Shown here piece by piece: positions 1 through 41,355 of a stretch of DNA of 41,355 nt. The stretch comes from a virus. Positions within the stretch are counted from its first letter, which is position 1, and every line of letters begins with the position of its first letter. Location of the stretch: positions 1 to 41,355 of the IMG/VR virus record IMGVR_UViG_3300025927_000014. One strand, 5' to 3'. Under the pieces are notes generated by a model. It did no database searches. It was not told the DNA's origin and saw only the letters and a list, made by a program, of their open reading frames with translations. Both the position numbers and the translations under genes were made by a program.

Positions 1-1
1 C

Positions 2-1207
2 TTCTCCCTGAACCTCTCGGTCCCCGGCGAGTGCTACCTGATCAACATGCCCGGCCGGTACGGCTCGACCTGGGTAATCCGGTCCACCGACGAGGTCCAA
101 CTCCGCGTTGGCGGCGCCGTCGTCGTGCGGGACCGCGGCAGTTCGCGTGAGATGCAGACCCTGCCAGCGAACACCTACATCGCGCGGATCTGGCGACCCA
201 ACCCTCGATTCACCCGCGAGCCGGACTCCTCGATGGTGGGCGTGGCCGACTCCATCCAGGAGTTGCTGATGCTGGAGCGAATGGTGCGCGGCGCCATCCG
301 CTCCCGGCTCAATGCGGGGTTGTTGTTCGTGCCCGACGGTATTGCCGGGGCGCAGGCAACGGTGACAAGCGAGCCAACGCTCGAAGAACCTGCCGACCCG
401 ATGGAGACCTTGGCTCAGCAGTCGACGGTGGACCCGGCGGGGCCGTTCATGTCCCAGCTCATGGAGTCGATGATGACTCCGGTTTCGGACGAGGGATCGG
501 CCTCCGCGCTGGTCCCGATGTTGGCCACCGGACCTGGTGAGCTGGGTGCACAGATCAAGCACGTCACCTTCGAGCGGGCCAATGACGAATGGCTGGTGAA
601 GCGGATCGAGGCCGCGCTGGAGCGCGTGCTGCAGGGTATCGACATCCCGAAAGAGGTTGTCACCGGCCTGGAGTCGGTGAAGTATTCCAACGCGGTCGTG
701 ATCGATGAGAACCTCTACAAGTCGAACATCGAGCCCCTGGCACTGGCATTCGTGGACGCACTGACCGAGGTTTACCTACGTCCGGTCTTGAAGAGTCCGA
801 AGTACGGCTACTCCGACGAAGACCTCAATAAGCTGGTTGTCTGGTACGACCCGTCCGAGATCGTCACCCGGCCGAACTCCTCGAACGAGGCCAACGAGGG
901 TGTCGACCGGCTGATGCTGTCGCCGTCGGCGTGGCGCCGCGAGCACGGCTACGCGGAGTCCGACGCGCCGAACGAGGACGAGATCGCGTTGATGCTCATC
1001 CAGAAGATGACGGCCCTGCCGGACGTCGTGACGATCGCCCTACTGCAGCAGGCCATGCCGAACGTACTGGCCGACGTCGACATCCCCGAGCCGAACTCCA
1101 CAGCCACCAGTGACCAGAATGTCGTGCAGTTTCCGGGACAGTCCGCCCCGGCCCAGGCCCCAGCCGATCCGCAGCGGACCGCGGTGAAGCAAGTGGGGCA
1201 AACGTGA
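2..1207 (+). CDS. Portal protein, 5' partial
   Basis: The reading frame is open from base 2 with no start codon, so the N-terminus lies outside the window; 401 residues are visible. The protein is rich in helices, has an acidic Pro/Gln/Ala-rich C-terminus, and shows the mixture expected of a portal stem and clip region. Placement directly before a capsid maturation protease supports portal, the ring that occupies one capsid vertex and through which DNA is packaged. The in-frame ATG at 47 is internal and should not be taken as the start. The stop overlaps the GTG of the next gene by four bases, a sign of translational coupling. The family call rests mainly on size, composition and gene order, so a different head-vertex protein is not fully excluded. 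Confidence 0.75.
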   Translation, partial: FSLNLSVPGECYLINMPGRYGSTWVIRSTDEVQLRVGGAVVVRDRGSSREMQTLPANTYIARIWRPNPRFTREPDSSMVGVADSIQELLMLERMVRGAIRSRLNAGLLFVPDGIAGAQATVTSEPTLEEPADPMETLAQQSTVDPAGPFMSQLMESMMTPVSDEGSASALVPMLATGPGELGAQIKHVTFERANDEWLVKRIEAALERVLQGIDIPKEVVTGLESVKYSNAVVIDENLYKSNIEPLALAFVDALTEVYLRPVLKSPKYGYSDEDLNKLVVWYDPSEIVTRPNSSNEANEGVDRLMLSPSAWRREHGYAESDAPNEDEIALMLIQKMTALPDVVTIALLQQAMPNVLADVDIPEPNSTATSDQNVVQFPGQSAPAQAPADPQRTAVKQVGQT

Positions 1208-1857
1208 CCGACGAGGCGCATACCAGCGCGCTGATCGTGGCGGTCCCGGCAGCCGACCAGCAGGCATTGACAGGCGTTGAGGACCCCCACGTCACCATGA
1301 TCTGGTTCGGCGATGCTGCGCGACTTCAGGACGAGGCGCTGGCCGATAATGTCGTGCCGGGGATTCAGCAGGCACTGGCCGAGGTGACCGGCCGTTACAC
1401 CGGCTTCGACGTCAGGGTCTCCGGGGTGGGACTGCTCGGCCCGGACAAGGCGTCGGTTCTGTTGGTCGAATCCCCGGAGTTGGTGGAGATCCGCGCCGAA
1501 CTCTGCGCGAGCCCCGACGTCGAGCGCGGGTGGCTGATGGCCGAGCACCAGTTCCCGTGGTGGGTTTGCCACCTCACAACCGGGTATTCCGGTGACATCC
1601 CGACAGACCCGCCGGAGTCGTTCCGAATCGACTCCCTCGCGCTTTGGCTCGGCCCTGAGCGGCAGAACTACCCACTTCTCGACCTGACCCGGCCGATGGC
1701 CGCCTCGATCATCCCGCCAGTTGATTGCCCGGAAGATCTGTCCGTCTGCCTCCGTTACGCGGATGCGCACCCGGACGCTCGGTGGTACGCCGTCAAGCGG
1801 GCCAATGCGCTCGGGCTGACCAATCACGTTCCGGCCGCATGGATGGCTGACGCATGA
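1204..1857 (+). CDS. 2H phosphoesterase-like protein
   Basis: A 217-residue protein starting at a GTG that overlaps the portal stop. Two H-x-T motifs are visible, at H29-V-T31 and H123-L-T125, separated by about 94 residues and each flanked by hydrophobic strands. This pair is the signature of the 2H phosphoesterase superfamily (2'-5' RNA ligase and cyclic phosphodiesterase types), which acts on 2',3'-cyclic or 2'-5' phosphodiester bonds. Residues 170-217 form a C-terminal extension with no recognised domain. The gene sits between portal and protease and overlaps the next gene by four bases, so it is made with head proteins. Whether it is packaged in the virion, processes RNA or counters a cyclic-nucleotide defence is unknown; that part would be inference. 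Confidence 0.7.
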   Translation: MTDEAHTSALIVAVPAADQQALTGVEDPHVTMIWFGDAARLQDEALADNVVPGIQQALAEVTGRYTGFDVRVSGVGLLGPDKASVLLVESPELVEIRAELCASPDVERGWLMAEHQFPWWVCHLTTGYSGDIPTDPPESFRIDSLALWLGPERQNYPLLDLTRPMAASIIPPVDCPEDLSVCLRYADAHPDARWYAVKRANALGLTNHVPAAWMADA

Positions 1858-4391
1858 CGTTCCCACTGACAATGACGGGCTGGGACCGCGTCTATCAGCC
1901 GCCACGGGCGATCCGCGGGATGGTACCCGTCAATAGCACCGCCTGGGATCTACTGCGCTACGAACTGGATCCCGCGATCCAACGGTGGGCCACGGCGACC
2001 CTCGACTCGCTTCTGGCGTCTGTCGACACTAAGGCCGCAGAGGCATTGGGCTGCACGGACTGCGAGGACACCGGGTTCTATGGGGTTCAGGATCCCGCTG
2101 ACCCGGATATGCTGACCGGCCTGCTTCGGCGCCAGGGTGACGGTAGCTTTCAGGCGCTGCAGGGGTGCGGGGCCTGGGACGACTGGGATCCCAAGGGTGT
2201 GCCGGTGGAGATTCTCACCCTCGACCTCGCTGGTGATCTCGCGGCGGCTATCACCGGCGGGGCCTGTGGCCTCGTGCGCCGCTACTGCATGCCAAAGGCG
2301 TTCCTGCCGCCGTGTGCCGTTGTATCGGCCGCGCCACTCAGTGACGCTCTTATGTCCCTTGTAAGTCCCGAGCCCCCAGGGAACACTGAATCTTCTGATA
2401 ACGATTGGGTAACGTATGCCGTCGTTGATGAGTTGGATCCCGGCGCCGTACTGGATCTGGTCCGTGTTCGTACTGCAGGGACTGCTGTCGACCTGGAGCG
2501 ATGGGACGAAAGTAGCTCCTGGACACCGGACTCCGTACTCCTAGCGGAGGGCGGACTGCCCATGGTTCGGCTGACCGATGATCAGCTTGCTGATGTCCAG
2601 GAGCAGTTGAACCCTAGCACGATACTTTCGTCGTTGCCCGAGCACCAGAAGTGCGAGTACTGCACGAACGAGGCCACCAAGCGGATCATCCATTCCGAGG
2701 GCATGGCCTACATCCCGGTCTGCGGCGGGCATCTCGATAAGGGCAAGACGGACGCTGCCGCGTGCGTGCCGTCAGGCAAGCCTGATCCCACGAATATCGT
2801 TCGGGTCGACGCCATCGCCGCCACCGGCGCCTTGGTGGCCTACACGTCCCCGAACCCCAAGGCAGAGAAGCTGCGGCGCTACTGGACCACTGGGAAAGGT
2901 GGCGCCAAGATCCGGTGGACTGCGCCGGGCAGCGGTGACTTCTACCGCTGCGTCAAGCATCTGAGCAAATACCTTGGCACACGTGCGAAGGGTTATTGTG
3001 CGAACCTCCATCATCGCGCCACCGGCGTATGGCCGGGCGACCATCGCAATACCGGTCGCAAGCTGCGTGGTAGCGCATCTCCCGAGGAGTTACTCCTGGC
3101 CTCGGTCCGCACCGGCCAGTGGGGTCGGGACAAGGAAAGGAACTCCGGCATGCCACTGGACATGGAACTGTTGACGGACGGGATCTACTACGAAGGCGAA
3201 GACGAGAACGCAGGCATCCTGCGCACTCTCACCGCTGGCGGGTTCCCGGTCGCCCCGCCGGATGACTGGTACAAGAATCCCGACCTGACCGGGCCGACCC
3301 CGATGGTAGTCGAGGACGACGGCCGGGTTTTCGGTCACATCGCCACCTGGGACGTCACGCACATCGGCATGCCGAATGCGACCCACGCACCGCGCAGTCC
3401 CTCCGGCTACAAGTATTTCCTCACCGGTCAACTGAAGACCAAGTCAGGTCAGGCCGTCAATGTCGGCCAACTCACGCTCGCCGGTGGTCATGCCGACATC
3501 AACGGCAACGTGCAGGCTGCGGTGCAGCACTACGACGACACCAACAGTGCCGTAGCCGATGTCACCTGCGGCGAGGACCAGTACGGCATCTGGGTCGCCG
3601 GTGGCCTCCGGCCCAGCGTTACCGACGAACAGGTCCGGATCTTCCGCGCCTCCCCGCCATCCGGCGACTGGCGTCCGGTCAATGGCCACCTGGAGATGGT
3701 GGCTTGCTGCAGCGTCAACGTGCCAGGCTTCATGAACGTCCGGCCGACGGCCAGGGTTGCCGGAGGAGCTGTGCTCGCTCTGGTCGCGGCCGGTACCCGC
3801 GAGTTGAATCAACTGCGGGTCGAGGCACTCACCAGTGCTGCGGTGCTGTCCCGACTGGACACCCTGGAGTCGAAGGTCGAGCAACTCGGGGCTCCGGCCG
3901 AGCCCGAAGCAGTCACCGCCGAGCCGGTCATCGCAGCACCGGATGCCGAGCCACTCACCGCCGAACCGGTTCTCGATACCGCACCAGCGAAGCCGCCCGC
4001 AGTTGAGCCGCCGGTCACTGCCGAGCCAGTCGCGGAGCAGCCTGCTGCAGAGGCTCCGGCCGAGCCAGAGCAGCCGACGATCTCGCCAGAGGAAGCGGCG
4101 CGGGCCGAGCACATCGCCCGTGTCCGTGACGAGATCCGCCAGGCACGCAAGGACGCGCTCCGCAATCGGGTCAGCCTGTCGCCGCCAGCAGAACCGACCA
4201 CTGCGGCGATGGCCAGCACGATCAAGGGCACCGACAGTTTCCCGATCTCCGATGTCGCCAGCCTGAAGAAGGCGATCATGGCGAACGGCCGGGCAAAGGA
4301 CAAAGAGGCAGCCCGCAAGCACATCATCTCGATGGCCTACAAGTTGAAGCGCCCTGACCTCATCCCTTCGGACTGGAGAAAAAAGTCGTGA
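1854..4391 (+). CDS. Capsid maturation protease with zinc-like and scaffold-like segments
   Basis: An 845-residue multi-part protein. The N-terminal third has Cys pairs near residues 67-70 and a C-x-x-C...C-x-x-H cluster near 265-290, suggesting zinc binding. Residues about 336-405 (from KAEKLRRYWT to GDHRNTGRKLRG) form a module seen in actinophage head proteins. Residues about 490-630 resemble prohead proteases: GHIATWD, then AGGHAD, then a conserved tail from SGDWRPVNGHLEMVA to NVPGF. Then come a predicted coiled coil (646-680), a Pro/Glu/Ala/Val-rich linker (about 680-745), and a basic helical end from FPISDVASLKKAI onward that recurs in phage protease and scaffold proteins. The likely role is cleavage of scaffold or capsid N-termini during head maturation. 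No separate scaffold gene is seen, so the C-terminal part may supply that function. Confidence 0.75.
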   Translation: MTFPLTMTGWDRVYQPPRAIRGMVPVNSTAWDLLRYELDPAIQRWATATLDSLLASVDTKAAEALGCTDCEDTGFYGVQDPADPDMLTGLLRRQGDGSFQALQGCGAWDDWDPKGVPVEILTLDLAGDLAAAITGGACGLVRRYCMPKAFLPPCAVVSAAPLSDALMSLVSPEPPGNTESSDNDWVTYAVVDELDPGAVLDLVRVRTAGTAVDLERWDESSSWTPDSVLLAEGGLPMVRLTDDQLADVQEQLNPSTILSSLPEHQKCEYCTNEATKRIIHSEGMAYIPVCGGHLDKGKTDAAACVPSGKPDPTNIVRVDAIAATGALVAYTSPNPKAEKLRRYWTTGKGGAKIRWTAPGSGDFYRCVKHLSKYLGTRAKGYCANLHHRATGVWPGDHRNTGRKLRGSASPEELLLASVRTGQWGRDKERNSGMPLDMELLTDGIYYEGEDENAGILRTLTAGGFPVAPPDDWYKNPDLTGPTPMVVEDDGRVFGHIATWDVTHIGMPNATHAPRSPSGYKYFLTGQLKTKSGQAVNVGQLTLAGGHADINGNVQAAVQHYDDTNSAVADVTCGEDQYGIWVAGGLRPSVTDEQVRIFRASPPSGDWRPVNGHLEMVACCSVNVPGFMNVRPTARVAGGAVLALVAAGTRELNQLRVEALTSAAVLSRLDTLESKVEQLGAPAEPEAVTAEPVIAAPDAEPLTAEPVLDTAPAKPPAVEPPVTAEPVAEQPAAEAPAEPEQPTISPEEAARAEHIARVRDEIRQARKDALRNRVSLSPPAEPTTAAMASTIKGTDSFPISDVASLKKAIMANGRAKDKEAARKHIISMAYKLKRPDLIPSDWRKKS

Positions 4392-4555
4392 GCGAGCCGG
4401 AGCCACAGCAGTTGTGGGAATTGAAGATCACCGCCAGCGGCATGGTGCACGACGCCGATGGCAATCTGCTCAGCGGGGATGTCCCGGTTGAGTCCGTCAT
4501 CCTCGTGAACGAGCAGCAGGCTCGGGCGCTCCTTGAAGGGAATGATCCGCAGTGA
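4388..4555 (+). CDS. Small hypothetical protein, 55 aa
   Basis: A GTG-start ORF encoding MSEPEPQQLWELKITASG and onward to 55 residues. It overlaps the protease stop by four bases (GTGA) and its own stop overlaps the next GTG in the same way, so it fits the coupling pattern of the cluster exactly and fills what would otherwise be a 160-base gap. The sequence is acidic, soluble and contains an HDADGNLLSGD segment that looks like a beta hairpin. No family is recognised. It could be a small head or tail accessory protein. Confidence 0.6.
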   Translation: MSEPEPQQLWELKITASGMVHDADGNLLSGDVPVESVILVNEQQARALLEGNDPQ

Positions 4556-4959
4556 CCGTTGGACTCAGTGCCGCCAACCTGGCGAACAAGTGGTTGGACG
4601 TCTTGGGCACCGGCGCGTCTGCCGGTACCACCTTCACGGCCCTGGCTGGGTCATTCACCAAGCTGCACACTGCGGACCCCGGCGCTGCTGGTGCCACCGC
4701 GGCGGCGGCCGGATCTACGACCCGTGTGGCCACCACGTTCGCGGCGGCAGCGGCGGGCTCCAAGGCGATGAACGGCACCCTGCCGGTCTGGACGAACGGT
4801 GGCACGTCGGAGACTTTGAGTCACATCTCGCTATGGGACGCGATTTCCACGGGCAACTTCATCCTGTCCGGGGCGTTGACCACCCCGCAGGCGTGGGCGT
4901 CGGGCAACACCTTCACGCTCAGCTCATTGACGATCGCCCTGACCCCGATCGCGGCGTAA
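4552..4959 (+). CDS. Small virion protein of the phage tail-fibre-associated type
   Basis: A 135-residue GTG-start protein. It has an N-terminal helix (LSAANLANKWLDVL), then TFTALAGSFTKLHTADPG, an Ala/Thr-rich stretch, and a later segment with THISLWDA-like spacing (SHISLWDAISTGNFILSG). This pattern of 'LHTADPG', Ala-rich strand and 'LWDA..GG.F' is typical of a small beta-rich structural protein widespread in actinophages and usually located with minor tail proteins. It starts the fibre block. Its exact place in the virion is unknown. The neighbour at 5720 appears to be a divergent relative. Confidence 0.65.
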   Translation: MTVGLSAANLANKWLDVLGTGASAGTTFTALAGSFTKLHTADPGAAGATAAAAGSTTRVATTFAAAAAGSKAMNGTLPVWTNGGTSETLSHISLWDAISTGNFILSGALTTPQAWASGNTFTLSSLTIALTPIAA

Positions 4960-4984
4960 GTCGTCCTGCTTCACTGAGATGCGG

Positions 4985-4990
4985 AGGTGA
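4985..4990 (+). promoter_or_regulatory. Ribosome binding site for the fibre gene at 4997
   Basis: A GGAGGTGA core within 4983-4990 lies seven bases before the ATG at 4997. It is one of the best Shine-Dalgarno matches in the window and fixes the start of the gene. Confidence 0.7.
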
Positions 4991-4996
4991 GTTCCC

Positions 4997-5704
4997 ATGC
5001 CAAATGCGGTTATCCCCAACGACCCGACGCAGGGTCAGGAGTTTTTCTGGACCCGGCAGGGAATCTCGCTTCAGCATCTCTACGAGTACATCCAACTGGC
5101 GGTCGCGGAGGCCGTCGCCGGGACGACACCCGGCACCGGCGGTGGCGGTACATCGAACGTGGTGATCGGCACCGAGGCGGGCCAGGCTGCGGATGCTGCG
5201 GCCGTCTCGCAGGCGCTACTGGTCAAGGCGCCGCTGACGTCTCCGCATTTCGAGGGTGTGCCGACTGCGCCCACTGCAGTGCTTGGCACTAACACCGCCC
5301 AGTTGGCCACCACGGAGTTCGTCCTGGCCAACGGTGGCGGGGGTGGCGGCGGGGCCGGTACCGTGTCGCCCGCATTTACGGGCATTCCTACGGCGCCGAC
5401 CGCGGTCAATGGAACCAATACCACGCAGCTTGCGACGACTGCCTTCGTGGAGGCCGAGTCTCTGGTTCTGCAGGCGATCATCGACGCGCAGGCCGACCTG
5501 ATCACTGCTATGAGCGACCGGATCGCGCTGCTCGAACAGCTCGGCGCAAACATGGTCGCCATCGCTGGCGCCACATCGGCTCGCGTCAATCAGGTCGACG
5601 GAACTGCGCTGCATCCAGACTCGGTCGTCATCTGGTTCACCGATGGGTCGGACGCGGTCAATGCACTCAATGGCGACGGCATCTACAACCGCGCTCCGCT
5701 CTAA
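4997..5704 (+). CDS. Tail fibre protein with repeated fibre motif
   Basis: A 235-residue protein with two copies of a tail-fibre repeat at about residues 78-112 and 122-156. The shared core is SPxFxGxPTAPTAVxGTNTxQLATTxFV, the same style of repeat found in side tail fibres of many phages, including those of Gram-negative hosts. The copies are separated by a Gly-rich linker of nine or more glycines. A helical segment (about 157-190) follows, then a C-terminal domain ending in NGDGIYNRAPL. The N-terminus (WTRQGISLQHLYEYIQLAV) may be the attachment part. The role is probably a short trimeric fibre or a connector for the larger spike downstream. Confidence 0.7.
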   Translation: MPNAVIPNDPTQGQEFFWTRQGISLQHLYEYIQLAVAEAVAGTTPGTGGGGTSNVVIGTEAGQAADAAAVSQALLVKAPLTSPHFEGVPTAPTAVLGTNTAQLATTEFVLANGGGGGGGAGTVSPAFTGIPTAPTAVNGTNTTQLATTAFVEAESLVLQAIIDAQADLITAMSDRIALLEQLGANMVAIAGATSARVNQVDGTALHPDSVVIWFTDGSDAVNALNGDGIYNRAPL

Positions 5705-5719
5705 CCGAAGGACCCCAAC

Positions 5720-6076
5720 GTGACCCTGTCCGTCGCCTCCACCCGTGAGCTGCTGGCGCTGGCCTTTGCGGCTGGCGCTACTCACTTCGCGCTGCATTCC
5801 GCCACCCCGGCGACCACTGGTAATCAGCTCGGTAGTCGCGTGGCTATCACCTGGGACAGCACAACCACTGTCACCGTATTGCCGAGCACCAGCACCCCGG
5901 CCAACCGGCTCGATGCCAACAACGTCACGATCGCCTTGGCGGCCACCACCGCCGCGCCGTACGGCGCGTACTGGTCAGCGTCAACCGGCGGGACGATGCG
6001 CGAGACCGTCCTGCTATCTATCCCATCCGGCGCTGCTCGGAATGTCGACGTAGATCCGTCGTACTACCAGGCGTGA
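5720..6076 (+). CDS. Small virion structural protein
   Basis: A 118-residue GTG-start protein with AAGGA-like SD (AAGGA at 5708-5712). It has an N-terminal helix (SVASTRELLALAFAAGATHFALHSA) followed by Thr/Ser-rich beta strands. The 'LHSATPATTGNQLGS' stretch parallels 'LHTADPGAAGATAAA' in the protein at 4552, so the two are likely distant relatives. It overlaps the giant spike gene by four bases (GTGA), suggesting that both are made together; it may be a spike-associated adaptor. No enzymatic motif is visible. Confidence 0.6.
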   Translation: MTLSVASTRELLALAFAAGATHFALHSATPATTGNQLGSRVAITWDSTTTVTVLPSTSTPANRLDANNVTIALAATTAAPYGAYWSASTGGTMRETVLLSIPSGAARNVDVDPSYYQA

Positions 6077-9000
6077 CCACCCAGACCCTGGACGTCGATC
6101 CTGACGACCACTATCTCAACTCGACAACTCCGAGCACGGCACCGGCACCGACAGCAACGATCCATTCGTCGGATGTGCTCTGGGCATTGATGCATTTCAC
6201 CCTGCCCCCGGCACCCGCAGGTGAGGTGCTGATCAGTGCGTCGTTGGTCGTCCGCACCACTACCTCGGCAACCTCCGGGTCGGTTCCCTCGCACACGATC
6301 AGCCTGACCACGTCCTCGTGGTCCCAGGCGACGTCCTGGGCCGGGAATCCTGCGGGCGTAAACATGCGCCCCTCGCTCGGTACCGTGCTCGGAACCGTCC
6401 CCGCCAACACCTTGACCGATACGGTCTACACGATCCCACTGGATATAGCGACCATCGCGCCATTGGCGGGGTCGCAGTTCGGCATGGCGATCAACACTGC
6501 TACGGCGGGCGACAGCTTACAACTCTGGTCGTCGCGGGCACCGGTCACGGCGAATCAACCCGATCTTGTTCTTGTCTACGCTGCGGCGGGTTTCACTGCC
6601 GTCGTTACTAGCGAGGGACTGGCGAAGGGCGCCACTCTTGCCGTCCCATCCGGGATGACCTTCCCGCCCAAGGCGCAGGCTGACGCTTTGGTTGCTGGCC
6701 CGACGATCTCCTCGACCATCGGGATCGCCACGACGATTTCCGGTGCAGCCCTGATTCCACCGAACGACTCCCGGATTCGCTGGCGCGGCGCGACGGGGTT
6801 CGCGGCCGGGCCATCTGGGTCGACCACGGTCTGGGCTCCGAACAACAGATACAGCTACGCCTGGAACAGCCCCCCTGTATGGGGCATTGAGTTCGTCCTC
6901 AATGGCACCCAGGTCGAGGCGAGTTACCAGGCCGCATCCGGGGCGTACTCCTGTTTCCGGATCAAAATCGACGGCCAGCGGGTGACCGACCTGCCGGTTA
7001 TGACCACCACCCTCACTCCGGCTCCGACCGGCGGCCAGCGATTCATGCTCAAACTGACGTTCGGTACGTCAGCCGTCCGGCGGATCACCATCGAGGGTGG
7101 CTACTTGCCCTTCGGTGGGCTGTATGCCGGGGTCGGGTCCACGGTCAGCGCGCCACCGCCGTTCTCGACCAAGGTGGTCGTGCAGGGTGACTCGATCGTC
7201 GCCAGCTCGTCGGAGACACCAGGGCTGGGTAACGGAACCTGGCCGCTACGGCTGGCGAACTACATCGGCGCCGACGAAATGTTCAACGTCGGTGTCGGTG
7301 GAACCGGCTATCTCAATACCACGCCGGTCACATTCATCAACCGGATCGCGGACCTGCGTGTCAGTGCCACCCCGGCCGAGCGCGCCAACGTCATCATCTT
7401 CTTCGGCGGCGTCAATGACCGCACACAGACATCGGGCGCCATTACCACGGCAGCACAGGCAGTGTTCGACGCGGCCATCGCGGCAGAACCCCAGGCCGAG
7501 ATCTACGTGTTTGGTTGCTGGGTCCAGGCATGGCCGGTTCCTGCGGCGAACATCACCGTCGACAACGCACTCAAAGCCGCGGCGGCGGCGTCCGGCGTGC
7601 CGTTCGCCTCTTGCACCACCGGCAACTGCTATAACGCCGCAGGGACACTGATCGGCACCTACGAGCCGATCATCCGAAGCACGACCGATGTCGCCAACTT
7701 CATCGGCAACCCCGGCTCGACCGACACCCTGCATCCCAACGGGGCAGGCAATGTCCGGATCGCTGAATGGGCACGCGAAGTTCTCATCCTGATGGCGGGG
7801 GCACCCTCCCCTTTCGTCGCCGCCGTTAGCAGCATCGGCACTGCTACGGCGCGGGTCGCGAGCCTTATTGCTCCGACCGTCACGCCGGGTCGTACCCTCC
7901 ACTCCTACGATGCCGTCACCCTGACGGCGACGCTCCCGCCAGGCACGTCCGCCGACATCTGGGAGCGCCAGCAGATCGCTGGCGTCACCGTCACCATCGG
8001 CGGCGGGTTCGGCAGCTATTCGTTCATCGCCCCGCCGACCAAGACCGGCACGACGATCACGATCCAGATCCGGTACCAGTCCGGCGGTGTCTACTCCGAC
8101 TGGACGACCGTGTCGTTCCCCGTCGAACGGCATCAGTTCTGGCGGCGCGAGGGCGGGGTCGACATCCCCTACCTGACGGAGCACGGCGTCTCGGCGCCCG
8201 TCGATCCTTCGCCTAACCTGTTCTTTGCCCTGCCCGATAACTACGTCGGCACGAAAATGCTGTGGGCGCACTATTACCCGCCGTATCCGGTCCGGCTGGC
8301 CAACGTCGTTGCCGATGGCGTCGACATCGCGTCCTCTGATTACTACGTCCGGAACTACATCAACCCGGTGCCACTCGGGTCGTCGGAGCAGCAACACATT
8401 CCGTATGGCGGCATCCTCCGGACCAGGCCCATGCCACTGCCGGTCTATACCGGACCGGACACCTGGCAGAAGGACAACGCCCGGAGAGAGATCGCCGCGG
8501 CCATCGCAAACGGCGTGGATGGGTTCCTCTGTAACTCCACCAACGTCGCGGGCGACAACACCGTCCGGATCCTGGCGCTGCGGGACATCGCGGCGGCCGA
8601 GTTCCCCGGCTTCTATGTGACACCGATGCTCGACCTGTCGACGGCTTCCCCACTCACCGCCGTGCCGGATGCCTCAATCGCTACATATGTTGCAGGCTTC
8701 GCCAACCTGGCATCCACCAAGTACCTGCCCGATGGGCGCATGATCATCGGCTCATTCCAGGGCGACACTAAGTCCGCGGCATGGTGGACATCATTCATGG
8801 CCCTACTGGCATCCAGCTTCAACGGGCTGACCATCGCAGTCATGGGCTCCTACAACAGCTTCCAGACCGCGACTGAGGCGCACAAAACGGTTCTCTACGC
8901 TTCTGGTCAGTGGGGCTATGGCGCAGACCCCAACGTGCAGAACACATCTGCAGGACTGGCTACCGAGAAGGCTTACGCCGCAGCGCGCGGAATCCAGAAC

Positions 9001-11343
9001 CTCCGCACCATCTGGTTCCAGGACATCCGACCGTACGCCGGTGTCTACGACGAGGCCCGGAACACCGAAGCCCTGCGGGCGGCGTGGACCCACGCCATCG
9101 CGGATGATCCGGAGTACATCGAGCTGTGCACCTTCGGTGACCTGAAAGAGGGGTCCGACTTCCGGAACACCGAGTCGCGTGGGCTGGTTGGCCTCGACAT
9201 CTCTGCCTACTACGCCGCGTGGTGGAAGATCGGATCGCCGCCCGATATCCTCCGCGACGTCGCCTATCTGACGCACCGACAGGCCCCCCTGTCCGCCGTC
9301 CCGACTGGGCCACAGACCCAGACGATGCAACAGTGGAAGCCCCCACTCACGGGCGGGCGGCTCAACACGTCAACCCCTCGCGAGTCCGTCGAGGCGCTTG
9401 TGTTTCTGACCGCCCCCGCCGAGGTACGCATTACCAGCAACGGCACCACGCAGGCGTTCTCGGCGCCCGCGGGAATGTCGGCATGGCTAAAGGCCGCCGG
9501 GCTCGGCGCCGTCAAGGTTGAGGTCTGGCGCAACGGACTGAAGGTGGTCGACCTACCATCCCCGGTGGAGATCAAGACATCGTGGCAGAACGACCAGAGA
9601 GAATACGACGCCTTCGGTAGCATCCGCGGCACCACTGGTCAGCGCGCATCCTGGCCGCGGACCGTCACCACTCCACCGCCGTCCGGCGCTACCCCATGGC
9701 TGCCCTTTGAGTTGAACCAGACCGCGCTCAACCCACTGACCACCGGCAAGTGGACGCTCAGTCATCCGATGGACACCTACTACGTCTCCATCGACAACCC
9801 GCTCGACACGGTCCCGGACTACTGGGACAAGAACTGGATGTACTACCCACCGATCGGGGCGACGGGGCAGAACGTCTACGGCGGCCTGGCTCGGCAGCGG
9901 TACGCACGTCGACTGCGGCGACCCGAGGCATCCGGTCAGTTTGAGATCAAGGACTACCGCTGGGAGGTCCGCGCCGCCCGGTCGGCCGGGATCGATGCAT
10001 TCACCTACGCGGTCAGTCAGCGCCCGCCCGGCTCGATGTTCGTCCGGGTGCAACGCATGCTCACCGCATGCGCACAGGAGAACGCGATCAACTCGGTCAA
10101 GTTCTACTGCATCCCGTGGATTCTCGGGAACACCGGCGTCACCGGGCCGAAGCTGGCAGCCGGGCAGGTCATGTCGAACCAATTCGTGATCGACGCGGCC
10201 AACTACCTGGCCGGTTACTTCTCTCCGATGGTCAATGACCCGCTGTACGCCGGTGGGTTCTTGAAGATCAACGGCGAGGCCGTGTTCATGCCCTACAACG
10301 CGGAGGTAGCGCCGAACAACCAGGGGCTCACCTCGCCGCCCGCCGTCGGATCCTGGGGCGTCCTCTGGTGGCAGACCTTCCGGGATCGCATGGCCTCGCT
10401 GGGAACGCCGGTCCGGCTCTGGTTCACCCTGTCCTCCAGTGTGGCCACGCACTCGGCCAAGTTCGAGTCGCTGGCCTCAGCGATGGGCTGGTTCGGCTCC
10501 CGTGACTGGGCGCTCAATGCCAGCACCACCGGCACCAGCTACGGCGGTGCCAGGAGTTATCTGCAGGTCACTGCAGGACTGACGGCCCGCAACGACGGCG
10601 TGACCAAGATGCCGTACATCGCGCCCGTCTCCACGCAGGGGTATTACCCGCGCGGCAACACCGACAACACCGGCGGCTTCGGGTATATCTGGGAAGCCAA
10701 GGGCACCCAGAACTTGATCAACTCGTGGACGATCGGCGCCGTCAATCAATCTGGCGGCGTCGGCACCGAGATGGTCCAGGGCATCACCTGGAACGACGTG
10801 GCCGAAGGATCGCAGGTGTTCCCGTCGTCCGAGAGTGGTTGGCACTGGCTGGACCTGTTCCTGTACTTCAATATCAAGCACAAGACCGGCTCCTACCCGG
10901 TCATCGTGCGGGACGGCATCTACCTGACCCATCGCAAGCAGCAGACCACCGACAACCACGCGGGCGGCGGTGCCACCTACTCAGGCGTACAAACCAAGTT
11001 CGCCACTCGCTATCACGACCCGGCGACCGGCCATGCAGGCACGATCGAGTCCCCGATCCTGAACATCCTCGACGGCGTCGTATTCCTGACGGCGGCAGCG
11101 ACGGTGAATCTTGTGTCCGGCGGCGTGACGACGACGTTCTCTGCTCCGGCCGGGTTCAGCCGCTTCGAGTGCCCGCTCCGGCTGGGGACGCAGTCGGGCA
11201 CAGTAGTGCGCGCTGGCGTGACCGTCGCCAGTGTGACATCCCCGATCGTTGTCTCCGCGACTCAGGTCGTGGAGGATCTGACGTACTACGGCGCGTCGAG
11301 CTTCGCGGCGGTCCCTAGGCCCGTCCCCATTGTTGCGGATTAG
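6073..11343 (+). CDS. Giant tail spike: DNRLRE-like, SGNH hydrolase and two GH71/GH99-like glycosidase modules
   Basis: A 1756-residue protein built from recognisable modules. Residues 1-185 resemble a DNRLRE/CBM96 beta sandwich (LWALMHFTLP, TSSWSQATSW). Residues 235-360 form a beta domain shared with the protein at 13584. An SGNH/GDSL hydrolase follows: G372-D-S374, a GVGGTGY block near 406-412, N448 in GGVND, and D551/H554 in DTLHP. An Ig-like stretch spans about 590-700. Two TIM-barrel glycosidase-like modules cover about 717-1046 and 1237-1600, both starting with a YYPP-type motif and carrying CTFGDLKEGSDF and ITWNDVAEGSQVF; the latter resembles GH71 (TWNDYGES) and GH99-like enzymes. Each module is followed by a related beta sandwich. 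The likely role is binding, deacylating and cleaving host surface polysaccharide. Substrate is unknown; alpha-1,3-glucan is only suggested by GH71 similarity. Confidence 0.8.
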   Translation: MTTQTLDVDPDDHYLNSTTPSTAPAPTATIHSSDVLWALMHFTLPPAPAGEVLISASLVVRTTTSATSGSVPSHTISLTTSSWSQATSWAGNPAGVNMRPSLGTVLGTVPANTLTDTVYTIPLDIATIAPLAGSQFGMAINTATAGDSLQLWSSRAPVTANQPDLVLVYAAAGFTAVVTSEGLAKGATLAVPSGMTFPPKAQADALVAGPTISSTIGIATTISGAALIPPNDSRIRWRGATGFAAGPSGSTTVWAPNNRYSYAWNSPPVWGIEFVLNGTQVEASYQAASGAYSCFRIKIDGQRVTDLPVMTTTLTPAPTGGQRFMLKLTFGTSAVRRITIEGGYLPFGGLYAGVGSTVSAPPPFSTKVVVQGDSIVASSSETPGLGNGTWPLRLANYIGADEMFNVGVGGTGYLNTTPVTFINRIADLRVSATPAERANVIIFFGGVNDRTQTSGAITTAAQAVFDAAIAAEPQAEIYVFGCWVQAWPVPAANITVDNALKAAAAASGVPFASCTTGNCYNAAGTLIGTYEPIIRSTTDVANFIGNPGSTDTLHPNGAGNVRIAEWAREVLILMAGAPSPFVAAVSSIGTATARVASLIAPTVTPGRTLHSYDAVTLTATLPPGTSADIWERQQIAGVTVTIGGGFGSYSFIAPPTKTGTTITIQIRYQSGGVYSDWTTVSFPVERHQFWRREGGVDIPYLTEHGVSAPVDPSPNLFFALPDNYVGTKMLWAHYYPPYPVRLANVVADGVDIASSDYYVRNYINPVPLGSSEQQHIPYGGILRTRPMPLPVYTGPDTWQKDNARREIAAAIANGVDGFLCNSTNVAGDNTVRILALRDIAAAEFPGFYVTPMLDLSTASPLTAVPDASIATYVAGFANLASTKYLPDGRMIIGSFQGDTKSAAWWTSFMALLASSFNGLTIAVMGSYNSFQTATEAHKTVLYASGQWGYGADPNVQNTSAGLATEKAYAAARGIQNLRTIWFQDIRPYAGVYDEARNTEALRAAWTHAIADDPEYIELCTFGDLKEGSDFRNTESRGLVGLDISAYYAAWWKIGSPPDILRDVAYLTHRQAPLSAVPTGPQTQTMQQWKPPLTGGRLNTSTPRESVEALVFLTAPAEVRITSNGTTQAFSAPAGMSAWLKAAGLGAVKVEVWRNGLKVVDLPSPVEIKTSWQNDQREYDAFGSIRGTTGQRASWPRTVTTPPPSGATPWLPFELNQTALNPLTTGKWTLSHPMDTYYVSIDNPLDTVPDYWDKNWMYYPPIGATGQNVYGGLARQRYARRLRRPEASGQFEIKDYRWEVRAARSAGIDAFTYAVSQRPPGSMFVRVQRMLTACAQENAINSVKFYCIPWILGNTGVTGPKLAAGQVMSNQFVIDAANYLAGYFSPMVNDPLYAGGFLKINGEAVFMPYNAEVAPNNQGLTSPPAVGSWGVLWWQTFRDRMASLGTPVRLWFTLSSSVATHSAKFESLASAMGWFGSRDWALNASTTGTSYGGARSYLQVTAGLTARNDGVTKMPYIAPVSTQGYYPRGNTDNTGGFGYIWEAKGTQNLINSWTIGAVNQSGGVGTEMVQGITWNDVAEGSQVFPSSESGWHWLDLFLYFNIKHKTGSYPVIVRDGIYLTHRKQQTTDNHAGGGATYSGVQTKFATRYHDPATGHAGTIESPILNILDGVVFLTAAATVNLVSGGVTTTFSAPAGFSRFECPLRLGTQSGTVVRAGVTVASVTSPIVVSATQVVEDLTYYGASSFAAVPRPVPIVAD

Positions 11344-11354
11344 AGGAGCGCGCT

Positions 11355-11672
11355 GTGCCCCTGAATATCGGTTACATCGAGCTGGGTGGCAGTGGTGTCG
11401 TCGCTCGCGTCTACTACGACACCACCTTCACCCCAGTGGGTCCGGATCAACCCCTGATCGACGGGCCGCGCGGATGGTGTCTGGACCTGACGAACACCAG
11501 TGGAAAGGCAGCGCGGGTCACCATTGATGGGCTGACTGCGAACCCATTGACGGTGAACATCGGTGCAGGCGATCCGGTGACCAGTGGTGTCGGGCGTTCC
11601 CGCACTGCCGCGGAGCTGGCGGTATTCGGCTTCACCACTCGCGGCAACGCTGGCACCATCTCGATCCAGTAG
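11355..11672 (+). CDS. Small beta-rich virion protein
   Basis: A 105-residue GTG-start protein with a GAGGAG ribosome site at 11343-11348, eleven bases after the spike stop. Hydrophobic and polar residues alternate through most of its length (VVARVYYDTTF, CLDLTNTSGKAARVTIDGL), which suggests a beta sandwich. It has no signal peptide or membrane segment. No family is recognised. Position between a spike and a beta-sandwich tail protein suggests an accessory part of the adsorption apparatus. Confidence 0.6.
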   Translation: MPLNIGYIELGGSGVVARVYYDTTFTPVGPDQPLIDGPRGWCLDLTNTSGKAARVTIDGLTANPLTVNIGAGDPVTSGVGRSRTAAELAVFGFTTRGNAGTISIQ

Positions 11673-11682
11673 GCGATGACCA

Positions 11683-13098
11683 ATGGCGACGTGGATCAAC
11701 CATGTAGCAATCGCGGCACCCCGGAATGGGACCACGACGCACACGGTTGACCCGTCGTCCGGGACGGTGGTGACCGGCACACTGTTCACCCCAACTGCGG
11801 GAAGCCTGCTGGTAGTTTCGGTTGAGGGTGCAGTTACGAGCACCACTCCCGCCGGTTGGACACTGCCGTCCGGTGGGTCAGCGATCAACTTCACCGGTCT
11901 GTACGTCTGGTGGCGCACCGCCGCTGGTGGCGACACATTCTCGACCACGCACAACTCGGCGAACTACCCAGCGGTGTTCGATATCTACGAGTTCCCGGCG
12001 GGGTCGACATTCAGTGGCGCCGCCGCGTCGACAGCCGTCGCGTCCGGTGGTGCGGGACCTTCGGTGGCATCATTGACCGGCACGAACTTCATTATGGGCT
12101 CGGTCGGTAATGAGGCGTTCTCCACTTCATCGTCAGGCACCGTTGGGTGGGCGTCCGGGGTTGAAGCGATTGACACCCTGGCCGTCTTCGCGACCACCAG
12201 TGGCTACCTCTACTCGCTGACGTACCTCGAAGACTCAGCCCTGACGTCGTCGTCCATCGCGGCAACGATCAGCGGAGCGTCCAACCTGCAGGCCACCTAC
12301 GAGCGGCTGATGTTCGCGGTCAAGGTGTCCGGGGCGATCCCTGCAGCGATTGCACTCAGGGCCGCCGGGACCAGCACGGCAGTCGCCGCCACCGCAACCA
12401 CCTTGAACCCAGCAGTACCGGCAGGCACCACGACCGGTGACCTGTCCGTGCTGTGCGTGGAGGCCAAGCCGTACACCACCGCGATCACCACTCCCTCCGG
12501 CTGGACGAAGATCGGCGAGACCACCAATGGAACCACCGTGTCCGGCATCGACACGGGTTCCATGAAGGTCGCGATGTACGTCAAGGAATCAGCGACCCCT
12601 GGTGCCATCGGGGCGATCACCATGGCCACACCGGACTCCGCATGCGCGGTCATCCACTCCTACTCGAAGGACCCGTCCTACGCCTGGAACTACTCTGCGT
12701 TCACGACCGGTTCGCAGACAACCAACCAGGCCAACTACTCCGCGACCGGAGCCGCTGGCCTGGCGGTGGCCGCGGACGACTGGGTGGTCGCCGCGACCGC
12801 CGTGAACACCGACCTCGCGGTTGGTGGTCCATCCGCACAGAGCATCGGCGGCATGAGCGGAGCCACCCTCGCTGTCTCGGTGCGCACGGCGGGTACCTCC
12901 GACGGCCAGGGCCTGGTGACGACCGGCAACGACTCCCGGCTGATGGTGGTCGATGCCGACGTGACAGCGGGGTCCTCCAATTCCGCGCCGACGATGACCT
13001 ACACCCTCGGCAGCAGCTCATCGGGGGCGTCGATATGGCTACGGTTACGGGAAGTGGCCCCGTTCGTGCTGCTGATGTCACAGATGACCGGCTACTGA
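11683..13098 (+). CDS. Minor tail protein with two beta-sandwich modules
   Basis: A 471-residue protein made of two similar halves. Residues 1-215 and about 222-460 each begin with a Val/Ala/Thr-rich strand pair, then contain a PAGWT or PSGWT motif (STTPAGWTLPSGG; TTPSGWTKIGE), then aromatic strands and a C-terminal 'ERLMFAVKVSG' or 'ASIWLRLRE' strand. This layout is common in actinophage minor tail proteins. The same module, with PAGWTLLDQTDDG, is embedded in the Dit-like protein at 28314, so it appears to be a mobile tail-decoration domain. Function is likely structural or glycan-binding; no catalytic motif is visible. Confidence 0.65.
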   Translation: MATWINHVAIAAPRNGTTTHTVDPSSGTVVTGTLFTPTAGSLLVVSVEGAVTSTTPAGWTLPSGGSAINFTGLYVWWRTAAGGDTFSTTHNSANYPAVFDIYEFPAGSTFSGAAASTAVASGGAGPSVASLTGTNFIMGSVGNEAFSTSSSGTVGWASGVEAIDTLAVFATTSGYLYSLTYLEDSALTSSSIAATISGASNLQATYERLMFAVKVSGAIPAAIALRAAGTSTAVAATATTLNPAVPAGTTTGDLSVLCVEAKPYTTAITTPSGWTKIGETTNGTTVSGIDTGSMKVAMYVKESATPGAIGAITMATPDSACAVIHSYSKDPSYAWNYSAFTTGSQTTNQANYSATGAAGLAVAADDWVVAATAVNTDLAVGGPSAQSIGGMSGATLAVSVRTAGTSDGQGLVTTGNDSRLMVVDADVTAGSSNSAPTMTYTLGSSSSGASIWLRLREVAPFVLLMSQMTGY

Positions 13099-13108
13099 GG
13101 AGGACGAC

Positions 13109-13552
13109 ATGCCCAGATATTCGATGGGTGCGGTTGCGACCGGCGCCGGGAGCACCACGCTGCCGACGCAGGCCCTGGTCGGTGGATCCACGACGCGCCT
13201 TATGCTCCGTGAGTTGTCGATCGTCAACACTACTGCTGTCACTTGCACCTTCAAGTTGGTCAGGTTGACGGCAGCCGGAACGCCGGGCACCAGTCTCGGC
13301 GCCTCCCCGTACGTCACGGAAGGCGCGGCGGCGGTCGGCGTGGTTCGGCAGGTCTACACCAGCACCGCCCCCACGCAGGGTGCCGACCTCGGATATCGGT
13401 TCATCATCCCTGCCTCCATCGGCGCCGGGGTGGTGAGGACGTTCAACGAACCAGGCATCGCCGTGCCCATGGTGGCGGCGGCGGCATTGGCGCTGGTGGC
13501 CGACTCCGGGACGCCTCAGATATGCGCCATCGACTGGACCTGGGACGAATAA
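13109..13552 (+). CDS. Small virion structural protein
   Basis: A 147-residue protein starting at ATG with a strong GAGGAGG site at 13097-13103. It begins MPRYSMGAVATGAGSTTLP and ends in CAIDWTWDE. The pattern of a strand with 'LRELSIVNTTAVTCTFKLVRLTA', a loop with Pro/Gly, and an acidic aromatic C-terminus is typical of a family of about 130-150-residue phage structural proteins found near fibre genes. It is probably part of the tail-fibre complex. No enzyme motif is present. Confidence 0.6.
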   Translation: MPRYSMGAVATGAGSTTLPTQALVGGSTTRLMLRELSIVNTTAVTCTFKLVRLTAAGTPGTSLGASPYVTEGAAAVGVVRQVYTSTAPTQGADLGYRFIIPASIGAGVVRTFNEPGIAVPMVAAAALALVADSGTPQICAIDWTWDE

Positions 13553-13583
13553 TTCCCATCGCTAACTAGTGTCAGGATAAGAG

Positions 13584-16500
13584 ATGGCCGGGTTCATTCG
13601 GTACGGGGTACCGCACCCCCGGCCTGCCCAGCCAACCAATCGCTCACGCCTGATCCCTGCCGTCGCCGGTCCGGCGGCATTGCCCACCAAGCTCTCGTTC
13701 GAGCCGGTGGAGATCGCCGACACTCTGTCGACAGACGTGCCGACAGTCACTCCAACCGCGTCGACCACAACCACGATCGCCGGTGGCACGCTGGTTGCCC
13801 CGTCCGATTCCCGGATCCAGTACCGCGGCGCTGGCGGATTCGGGTTCGGTACTGGGTTCCCACTGACCACGGTTTACGCACCGAACTCCCGGTACGACAA
13901 CACTTATGCGACGCCGCCGGGGTTCTCGGTGACGTTCCAGCACACCGGCACCACGTTTGAGACGATGTATTACCTGTCCTCGACGTCCGGCTCGTGGCGC
14001 CTGAAAGTCGACGGCAAGCGGGTTACTGATCTGGCGCAGCCGCCGACCGGACTGAGCGCTGGCGGTCGACATCTCCGCAAGTTCGTGTTCCCGACCAGTG
14101 CGACCCGCGTCATCACCCTGGAGACCGGCTATCACCACTTCGGCGGGGTGTACGTCAACACCGCCACCGACACGATTGCCGCAGCTCCGGCGTTCAACGT
14201 CCGGGCCATCTTCGAGGGTGACTCGATTACCGGCGGCAGCGCGCAAACCACCGGGCTGATCAACGGCACCTGGCCTCTGCGGTTGTCCGACTACATCGGG
14301 GTGGACGACCCATGGAACGCGGCCCTCGGCGCTACGGGCTACATCGATCCCGGAACATCGGTCAAACTCAACGACCGGCTATCTGACGTCACATCCTGGG
14401 CACCTGACGTGGTGGTGGTCTGGGCCGGGTACAACGATATCGGGGAAACTGCTGGCACTGTTCAAACAGCAGCGACCACTTATCTGACCAACATCAAGAC
14501 GGCCCTACCTGCTGTCGAGATGTACGTCGTTGGCTGTTGGGTACCGATCGCCACCCCGACCGCCGGGATGATCACGGTGGACAACGAGGTGAAGGCCGCG
14601 GCGCTCGCAGTCGGCGTCCCGTTCATTTCCCCACTGACCGGCGACGTGTACGACAAAACCGGCTCGTTGATCATGAACATCGGCGAATGGGTCGATACAT
14701 CCGGCGATGTCGCCGCCTATATCGGCGCGGACAACGTCCACCCCAACGACGCCGGGAACGTCCGCATCGCTCAGATGATGCGGACCAGCTTGCTCCTGGC
14801 GTCGAAGGGTCTGGCGCAAGTTCTGGCCAGCCCGGTATCCACTACCGCGACCATCACTGCAGCCGGTTCTGTCAGCGCCGGTGGGGTCAGCAGCCCGGCG
14901 ACGGTCACGACTACGGCGACGGTCACCGCCAGCGGCGGCGGCGGTGCGGGCAGCACAACCACCGGCACCGCGACCATTACCTCCGCCGGTGTCGTCGGCA
15001 GATCCAGTGCCGCCGCGGTCACCGGCACGGCCACGGTCACCACCGCCGGAACCGTGGGCCTGAGCAGTGCCGGGACATCCACCGTCACTGCGACCGTGAC
15101 CCCTGCGGGTGTTGTTGGCCGCAGTACTTCCGCGCCCGTCCCGATCGCGTCAACGGTCACGGCCACCGGCACGGTCGCCACAAGCAGCGCCTCGACGGTC
15201 GCCGGGACCGCGACCGTCACCAATGCGGGTGTCGTCGGCAGGTCAACGTCGGCGACCGTCACGGCAGCCGCGGCGGTCACGTCAGCAGGCGTCGTCGGCG
15301 CGGTCGGTGCCGTCACGCTGGCGGTAACGGAATCCCTGACAGCGGCGGGCATCTCGGGTCTAGCAGGGGCCGCGACCCTAACTGCTACCGCCGCGGTCAC
15401 GAGCGCTGGTGTGATCGGCAAGTCCAGTGGCACCGCGGTCACCGCGACAGCAGTGACCAGCTCCGCGGGTGTGACGGGCACGTCCAGCGGTGCCAACGTT
15501 ACCGCCGCTGTCGCGACTACAGCCACCGGGTCGGCCGCGCTGTCCGGCGGCGCGATCATTGCTGCCACTGCATCGATCACGGTCGCGGGGGTTGTCGGGA
15601 CCAGTACCGGTGCTGCGATCACAACCACTGCAGCAGTGGCGTCGTCGGGTGTTGCCAGTTCCTCGTCCGGCGCCATTGTTTCCGCAGCGGCAACGGTCAC
15701 CACGGACGGGTCGGTAAACTTCAACCGCACCGCGAGCGTGCCGATCGTCGCGTCCATCAGTACTAACGGCGCCGTCGGCCGGGCAAGCACGGCAGTCATT
15801 AGCACCGCCGCCACGGTCACCACTGCCGGAACTCTCGGCGTCTCTTCGGCTGCCACTGTCGCCGTGACCGCCGCGGTCACCCCTGCGGGTTCCAGTGACC
15901 TGTCGCGCGGGGCAGCCGTCAATGCGGTTGCTGCCGTCGCGGCGGCTGGCACGGTCGGAAAGTCCAGCGGCACCCCGGTCACGACAGTGGCGACGGTAAC
16001 GACCGATGGGGTCGTCGGCCGGAGTAGTGCCGCGTCCATCGCGGCCACTGCGGCCGTCGCACCTACCGGGTCGGCCGACCTCAGCCGGGCCGCGACCGTC
16101 ACGGTTGCCGCGACCGTCACCACCAGTGGCGCCGCCGAACTGAGCCGATCGGCAACTCTGCCGATCACGGCAGTCGTAAACAGTGCGGGGAACGTCGCCA
16201 CCGCATCCGGGGTCAGCGTCACCACCGCGGCGACTGTCACATCGACCGGCTCTGCCAGCCGTTCCAGCGGCGCATCATTGACGTCGACGTTCAGCGTCAC
16301 GGCGGCCGGGGTCATTACCTCCGGCCTGGTCGCGTCGGCGTCCCGCCCAGTCACAGTGACCATCGCGGCGTCGGGCAACGTCGCCACCGCCTCCGGGGCG
16401 ACCGTCACTACCACTGCCACACTGACGGCGACCCGCGCCCTCGGCCTGTCGTCTGCCGCGACCGTCCCGGTCACGGCCACCGCTACGGCGACCGGTAGTG

Positions 16501-17498
16501 CGTCTCGCAGCACGACGGCCACGGTTACCGCAACGGCGGCGGTAACGGCGGCCGGTGTCACGGGTGGAGCGGTGGGGGTGTCGCTGACACCCGTCGCAAC
16601 CGTCGCAGCGGCGGGTGCAACCGGAGTCTCCGGTACGGCGGCCATCGCCGCAGCCGCCACTATCACCAGCGACGGGACCATTACTCCCGGCCTGACCCGC
16701 TCAACCACGGTGACTGCCTCTGTCGCCGTCACCGTCGCAGGCACTGTTGCGACCAGTTCTGGCAGCACTGTCACGACAACGGCCACCACTACTGCAGTCG
16801 GGTCGGCCGCAGGTTCCCGGACGGCATCCGTCCCGGTCAGTGCTTCGGTGATCGCCGCCGGACAGGTCAAAGCTACAGCCGGGACGTCGGTCTCAACGAC
16901 GGCAGCCGTTACCATCGTCGGCCTCCTCGGGGCGCCCGGTGGCACCGTTCTCACCGCAGCGGCCGTCATCGCTGCCAGCGGTCAGGTCGCGACCGTAGCA
17001 ACGGTGACCTTGCCGGTGGTCGCGACCACCACGGCTGCTGGCGGAGTCGGCACGTCCACTCCGGCGCCTGGGGTCATCACCGCCACGGTGGTCGCCGCCG
17101 GTGTGGTTGGCGTCAGTGCCGCCGCCGCGATCACCGTCGGGGTCGGTATCACTGTCACCGGCGAGCGGACCGGCGGCAGTGCGAGCCTTGTCGTTGCTGC
17201 GACCATCTCGGCCAACGGTCAGGTGCTCGCCATCTCCAGCGTCTCTCTGGTCGTCGGCGCCAGTGTCACCGGTGATGGCGTCGCGCGTGGGCTCGCCGTA
17301 TTCAAGGGGCCGGTCATCACGGTTGGCTCGCCCAGCAGCGCCGGACCGAGTATCGGTGGGCCGGGTCGACACGGACCCACGGTCGGTGTCCCGCGTGGCG
17401 ACCGGATCATTGGAGGACCGGGTCGCCACGGACCCAGCGTTGGTGGCCCACATGGAGTGCGAACAGTTGGCGACCCCGTCGACGTCAGTAGAGGATGA
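13584..17498 (+). CDS. Long tail fibre with SGNH hydrolase head and about 41 20-residue repeats
   Basis: A 1304-residue protein. Residues 70-205 form a beta domain paralogous to one in the spike at 6073 (SDSRIQYRG here, NDSRIRWRG there; KVDGKRVTDL here, KIDGQRVTDL there). An SGNH hydrolase follows: G212-D-S214, GATGY near 252-256, N284 in GYND, and D383/H386 in DNVHPND; the active-site set is complete. From about residue 416 to 1235 the sequence is Ala/Thr/Val/Ser/Gly only and repeats every 20 residues, with a core like ATVTxAGVVGRSSxATVT. The last 65 residues are Gly/Pro-rich with two GGPGRHGP units. The likely architecture is an enzymatic domain on a long beta-structured shaft. Attachment end and receptor end cannot be assigned from sequence. 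Confidence 0.8.
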   Translation: MAGFIRYGVPHPRPAQPTNRSRLIPAVAGPAALPTKLSFEPVEIADTLSTDVPTVTPTASTTTTIAGGTLVAPSDSRIQYRGAGGFGFGTGFPLTTVYAPNSRYDNTYATPPGFSVTFQHTGTTFETMYYLSSTSGSWRLKVDGKRVTDLAQPPTGLSAGGRHLRKFVFPTSATRVITLETGYHHFGGVYVNTATDTIAAAPAFNVRAIFEGDSITGGSAQTTGLINGTWPLRLSDYIGVDDPWNAALGATGYIDPGTSVKLNDRLSDVTSWAPDVVVVWAGYNDIGETAGTVQTAATTYLTNIKTALPAVEMYVVGCWVPIATPTAGMITVDNEVKAAALAVGVPFISPLTGDVYDKTGSLIMNIGEWVDTSGDVAAYIGADNVHPNDAGNVRIAQMMRTSLLLASKGLAQVLASPVSTTATITAAGSVSAGGVSSPATVTTTATVTASGGGGAGSTTTGTATITSAGVVGRSSAAAVTGTATVTTAGTVGLSSAGTSTVTATVTPAGVVGRSTSAPVPIASTVTATGTVATSSASTVAGTATVTNAGVVGRSTSATVTAAAAVTSAGVVGAVGAVTLAVTESLTAAGISGLAGAATLTATAAVTSAGVIGKSSGTAVTATAVTSSAGVTGTSSGANVTAAVATTATGSAALSGGAIIAATASITVAGVVGTSTGAAITTTAAVASSGVASSSSGAIVSAAATVTTDGSVNFNRTASVPIVASISTNGAVGRASTAVISTAATVTTAGTLGVSSAATVAVTAAVTPAGSSDLSRGAAVNAVAAVAAAGTVGKSSGTPVTTVATVTTDGVVGRSSAASIAATAAVAPTGSADLSRAATVTVAATVTTSGAAELSRSATLPITAVVNSAGNVATASGVSVTTAATVTSTGSASRSSGASLTSTFSVTAAGVITSGLVASASRPVTVTIAASGNVATASGATVTTTATLTATRALGLSSAATVPVTATATATGSASRSTTATVTATAAVTAAGVTGGAVGVSLTPVATVAAAGATGVSGTAAIAAAATITSDGTITPGLTRSTTVTASVAVTVAGTVATSSGSTVTTTATTTAVGSAAGSRTASVPVSASVIAAGQVKATAGTSVSTTAAVTIVGLLGAPGGTVLTAAAVIAASGQVATVATVTLPVVATTTAAGGVGTSTPAPGVITATVVAAGVVGVSAAAAITVGVGITVTGERTGGSASLVVAATISANGQVLAISSVSLVVGASVTGDGVARGLAVFKGPVITVGSPSSAGPSIGGPGRHGPTVGVPRGDRIIGGPGRHGPSVGGPHGVRTVGDPVDVSRG
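14829..17300 (+). repeat. Coding tandem repeat, 60-bp period, about 41 copies
   Basis: Within the fibre gene the DNA repeats with a 60-base unit (20 codons). Successive units start at nearly the same phase from about 14940 to 16250; a few short indels shift the phase later. Units are diverged at DNA level but keep GTCACC/GCGACG-type Val-Thr/Ala-Thr codons and a GCCGGT or GCGGGT (Ala-Gly) turn. Divergence at third positions with conserved protein pattern suggests selection on the protein. Confidence 0.85.
17355..17450 (+). repeat. Two Gly-Pro-Arg-His units at the fibre C-terminus
   Basis: Two copies of a 57-base unit begin at 17355 and 17412. Both encode GGPGRHGP followed by TVG or SVG, giving a 19-residue period distinct from the 20-residue Ala/Thr/Val repeats before it. 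Confidence 0.7.
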
Positions 17499-17501
17499 GA
17501 C

Positions 17502-17798
17502 ATGGCCACCTGCAGCTCGCTGGGCTACTACAAGCTCAACCGCAAAGATCGCATCCACATCCGCTGGCCGGTATCCGGGGTGGCGGACACTGACAGCGCT
17601 GACGTCGCCCTGGAGGGTGGTCCGTGGTGGCCACTGGCCATTGGCATTGACGAGGTCGTCGGCTACTTCGCCGGGCCGGAATACCCTGTACCCGGCTCGG
17701 CGCACGCAGTTCCCGTCACCTCGCATGCCAAGATCCGGATCTCCAACTCGGAGATCTCCGAGACCTTCGATGGGGGTTTCATTCAGCTCGTGCCCTGA
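17502..17798 (+). CDS. Hypothetical protein, 98 aa, end of fibre block
   Basis: A 98-residue protein with ATG three bases after the fibre stop and a GAGGATGAG site. It starts MATCSSLGYYKLNRKDRIHIRW and is rich in aromatic residues and beta-type patterns (GPWWPLAIGIDEVVGYF). No membrane segment or signal peptide is seen. It is the last gene before a hairpin and the capsid gene, so it may be a small accessory protein of the fibre. No family is recognised. Confidence 0.6.
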   Translation: MATCSSLGYYKLNRKDRIHIRWPVSGVADTDSADVALEGGPWWPLAIGIDEVVGYFAGPEYPVPGSAHAVPVTSHAKIRISNSEISETFDGGFIQLVP

Positions 17799-17811
17799 GA
17801 TAGGGTCACCT

Positions 17812-17848
17812 GGAACGGCGGTTCTCCTCTCGGTGGCCGCCGTTCTTT
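17812..17848 (+). terminator. Hairpin between fibre block and capsid gene
   Basis: An 8-bp perfect stem (AACGGCGG at 17814-17821 with CCGCCGTT at 17837-17844), extendable to ten pairs with one G-U, encloses a 15-base loop and is followed by CTTTC. The short T run makes it a weak intrinsic terminator or attenuator. It lies 14 bases after the stop of the last fibre gene, where a transcript boundary would be expected. Confidence 0.5.
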
Positions 17849-17977
17849 CATGTCCAATGTGGACACGTACGCCGACCGCATGTACGGTGCGTAGCGAGCG
17901 CCCAGTTGATCGGTGAACACTCCCGCCCCGTTGGTACCTCCGTGGATGGTCCGTTGTAGACCCCTGGAGGACCCCGA
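17849..17977 (+). promoter_or_regulatory. Leader region of the capsid gene
   Basis: The non-coding stretch before the capsid gene holds a perfect 6-bp inverted repeat, TGTCCA at 17851-17856 and TGGACA at 17860-17865, with a three-base spacer. A CTGGAGGACC ribosome site lies just before the ATG at 17978. The spacing from hairpin to start leaves room for a promoter, but no convincing -35/-10 pair is visible. An operator or RNA hairpin role for the inverted repeat is possible, not shown. Confidence 0.35.
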
Positions 17978-19753
17978 ATGGCTCTCAGTATCGCGGAAGC
18001 ACTCGCCAAGCTGGCGGACCTGACACCCGCAGAACTTGCCGACCTGCAGCGTCAGCTCAACGACGCATTCACTGCGGCAGATGATGCCGACGACGTGGAT
18101 ACCATGGCGACGCTGGCTGACCAGTTCGACGCCGTGAAGGCCCGAATCGCCACACCCCCCGCTCCACCGCCCGTGACCGCGCCGGTCGCTGACGCCAAGC
18201 CTGCGGAGCCTGTTGTCGAGCCCGTGGCCGAGGCCAAGCCCGTTGAGCCGGTGGTCGAGACTCCGGCCGCCGCCACCGAGGTCACCACCACCGCGCCGGA
18301 GACGATCAACGTTCCCGCGGCGGAAGCAACGACCAGTAACACGGTCACCGAGACCACTGCACCCGCAGCGGAAGTCACCAGCATCACCCCCGAAACCCCA
18401 GCCGCTGCCGAAGTTCAGGAAGGACTCCCCGTGGCCGCAAGTGCAAGCACCACCGTCACTGTTCCCACAGGCGCGGAGCCGGTCGTCGCCAGCGCCGCCC
18501 CCAATCGTGTGTACGCGGGTCACGGCATCAGTGGGTTCACCGCCGGTACCGAGATCACCGACCCGAAGGAGTTCGGAGAGGCCCTCGCGACCCGCATCAA
18601 CTCGCTGATGCGTCTCAACGGCGGCGACGGCGAGCAGATCGTCGTGGCCTCCGTCAAGGCACCAGCCCCCGACGATCGCACCCTGACCATGGGTGACCCG
18701 CTGGGCAACGGCGACAAGATCCGCGCCGTCATCGATCCCGATGCACTGGTGCAGAACGCCGGTGTCGACGCCATGGTGGCATCCGGCGGCTGCTGCGCGC
18801 CGCTGGTCACCAAGTACGACCTGTGGGACAACGGCGGCGACACCTCCCGCCCGGTCCGTGACGCACTCGCTGGCTTCCGCGCCGACCGCGGCGGTATCCG
18901 GTTCTTTGCCGGACCCGAGCTGGCCGACGTGCAGGGCGCGCTGGGCTTCTGGACCTGTGCTGATGACGCGGCTGCTGATGCTGGCAACCCGGCGACCTGG
19001 AAGGTCTGCGCACGGATCAACTGCCCGCCGGAGCAAACGGCGGAACTGCAGGCCATCACGATGTGTCTCACCTTCGGCGTCCTGCAGACCCGGATCTTCC
19101 CGGAGTTGGCTGTTGCCAACAACAAGCTGCTCCAGATCGCGCACGCCCGACTCGCGGACTCCGCGCTGCTGGCGCAGATCAAGGCCGGTTCCACCGCGGT
19201 CACCGATGGCGGCACCGCATGGGGCGCCGTGCGGGACATCATGAGCGCGCTGTCGCGTGCCTCGATGTACTACCGGGACCGCTACCGCCTGAAGTCCGCT
19301 CCGCTGCGGGCCATCTTCCCGTCTTGGATCCTGGAGCTGATGCGCACCGAGTTGATGATCGGCCCGGACTGGGGTCGCGACTTCGGACGCCACTACGGTG
19401 TCTCCGAGGACGAGATGCGGACGTTCTTTGCCACCCGGAACATCAACGTCACCTTCACTCAGGACTCATCGGCTCCGGCCACCCTGGGTGGCGGGTTCTT
19501 CCCGGCGATCACCGGCGCGGCACTCCCGACGTTCCCGACCACCGTGCAGTGGGCGCTGTACCCCGAGGGTGCATGGCTGTTCCTGGACGGCGGGCAACTC
19601 GACCTGGGTATCGTCCGGGACTCCACGCTGGTGCGAACCAACGACTACATGGAGTTCTCCGAGAGCTTCGAGGCCGCGGCGCATATCGGCGGCGAGTCGC
19701 TGTGGGTCACGTCCACCGTCAGTGTCTCCGGTCAGTATCCGACCGCGGTCTGA
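17978..19753 (+). CDS. Major capsid protein with scaffold-like N-terminal extension
   Basis: A 591-residue protein. Residues 1-60 are helical and probably coiled coil (MALSIAEALAKLADLTPAEL). Residues 61-150 are a Pro/Ala/Val/Glu/Thr-rich linker. From about 152 on, the sequence looks like an HK97-fold capsid: a long region with GGIRFFAGPELADVQGALGF, a helical stretch around residues 350-420, LKSAPLRAIFPSWILELMR, and a C-terminal beta region ending DLGIVRDSTLVRTNDYMEFSE and onward. It follows the protease after the inserted fibre block and precedes the probable major tail protein. The extension probably acts as a delta-type scaffold removed by the protease. An in-frame GTG at 18431 with a strong ribosome site could start a short form of 440 residues. 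Confidence 0.8.
   Translation: MALSIAEALAKLADLTPAELADLQRQLNDAFTAADDADDVDTMATLADQFDAVKARIATPPAPPPVTAPVADAKPAEPVVEPVAEAKPVEPVVETPAAATEVTTTAPETINVPAAEATTSNTVTETTAPAAEVTSITPETPAAAEVQEGLPVAASASTTVTVPTGAEPVVASAAPNRVYAGHGISGFTAGTEITDPKEFGEALATRINSLMRLNGGDGEQIVVASVKAPAPDDRTLTMGDPLGNGDKIRAVIDPDALVQNAGVDAMVASGGCCAPLVTKYDLWDNGGDTSRPVRDALAGFRADRGGIRFFAGPELADVQGALGFWTCADDAAADAGNPATWKVCARINCPPEQTAELQAITMCLTFGVLQTRIFPELAVANNKLLQIAHARLADSALLAQIKAGSTAVTDGGTAWGAVRDIMSALSRASMYYRDRYRLKSAPLRAIFPSWILELMRTELMIGPDWGRDFGRHYGVSEDEMRTFFATRNINVTFTQDSSAPATLGGGFFPAITGAALPTFPTTVQWALYPEGAWLFLDGGQLDLGIVRDSTLVRTNDYMEFSESFEAAAHIGGESLWVTSTVSVSGQYPTAV
18417..18433 (+). promoter_or_regulatory. Candidate internal ribosome site and GTG start in capsid gene
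   Basis: AGGAAGGA at 18417-18424 lies six bases before an in-frame GTG at 18431, corresponding to residue 152. The position coincides with the boundary between the low-complexity linker and the capsid core. Both the motif and the spacing are as good as at real starts in this window. Whether it is used is not known. Confidence 0.5.
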
Positions 19754-19790
19754 TCCCCCTTCCACTAACACCTGAGAAGGGAGATCGATC

Positions 19791-20951
19791 ATGGCAGGCT
19801 ACGCACAGGACAACGCTGCAAGTGTTCGCGGCGTTGCCCTCCGGGCCACCCGACTGACGGCGGACGGTTCGCCGCAGGCTGGCGGCGCAGAGGGTTGCGA
19901 TTCGTACATGACCGGCGGCTATATCTCGTTCACGTTCACTCCGGCTTACTCCGAGGGTGACGAGATCGAGACCAAGAATGCCGCCGGTGAGGTCTGCGTC
20001 TATTTCAAGATGCCCGACACGCTAAAAAACGTGACGTTCAGTCTTGAAATCTGTGACCCCGACCCGGTCCTCACGCAGATGCTGGTCGGTGGTGACGTGC
20101 TCACCGCCGCCTACAACTCCAACCTGGCCCCTCCTGGTCTCACGGCGGGCCAGCTTGCCGCCGTTGGCTACGCAGCCGAGGCGATCGGCGTGGAGGCCAC
20201 CCCGTTCGGTGTCTCGCTGGAGATCTGGGCACAGGCGGTCGTCGGGGGCAAGGCGGCGAATGTCGCGCCGTACTGGCACTACGTGTTCCCGTACGTCAAC
20301 TTCCGGCTCGACGGCGACCGTGTCGTTGAGAACGGTGCGCTGGCAACGGTGTTCGCCGGAACCGGCGGTGGCAACGCGGCCTTCGGTACCGGACCGAACC
20401 TCGACACCACGGGCATCACTCCGGCGCCGTCGTCAACGGCTTGGGACTGGGCGTTCCCGAGTTACGCAGACCGGCCCTACATGTACGCGAGGAGTGTTGA
20501 CGCGCCGGTCGGCCTGCGCGGCTGTTTCGTCAACTTGGGCATCCCGGTCACGGCGATCACCCCTGGCATCCCGGCAACACTTACGCCGGTCAACGCCACC
20601 CGCCCGGCCACGCTTGCCGCGCTCACCCTCGCTGGTGCGCTCGGCAACACCACCGCCTGGACCACCGGACAGTATGTGGTGCTCGGCGACAATTCAGAGG
20701 CATATTGGGATGGGAACAGTTGGGAACTGGGTCGCAAGCCCGCGACGGTCATTACGGCCACCACCGCGACCGCTGGCACTCCTGGCTTCTACGGACCGAC
20801 CGGGGCGGCCAATCCGGCGACCCTGGCCGCCATGACGTCCATCACCGCGATCCCGACTACCGCCTGGACCACCGGCCAGTATGTCAACGTCGCAGATGGG
20901 AGCCGTGCCAACTGGTCTGGCTCTGCATGGGCTGCGGGGGCGCACGCCTGA
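19791..20951 (+). CDS. Probable major tail protein with two C-terminal repeat modules
   Basis: A 386-residue protein with a good AGAAGGGAG site before ATG 19791. Residues 1-265 carry features of actinophage major tail tube proteins: SYMTGGYISFTFTPAYSEGDE, KNAAGEVCVYFK, and FSLEICDPDPVLTQMLVGG. The C-terminal 115 residues hold two copies of a module with TTAWTTGQYVxxxDxSxAxWxGxxW, a small surface-exposed fold common in phage structural proteins. No other major tail protein candidate lies before the chaperone genes, which supports the call; its position directly after the capsid and before the connectors is unusual, so a capsid decoration protein is an alternative. Confidence 0.65.
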   Translation: MAGYAQDNAASVRGVALRATRLTADGSPQAGGAEGCDSYMTGGYISFTFTPAYSEGDEIETKNAAGEVCVYFKMPDTLKNVTFSLEICDPDPVLTQMLVGGDVLTAAYNSNLAPPGLTAGQLAAVGYAAEAIGVEATPFGVSLEIWAQAVVGGKAANVAPYWHYVFPYVNFRLDGDRVVENGALATVFAGTGGGNAAFGTGPNLDTTGITPAPSSTAWDWAFPSYADRPYMYARSVDAPVGLRGCFVNLGIPVTAITPGIPATLTPVNATRPATLAALTLAGALGNTTAWTTGQYVVLGDNSEAYWDGNSWELGRKPATVITATTATAGTPGFYGPTGAANPATLAAMTSITAIPTTAWTTGQYVNVADGSRANWSGSAWAAGAHA

Positions 20952-20963
20952 TCTACCCAGAGA

Positions 20964-21002
20964 GTCCTGGGCGGTATGGACCCGGCACCTGCCGCCCAGG
21001 GC
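20964..21002 (+). terminator. Strong hairpin between tail protein and connector genes
   Basis: A perfect 9-bp GC-rich stem, CCTGGGCGG at 20966-20974 with CCGCCCAGG at 20992-21000, encloses a 17-base loop. It is followed by GCCTCCGCATTCTT, not a clean T run. Located between an abundant structural gene and low-copy connector genes, it may act as an attenuator or RNA-stability hairpin. Confidence 0.5.
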
Positions 21003-21036
21003 CTCCGCATTCTTATGAGATGGCGAGGAGTGGACC

Positions 21037-21846
21037 ATGCTATGGCTTGACAGCTCGCTACCGGAGGTCCGCTCTGCCGTTGTGTCGGGCGCTTGGGGAC
21101 GGGCACCGCACTCTGAGCACGGCAATCTGGCCCCAACGCCGCCCACCATCGATACGGTCACCGCAGCGCTCGACGTCGCCAGTGACATCCTCACCCGCCT
21201 GACCGGCTTCTCCATCCACCCGGCCCTGGCGGTCGAAGAAGACTTCGTTGCATCACCGCGGGCGACCAGGCTGGTCCCATCCTTCTCTCCGGTGCGGGCT
21301 CTCCAGTCGGTCATCCGGGTCGGCCCTGCGCCGGTGGAGCTGGACCCGACCGACTGGGCACTGTTCGGCGGGGCGATCTACTTCTCGACCTACGGCTCCC
21401 TCACCTACAGCGACTGGCTATACGGGTGGTGCGATCGGCGTCCAGCCGATCGGGAGTTCCTGCGGATCGCGTACCACGCGGGGTCCACCATCACGGCATC
21501 CGCGCGTCAAGCCGTCATTGCCCTGGCTCATGACATCTGGCTGGACGGGAACGGCTGCGACGAATGCGGCCTGCCGGAGCGGACGATCAACGTCAACCGC
21601 GAGGGAATCAGTTACAACGTTGGGGATCCGACCGACGTCACCGGGACCGCACTGACGGGACTCGCCGCGGTCGACGTCTGGATCAAGGCGGTCAATCCTC
21701 ACCAGGCGACGCGATCCGGTGGGGTCTACACACCGGACTCACCACCGCCGGTGGTTCGCAGCGTCAAGACCGCGCGCCCGGAGTGGGGATCGACGGTGCA
21801 CCTGTTCGGCAACGTCACCTTGAATGTCACGACGGCGCGAGCATGA
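21037..21846 (+). CDS. Head-tail connector (adaptor) protein
   Basis: A 269-residue protein with a GAGGAG site before ATG 21037. It has an N-terminal helical region (TVTAALDVASDILTRLTGF), a central strand-rich part with PVRALQSVIRVGPAPVELDP and the pattern 'YGSLTYSDWLYGWCDRRP', and a segment with CDECGLPERTINVNREGISY, which matches connector proteins of actinophages where 'P..v....R.Gvs' recurs. The role is to dock on the portal and extend the DNA channel. The stop overlaps the next ATG (ATGA). Confidence 0.65.
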   Translation: MLWLDSSLPEVRSAVVSGAWGRAPHSEHGNLAPTPPTIDTVTAALDVASDILTRLTGFSIHPALAVEEDFVASPRATRLVPSFSPVRALQSVIRVGPAPVELDPTDWALFGGAIYFSTYGSLTYSDWLYGWCDRRPADREFLRIAYHAGSTITASARQAVIALAHDIWLDGNGCDECGLPERTINVNREGISYNVGDPTDVTGTALTGLAAVDVWIKAVNPHQATRSGGVYTPDSPPPVVRSVKTARPEWGSTVHLFGNVTLNVTTARA

Positions 21847-21992
21847 TGTCCGCCACCGAGCCCGGCCTCGGCGGCGGCACCTCCCTGGATTGCGACGGCG
21901 CACCCATGCAGAGTGCGAACGCCACCAGGGATCCGATCCCCCTGCGTTCGCGCGGTCGGGACCACGGGGGCGTGGGGGGACTCGGTGTCTGA
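21843..21992 (+). CDS. Small hypothetical protein, 49 aa
   Basis: An ORF of 49 codons starting at ATG in an ATGA overlap with the connector gene and ending inside the first codons of the next gene, whose GTG start at 21985 overlaps it by eight bases. The predicted peptide is Gly/Arg-rich and of low complexity (MMSATEPGLGGGTSLDCDG). It fills the only gap between two connector genes, but its composition is poor and it may be only a coupling leader. Confidence 0.4.
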   Translation: MMSATEPGLGGGTSLDCDGAPMQSANATRDPIPLRSRGRDHGGVGGLGV

Positions 21993-22509
21993 CGTTCTTT
22001 ACAGCCGTGGTGAGAATCCCGATTACACCACGGGCGTCATCCAGCCACGTACCGCCACGTTGATGACAATGGCGCAGGAAGTTCTCGTCAGATTGCGTAA
22101 CTCGGCCGCCGAACGGGGTGTCACACTCCCCGTTCGGCAGTTTATTTACCCGACCAGCGTACCGATCGACTGCGAGCAGGTCGCTGTGATGTTCGGCGGA
22201 TGGGTGGGGGATCCACTAGAGGTGGGCATGACCGCGTGCCTGCGGTTCCGCTGGTGTGCCCAGATCGGGGTCGCCATCGGCCGCTGTACCCCCGCAATGC
22301 CGAGCCGTGGATCGACGTCGGCGCCGCCGGTGGAACGCATGAACGCCGCAGCCCAGATGGCCTCCGACGATGCTGAGTTGCTCATCCACCTGGTGTCCAC
22401 ATTCGGGGAGATCGGCTCCGACCTGATCCTCACCACCCCGGAACCGGACGGCGGATTCCAGGCCGTCATGCTGCAGGTCACCCTCCCCGCATTCGGCGGG
22501 CTCGACTGA
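21985..22509 (+). CDS. Head-tail joining or tail terminator protein
   Basis: A 174-residue protein. GTG at 21985 is preferred over the ATG at 21913 because GGGGGGA at 21974-21980 gives a ribosome site five bases upstream and the extra 24 residues have no structure. It begins VSDVLYSRGENPDYTTGVIQ and has a helix-strand layout with FIYPTSVPIDCEQVAVMFGG and a late strand FQAVMLQVTLPAFGGLD. Size and position among connector genes fit a tail terminator or head-closure protein that caps the tail tube at the neck. It overlaps the next ATG by one base (TGATG). Confidence 0.55.
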   Translation: MSDVLYSRGENPDYTTGVIQPRTATLMTMAQEVLVRLRNSAAERGVTLPVRQFIYPTSVPIDCEQVAVMFGGWVGDPLEVGMTACLRFRWCAQIGVAIGRCTPAMPSRGSTSAPPVERMNAAAQMASDDAELLIHLVSTFGEIGSDLILTTPEPDGGFQAVMLQVTLPAFGGLD

Positions 22510-22943
22510 TGGCCACGGTGCGAATCATCCTGTACCGCCCGGTGATCGAGCACATGCGTAGCTGGGAGGGTGACATCGGCCGATCAGTCAGTCGACTGGC
22601 CGACATGATTGCTGCAGCCCAGCGGATCCAGGCACCCAAGAAAACCGGCAAGCTCGTGGCAAGCATCGCGGTGGGTCGCAAGACCCGTGCGCCGCTGGGC
22701 ATCCAGGTCCAGGTCGGCGCCAGCCCGAGCCAGCGCAAGACCGGCTACGCCTACTGGACCAGCGAGGGTGCCCGGCCCCATCGGATCACCCCGAAGGCGA
22801 GCAACCGAACCGGCTATCTGGTGTTTTTCTGGCCGAAGGTAGGTCACGTCGTACGATTCCGGTCGGTGAACCACCCTGGAATCAGGAACCCCACCCACTG
22901 GGTCATGCACGGCGCCGACGCCGGTATGGGTGCCTGGCGATAG
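22509..22943 (+). CDS. Tail completion / minor head protein (HK97 gp10-like)
   Basis: A 144-residue basic protein. It has an N-terminal helix with RSVSRLADMIAAAQRIQAPKK, a 'KTGKLVASIAV' strand, 'YAYWTSEGARPHRI' and a final VRFRSVNHPGIRNPTHW. The 'tGxLxxSI' followed later by 'HPGxxp' pattern is characteristic of the gp10-like family that acts at the head-tail joint or tail completion. It starts in a TGATG overlap with the previous gene. The gene order (connector, joining protein, gp10-like, chaperones) supports the role. Confidence 0.7.
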   Translation: MATVRIILYRPVIEHMRSWEGDIGRSVSRLADMIAAAQRIQAPKKTGKLVASIAVGRKTRAPLGIQVQVGASPSQRKTGYAYWTSEGARPHRITPKASNRTGYLVFFWPKVGHVVRFRSVNHPGIRNPTHWVMHGADAGMGAWR

Positions 22944-22981
22944 TCGTCAGGCACAACGCACCACGATGAGATGGAGATGGC

Positions 22982-23443
22982 ATGGCACACAAGTCATTCA
23001 AACGGGCACAGAATCTGGACCCGATCAGCTTCGACGTACCAGGACCGGACGGCGAGGTCATCCTGTTCAATTGTGAGGACGAGATCCCCACGGGTGTCGT
23101 GCTGGCCTTCTCGGAAGTTATGGCCCCCGCTGACGACTCGACGGACACCCCGAAGGCCGACCCGTTCGGAGCGATCCAAGCCCTATTCGTCGCAGCGATT
23201 GTCGACTCCCAGATCGAACAGTTCCAGGACTTGATCAGGACCAAAGAGAAGCATCGCGGCATCCCCCTGTCCATGCTGATGGAGATCGCCAGCGACCTTG
23301 CGGAGCAGTACACATCGCGCCCTACTGGGCCGTCCTCGGGAAGTGGGCCATTGGTGAAGCCCAATGGGTCGGCCTCGACGGTTGGTGCCTTGCAAGGGGT
23401 CACGACCTACTCGAAGCCGGAGCTGGTCGAGGCTTCAACCTGA
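22982..23443 (+). CDS. Tail assembly chaperone, short form
   Basis: A 153-residue protein placed immediately before the tape measure region. It starts MAHKSFKRAQNLDPISFDV and has an acidic centre, a helical part with FGAIQALFVAAIVDSQIEQF and MLMEIASDLAEQYTSRPTG, then a low-complexity Ser/Gly/Pro end. This is the usual G-type chaperone that coats the tape measure protein during tail assembly. The low-complexity tail begins where the -1 frame becomes strongly protein-like, so a fraction of ribosomes probably shift to make the longer form described at 23341. Confidence 0.75.
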   Translation: MAHKSFKRAQNLDPISFDVPGPDGEVILFNCEDEIPTGVVLAFSEVMAPADDSTDTPKADPFGAIQALFVAAIVDSQIEQFQDLIRTKEKHRGIPLSMLMEIASDLAEQYTSRPTGPSSGSGPLVKPNGSASTVGALQGVTTYSKPELVEAST

Positions 23444-23616
23444 TCGAGTCCTACCTGGACGAGCTATCCATGCGGAGCGCAGAGGAGCAGGAGGGCATTA
23501 AGCAGGCTCATCTGCAACTTGCTCGGATCACCAAGCAGATCAAGGACTTCCAGGACAATCCCGAGGCCGCGATCGAGGCCATGGATGTCGCACCACACCT
23601 GAGAAATCGGGCCTAG
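23341..23616 (+). CDS. Tail assembly chaperone, -1 frame extension (GT form)
   Basis: A second ORF lies in the -1 frame of the short chaperone. It is open from about 23138 to the TAG at 23614-23616 and has no ATG or GTG in a sensible place upstream of its conserved part. Its product is protein-like: KWAIGEAQWVGLDGWCLARG, then FNLIESYLDELSM, then a charged helix ending in APHLRNRA. It resembles the T domain made by programmed frameshift in most long-tailed phages. The start given here assumes slippage near GGGAAG at 23338-23343; that site lacks the ideal X-XXY-YYZ pattern, so the exact shift point is uncertain (CCCCC at 23263-23267 is another candidate). Confidence 0.65.
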   Translation, partial: KWAIGEAQWVGLDGWCLARGHDLLEAGAGRGFNLIESYLDELSMRSAEEQEGIKQAHLQLARITKQIKDFQDNPEAAIEAMDVAPHLRNRA

Positions 23617-23618
23617 TC

Positions 23619-23628
23619 GGAGGAGGTG
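23619..23628 (+). promoter_or_regulatory. Shine-Dalgarno of the tape measure gene, overlapping its GTG
   Basis: GGAGGAGGTGAT at 23619-23630 matches the complete anti-Shine-Dalgarno sequence, but the only usual start codon, GTG at 23626-23628, lies inside it. A GGAGG at 23619-23623 would leave only two bases to that GTG. A non-standard start such as ATT at 23629 or ACG at 23635 would give other spacings. The real start is therefore open. Confidence 0.5.
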
Positions 23629-26600
23629 ATTCAGACGCCCATCGTCGGTAATGCCACGGTCCTGGTCCGCGTTGTCTCGAATCGCCTCGCCGACGACATT
23701 CGTGACGCCGTCAGGAACGGTGTCCGTGATGCCGGTGCGGACATCGACAAGGACGGCAAGGGTGCTGGCGAGCGCCTGAACTCCTCCATCGCGGAGGGTA
23801 TGCGTAGGGACGAAAAACTCCGCATCGCCGGTGAGCGACTGAATCTGGCCATCGCGGATGGTCTGCGCAAGGACGAGAAACTCCGCCAGTCGGGCGAACG
23901 ACTGAACGAGACCATCGCGAACGGCATGCGCCGCGATGAGGCCCTGAAACAGGCGGGCGAGCGGGCCGCGGAGCGGCTGCAGTTGGCCGTCGCCAACGGT
24001 CTGCGGCGGGACGAGGCGCTCCGCATCGCTGGTGAACGGCTCAACGAGTCGGTCGCCAATGGTATGCGACGTGACGAGGCCCTGAAGCAAGCTGCGGACC
24101 GGGCGGCGAACAAGGTTCAGACCGACCTTGCCAATGGCCTCCGCCGGGACGAGGCGCTCCGCATAGCGGGCGAGCGTGTCAATGAGTCGGTCGCCAACGG
24201 TATGCGCAGGGACCGGGCGCTGGATCTGGCGACGGACCGGGCGGCGGAGAAGATCAAAACCGATCTCGCCAACGGTCTACGTAGAGACGAGGCACTGAAA
24301 CTCGCGGGCGAGCGGCTGAATGAATCCGTTGCCAATGGCATGCGCCGTGACCGGGCCTTGGACCTTGCTGGCGAACGGGCCAGTCAACGGGTAGCCGAAT
24401 CGGTGCGCTCTGCCGCACAGCGTGACGAGTCCCTACGCATTGCCGGTGCACGGCTCAATGAGTCGATCGCGAACGGCATGCGGCGGGACAGGGCACTGGA
24501 GTTGGCCGGACAACGAGCGGCGGATCGGGCCGCCGAGGGCGTGCGAAGAGGTGCCCAACGGAACCGGGGTCGGTTACTGAGCCAGTTCCACGGTCTCGGC
24601 AAGGACCTGGGCGGCGCCTTCAACCTCGGCATCGGCGCGGCCCGGATGGGTAGCGCAGTCATCGCTGCACTGGTGACTGTGGGTCCGTCGCTCATCTCAG
24701 GCGCGGCGGCCATTCTTACGGCACTGGCCGGGGACATCGTCAACTTCATGGCGGCGATCGGGCCGGGACTGGCGGGCGCCGTTGGGGTCGGCCTGGCAGC
24801 CGTCTCCACTCTTGGATTGAACCTGGGCCTACTGAAACTCGCGTTTTCTGGTAACACCGCCCAGGCCAAGGCATTCAAAGCCCAGATGAACGACTTCAAG
24901 GAGACGCTCACCAGTACCTTCGCGCCCGGCGTGCTGACCGGATTCTCGGACTTGATTACCACCCTGAAAAACCGACTGCTCCCCGCGGTGAATGACCTGC
25001 TGGTGGAGACTGGCGTGGCCATGGGTGACATCGCTCGGCATATCGGCGAGACCGTCACCAGCGCCGACAACCTCCGTCGGATTCAGGGTATCCTGCGAAC
25101 CAACATAGGATTCCTGAGCAGCTTCAAGGCGGGCCTGAGTGGGCTGACCACCTCGTTCCTGATCCTGTTCAATGCCTCGAAGCCGTTCGTGGATTTCCTG
25201 GGCGACTCCATCAAGCGGTTCGGTGAATGGGCGCAGGCGTCTTTGGAGGTGTCCGAGGCCAACGGCAATCTGGCGAGCTGGATGGACCAGATGCTCCAGA
25301 ACTTCAAGGACCTGTGGGAGATCGTCAAGGATTTCGGTGCGGGGATCGGAGACATCTTCAAGGCCGCCGCTCCGGCCGGGAAGTCGTTGCTGGAGTCCAT
25401 TGCCGGTATTGCGGAACGGTTCCATGCCTGGACTTCCGACACCGGCAACATGGCCCGGATGACGGCCTTCTTTACCAAGGCCCGGACGCTGTCCAGCAAG
25501 GTGTTGGAGGTGCTCGGGGCGATCTTCACGGCAGGCGGGAGAGCCTTCGAGGGAATGGATCTCGGGCCGATCCTGCACGTCCTGGATGTCCTGAAGGACA
25601 CCGTAGCCCCGGCCATCGCCCGGATCTTCAAGCAGATCCAGACCGGTGCCGGGCCGAACCTGGTCAAGGTCTTCGACAACATCGGCGTCACTTTTACGAA
25701 GATCGCCGACTCGGGCGTGATCGAGAAGGTTGCCGCAGCGGTGAGTGGACTCATGGTCGTCCTGTCGGATTTCCTTGCCAGTGACTTCGGGGCCGGTATC
25801 GCGGCCCTCGGGCTGGCCTGGGTGCTGTTTGGCGGCATTGTGCGTGCCGTCGCTCCGGCTATCACCGCCATAGGGCGGGTACTCCTGGGGCTCTCGGGCA
25901 CGGCGGGCGTCGTTGCGGCGGCGGTGACCGCGGTCGTCGCGGTGTTCATCCTGGCCTGGAACGAGTCGGAGAAACTGCGCGCGGCGGCGGCCGACCTTTG
26001 GGCTGACTTGCAGTCCCGACTGGGGCCGATCCTCGAAGTCATCGGGGAGAGTCTGGGGCGCCTCTGGGAAGCAGTGCAGCGACTGGGCAAGGCGCTAGGT
26101 GATTTTCTCGCACCGATCATCTCTAATGTCTTGTCGCCCGTCCTGCAGGCGCTCGGCACCGTCATCGGCGGGGTCATCCTTACCGTTCTGGAAAACCTCA
26201 CTATCCTCGCGGATTTCCTGACCGGCGTGATCAGTGGCGACTGGCAGCCGTTCGTGGACGAGGTCACCAGGGTCGGCCTGTTGATTCGCGGCTGGTGGGA
26301 TGAGTTCACCGCCTGGTTCGGTCGGGAGTGGGACAAACTCTGGACCGAGACGCTGCCCGCCGCGTGGGATGAGTTCACCACCAACTTCGGCAGCGAGTGG
26401 GACACGTTCTGGACCAACCTGCCGACCGCGCTCAGTGACTTCGACACCGCCGTCACTGACTGGCTGGACACCTTGTTCACCGTCGATATTCCCGCGGCTT
26501 TCGGTGACTTCACTACCAACTTCGCTGCCGACTGGTCTAAGTTCTGGACCGAAGAGTTGCCGAAAGCACTGACCGACTTCGACGCATGGTCACTGGATAC

Positions 26601-28317
26601 AGCCGATCAATTCTGGAACACCACCTTCCCGAATATGCTGTCCGATGCTCTCGATGGGGTCTCCTTCGTGTTCGATCACTTCTGGGACACCATCGTTCCG
26701 GAGGCCTGGAATCGGTTCACCGCCTGGTTCGAGCCAGAGTGGGCGAAGTTCTGGGGCAGCGATAGTGACGCATGGTTGCAGCCACTCATCGATGGCCTCG
26801 GCGCTGACTGGGATGAGTTCTGGGACACTACCTTCCCGAAGGCATGGGACGATTTCAACACCTCGTTCGAGGCAGACTGGAATGAGTTCTGGGATGTCAC
26901 CCTGCCGAATGCGGTCGGGGAACTGGGCATCAATGTCCTGAACGCCTTGGATAGCTTCGGCAGTGATATCGGAACTTGGTGGGACGGCGAGGTGGCGACC
27001 TTCAGCACCGAGTGGAGCACCTTCTGGAACGACACGCTGCCCAACTTTGTCGGCCAGTTGGGCATCGACTGCCTCAATGCACTGACCAACTTCGGACCCA
27101 GTATCGGAACCTGGTGGGACACCTTTGTTACCGAACAGTCTGCAGACTGGGACCTGTTCTGGGGAACGACGCTGCCGGATCTCGTCAGTGGGCTGATCAC
27201 CGGCGCGCAGGCAAAGCTGGCCGAGTTCGACACGATGGTGAACGGCGCCTGGAACGACTTCACCGGCTGGCTCGATACCGCGTTCAGTGACTTCTGGGGC
27301 AGCACCCTGGTGGACTCCGTGGCCTCGCTGAGCATCAAGAGTGAGCAACCGCTGGATGACTTCCGAAACATGGTGGGGCGCAAGTGGGATGAGTTTACGT
27401 CGTGGCTCGGTGGCCTGTGGGACAGCTTCTGGGGAACGGAGCTGCCGGGTAAGGCGGAGACCGTCACACCGGCGGTGGCCACCAAGTGGGAGGCCTTCAA
27501 GGGAATGGTCTCCCGCAAGTGGGAGGAGTTCAAGAGCTGGCTGGCTGGACTCTGGAGCAGCTTCTGGGGAACGGAACTGCCAGGCAAGGCGGACTCCCTG
27601 GCCCCGGCGGTGGGTACCAAACTGGACGACTTCAAGGCCATGCTGGGACGAAAGTTCGAGGAGGCCAAGACCGCCGTTGTCGAAAAGGTCAATGGCCTGA
27701 TCAAGAGCGTGAGTGACCTCTTCACCGGCTGGTCTTTCCCGAACATCGATTCCATCCTGGGCACTGAGTTGGTGCAGCCCTTCAAGGATGCATGGGATGA
27801 AATCTCCAGGCTGATCGGTCAGATCAGTGGTGCAATCGCCACTCTCACGGGGGCCAAGTCCGTGATGGACCAAGCCAGGGCTGCGTTGAACAACGCGGTA
27901 GGTGGTACCGCAGTGCCCAAGCCGCCAACCAGCACTGCGCCTATCGGTCCCGTCAGCAGGCCGGTAAGCATCCTCGGCTGGGGTGATATCGGAGGTGGTC
28001 TACTGCGGGCCATGCAGCAACGAGTGCCCGGCCTGGCCACCGGTGGCATCGTTCCCGCCGTGCCCGGTGGAACCGTGTTCAGGCTGGGTGAGGGTGGACG
28101 GCCCGAGCGAGTGGAACCCCTTGCGGCGGATGGCCTTTCGGCTCGCGACCGGGCGATGATCAAGGCGATTGTCGGCACGACCGTGTCCATGATGAGCGGC
28201 GGTGGCGTCAATGTGGACGTCACGATCGGTGAGAAGGGCCTGGACAACTTCGTGACTCAGACCATTCGGCGCGAGAACTCCGACCTGGCAAGACGTGTTG
28301 GGAAGGTGAAACGATGA
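23626..28317 (+). CDS. Tape measure protein
   Basis: A 1563-residue protein, the second longest gene, right after the chaperones; it sets tail length. From about residue 60 to 310 it carries helical repeats of 21 and 25 residues with a GxRRDEALxxAGERLNESVAN core. Hydrophobic stretches at about 341-405 and 723-779 may be membrane-active segments used during DNA entry. Residues about 889-1322 are Trp/Phe/Asp-rich repeats of the form 'W..FW...LP' (for example WDEFWDTTFPKAWDDF). The C-terminus has a VPGLATGGIVPAVPGGTVF and RLGEGGRPERV segment typical of tape measures. At roughly 1.5 angstrom per residue the tail would be about 230 nm long, a rough rule only. The stop overlaps the next ATG by four bases. 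Confidence 0.9.
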   Translation: MIQTPIVGNATVLVRVVSNRLADDIRDAVRNGVRDAGADIDKDGKGAGERLNSSIAEGMRRDEKLRIAGERLNLAIADGLRKDEKLRQSGERLNETIANGMRRDEALKQAGERAAERLQLAVANGLRRDEALRIAGERLNESVANGMRRDEALKQAADRAANKVQTDLANGLRRDEALRIAGERVNESVANGMRRDRALDLATDRAAEKIKTDLANGLRRDEALKLAGERLNESVANGMRRDRALDLAGERASQRVAESVRSAAQRDESLRIAGARLNESIANGMRRDRALELAGQRAADRAAEGVRRGAQRNRGRLLSQFHGLGKDLGGAFNLGIGAARMGSAVIAALVTVGPSLISGAAAILTALAGDIVNFMAAIGPGLAGAVGVGLAAVSTLGLNLGLLKLAFSGNTAQAKAFKAQMNDFKETLTSTFAPGVLTGFSDLITTLKNRLLPAVNDLLVETGVAMGDIARHIGETVTSADNLRRIQGILRTNIGFLSSFKAGLSGLTTSFLILFNASKPFVDFLGDSIKRFGEWAQASLEVSEANGNLASWMDQMLQNFKDLWEIVKDFGAGIGDIFKAAAPAGKSLLESIAGIAERFHAWTSDTGNMARMTAFFTKARTLSSKVLEVLGAIFTAGGRAFEGMDLGPILHVLDVLKDTVAPAIARIFKQIQTGAGPNLVKVFDNIGVTFTKIADSGVIEKVAAAVSGLMVVLSDFLASDFGAGIAALGLAWVLFGGIVRAVAPAITAIGRVLLGLSGTAGVVAAAVTAVVAVFILAWNESEKLRAAAADLWADLQSRLGPILEVIGESLGRLWEAVQRLGKALGDFLAPIISNVLSPVLQALGTVIGGVILTVLENLTILADFLTGVISGDWQPFVDEVTRVGLLIRGWWDEFTAWFGREWDKLWTETLPAAWDEFTTNFGSEWDTFWTNLPTALSDFDTAVTDWLDTLFTVDIPAAFGDFTTNFAADWSKFWTEELPKALTDFDAWSLDTADQFWNTTFPNMLSDALDGVSFVFDHFWDTIVPEAWNRFTAWFEPEWAKFWGSDSDAWLQPLIDGLGADWDEFWDTTFPKAWDDFNTSFEADWNEFWDVTLPNAVGELGINVLNALDSFGSDIGTWWDGEVATFSTEWSTFWNDTLPNFVGQLGIDCLNALTNFGPSIGTWWDTFVTEQSADWDLFWGTTLPDLVSGLITGAQAKLAEFDTMVNGAWNDFTGWLDTAFSDFWGSTLVDSVASLSIKSEQPLDDFRNMVGRKWDEFTSWLGGLWDSFWGTELPGKAETVTPAVATKWEAFKGMVSRKWEEFKSWLAGLWSSFWGTELPGKADSLAPAVGTKLDDFKAMLGRKFEEAKTAVVEKVNGLIKSVSDLFTGWSFPNIDSILGTELVQPFKDAWDEISRLIGQISGAIATLTGAKSVMDQARAALNNAVGGTAVPKPPTSTAPIGPVSRPVSILGWGDIGGGLLRAMQQRVPGLATGGIVPAVPGGTVFRLGEGGRPERVEPLAADGLSARDRAMIKAIVGTTVSMMSGGGVNVDVTIGEKGLDNFVTQTIRRENSDLARRVGKVKR

Positions 28318-30527
28318 TCACCTGCGAGCCCCACGTCGACCAGGGCCTGATGCGGATCAATGGCACCACGCCGAACGGGAACGCCGTCATCACTCGCGAG
28401 GTCGCGGGCCAGAACCCCGTACTACTGCGCGGCGGTGCCCGTGTCATCTCCACCGGTGGCATCACCATGGACGACACGGAGGCACCCCTCGGGGTGCCCG
28501 CGACCTATCGCGTTGCGGTGACTGGCATCTCGAACGCGGACCGGATAACCCAACAGAACCTAATGCTGACGCCCACGTTCCTGCACGGCATTCAGGGATG
28601 GCTCTCCGGCACCGGCGCCGGGCGCGCAATGTCCATCGTCACGGACTCCACCGCCCATTCCGCAAGCGTCGGACTTGTAACCGGCAGCACCGTCACGACC
28701 GCACCCACGGCTCCGCCGACTCTGATCGGGCATGTCGATTCGACGGTGTTCCAGTCCGGCGCCTACACCCTCACCCCACCCACCGGTGGCGGCACCGCCA
28801 TCGCTACGAACGACTGGATGGTCTGGGTTCACCAGCAACTCGCCGCCGTAGCGGTACCGGCAACACCGGCTGGCTGGACCCTCCTGGACCAGACCGACGA
28901 CGGCACACTGCGGCAGGTCATCTGGACACGGAAACGAGTCGGCGGCGACACCGGTTACACCGTCTCCCCGGCATCGGGCGGTGCTGCAATCGGCACCCTC
29001 CTCTGGGTGCGCGGTGGTACGTCCGACATCGTCATCGCCACACCGGTGGCGCATCTCTCCAGTACTTCCAGCGACACCCTGGTCTCCGGTGTCACCGGTG
29101 CCCTGCGACCACACCTGTCGGTGTTCGTCATGTCGGCGGCCCTGGCAGTCGGCGCAGCCGCACCCGGAACCGGCGACGTGTCCGCTGACGCCACATGGCA
29201 GTACACCCGGAGCAGTGGCACCAACACCCGGTCGATGGTGGTCTCCACGGCCAGCAACATCGACGCCGGAACCACGTTGCCCGCGGCTGTGACCTACGCA
29301 GGCAATCTTGCCTCCGGCATGGCCGTCAACGTCGTGTTCCAGGCAGCGAGCACGATTTCTGATCGGGTCGTCGTGCGAGCAAAGGCTGCAGCGCTTCCCG
29401 CGGCGGCCGAGCCGTATCTGATGACCGGGCGGTTCCGATACACCACCACCCTGCTGAATATCTGGTCGGACATTGCGGCCATCGGCACCTGGCAGCAGGT
29501 CAAGACGGCGAAGCCGACCTGGCTCGACGCCCGCGGTAGTGCCTCGACCCTGACGCCCGGCTATCTGCGCCTGTTCCTGACAATCGTGAATCCGGCTACG
29601 GGTGCCGACTACATCCGGCCGGTGCAGGTCATGGACACGCTGGAGTCCAGGGTTAATCAGTGGGTTGACTTCTCGGCCCTGTTTCAGGTGACCAGTGATA
29701 TTCCGACCACCGCGGAGATTCGCCTCGTCCATGGCGTCCGTGTCGCGGAGTACGCCACCAACTGGCGGTTCGATGAGTTCGGCATCACCCCCGGCCTGCA
29801 ACGCAAGCATCCCACCCTGTACTGGTTCGACGGCGACACCCCGGTCCCGGCGAACCCGACGTCCTACCCATATCCCGGCTTCGAGTCGAGCAGTCTTGAC
29901 GTGTCGATCACCTGGTCCGGCACTGTCGGCAACTCCGTCTCCGTGTTCACCGGAGCCAGTGCGGTGCAGGCCACAACCACGTGCCAGCTCGATGAATCCG
30001 ACACGGCCAGGCTCCTGCCATGTGAACCGGTCCTGCTGTCCGACCCGGTGAATGTCACCCTGGCCATCTGGGTCGGCCTGATCCAGATCGACCCCCTGAC
30101 GCACCCGTCGAAGCAGACGGTGCACCAGATTATCAACCGTGCCGCGCCGGTCGTGATCTCGCAGGTGCGTGGTTGGGAGACCGGGGCGCTGACCGTGCTG
30201 ACCATGAATGCCGAACAGCGAACTCAGATCCTCAATGTCATTGGCTCCGGCCGGGTTCTCCTGCTTCGCAATCCCGACCCCAACTATCCGGAAAATAACT
30301 GGTTCCTCGCTCTGGGCAACGTCACCGAGGACCGGCCGGTGCCCAATCAGCGGGTCACTATCCGGGAGTGGACACTGCCGTTCGTCAGGGTTGAGCGGCC
30401 CACTGGGCTCATCGAGGCCACGTCCGGGGTGCCGTGGCAGGCCGTCAAGGACAGTGGGACATGGGGCTACATCCGCGAGGCTCGGCAGGACTGGCTGGAC
30501 GTGCTTGTTGGATCGACGGTGACCTGA
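28314..30527 (+). CDS. Distal tail (Dit-like) minor tail protein with inserted beta sandwich
   Basis: A 737-residue protein directly after the tape measure, the usual place of the distal tail protein. Its N-terminus (VLLRGGARVISTGGITMDDTE) and C-terminal part (TVLTMNAEQRTQILNV, VLLLRNPDPNYPENNWFLAL, VTIREWTLPFVRVERP) match Dit-type proteins. In the middle, residues about 140-345 form a PAGWT-type beta sandwich like those in the protein at 11683, followed by another jelly-roll-like stretch ending before FDEFGITPGL. These insertions are probably carbohydrate-binding decorations. The ATG is in an ATGA overlap. Confidence 0.7.
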   Translation: MITCEPHVDQGLMRINGTTPNGNAVITREVAGQNPVLLRGGARVISTGGITMDDTEAPLGVPATYRVAVTGISNADRITQQNLMLTPTFLHGIQGWLSGTGAGRAMSIVTDSTAHSASVGLVTGSTVTTAPTAPPTLIGHVDSTVFQSGAYTLTPPTGGGTAIATNDWMVWVHQQLAAVAVPATPAGWTLLDQTDDGTLRQVIWTRKRVGGDTGYTVSPASGGAAIGTLLWVRGGTSDIVIATPVAHLSSTSSDTLVSGVTGALRPHLSVFVMSAALAVGAAAPGTGDVSADATWQYTRSSGTNTRSMVVSTASNIDAGTTLPAAVTYAGNLASGMAVNVVFQAASTISDRVVVRAKAAALPAAAEPYLMTGRFRYTTTLLNIWSDIAAIGTWQQVKTAKPTWLDARGSASTLTPGYLRLFLTIVNPATGADYIRPVQVMDTLESRVNQWVDFSALFQVTSDIPTTAEIRLVHGVRVAEYATNWRFDEFGITPGLQRKHPTLYWFDGDTPVPANPTSYPYPGFESSSLDVSITWSGTVGNSVSVFTGASAVQATTTCQLDESDTARLLPCEPVLLSDPVNVTLAIWVGLIQIDPLTHPSKQTVHQIINRAAPVVISQVRGWETGALTVLTMNAEQRTQILNVIGSGRVLLLRNPDPNYPENNWFLALGNVTEDRPVPNQRVTIREWTLPFVRVERPTGLIEATSGVPWQAVKDSGTWGYIREARQDWLDVLVGSTVT

Positions 30528-30528
30528 G

Positions 30529-31638
30529 ATGCTTGCCGCCTCAGCACTTCTCCAGGAGGCCGCGCGGTATTCGCGGACGCTCTCCGCGAGGTGCGACGTC
30601 TACCACGGCAAGAAACCACTCTATATGGACGTCCCGATCATCGCAGGTTCGCTCACCGGCGACCGAAACAGTGGGACCAGGCTCAACGCCTCGGTCACCC
30701 TGGCCATGCAGCGTAACGAAGGCACTGACATCAACGTGCAAGGGTGCCGGTTCAAGGTATTCCGCGGGGTCGAGTCGATCGGCGTTGCGGAACGACTACA
30801 ACTCGGGGAGTTCCGGGTTGACGAGCTGACCCGTAACGAAAGCGGCAGTGTGCAGTTGACCGGCGGCGGCATGGAGTCGTACGTCATTGACGCCAGGTTC
30901 CTTCGGCCGCGGACGCCGCCTAAAGGAACCTCCACGATCGCATTCATCAACACTCTCATCCAAGAGGCGCTGCCCACGGTCCCGGTCCAGGTCCGGGCCA
31001 CTGCCGACGGACTCATCACCGCTACGGCCCCATGGGATTCGGAGCGGTGGGATGCCGTCACGGCAATGGCGGACAGTATCAATGCAGAGGTGTTCTGCAA
31101 CGCTCTCGGGGAGTTCGTTATCGCTGACGCACCGGACCTCATCAGCGAGGTGCCAGTGTTCCTCATCAATGAGGGCGACGGCGGCGTACTGGTCGCCCGT
31201 TCAACCAAGGACACCCGAGATCAGGTCTACAACGCCGTTTCGGTGTCGGGTTCATCGACGGACCCGAACGTACTGCCGGTCTGGGCTTGGGCGTACGACA
31301 ATAATCCCGCTTCACCGACCTACTATTTTGCGGATCCCTTGCTGGGCGGATTCGGTCAAGTGCCACGTTTCTATGAGAGCCAGTTTTTCAACACCGACGC
31401 CCAGTGCCAGGCCACGGCCGATAATCTCCTCGCCCAGTCACTTGCGGCGAACAATACGGTCACGTTCAACACGGTCCCGTTGAGTTTCTTGGAAGTCGGG
31501 GACACCGTTACCGTCCAACTCCTCGACGGCTCCATGGAGAACCACCTGATCCAGCGCCTGACGTGCACGCTCGACATCAACGGCACTCTCTCTGTCGAGA
31601 CCCTGTCCTCCAAGGTTATCGCCAGGGCGGTGCTCTGA
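30529..31638 (+). CDS. Minor tail protein, baseplate hub-like
   Basis: A 369-residue protein two bases after the Dit-like gene. It has an N-terminal helix, strands with DVPIIAGSLTGDRNSGTRL and VQLTGGGMESYVIDARFL, a TSTIAFINTLIQEALP helix, and VTAMADSINAEVFCNALG. This order is that of tail-associated hub proteins (gp27/DUF5047-like) in actinophages. It probably forms a trimeric tip that closes the tube and opens on adsorption. The ending 'LEVGDTVTVQLLDG' resembles a hub beta barrel. No lysozyme domain is fused to it. Confidence 0.7.
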   Translation: MLAASALLQEAARYSRTLSARCDVYHGKKPLYMDVPIIAGSLTGDRNSGTRLNASVTLAMQRNEGTDINVQGCRFKVFRGVESIGVAERLQLGEFRVDELTRNESGSVQLTGGGMESYVIDARFLRPRTPPKGTSTIAFINTLIQEALPTVPVQVRATADGLITATAPWDSERWDAVTAMADSINAEVFCNALGEFVIADAPDLISEVPVFLINEGDGGVLVARSTKDTRDQVYNAVSVSGSSTDPNVLPVWAWAYDNNPASPTYYFADPLLGGFGQVPRFYESQFFNTDAQCQATADNLLAQSLAANNTVTFNTVPLSFLEVGDTVTVQLLDGSMENHLIQRLTCTLDINGTLSVETLSSKVIARAVL

Positions 31639-32312
31639 TGGATCTCGCGCTGGCACTGGCCAGCGAGCCGCCACTGCGATGGATCATCGGCCGGGTCACT
31701 GCGCTCACCGGTGACACCTTCACCATGACCTACCGCGGCGGGTCAGTCGAAGGTGTCGGCACCCTGGATCACTACACCCCACGGGTTGGCGATGTGGTTC
31801 ACATCCTGGCATCGGACAACAACGGAATGGTTGCGATCGGATCCAACAACCAAACCTCCACTCCCGCGGCGCCGCCGGTACCCAAGGCAGCCAAGACGGC
31901 AACCGCGACGGCAACCAGCACCTACCTGGCCGCGACCGGTACATGGTCAACGGGGGTGGTCCGCGAAGCTCCTGATCAGGTCGGCTGCTGGTTCTATCCT
32001 TCATTCGTTGCCTCCGGCGCCTTTGACGTACTGCCGTTGGCGCGCTTCACGATTCAGATCGTCGCGCAGTCGGCGGCGCCCCTGGAGTTCATTCTGCATT
32101 CCCTGACCGGAGCCGCCGGGCAGCCGGTAGCTCTGAGCAGGTATCGGGTAGCCGCACCCCCGCTCAGTATGGGCACGAATGTTCAGCTTCCGCTGGAATG
32201 GGGCGCAATGCTGGTCGGCGGACAGGCGCTCGGGATAGGTATCGGCGGTGGCGACTTCACCGGCGACTTCACCGGCAGTACCGGTTTGCTCACCTTTACG
32301 CCGCTCTTGTAG
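31638..32312 (+). CDS. Minor tail protein with OB-like N-terminal domain
   Basis: A 224-residue protein. The ATG at 31638 overlaps the previous stop by one base (TGATG); the longer frame upstream to 31563 is out of register with the hub gene and not credible. Residues 15-65 (IIGRVTALTGDTFTMTYRGG, YTPRVGDVVHILASDNNG) resemble the small OB barrels that follow hub proteins. A Pro/Ala/Lys linker leads to a C-terminal beta sandwich ending in a Gly-rich GGDFTGDFTGSTGLLTF. The likely role is at the tail tip. Confidence 0.65.
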   Translation: MDLALALASEPPLRWIIGRVTALTGDTFTMTYRGGSVEGVGTLDHYTPRVGDVVHILASDNNGMVAIGSNNQTSTPAAPPVPKAAKTATATATSTYLAATGTWSTGVVREAPDQVGCWFYPSFVASGAFDVLPLARFTIQIVAQSAAPLEFILHSLTGAAGQPVALSRYRVAAPPLSMGTNVQLPLEWGAMLVGGQALGIGIGGGDFTGDFTGSTGLLTFTPLL

Positions 32313-32344
32313 TCCATGCTTGTTCGAGAACAGAGGAGATCGCA

Positions 32345-33130
32345 ATGAAGTTGCTCGACGTGGCCACCGTCAACCCACAGGACCGGGTGGCCGGACAGCA
32401 CTGGCGAATGGGCTACAGGGGAGTGTCGCGCGAATGCGCCGTCTCAGTGGAGTTGCAGGTGCCATGCCCACCGGACCCGGCGACCGCGGCTTGGAACGCG
32501 ACCGTCACGCCGCTGATCGGGACCGTCGACTCCACCAAGGCGCAGTACGACGTAACGCCGGTGCCCATCCGGTACTACCTGCGGCAGTCGGTCACCTGCG
32601 AGCAGGATGACGACAAGGACTGGTTCAAGGACGCCGTGCAGGCCAAGACCGACTACGTGGTGAGCCGGGCGCTGGTCATGGAGACCCCCACCGGGTCGGA
32701 TACCTGGGTCGGCGCGGCTGGGGTGCAGTCCGTGACGCTGGCCGCGAGCCCGACAGCGGCAAACTGGCAGACGTCCGTTGCGGCGGCGCGGGAGTTGTGG
32801 GTCAAGTCGGTCGTCTCCCGCAACGATCACCCCATCCTGCACGTGCCGCCGTCACTGGCCGGTCAGTTGATGCTTGCCGGACTGTTGCAGATCAACGGAC
32901 CGGAGCAGGTCGACTCGATCTGGGGAGACAAGGTGGTTATCTCCGATGGCTACGACGACCCCGCAACGCCGCACGTGTTTCTCACCGGCGAGATCATCGT
33001 CCGACTGTCCGAGCTGGACGACGAGGGCGGGCCGCGGTACGACCGGCGCCTCAACGACTACATCCTGGAGGCCCACCGGTGGGCGGCGATCGACCTTGCG
33101 CCGTGCGCCATCGTGCGGGTCGGTGCCTGA
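32345..33130 (+). CDS. Capsid-like (HK97-fold-like) protein in the tail region
   Basis: A 261-residue protein with GAGGAG at 32333-32338 before ATG 32345; the upstream extension to 32198 overlaps the previous gene and is rejected. It has a long helix with ANWQTSVAAARELWVKSVV, then HVPPSLAGQLMLAGLLQ, SIWGDKVVISDGYDD, VFLTGEIIVRLSELDDEGG and AAIDLAPCAIVRVGA. The 'helix, HVPP, WGDKVV, G(Y/P)V, DLAPC' layout resembles the capsid and encapsulin-like fold. Such proteins are found among tail genes in some actinophages with unclear role. Alternatives: a second minor capsid protein or a tail-tip protein sharing the fold. Confidence 0.55.
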   Translation: MKLLDVATVNPQDRVAGQHWRMGYRGVSRECAVSVELQVPCPPDPATAAWNATVTPLIGTVDSTKAQYDVTPVPIRYYLRQSVTCEQDDDKDWFKDAVQAKTDYVVSRALVMETPTGSDTWVGAAGVQSVTLAASPTAANWQTSVAAARELWVKSVVSRNDHPILHVPPSLAGQLMLAGLLQINGPEQVDSIWGDKVVISDGYDDPATPHVFLTGEIIVRLSELDDEGGPRYDRRLNDYILEAHRWAAIDLAPCAIVRVGA

Positions 33131-33131
33131 C

Positions 33132-33416
33132 ATGCCGATCACGGAGATCATTCCGCACGAGCCGATACTCACCCCGCGGCAGCGGAGCAACGGTCCCAGT
33201 ACGCCGATGGATGAGGCGATCCTGGAGTTCCTGTCGGACGGCCAGCCCCGCGAGTTGCGGGAGATCACGAAGGCCGTCGGCGGCACCACGCACAACGTGC
33301 ACGCCAGGACCCAGTCACTGGTCCGCAAAGGCCTGGTCACCTGGGCTCGGGTGCCCGGCGGCCCGATGCGCGGGCCAGGTGCATCGGTATACCGGCGGGC
33401 GTCGGGTGCGGACTGA
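33132..33416 (+). CDS. Winged-helix DNA-binding protein
   Basis: A 94-residue protein starting one base after the preceding gene's stop. Residues 25-85 form a winged helix: MDEAILEFLSDGQPRELREI, a recognition helix with THNVHARTQSLVRKGL, then wing VTWARVPGGP. The 'LsdGqp.tl.eIa...g....vh..l..L...GlV' pattern is typical of MarR/ArsR-like and Penicillinase-repressor-like winged helices. It overlaps the next ATG by one base. A regulator inside the late operon could control lysis or late transcription; the target is not visible. Confidence 0.65.
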   Translation: MPITEIIPHEPILTPRQRSNGPSTPMDEAILEFLSDGQPRELREITKAVGGTTHNVHARTQSLVRKGLVTWARVPGGPMRGPGASVYRRASGAD

Positions 33417-33955
33417 TGGATACCCCCGTACTACTACGACAGGTCCGCGATGGCGACACGGACATCCAGTTCCATGCTGCAGTGCTGAGTGCGACCACCA
33501 CGGAGCGGCCAGGGGCTCCGAGATGGACCGAACTGACGGTGTACCGACTCCCGGTGGGCGATGAGACAGAGGGTCCACGCGGGGTCTACGTCGTCAGTAA
33601 GGTCGGTCGCTCCACCGTGGCTCACGACCCGGCGTGCCCCCATGCCCGCCGCCATCAGATGGATGAGGTCGGGCGTGGCCCTTGGCCGGGTGAACGGGTG
33701 TCATGTCTGACCTGCCAGCCGAACGTTCTGGTGCTGGAGCCGGACACTTTGCTGGAGCGGACCCGTTACCGTGTGTTGCGGGCGCGCACACCAGCCGACC
33801 TGGCCAAGGTGCTCATGCAAGGGCGGCCGGGCGATCCAATGCCGGTGGCGATCACCGGCATTGTGGCCGAGACCATCCGGCAGGTCCGGCTGGCCGATGC
33901 CGACTTCGATCAATACTGTGCCGACACTCTCGAACCAGCTAGGAGCCACCGCTAA
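33416..33955 (+). CDS. Hypothetical protein with possible zinc site
   Basis: A 179-residue protein overlapping its neighbours by one base at each end. It has a beta-rich first half (LTVYRLPVGDE, GVYVVSKVGRSTVAH) and a cluster H70, C74, H76, H80, then C97-x-x-C100, which could bind a metal. The second half is helical (TLLERTRYRVLRARTPADLA). No known family is recognised. Its coupling to the winged-helix gene suggests they work together, possibly as a regulator and a partner. Confidence 0.55.
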   Translation: MDTPVLLRQVRDGDTDIQFHAAVLSATTTERPGAPRWTELTVYRLPVGDETEGPRGVYVVSKVGRSTVAHDPACPHARRHQMDEVGRGPWPGERVSCLTCQPNVLVLEPDTLLERTRYRVLRARTPADLAKVLMQGRPGDPMPVAITGIVAETIRQVRLADADFDQYCADTLEPARSHR

Positions 33956-34410
33956 TGGGTACGACACCGATCTTCGGCTTCCCCTGGCCCGAGCTAGCCA
34001 GCCAGGCTGATGGCCCGGCGGCCTTCCAGGCATTGGCCACGAAGCTGGAAACAACCATGGGGGCCTCTGCTCGCGTGTTCAGTCAGACCCTGGCGGGGCA
34101 CTCATGGGGGAGCGGGGTGCAGACGGACGCTTTGACCTCCGTGCCACTCGGGCGCCCGGTAAGCCTGACGGTGGCTGGGGTGATCCGAGTGAGTGGCGCC
34201 AGTAACTTCGCGGTGATCGAGGTTTATGACGGCGTCGTCGGCGTGACCACTCAATGGCCGGTGGTCGGCGCGACCATCGGGTTCAATTTGAGCTTCCATC
34301 GAGTGTTCAACAATATCCCGACCTTGAAGTACACCAACGCAGGTGCCGGTGGCGTGACGATCGATGACAACGTCGCAGTGCAGGGAGTCAGTTGGAACTG
34401 GCCCAGCTAG
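33955..34410 (+). CDS. Tail fibre-associated protein
   Basis: A 151-residue protein starting one base inside the previous stop. It begins MGTTPIFGFPWPELASQADG and has a short helix with FQALATKLE; this opening is common to small phage tail proteins that share the N-terminus of larger fibres. The rest (residues 45-150) is a beta domain with GVIRVSGASNFAVIEVYDG. It may trimerise via the N-terminal helix. The exact role is unknown. Confidence 0.6.
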   Translation: MGTTPIFGFPWPELASQADGPAAFQALATKLETTMGASARVFSQTLAGHSWGSGVQTDALTSVPLGRPVSLTVAGVIRVSGASNFAVIEVYDGVVGVTTQWPVVGATIGFNLSFHRVFNNIPTLKYTNAGAGGVTIDDNVAVQGVSWNWPS

Positions 34411-34414
34411 GGAA

Positions 34415-34435
34415 TACTGCAGGTAGCAGGCAGTA
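34415..34435. other. Short inverted repeat after tail genes
   Basis: TACTGC at 34415-34420 pairs with GCAGTA at 34430-34435 around a nine-base spacer. It lies five bases after the stop of the last tail gene and lacks a T run, so it is a weak candidate for an RNA hairpin. The rest of 34411-34486 shows nothing else. Confidence 0.3.
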
Positions 34436-34486
34436 CCCAATGCAACCTCCACTAGCCGGGAGTGGGTGAGCCGCCCGGAGCCGGAT

Positions 34487-34546
34487 ATGAACGGTGCATG
34501 GACCCCCACCCGCTATGACGCCGGGGGGGCCGGTGGCGACTCTTGA
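34487..34546 (+). CDS. Possible 19-aa leader ORF
   Basis: A very short ORF (MNGAWTPTRYDAGGAGGDS) with a GGAG ribosome site seven bases upstream. Its stop TGA overlaps the ATG at 34546 of the next gene, so it may be a coupling leader for the membrane protein. Small size makes it uncertain. Confidence 0.3.
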   Translation: MNGAWTPTRYDAGGAGGDS

Positions 34547-34833
34547 TGGCACGACGATGGCCGACATTCAACGAAGTGCGCACAGCACTGCTGTTCGGAG
34601 GGGGCCTTGCGGGGGTTGGTTATGTGACGTTGATCGATCAGACCGATCGACCAACCTTGTTGATCCTGTTCGGTGCGATGATGGGTCTACCCCTGTTCCT
34701 GCGGTCGGACGAGAAGCACCCGCCGCCGGAGATCCAGATCCCACCGCCGCAGGTTCTCACACCCGGCACCCAGTCCAGCTCGCCGACGCCGCCGGGTCGG
34801 CCCACGACCCCCCCGGTAGGTGGTCCGCCATGA
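34546..34833 (+). CDS. Small membrane protein with two transmembrane segments
   Basis: A 95-residue protein. ATG at 34546 is chosen because it sits in a TGATG overlap with the short leader; TTG at 34543 is an alternative that adds one residue. Two hydrophobic segments are visible (ALLFGGGLAGVGYVTLI and TLLILFGAMMGLPLFL), separated by a short charged loop. The last 40 residues are Pro/Thr/Ser-rich and probably cytoplasmic or extended. Location at the start of the lysis region suggests a holin or lysis regulator. Confidence 0.6.
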   Translation: MARRWPTFNEVRTALLFGGGLAGVGYVTLIDQTDRPTLLILFGAMMGLPLFLRSDEKHPPPEIQIPPPQVLTPGTQSSSPTPPGRPTTPPVGGPP

Positions 34834-35114
34834 CCGTTCGCCATCAGGCACACCGCGCATGTGTCGTTGTCCGCACGTATCCGGTGACGGCGTTTTTCAT
34901 CCTCACCTGCGCCACACTCGCCGCCGGTATCGACGCCAACCTGTACGCGCTGGTTCCGATCCTCGCCGTGTCCCTCGTCGTCACCATGCATGTGGTTCGG
35001 CGGATGTGGTCGCCGCCCATCGTGATCGCGATCCAGCCCGACCGCGGTCAGGTCATCCTGCCCACCCAGTCGCGGGCACCGAGCATAGAGAGGCATCGGC
35101 ATGCCCGACACTGA
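34830..35114 (+). CDS. Small membrane protein, possible holin
   Basis: A 94-residue protein with ATG in an ATGA overlap with the previous gene. It has a basic N-terminus, two hydrophobic segments (PVTAFFILTCATLAAGI and YALVPILAVSLVVTMHVV) and a basic tail. This arrangement fits class II holins. The larger frame starting at 34494 overlaps two genes and is rejected. The 3' end overlaps the next gene by 14 bases. Confidence 0.55.
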   Translation: MTVRHQAHRACVVVRTYPVTAFFILTCATLAAGIDANLYALVPILAVSLVVTMHVVRRMWSPPIVIAIQPDRGQVILPTQSRAPSIERHRHARH

Positions 35115-35562
35115 GAACCCTCCCGGCGACCCGGTCCTCGGGGAGGCTGTGATCGCGGACAAGGCACTCGGTGAGGCCACGCGGCACGCGGAACCCACCG
35201 AGGACGACCTCGCGGCGTTCCGTCGGGAGTACTACGACCGACACGAACGGACGCTGATCGCGGAACAGCGGGGCGTCCGGCGGGACCGGCAACTGGGCTT
35301 CGTCTTCGCCCTCCTTGTTGCTGCGTTCGTCCTCCTCGCGTATCGGGTAGAAACGACTGACGACCGGCTCCGGGACGGGTTCTATGACGCCTGCGTCGGC
35401 CGGAACGAGCAGTCCGCCTCGATCAACCAGGTCCGGCAGGTGTTCATCGACCGGATTGCGCAAGGCGCCGGTGGGCAGACCGCCGAAGGGAAGGTCGCGA
35501 TAGCACAACTGCAGGCGTTCCTGGACCCACTGGAGGACTGCGGACAGGATCCGCGACTATGA
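35101..35562 (+). CDS. Membrane protein, one transmembrane segment (paralogue of 35559)
   Basis: A 153-residue protein with an acidic N-terminal region, a charged helix (YYDRHERTLIAEQRGVRRDRQ), one transmembrane segment (LGFVFALLVAAFVLLAY) and a C-terminal outer domain with two cysteines (YDACVGRNEQ, EDCGQDPRL). The Cys pattern and topology match the next protein. It could be a spanin-like or lysis-accessory protein acting across the envelope. Confidence 0.6.
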   Translation: MPDTENPPGDPVLGEAVIADKALGEATRHAEPTEDDLAAFRREYYDRHERTLIAEQRGVRRDRQLGFVFALLVAAFVLLAYRVETTDDRLRDGFYDACVGRNEQSASINQVRQVFIDRIAQGAGGQTAEGKVAIAQLQAFLDPLEDCGQDPRL

Positions 35563-35876
35563 GCCGCCGCAGTGAGGCCGAGGACACCATGCCGATGTCT
35601 CACCCTGATCATCCGACCAGGGTGCAGCGGCGGGAGCGGGTGGAGCGCCACCTGAAGATCCTCAAACGGCAGATGGCGTTCCTGTTCGCGCTCATCGTGT
35701 TCGCGATGGTGGTGCTGTCGCTCTTTCAGCAGGCAAATGCCAACCGGATCGAGTACGACCGGTACGACCTGTGCGTGATCCGCCAACAGGAGATCATGGC
35801 GTACAACGCACAGAACGTCGGGGTCGTCCCGCCGTTCCCGATCGCCTCCTGCGGCCACGACCCAAGGACCGACTGA
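35559..35876 (+). CDS. Membrane protein, one transmembrane segment (paralogue of 35101)
   Basis: A 105-residue protein with a basic helical N-terminus (VQRRERVERHLKILKRQ), one transmembrane segment (MAFLFALIVFAMVVLSLF) and an outer domain with two cysteines (YDLCVIRQQE, ASCGHDPRTD). The same features as in the previous protein, in the same order, suggest gene duplication. It starts in an ATGA overlap and ends in a TGATG overlap. Role in lysis is inferred from context. Confidence 0.6.
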   Translation: MSRRSEAEDTMPMSHPDHPTRVQRRERVERHLKILKRQMAFLFALIVFAMVVLSLFQQANANRIEYDRYDLCVIRQQEIMAYNAQNVGVVPPFPIASCGHDPRTD

Positions 35877-36160
35877 TGAAGCTGTGGCCGCCGGAGCTGA
35901 GCCCGCTCCTGATGCGGCGGGTCAACGGGTTCTGCGTGGTTCTGTTCCTGGCCCTGACGGTGATCCAGAACTTCACATCCTGGGCCGAGTCCGTCGTCTA
36001 CGTCTCCAACCTGTCCACGGTGGCGCTCGTGCTGTCCAGCCTGGGTGCATGGCAGGCCAGTCGTGTCGAGGTGAACATGGACGACGCCGACGTGCCCAGT
36101 GAGGTCGTGCAGGCGATCGTGGAGAAGACGGAGATCAACCCCGACCCGAGCGAGGCGTGA
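35876..36160 (+). CDS. Small membrane protein, two transmembrane segments
   Basis: A 94-residue protein starting in a TGATG overlap. Two hydrophobic segments (FCVVLFLALTVIQNF and NLSTVALVLSSLGAWQA) are followed by an acidic C-terminus (VEVNMDDADVPSEVV). Two-segment topology and position among lysis genes make it another holin candidate. The longer frame from 35771 is rejected because it overlaps the previous gene. Confidence 0.6.
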   Translation: MKLWPPELSPLLMRRVNGFCVVLFLALTVIQNFTSWAESVVYVSNLSTVALVLSSLGAWQASRVEVNMDDADVPSEVVQAIVEKTEINPDPSEA

Positions 36161-36564
36161 TGGACTACCCGATCCGAGCCCGGTTCCAGTCGTCCATCGC
36201 GGTCGATGGCGACACCATCCGCACTGAGCTGGTGGATCTCGGCTATCACCAGGCGGCTTACCGCAAGATCGAGTACCGGCTATTCGGCCTGGATGCTCCG
36301 GAGTCGAACAGGCCCAAGTCCCGCAAGCAGGGCCTGGCGGCGAAGGCGTTCACCGACGCCTGGATCACCGAGCACCTACATGGCGGGAAGTGGTTGTTCG
36401 CTGAGACCCGGAAGGTGCCGGGGCCTGACGGCATGCTCACGCTCAACGACTCGTTCGGCCGGTACGTCGCGACCATCCTCTGCTACGAGCACCCTGACGA
36501 CCATCCCAGCCTGAACCAGGCCCTGCTGGACGCAGGGCTCGCCGTCGTGAAGCACTACACATGA
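36160..36564 (+). CDS. Staphylococcal-nuclease-like (SNase/thermonuclease) protein
   Basis: A 134-residue protein with ATG in a TGATG overlap; GTG at 36157 would add one residue. It matches the SNase fold: VDGDT with D18, YRLFGLDAPE with R40, D45 and E48, and SFGRYVATI with R101, which correspond to the metal ligands and catalytic residues of staphylococcal nuclease. The second metal-site Thr is replaced by Ala. It ends with a helix 'SLNQALLDAGLAVVKHYT' typical of the family. There is no signal peptide. Possible roles are host DNA or RNA degradation or nucleotide scavenging late in infection. Confidence 0.8.
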   Translation: MDYPIRARFQSSIAVDGDTIRTELVDLGYHQAAYRKIEYRLFGLDAPESNRPKSRKQGLAAKAFTDAWITEHLHGGKWLFAETRKVPGPDGMLTLNDSFGRYVATILCYEHPDDHPSLNQALLDAGLAVVKHYT

Positions 36565-36746
36565 CCGGGCATGTGTACCTGTCGACGGCCTGCTGGCACG
36601 CCGGAAAGACGAAGGACCAGGAGATAGCCGCGGCGTTCCACCTGCGGTGCCGTCTCTCGTGCAAGTACTGCGAGGCGCCATGCCACTGCGTCTGCCATGT
36701 TCCGGCCCGGCGAGAATCCCTGACGACTCCACCAAGAGTGACGTAG
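36561..36746 (+). CDS. Small Cys/His-rich protein
   Basis: A 61-residue protein in an ATGA overlap with the nuclease gene. Cysteines at 11, 30, 34, 37, 41, 43 and 45 and histidines at 13, 27, 42 and 46 form a dense cluster (HLRCRLSCKYCEAPCHCVCH), indicating one or two zinc sites. Such short Cys-rich proteins are found in actinophage late regions with no assigned function. Coupling to the nuclease suggests joint expression. Confidence 0.6.
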   Translation: MTGHVYLSTACWHAGKTKDQEIAAAFHLRCRLSCKYCEAPCHCVCHVPARRESLTTPPRVT

Positions 36747-36749
36747 CAT
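36720..36749 (+). promoter_or_regulatory. Possible promoter before the endolysin genes
   Basis: CTGACG at 36720-36725 and TAGCAT at 36744-36749 are 18 bases apart, close to an actinobacterial housekeeping promoter. It would serve the gene at 36790 and the endolysin. The -35 box overlaps the end of the Cys-rich gene and the match is modest. Confidence 0.25.
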
Positions 36750-36789
36750 CAGGCCAAAGGTCACGCAGAGTAACCCTCGGGAGTCAACA

Positions 36790-36972
36790 GTGACGAACAT
36801 CCTGCCGCCGGAAGTGTCGGCAGCCATTCGGGAGGAACTCGTTCCCGGCTATGAGACCGACCCGGATGCGGTTGGCGCCAACCGCGTGGTGGACCCCGAC
36901 CTGGCCGATGACCGCGACTGGACCGAAGTGCACGACCTGAGTGCCAACGAGGCCGCGGAGTTGACCCGGTGA
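36790..36972 (+). CDS. Small acidic hypothetical protein, 60 aa
   Basis: A 60-residue GTG-start protein (MTNILPPEVSAAIREELVPG) that is strongly acidic and probably helical, ending in DLSANEAAELTR. Its stop overlaps the GTG of the endolysin gene by four bases. A CGGGAG site lies eight bases before the start. No family is recognised; it might be a small partner of the endolysin. Confidence 0.55.
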   Translation: MTNILPPEVSAAIREELVPGYETDPDAVGANRVVDPDLADDRDWTEVHDLSANEAAELTR

Positions 36973-37967
36973 TCCTGCCCAGCGGGGCGTCGACCACCGA
37001 CTACAGCCGCCTGGCCAACTCTCGGGGATGGGGGTCTGGTTGGCCCGCATGTGGTGGTATGGCGGGCAAGATCGTCAAGATCAACCTGACGCGGTCAGGA
37101 ACCAGTATCGCCGGTGGGGTGCATCGGGACATCGCAGAGTTGTTCCTGCTGATCGGCAACGAGATCGAGCGGCGTGGTTACATGTTCCACCCCGGCTGGT
37201 GCTGGGGAGCGGAATGCAGGGCCATCTCGGGGTCGAACACACCGAGCAACCATTCCTGGGGGCTCGCGGTTGACATCAATGCTCCGAATAACCCATATAC
37301 CAGCTCGGGTCAGCATGACATTCCAGAGTGGGCGTTCGCACTGTTCCGTTCCTATGGATTCGGTTGCGGCGCCGATTATTCCGGCAAGAAAGACTGGATG
37401 CATGTCGAGGCAATGGGTACGCCATCCGACATGGCAGCGATGACCGCACTGGCACGAAGGAATATCGGTGGCGGCGGAGTCGTCATCACCCCACCCCCAA
37501 TCGACCCCAACACAGACGAGGATGCGTGGCTGACCGTGGGCGCGAAAGAGGACATCATCCGGGAGATCCGGTACGGCAACGACAAGGTGATGGAGGGCAA
37601 GGGCGGCGAGCCCCCGGACCACAACATCGCACAGGTCAAGGCCGCCGTGGCGGAGCTGACCAACATCGTCAAGGGCATGTATAACACCATGGTCGCCCCA
37701 CAGTTCCAGGGCCAGGGTGCACATGGCTATCGTGACGAAACCGCTTGGGCGACGGACATGGTCATTGTCCCGAAGCTGGACGCGATCCTCGCGGCATTGG
37801 GCACCGCGCCGCCTGCGGCGCCGACGACTCATACCGTCGTGTCGGGGGATACCCTGTCCGGCATCGCCGCGAAGTACGGGCACACCACGGCAGAGTTGCA
37901 GCAGTGGAACAACATTGCCGACCCGAACTCCATCCAGGTTGGGCAGGTCATCAAGCTCACCCCTTAG
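36969..37967 (+). CDS. Endolysin: M15 peptidase with LysM domain
   Basis: A 332-residue GTG-start protein. Residues 50-150 form an M15/VanY-type peptidase: NTPSNHSWGLAVDINAP with zinc ligands H95 and D102, and DWMHVEAM with H145 and the E147 region. A linker with Gly and Pro and a helical stretch (about 160-280) leads to a LysM at 289-331 (VVSGDTLSGIAAKYGHTTAE, then VGQVIKLTP) that binds peptidoglycan. It cleaves peptide crosslinks in the host cell wall. No signal peptide is present, so release must depend on a holin, of which several candidates lie upstream. Confidence 0.85.
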   Translation: MILPSGASTTDYSRLANSRGWGSGWPACGGMAGKIVKINLTRSGTSIAGGVHRDIAELFLLIGNEIERRGYMFHPGWCWGAECRAISGSNTPSNHSWGLAVDINAPNNPYTSSGQHDIPEWAFALFRSYGFGCGADYSGKKDWMHVEAMGTPSDMAAMTALARRNIGGGGVVITPPPIDPNTDEDAWLTVGAKEDIIREIRYGNDKVMEGKGGEPPDHNIAQVKAAVAELTNIVKGMYNTMVAPQFQGQGAHGYRDETAWATDMVIVPKLDAILAALGTAPPAAPTTHTVVSGDTLSGIAAKYGHTTAELQQWNNIADPNSIQVGQVIKLTP

Positions 37968-37975
37968 TAGGCCCG

Positions 37976-38497
37976 GTGGGAGATAAGCGCGACGGCTACC
38001 GGGCCAGCGTCGACAGAGCTGTAGAGGATTTCGGGGTCACTCGCAAGTGGTCCACCACGCAGATCCGCAAGGCCAAGCGGGTCACATATCGAACAATTTG
38101 GGCCGAGTCGGACTGGCGAAACCTCGCGAATAGATCAGTACCCGAGTCGATCAACATCGTTCCAAACGACGGCTACGGCAGGGATCTCGACTCGACGGGC
38201 CTGTATCAGCAGCGGGCGAGGTGGTGGGGCTCGGTCGCTGGTTCCATGGATCCGTACACCGCCACCACTCGGTTCCTGGAGCGCATGCTGACCAACTCGC
38301 CGGACTGGCTCACGGTCAATGAGTCGACCACGGCGCAGCGTGTCCAGCAGTCTCAGTTTGACGGCATCAAGATCAACCCGGCCACCGGGAAGCCGTATCC
38401 GTTCGCCCAGAATTACCAGGACCGGCAGGCCCAGACCGACGCGCTGGATGCCGACCTACTGTTCTTCCAGCACGGCGGCAAAGTGCCCGGTGCGTGA
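37976..38497 (+). CDS. Transglycosylase-like lysin
   Basis: A 173-residue protein. GTG at 37976 is taken as start; the longer frame overlaps the endolysin and is not credible. No strong ribosome site is visible. The core has TIWAESDWRNLANRSVPES with E44 followed by Ser as in SLT transglycosylases, STGLYQQRARWWGSV, and a later ATTRFLERML helix. This is the SLT-like lysozyme fold that cuts the glycan strand. It would complement the peptidase encoded just before it. No binding domain is fused. Confidence 0.7.
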   Translation: MGDKRDGYRASVDRAVEDFGVTRKWSTTQIRKAKRVTYRTIWAESDWRNLANRSVPESINIVPNDGYGRDLDSTGLYQQRARWWGSVAGSMDPYTATTRFLERMLTNSPDWLTVNESTTAQRVQQSQFDGIKINPATGKPYPFAQNYQDRQAQTDALDADLLFFQHGGKVPGA

Positions 38498-38568
38498 TCA
38501 CTCGACTACCGGTACGGTTTGATCAAGCGTCCGGAGGGTACTGGCTTGGGTAACGCAGGGAGAACCTG
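38498..38568 (+). promoter_or_regulatory. Gap before the coiled-coil gene
   Basis: A 71-base non-coding stretch with a GGGAGAAC ribosome site just before ATG 38569. TTGATC at 38519-38524 resembles a -35 box, but no matching -10 is seen. Nothing else stands out. Confidence 0.25.
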
Positions 38569-39210
38569 ATGGCAGCAGGCAACATCTCGATCACGGTCGA
38601 CGGCGTCGGTCCGATGGTTGAGACACTCAATGCGGTGGCGGCACAGCTTGCCACCCTGACAATGAAGGTGGACCAGCTCATGACCAGTGCAGCCGACCAG
38701 GCAGCAGCAATCAGCTCCTCGCTGGAGAACGTCCGCGGCGACATCGCCAATCTCCAGTCCAGCGCCAGCGACGCGCAGGCGGCCAGCACGGCGGCCATCA
38801 CCGACCTGCAGAACAAGCTGGACGCGGCCCTGGCTGATCAGTCCGCCGAGGTCCAGCGCCAGGTCCAGGAGGCTGTTGCCGCGGCCAATGCCGAGATCAG
38901 TGCCCAGTTCGCCGCAGTGGTCCAGCAGGCTCAGGATGTCGCGAACATCGTGCCGGACGCGACCACCCCGACCGAACCGGCGCCGCCGACCGAGCCCACG
39001 CCGGAGGAGCCCACACCGCCGGTGGACCTGCCGCCGAACCCCACCCCGGAGCCGACGCCGGAACCGCCGGTTGAGCAGCCCACCGAGCCGCCCACCGAAT
39101 CGACCCCGGACAACCCCCCGACCGAGCCGGTTCCCGACAACCCCACTCCCGACAATCCCCCGACCGAGCCCACGCCGGACAACCCTCCGCCCGGTGAAGT
39201 CAACGTCTGA
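38569..39210 (+). CDS. Coiled-coil protein with Pro/Thr/Glu/Asn tail
   Basis: A 213-residue protein in two parts. Residues 12-125 form a long helical coiled coil rich in Ala and Gln (MVETLNAVAAQLATLTMKVD, then AEVQRQVQEAVAAANAEISA). Residues 128-213 are a low-complexity tail of PTEP and PDNPPTEP repeats. There is no signal peptide or membrane segment. It is the last plus-strand gene before the terminator, 71 bases after the lysin. It could be a minor fibre, a spanin-like periplasm-spanning protein or a virion accessory protein; none is proven. Confidence 0.6.
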   Translation: MAAGNISITVDGVGPMVETLNAVAAQLATLTMKVDQLMTSAADQAAAISSSLENVRGDIANLQSSASDAQAASTAAITDLQNKLDAALADQSAEVQRQVQEAVAAANAEISAQFAAVVQQAQDVANIVPDATTPTEPAPPTEPTPEEPTPPVDLPPNPTPEPTPEPPVEQPTEPPTESTPDNPPTEPVPDNPTPDNPPTEPTPDNPPPGEVNV

Positions 39211-39222
39211 CAGACGCTGCCC

Positions 39223-39264
39223 GAGAGCCCCGTTCCTGCACTCGCAGGGGCGGGGCTCTCTTTT
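39223..39264 (+). terminator. Intrinsic terminator of the late operon
   Basis: A perfect 10-bp stem (GAGAGCCCCG at 39223-39232, CGGGGCTCTC at 39251-39260) with a second internal stem (CCTGC at 39235-39239, GCAGG at 39244-39248) is followed by TTTT. It lies between two convergent transcription units. The T run favours the plus strand; on the minus strand the same hairpin overlaps the last codons only marginally. Confidence 0.85.
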
Positions 39265-39463
39265 ACTCCGCGTCAGCGTCGGTGAACTGCCCGGTCAACG
39301 GCCGGGTCAGCCCGTTCCGCTCGGCATGCACCCAGGCCGACTCTTCGTCATCGAAGCATGCAGCGATCTGGACCGGCGTCTTCCCGTCCTCGCTATAGTC
39401 GACGCACCACTGGCCGTCCGGCTGTGACTGCCGGACCTGGAATGCGATGAGATTGTCGGGCAC
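39263..39463 (-). CDS. Small hypothetical protein, 66 aa
   Basis: A 66-residue GTG-start protein on the minus strand (MPDNLIAFQVRQSQPDGQWC). The sequence suggests a small beta-alpha fold with VDYSEDGKTPVQIAACFDD and an acidic C-terminus. Its start overlaps the stop of the micro-ORF upstream by one base and its stop reaches into the terminator. It is the last gene of the VWA operon. No family is recognised. Confidence 0.6.
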   Translation of the reverse strand: MPDNLIAFQVRQSQPDGQWCVDYSEDGKTPVQIAACFDDEESAWVHAERNGLTRPLTGQFTDADAE

Positions 39464-39540
39464 TACCGCCTGCTTTCCATGAAGTGACTGATGATCGCCG
39501 ACTCCCGGATGTCGCAGACCAGATAGTCGGTGTGCGTCAT
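39463..39540 (-). CDS. Micro-ORF, 25 aa
   Basis: A 25-codon ORF (MTHTDYLVCDIRESAIISHF then MESRR). Its ATG overlaps the stop of the upstream gene (ATGA) and its TAG overlaps the next GTG by one base, so it exactly fills the space between two genes. Either it is a real small protein or a coupling element. Size prevents more certainty. Confidence 0.45.
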   Translation of the reverse strand: MTHTDYLVCDIRESAIISHFMESRR

Positions 39541-40574
39541 GCCGAAGCGGCGGCCTGCAGGTTCATCGTCGCCGGGCGGGCCGGGATGTTCAGCGGAGCC
39601 GCGGTCGCCTCGCTCACTGCCCGGACCACCCTGACCGGCCGCCGGGTGTCCACCGCCTCCAGGGTCGCCGTGTTCTTGATCTCCCGCAGATCCAGGTCCA
39701 GCCGTGGGGGCACGTTGACCAGCTCGTTTGCGGATCGTGCAAACGCCAACCCAGGGTCCTCGCCAGCTTCGGCGGACGTCAGTGCCGACTCCTGGAGTCG
39801 GGTACCGACGTCGGCCAAGTAACGGCACCGGTAGTCCTCCCGGATCTTCTGGGCCAGTGAGTTGGCGTGCGTCATATCAGGCACGGCGGCGCGTTCCCAC
39901 GCCTGGAGACCATACTCGCCAGCGACCGGCAACTGGGATGGGATCTCCGGCGCCGAGGGCTCCCACGGCTGGTTCGGATCGAGCGGCTCCGGCAGAACCT
40001 CCGGCAGCTCGTAGCGCTGACGCTCGCGCAGGACAGCCTCGACGGAGGCAGCATCATGCGGCGCCCCATCTGCAGCCTGGTCCAGGATTGCGCGGGCCAC
40101 ATCAGCGTGGAATGCATCGGAGAACTCGTTCCGCACGGTGCGCAGCGCGGGCAGGGCCTCGTCGGTGACCATGGCAGCGCCGAGCAGGCCGGTCTCGTTG
40201 TAGTCGCGCATCTCCTGCAGCGTCGGCTGCTCGATGTCGACGGCCAGGAACCGCTGCATCTCGACCTTCTCGGCCGCAGCTTCCGCCGCCCGGTCGGTGT
40301 CCTGCATCTCCCTGACCTTGGCGACCTCTTCGGCGCGCTCGTCCTGACCTTTCCAGGACGAGCGGAACTCCTGCTCTGGCATCTCCGGCGCCTTCTCCCT
40401 GTGCTTCATCCACTGCTTCAACGTCGGTAGCGGGTGTTCGGCGTAGTACTCGGCAAGCTCGGTCTTATAACCCAGCGACGCATTCTCGGCCGCGATCCGG
40501 CATCGCTCGACCTCCTCGTAGTAGCTCTGCATCCATTCCTGGTGCCGGTTCGGGCGTCGCTGGACGGTGGTCAT
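39537..40574 (-). CDS. Hypothetical partner of the VWA protein
   Basis: A 345-residue protein starting at ATG 40574 in an ATGA overlap with the VWA gene; the longer frame to 41030 lies inside that gene and is rejected. It is mainly helical and charged in its first half (QEWMQSYYEEVERCRIAAEN, then REKAPEMPEQEFRSSWKGQ), has Pro-rich parts in the middle (EPLDPNQPWEPSAPEIP), and ends with an Ala-rich tail. No catalytic motif or family is recognised. Tight coupling to the VWA gene suggests that the two form a complex. Confidence 0.65.
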   Translation of the reverse strand: MTTVQRRPNRHQEWMQSYYEEVERCRIAAENASLGYKTELAEYYAEHPLPTLKQWMKHREKAPEMPEQEFRSSWKGQDERAEEVAKVREMQDTDRAAEAAAEKVEMQRFLAVDIEQPTLQEMRDYNETGLLGAAMVTDEALPALRTVRNEFSDAFHADVARAILDQAADGAPHDAASVEAVLRERQRYELPEVLPEPLDPNQPWEPSAPEIPSQLPVAGEYGLQAWERAAVPDMTHANSLAQKIREDYRCRYLADVGTRLQESALTSAEAGEDPGLAFARSANELVNVPPRLDLDLREIKNTATLEAVDTRRPVRVVRAVSEATAAPLNIPARPATMNLQAAASA

Positions 40575-41338
40575 CAGACCGTGACGACGCCAGCAGCCCG
40601 CGCCGTGGGCAGCCACTTCGGCAGGAACTCTCCGACCAGCTTGTCGTAGAAGTCCTCGTCCTTCATTCCCGAAACGTTCGGGACGCCGAACGCGCCGACG
40701 TTGTCGATCACCCGGCCAGGCAGGGTGTCGAGGGTATCCAGGAAACTGGTATTGCCGCCGATCCCGAGAAACTGCCAGAAGATCGGCAGCGAGGCGTGTT
40801 GCGTCAGGAGTTGCTTGTCGCGCTGTGCGGAACCACTGCCGCCGTCCGTCTGGAATACCACCAGCACGGGCGGCTTGCCAGCGGCAAGCATTCCGTTCGA
40901 TGTGGCGTAGTCCACCACGGCCTCGATCGCTGCGGCGTACTCGGTACCGCCCATCTGGCGTTCGTGCCGCTGCGTCTTGACCTTGCCGAATAGTCCCTTG
41001 CCGCCGGTCGGCACCTCCTGATAGCGCCAACGGTCGATCGCGCCGGAGTAGTTGGAGGCGTCCACCACGAAGGGCTCCAGGGCTTGATGATGGAAGGGGA
41101 AGACCTGCACATTGCCGTCGTCATCCAGGCCGGACATCGAGAGGCCAAGCACCCGTTCGGCCAACTCCTGCACCTCGCCGGAGGCGTAGAAGCCGCTCAT
41201 GCTTGCGGAGTAGTCGATCACCAGGATGACCTGGGCGGACACCTCGCCTAGATCGTGGCCCTTGTCGGCCTCCGCTTGGAGAACCTTGGTCAGTGAGATC
41301 GTGGCGGCTTCAGCGCGCTTGTCGAGCGAGATGGGCAT
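40574..41338 (-). CDS. VWA-domain protein (TerF/TerY-like) with intact MIDAS
   Basis: A 254-residue protein with AGAGGAG four bases before its ATG. The VWA fold is clear: VILVIDYSASMSGFY with D42-x-S44-x-S46, T132 in MGGTEYAAAI, and D164 in VFQTDGG, giving the full metal-ion-dependent adhesion site. The end, from FLGIGGNTSFLDTLDTLPG to DKLVGEFLPKWL, matches TerF/TerY-like VWA proteins associated with tellurite and stress operons, which are also known in large actinophages. It is the first visible gene of a minus-strand operon that probably continues beyond the right edge. Its function in phages is unknown; protein-protein binding through the metal site is likely. Confidence 0.8.
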   Translation of the reverse strand: MPISLDKRAEAATISLTKVLQAEADKGHDLGEVSAQVILVIDYSASMSGFYASGEVQELAERVLGLSMSGLDDDGNVQVFPFHHQALEPFVVDASNYSGAIDRWRYQEVPTGGKGLFGKVKTQRHERQMGGTEYAAAIEAVVDYATSNGMLAAGKPPVLVVFQTDGGSGSAQRDKQLLTQHASLPIFWQFLGIGGNTSFLDTLDTLPGRVIDNVGAFGVPNVSGMKDEDFYDKLVGEFLPKWLPTARAAGVVTV

Positions 41339-41355
41339 TGTGCTCCTCTGGAGGG

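Follow-up and report, generated by a model that had tools for sequence, protein, structure and literature searches.

Fibre shafts set the reach and the cargo of phages, and few shaft folds have been catalogued. Some fibre-type receptor-binding proteins carry an SGNH esterase, as in gp63.1 of the E. coli phage G7C and the fibres of Klebsiella prophages, where esterase activity has been demonstrated for the SGNH domains; in the assayed Klebsiella fibres the domain lies in the C-terminal brush (PMC13123978). Gene 19 of the Streptomyces phage LibertyBell (MH669006) also has an SGNH region, in a 477-aa protein that stops at this domain and has no repeat. Beta-solenoids with coils of approximately 20 residues and a GxGx[LV] strand core are known from the GIN/DUF2807 adhesins (PF10988), which are short domains of bacterial proteins with chains of 220–250 residues, and the two-partner-secretion and filamentous haemagglutinin proteins (HxuA, PDB 4i84; PF05594) form parallel β-helices. 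A 20-residue framework is also present in gp51 of the cultured Methylophilales phage Venkman (MT375522), which has only nine units and no enzyme and whose gene lies in a region of tail fibre and tail collar genes.

Here, we analysed a 41 355-nucleotide stretch of viral DNA (IMG/VR record IMGVR_UViG_3300025927_000014; hereafter the window) that encodes a protein with an SGNH domain followed by 41 units of a 20-residue repeat. Its SGNH region is 39% identical to that of LibertyBell gene 19 over 24% of the query but, unlike in the LibertyBell and assayed Klebsiella proteins, the enzyme precedes approximately 900 residues of repeat and tail. The repeat shares its framework with Venkman gp51, although the N- and C-termini of the two proteins are unlike, and 41 units in a phage protein contrast with the short bacterial GIN domains. 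The model of the repeat resembles a parallel β-helix, yet the window protein has neither a PF05594 match nor a secretion domain. A sequence-only reading of this DNA had proposed an unlisted fibre-shaft repeat; that interpretation was supported in part, and had overlooked that an SGNH esterase is fused to the repeat, that a C-terminal tail follows it, that the gene lies in a fibre cassette and that the repeat is one of a family across many phages.

Domain organization and repeat array

The gene (13584–17498; + strand, as for all features given here) encodes a protein of 1304 aa, as judged from its open reading frame and translation. The domain order is a short N-terminal segment, the SGNH domain, the 41 units and a Gly/Pro-rich tail. 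The SGNH/GDSL hydrolase domain (residues 212–392; 14217–14759) matched PF13472 in Pfam with 54.7 bits, against a curated cut-off of 32.9. Its predicted catalytic residues, Ser214 (GDS), Asn284 (block III) and Asp383 and His386 (the Asp-x-x-His of block V), are invariant in a three-sequence alignment. The tail of 67 residues (17295–17495), delimited by chaining and composition, contains GGPGRHGP motifs, and the relatives L004 and L188 described below terminate in similar short [IV]T[IV]GxPxR motifs.

Autocorrelation of residues 415–1245 was maximal at a lag of 20 (0.326; z 13.8 against 200 shuffles), with harmonics at lags of 40 (z 13.7) and 60 (z 12.5), and no other lag up to 70 exceeded z 4. 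Chaining alignment with a self-trained profile, by which the units were counted, gave 41 tandem units of approximately 20 residues over residues 414–1237 (14823–17294). The 60-bp, 20-residue unit, its approximately 41 copies and their position had been read from the DNA beforehand and were borne out here. The unit had also been described as nearly phase-locked, and 35 of the 40 spacings are indeed exactly 20 residues; the remainder are 22 (twice), 23, 19 and 18 (once each), with small irregularities at both ends of the array. Two register slips correspond to 22-residue units, the first at residues 895–916 (16266–16331) and the second at residues 1017–1038 (16632–16697).

Ala, Thr, Val, Ser and Gly make up 85.7% of the repeat, so that the earlier description of a unit using only small residues was too strong and ‘mostly’ is the better word; charged residues account for 3.5% and Asp for 0.7%. 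The columns of the unit alternate, with small or aliphatic residues (A, V/I/L, G/A) at even positions and mostly Thr or Ser at odd positions (Fisher p = 2e-12).

Age of the repeat

At the DNA level, autocorrelation at lags of 60 and 120 bases was 0.470 and 0.480, a modest excess over the approximately 0.34–0.41 seen at other multiples of 3, and Tandem Repeats Finder (TRF) detected no 60-bp array in the window, even at a score of 30. Identity between units at codon positions 1, 2 and 3 was 0.53, 0.64 and 0.36 in register and 0.42, 0.34 and 0.34 out of register, while the most similar pair of units reached 67% DNA identity. With third codon positions at background and no TRF array, this is an old repeat at the protein level and not a recently copied 60-bp sequence. 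The persistence of a 20-residue period over 41 units despite saturated third positions suggests that selection maintains the pattern. The tandem arrangement of the units would also suit a recent, slippage-driven DNA repeat with rapidly varying copy number, but the divergence of even the best pair, the background identity at third positions and the failure of TRF to detect an array led us to reject this explanation as extremely improbable.

Relatives of the protein and a wider viral repeat family

Two relatives have the same period with fewer units. In L004, an SGNH domain 80% identical to that of the window protein is followed by 33 units of 20 residues whose sequence differs (ATVPMAGAGTLSVTA...). 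L188 has 28 units and a similar C-terminal tail, with no SGNH match in Pfam; the same gene, identical in length at 895 aa, is present in L292. Copy number had been expected to vary between relatives, and it does (41, 33 and 28) with the period of 20 kept; the lengths of the homologues follow whole units. Of a further 40 SGNH relatives, 39 have an intact frame, and these stop 14 residues or fewer past the SGNH match, with no repeat after it. In the other assessable SGNH relatives the enzyme is C-terminal with nothing behind it, which counts against the layout that we favour below and bears on which end of the window protein would face the virion. A search of genome contigs with the SGNH domain confirmed no relative.

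Protein searches with the window repeat alone found nothing in phages at a threshold as loose as E 10, where the low-complexity filter probably masks the query, and those with the L004 repeat alone were likewise empty. We therefore adopted DNA patterns based on the period, scanning viral contigs with two patterns of three motifs 60 bases apart, one window-like (A subgroup) and one L004-like (B subgroup), and removing simple repeats and redundancy. This left at least 89 non-redundant proteins of viral origin, comprising at least 1044 units, that share the framework [GA]-x-[AG]-x-[ILV]-[STA]-[GA]-x-[GA]-T-[VL]-T-[AG]-x-[GA] plus five variable residues at its end. Strict motif scans returned nothing, or solely the contig of L004 itself, and a locus search with the repeat gave 61 pattern matches, none of which was confirmed.

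Because the patterns had been derived from the window and L004, the comparison was redone with non-seed units only; profile scores that include seed-anchored columns are biased, and column permutation on non-seed units is the fair test. The agreement of the A subgroup with the window at register 0 was reached by 1 of 5000 permutations, and that between the A and B subgroups by 0 of 5000. The B subgroup did not match the window significantly (481 of 5000), though register 0 ranked first. The window repeat is in register with members of the A subgroup that lie outside the search seeds. By these sequence comparisons, it is part of a widespread viral repeat family that is absent from the curated libraries searched. 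This agrees with its initial description as unlisted: among the members tried, none is matched over its repeat by a Pfam, PHROGs or NCBIfam model, with the exception of L188, which reaches PF10988. The window repeat matched no Pfam repeat family, and the literature searched contained no description of the 20-residue repeat.

Predicted fold

AlphaFold2 was run on 160-residue pieces as monomers, using alignments of the repeat family. The pieces from the window (mean pLDDT 55.3, pTM 0.50) and from the family member L139 (pLDDT 57.7, pTM 0.58) both gave all-beta models of low confidence, which place the strand boundaries differently; the two strands per unit and the high-Z matches to solenoids come from models with a pLDDT of only 55–58. 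Foldseek yielded no match in the PDB for the window model at E ≤ 0.001. High Z scores came only from a second aligner, with which this model aligned best with the secretion domain of HxuA (4i84), a β-helix (Z 13.3, rmsd 2.3, 155 residues). The L139 model matched the GIN/DUF2807-type adhesin 3lyc (Z 16.1, rmsd 2.1, 151 aligned residues) as well as 3jx8, 3ljy, 3pet and 4opw (Z 14.0–14.8), with an rmsd of 2.1–2.5 over the GIN-type matches. Left-handed helices of acetyltransferases gave a similar Z, but an rmsd near 9.

In sequence searches, which do not use these models, the family profile reached 4opw (E = 4.8e-5) and also 3ljy, 3lyc and 3jx8, and the L004 repeat reached 3jx8 (E = 4.8e-4) and also 3pet. 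As controls, the reversed L004 repeat gave 0.25 at best and the column-permuted L004 repeat nothing below 1. L188 passes the PF10988 cut-off (31.5 versus 24.2 bits). The window protein has no PF10988 match in Pfam, so its repeat is not filed under that family and is linked to it solely through its relatives. PF05594 matched 2 of 40 family members weakly. We conclude that the repeat family is most likely a GIN-like β-solenoid shaft; for the window protein itself, the solenoid is a low-confidence prediction supported by homology.

The suggestion of a β structure, as opposed to a coiled coil or collagen, is upheld by the all-beta models and the lack of signal at lags of 7 and 3. A coiled coil was rejected on the missing heptad (lag 7, z −1.5) and the model, and a collagen-like fibre on the missing signal for Gly at every third residue (lag 3, z −1.1). 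Three further repeat types did not fit the observed periodicity: the adenovirus-type triple β-spiral, with a repeat of approximately 15 residues (lag 15, z −2.6); the T4 gp5-type interlocked trimeric β-helix, with one of approximately 8 (lag 8, z −0.5); and the RTX β-roll, built from the nonapeptide GGxGxDxUx (lag 9, z −3.3; Asp 0.7%).

Gene neighbourhood

The repeat gene is part of a cassette (4997–17498) that opens with a gene for a tail fibre-like protein (4997–5704; PHROG tail fibre matches, best 1e-20). The cassette also holds a 1756-aa protein with a second SGNH domain and two GH71 stretches (Pfam); a 471-aa protein (11683–13098) whose C-terminal part, when translations were compared, looked similar to the N-terminus of the repeat protein in L004; and a 147-aa neighbour (13109–13552) that is 45% identical to the product of the gene immediately upstream of the L188 repeat gene. 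It is bounded by the portal and maturation protease on one side and the major head protein on the other, with the repeat gene as the immediate upstream neighbour of the latter, and does not adjoin tail genes, a position that speaks against the reading we favour below. The relatives of the head protein are from actinophages, the best being that of Arthrobacter phage Atuin (45% identical across 71% of the query). In L188 and L292 the repeat gene is the last of the rightward genes and adjoins convergent replication genes; a fibre-like gene opens the L292 stretch. From this neighbourhood, these relatives and the position of Venkman gp51 we infer, in keeping with the sequence-only reading, that the protein is a fibre and that the repeat may set its length; the window gene probably encodes a host-attachment fibre of an actinophage.

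Proposed architecture and alternatives

We consider it rather likely that the protein is a subunit of a host-adsorption fibre, consisting of an N-terminal segment, an SGNH carbohydrate esterase, a β-solenoid rod of 41 coils that acts as a stiff spacer, and a tail. Each 20-residue unit would form one coil, the residues of the even columns (A, V/I/L, G/A) making up the packed interior and those of the odd columns (mostly T/S) lying outside as threonine ladders, and the even/odd alternation fits the expectation for a thin solenoid of this kind. If each unit forms one coil and the β spacing is standard, 41 coils would measure approximately 20 nm and the 33 and 28 coils of L004 and L188 approximately 16 and 13 nm, each unit gained or lost changing the rod by approximately 0.48 nm. 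The rod would keep the esterase at a distance from the opposite end of the protein, where the C-terminal tail lies. The esterase may deacetylate host surface polysaccharide, as suggested by the esterase activity that SGNH domains show in receptor-binding proteins of other phages (PMC13123978). We infer the solenoid fold of the window protein as well as its spacer role, its location on the virion and the deacetylation of host surface sugars.

A different shaft is conceivable, in which three intertwined chains fold only as a trimer, as in the T4 gp5-type β-helix or the triple β-spiral. Long phage fibres are usually trimers, the low confidence of AlphaFold2 for a monomer would be expected if a trimer were required, and the family profile weakly matched the phage OBP gp146/T4 gp5 chimera 6p2a (E 0.2). 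Such an interlocked trimer is nevertheless distinctly unlikely, given that no 8- or 15-residue period is present (z −0.5 and −2.6) and that the sequence searches, like the fold searches, point to single-chain solenoids of the GIN type. A pLDDT of approximately 55, together with a composition of 86% A/T/V/S/G and 3.5% charged residues, would also suit a low-complexity linker that is disordered or only loosely structured, its period being a relic of duplication. However, a linker of this sort would not be expected to keep a period of 20 over 41 units with saturated third codon positions, to show strict even/odd alternation and regular predicted strands, or to retain period and framework in relatives built from other residues, and we regard it as highly improbable.

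Other alternatives concern the role and place of the rod. The solenoid might itself be the binding surface, its threonine ladders recognizing a glycan or a crystal-like surface, which would make the rod an adhesin and not a spacer. On sequence grounds, the prevalence of Thr and Ser in the putatively exposed odd columns and the T-V-T core speak for this, and the best fold relatives are titled putative adhesins; Foldseek matches also include ice-binding solenoids (none at E ≤ 0.001 for the window model). Yet Thr and Ser are also the usual means of keeping a β-solenoid soluble, and the same protein already has an enzyme, so we see a binding role as somewhat unlikely. That the protein forms a capsid (head) fibre instead of a tail fibre is suggested by the order of the genes in the window, where the major head protein gene comes next, but appears improbable given that, within the stretch read in L188 and L292, the homologue is at a great distance from any head gene and that Venkman gp51 sits among tail fibre genes.

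Returning to the solenoid spacer, we tentatively suggest that tailed phages may share a widespread, uncatalogued and modular β-solenoid shaft, related to the GIN adhesins by descent or by convergence, in which gain or loss of whole coils tunes reach like a ruler. If so, coil number would decide how far an attached enzyme or receptor-binding head extends. Since viral contigs often encode this repeat and Pfam, PHROGs and NCBIfam lack it, it could allow many phage proteins now labelled hypothetical to be recognized as shafts. Should each unit form one coil, the relation of length to copy number can be measured directly. Within the wider family copy number is stepwise: marine A-type proteins with matching ends have lengths of 236, 256 and 416 aa and contain 8, 9 and 17 units, respectively, at a strict spacing of 20 residues.

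Genomic context of the fibre cassette and additional repeats

The fibre cassette (4997-17498) is flanked by the maturation protease on one side and the major head protein on the other, whereas in L188 and L292, relatives on other viral contigs, the cassette-related genes close the rightward gene run and adjoin convergent replication genes. Within the cassette, a 1756-aa protein (6073-11343) carries an SGNH domain together with two stretches that match glycosyl hydrolase family 71 (PF03659, E 5.7e-35); such a combination of enzymes is unusual in a phage fibre cassette.

Antisense to the 20-residue repeat and running across it, the minus strand holds a 732-aa ORF (14771-16969), which is probably not a gene but a side effect of the GC-rich codons for A/T/V/S/G. 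Four marine relatives of the repeat (L060, L075, L120 and L286) have both ends in common: they start with M[FY]G.S.F.Q.P at the N-terminus, and at the C-terminus Trp repeats of about 10 residues (SNTWT.VSA) follow one another.

Other repetitive proteins are encoded in the window: the tape measure gene (23626-28317) contains tandem repeats of 138 bp (46 residues) and 135 bp (45 residues), and a 213-aa protein (38569-39210) has a repetitive, Pro/Thr/Glu-rich C-terminal half (PTEPTPDNPP).
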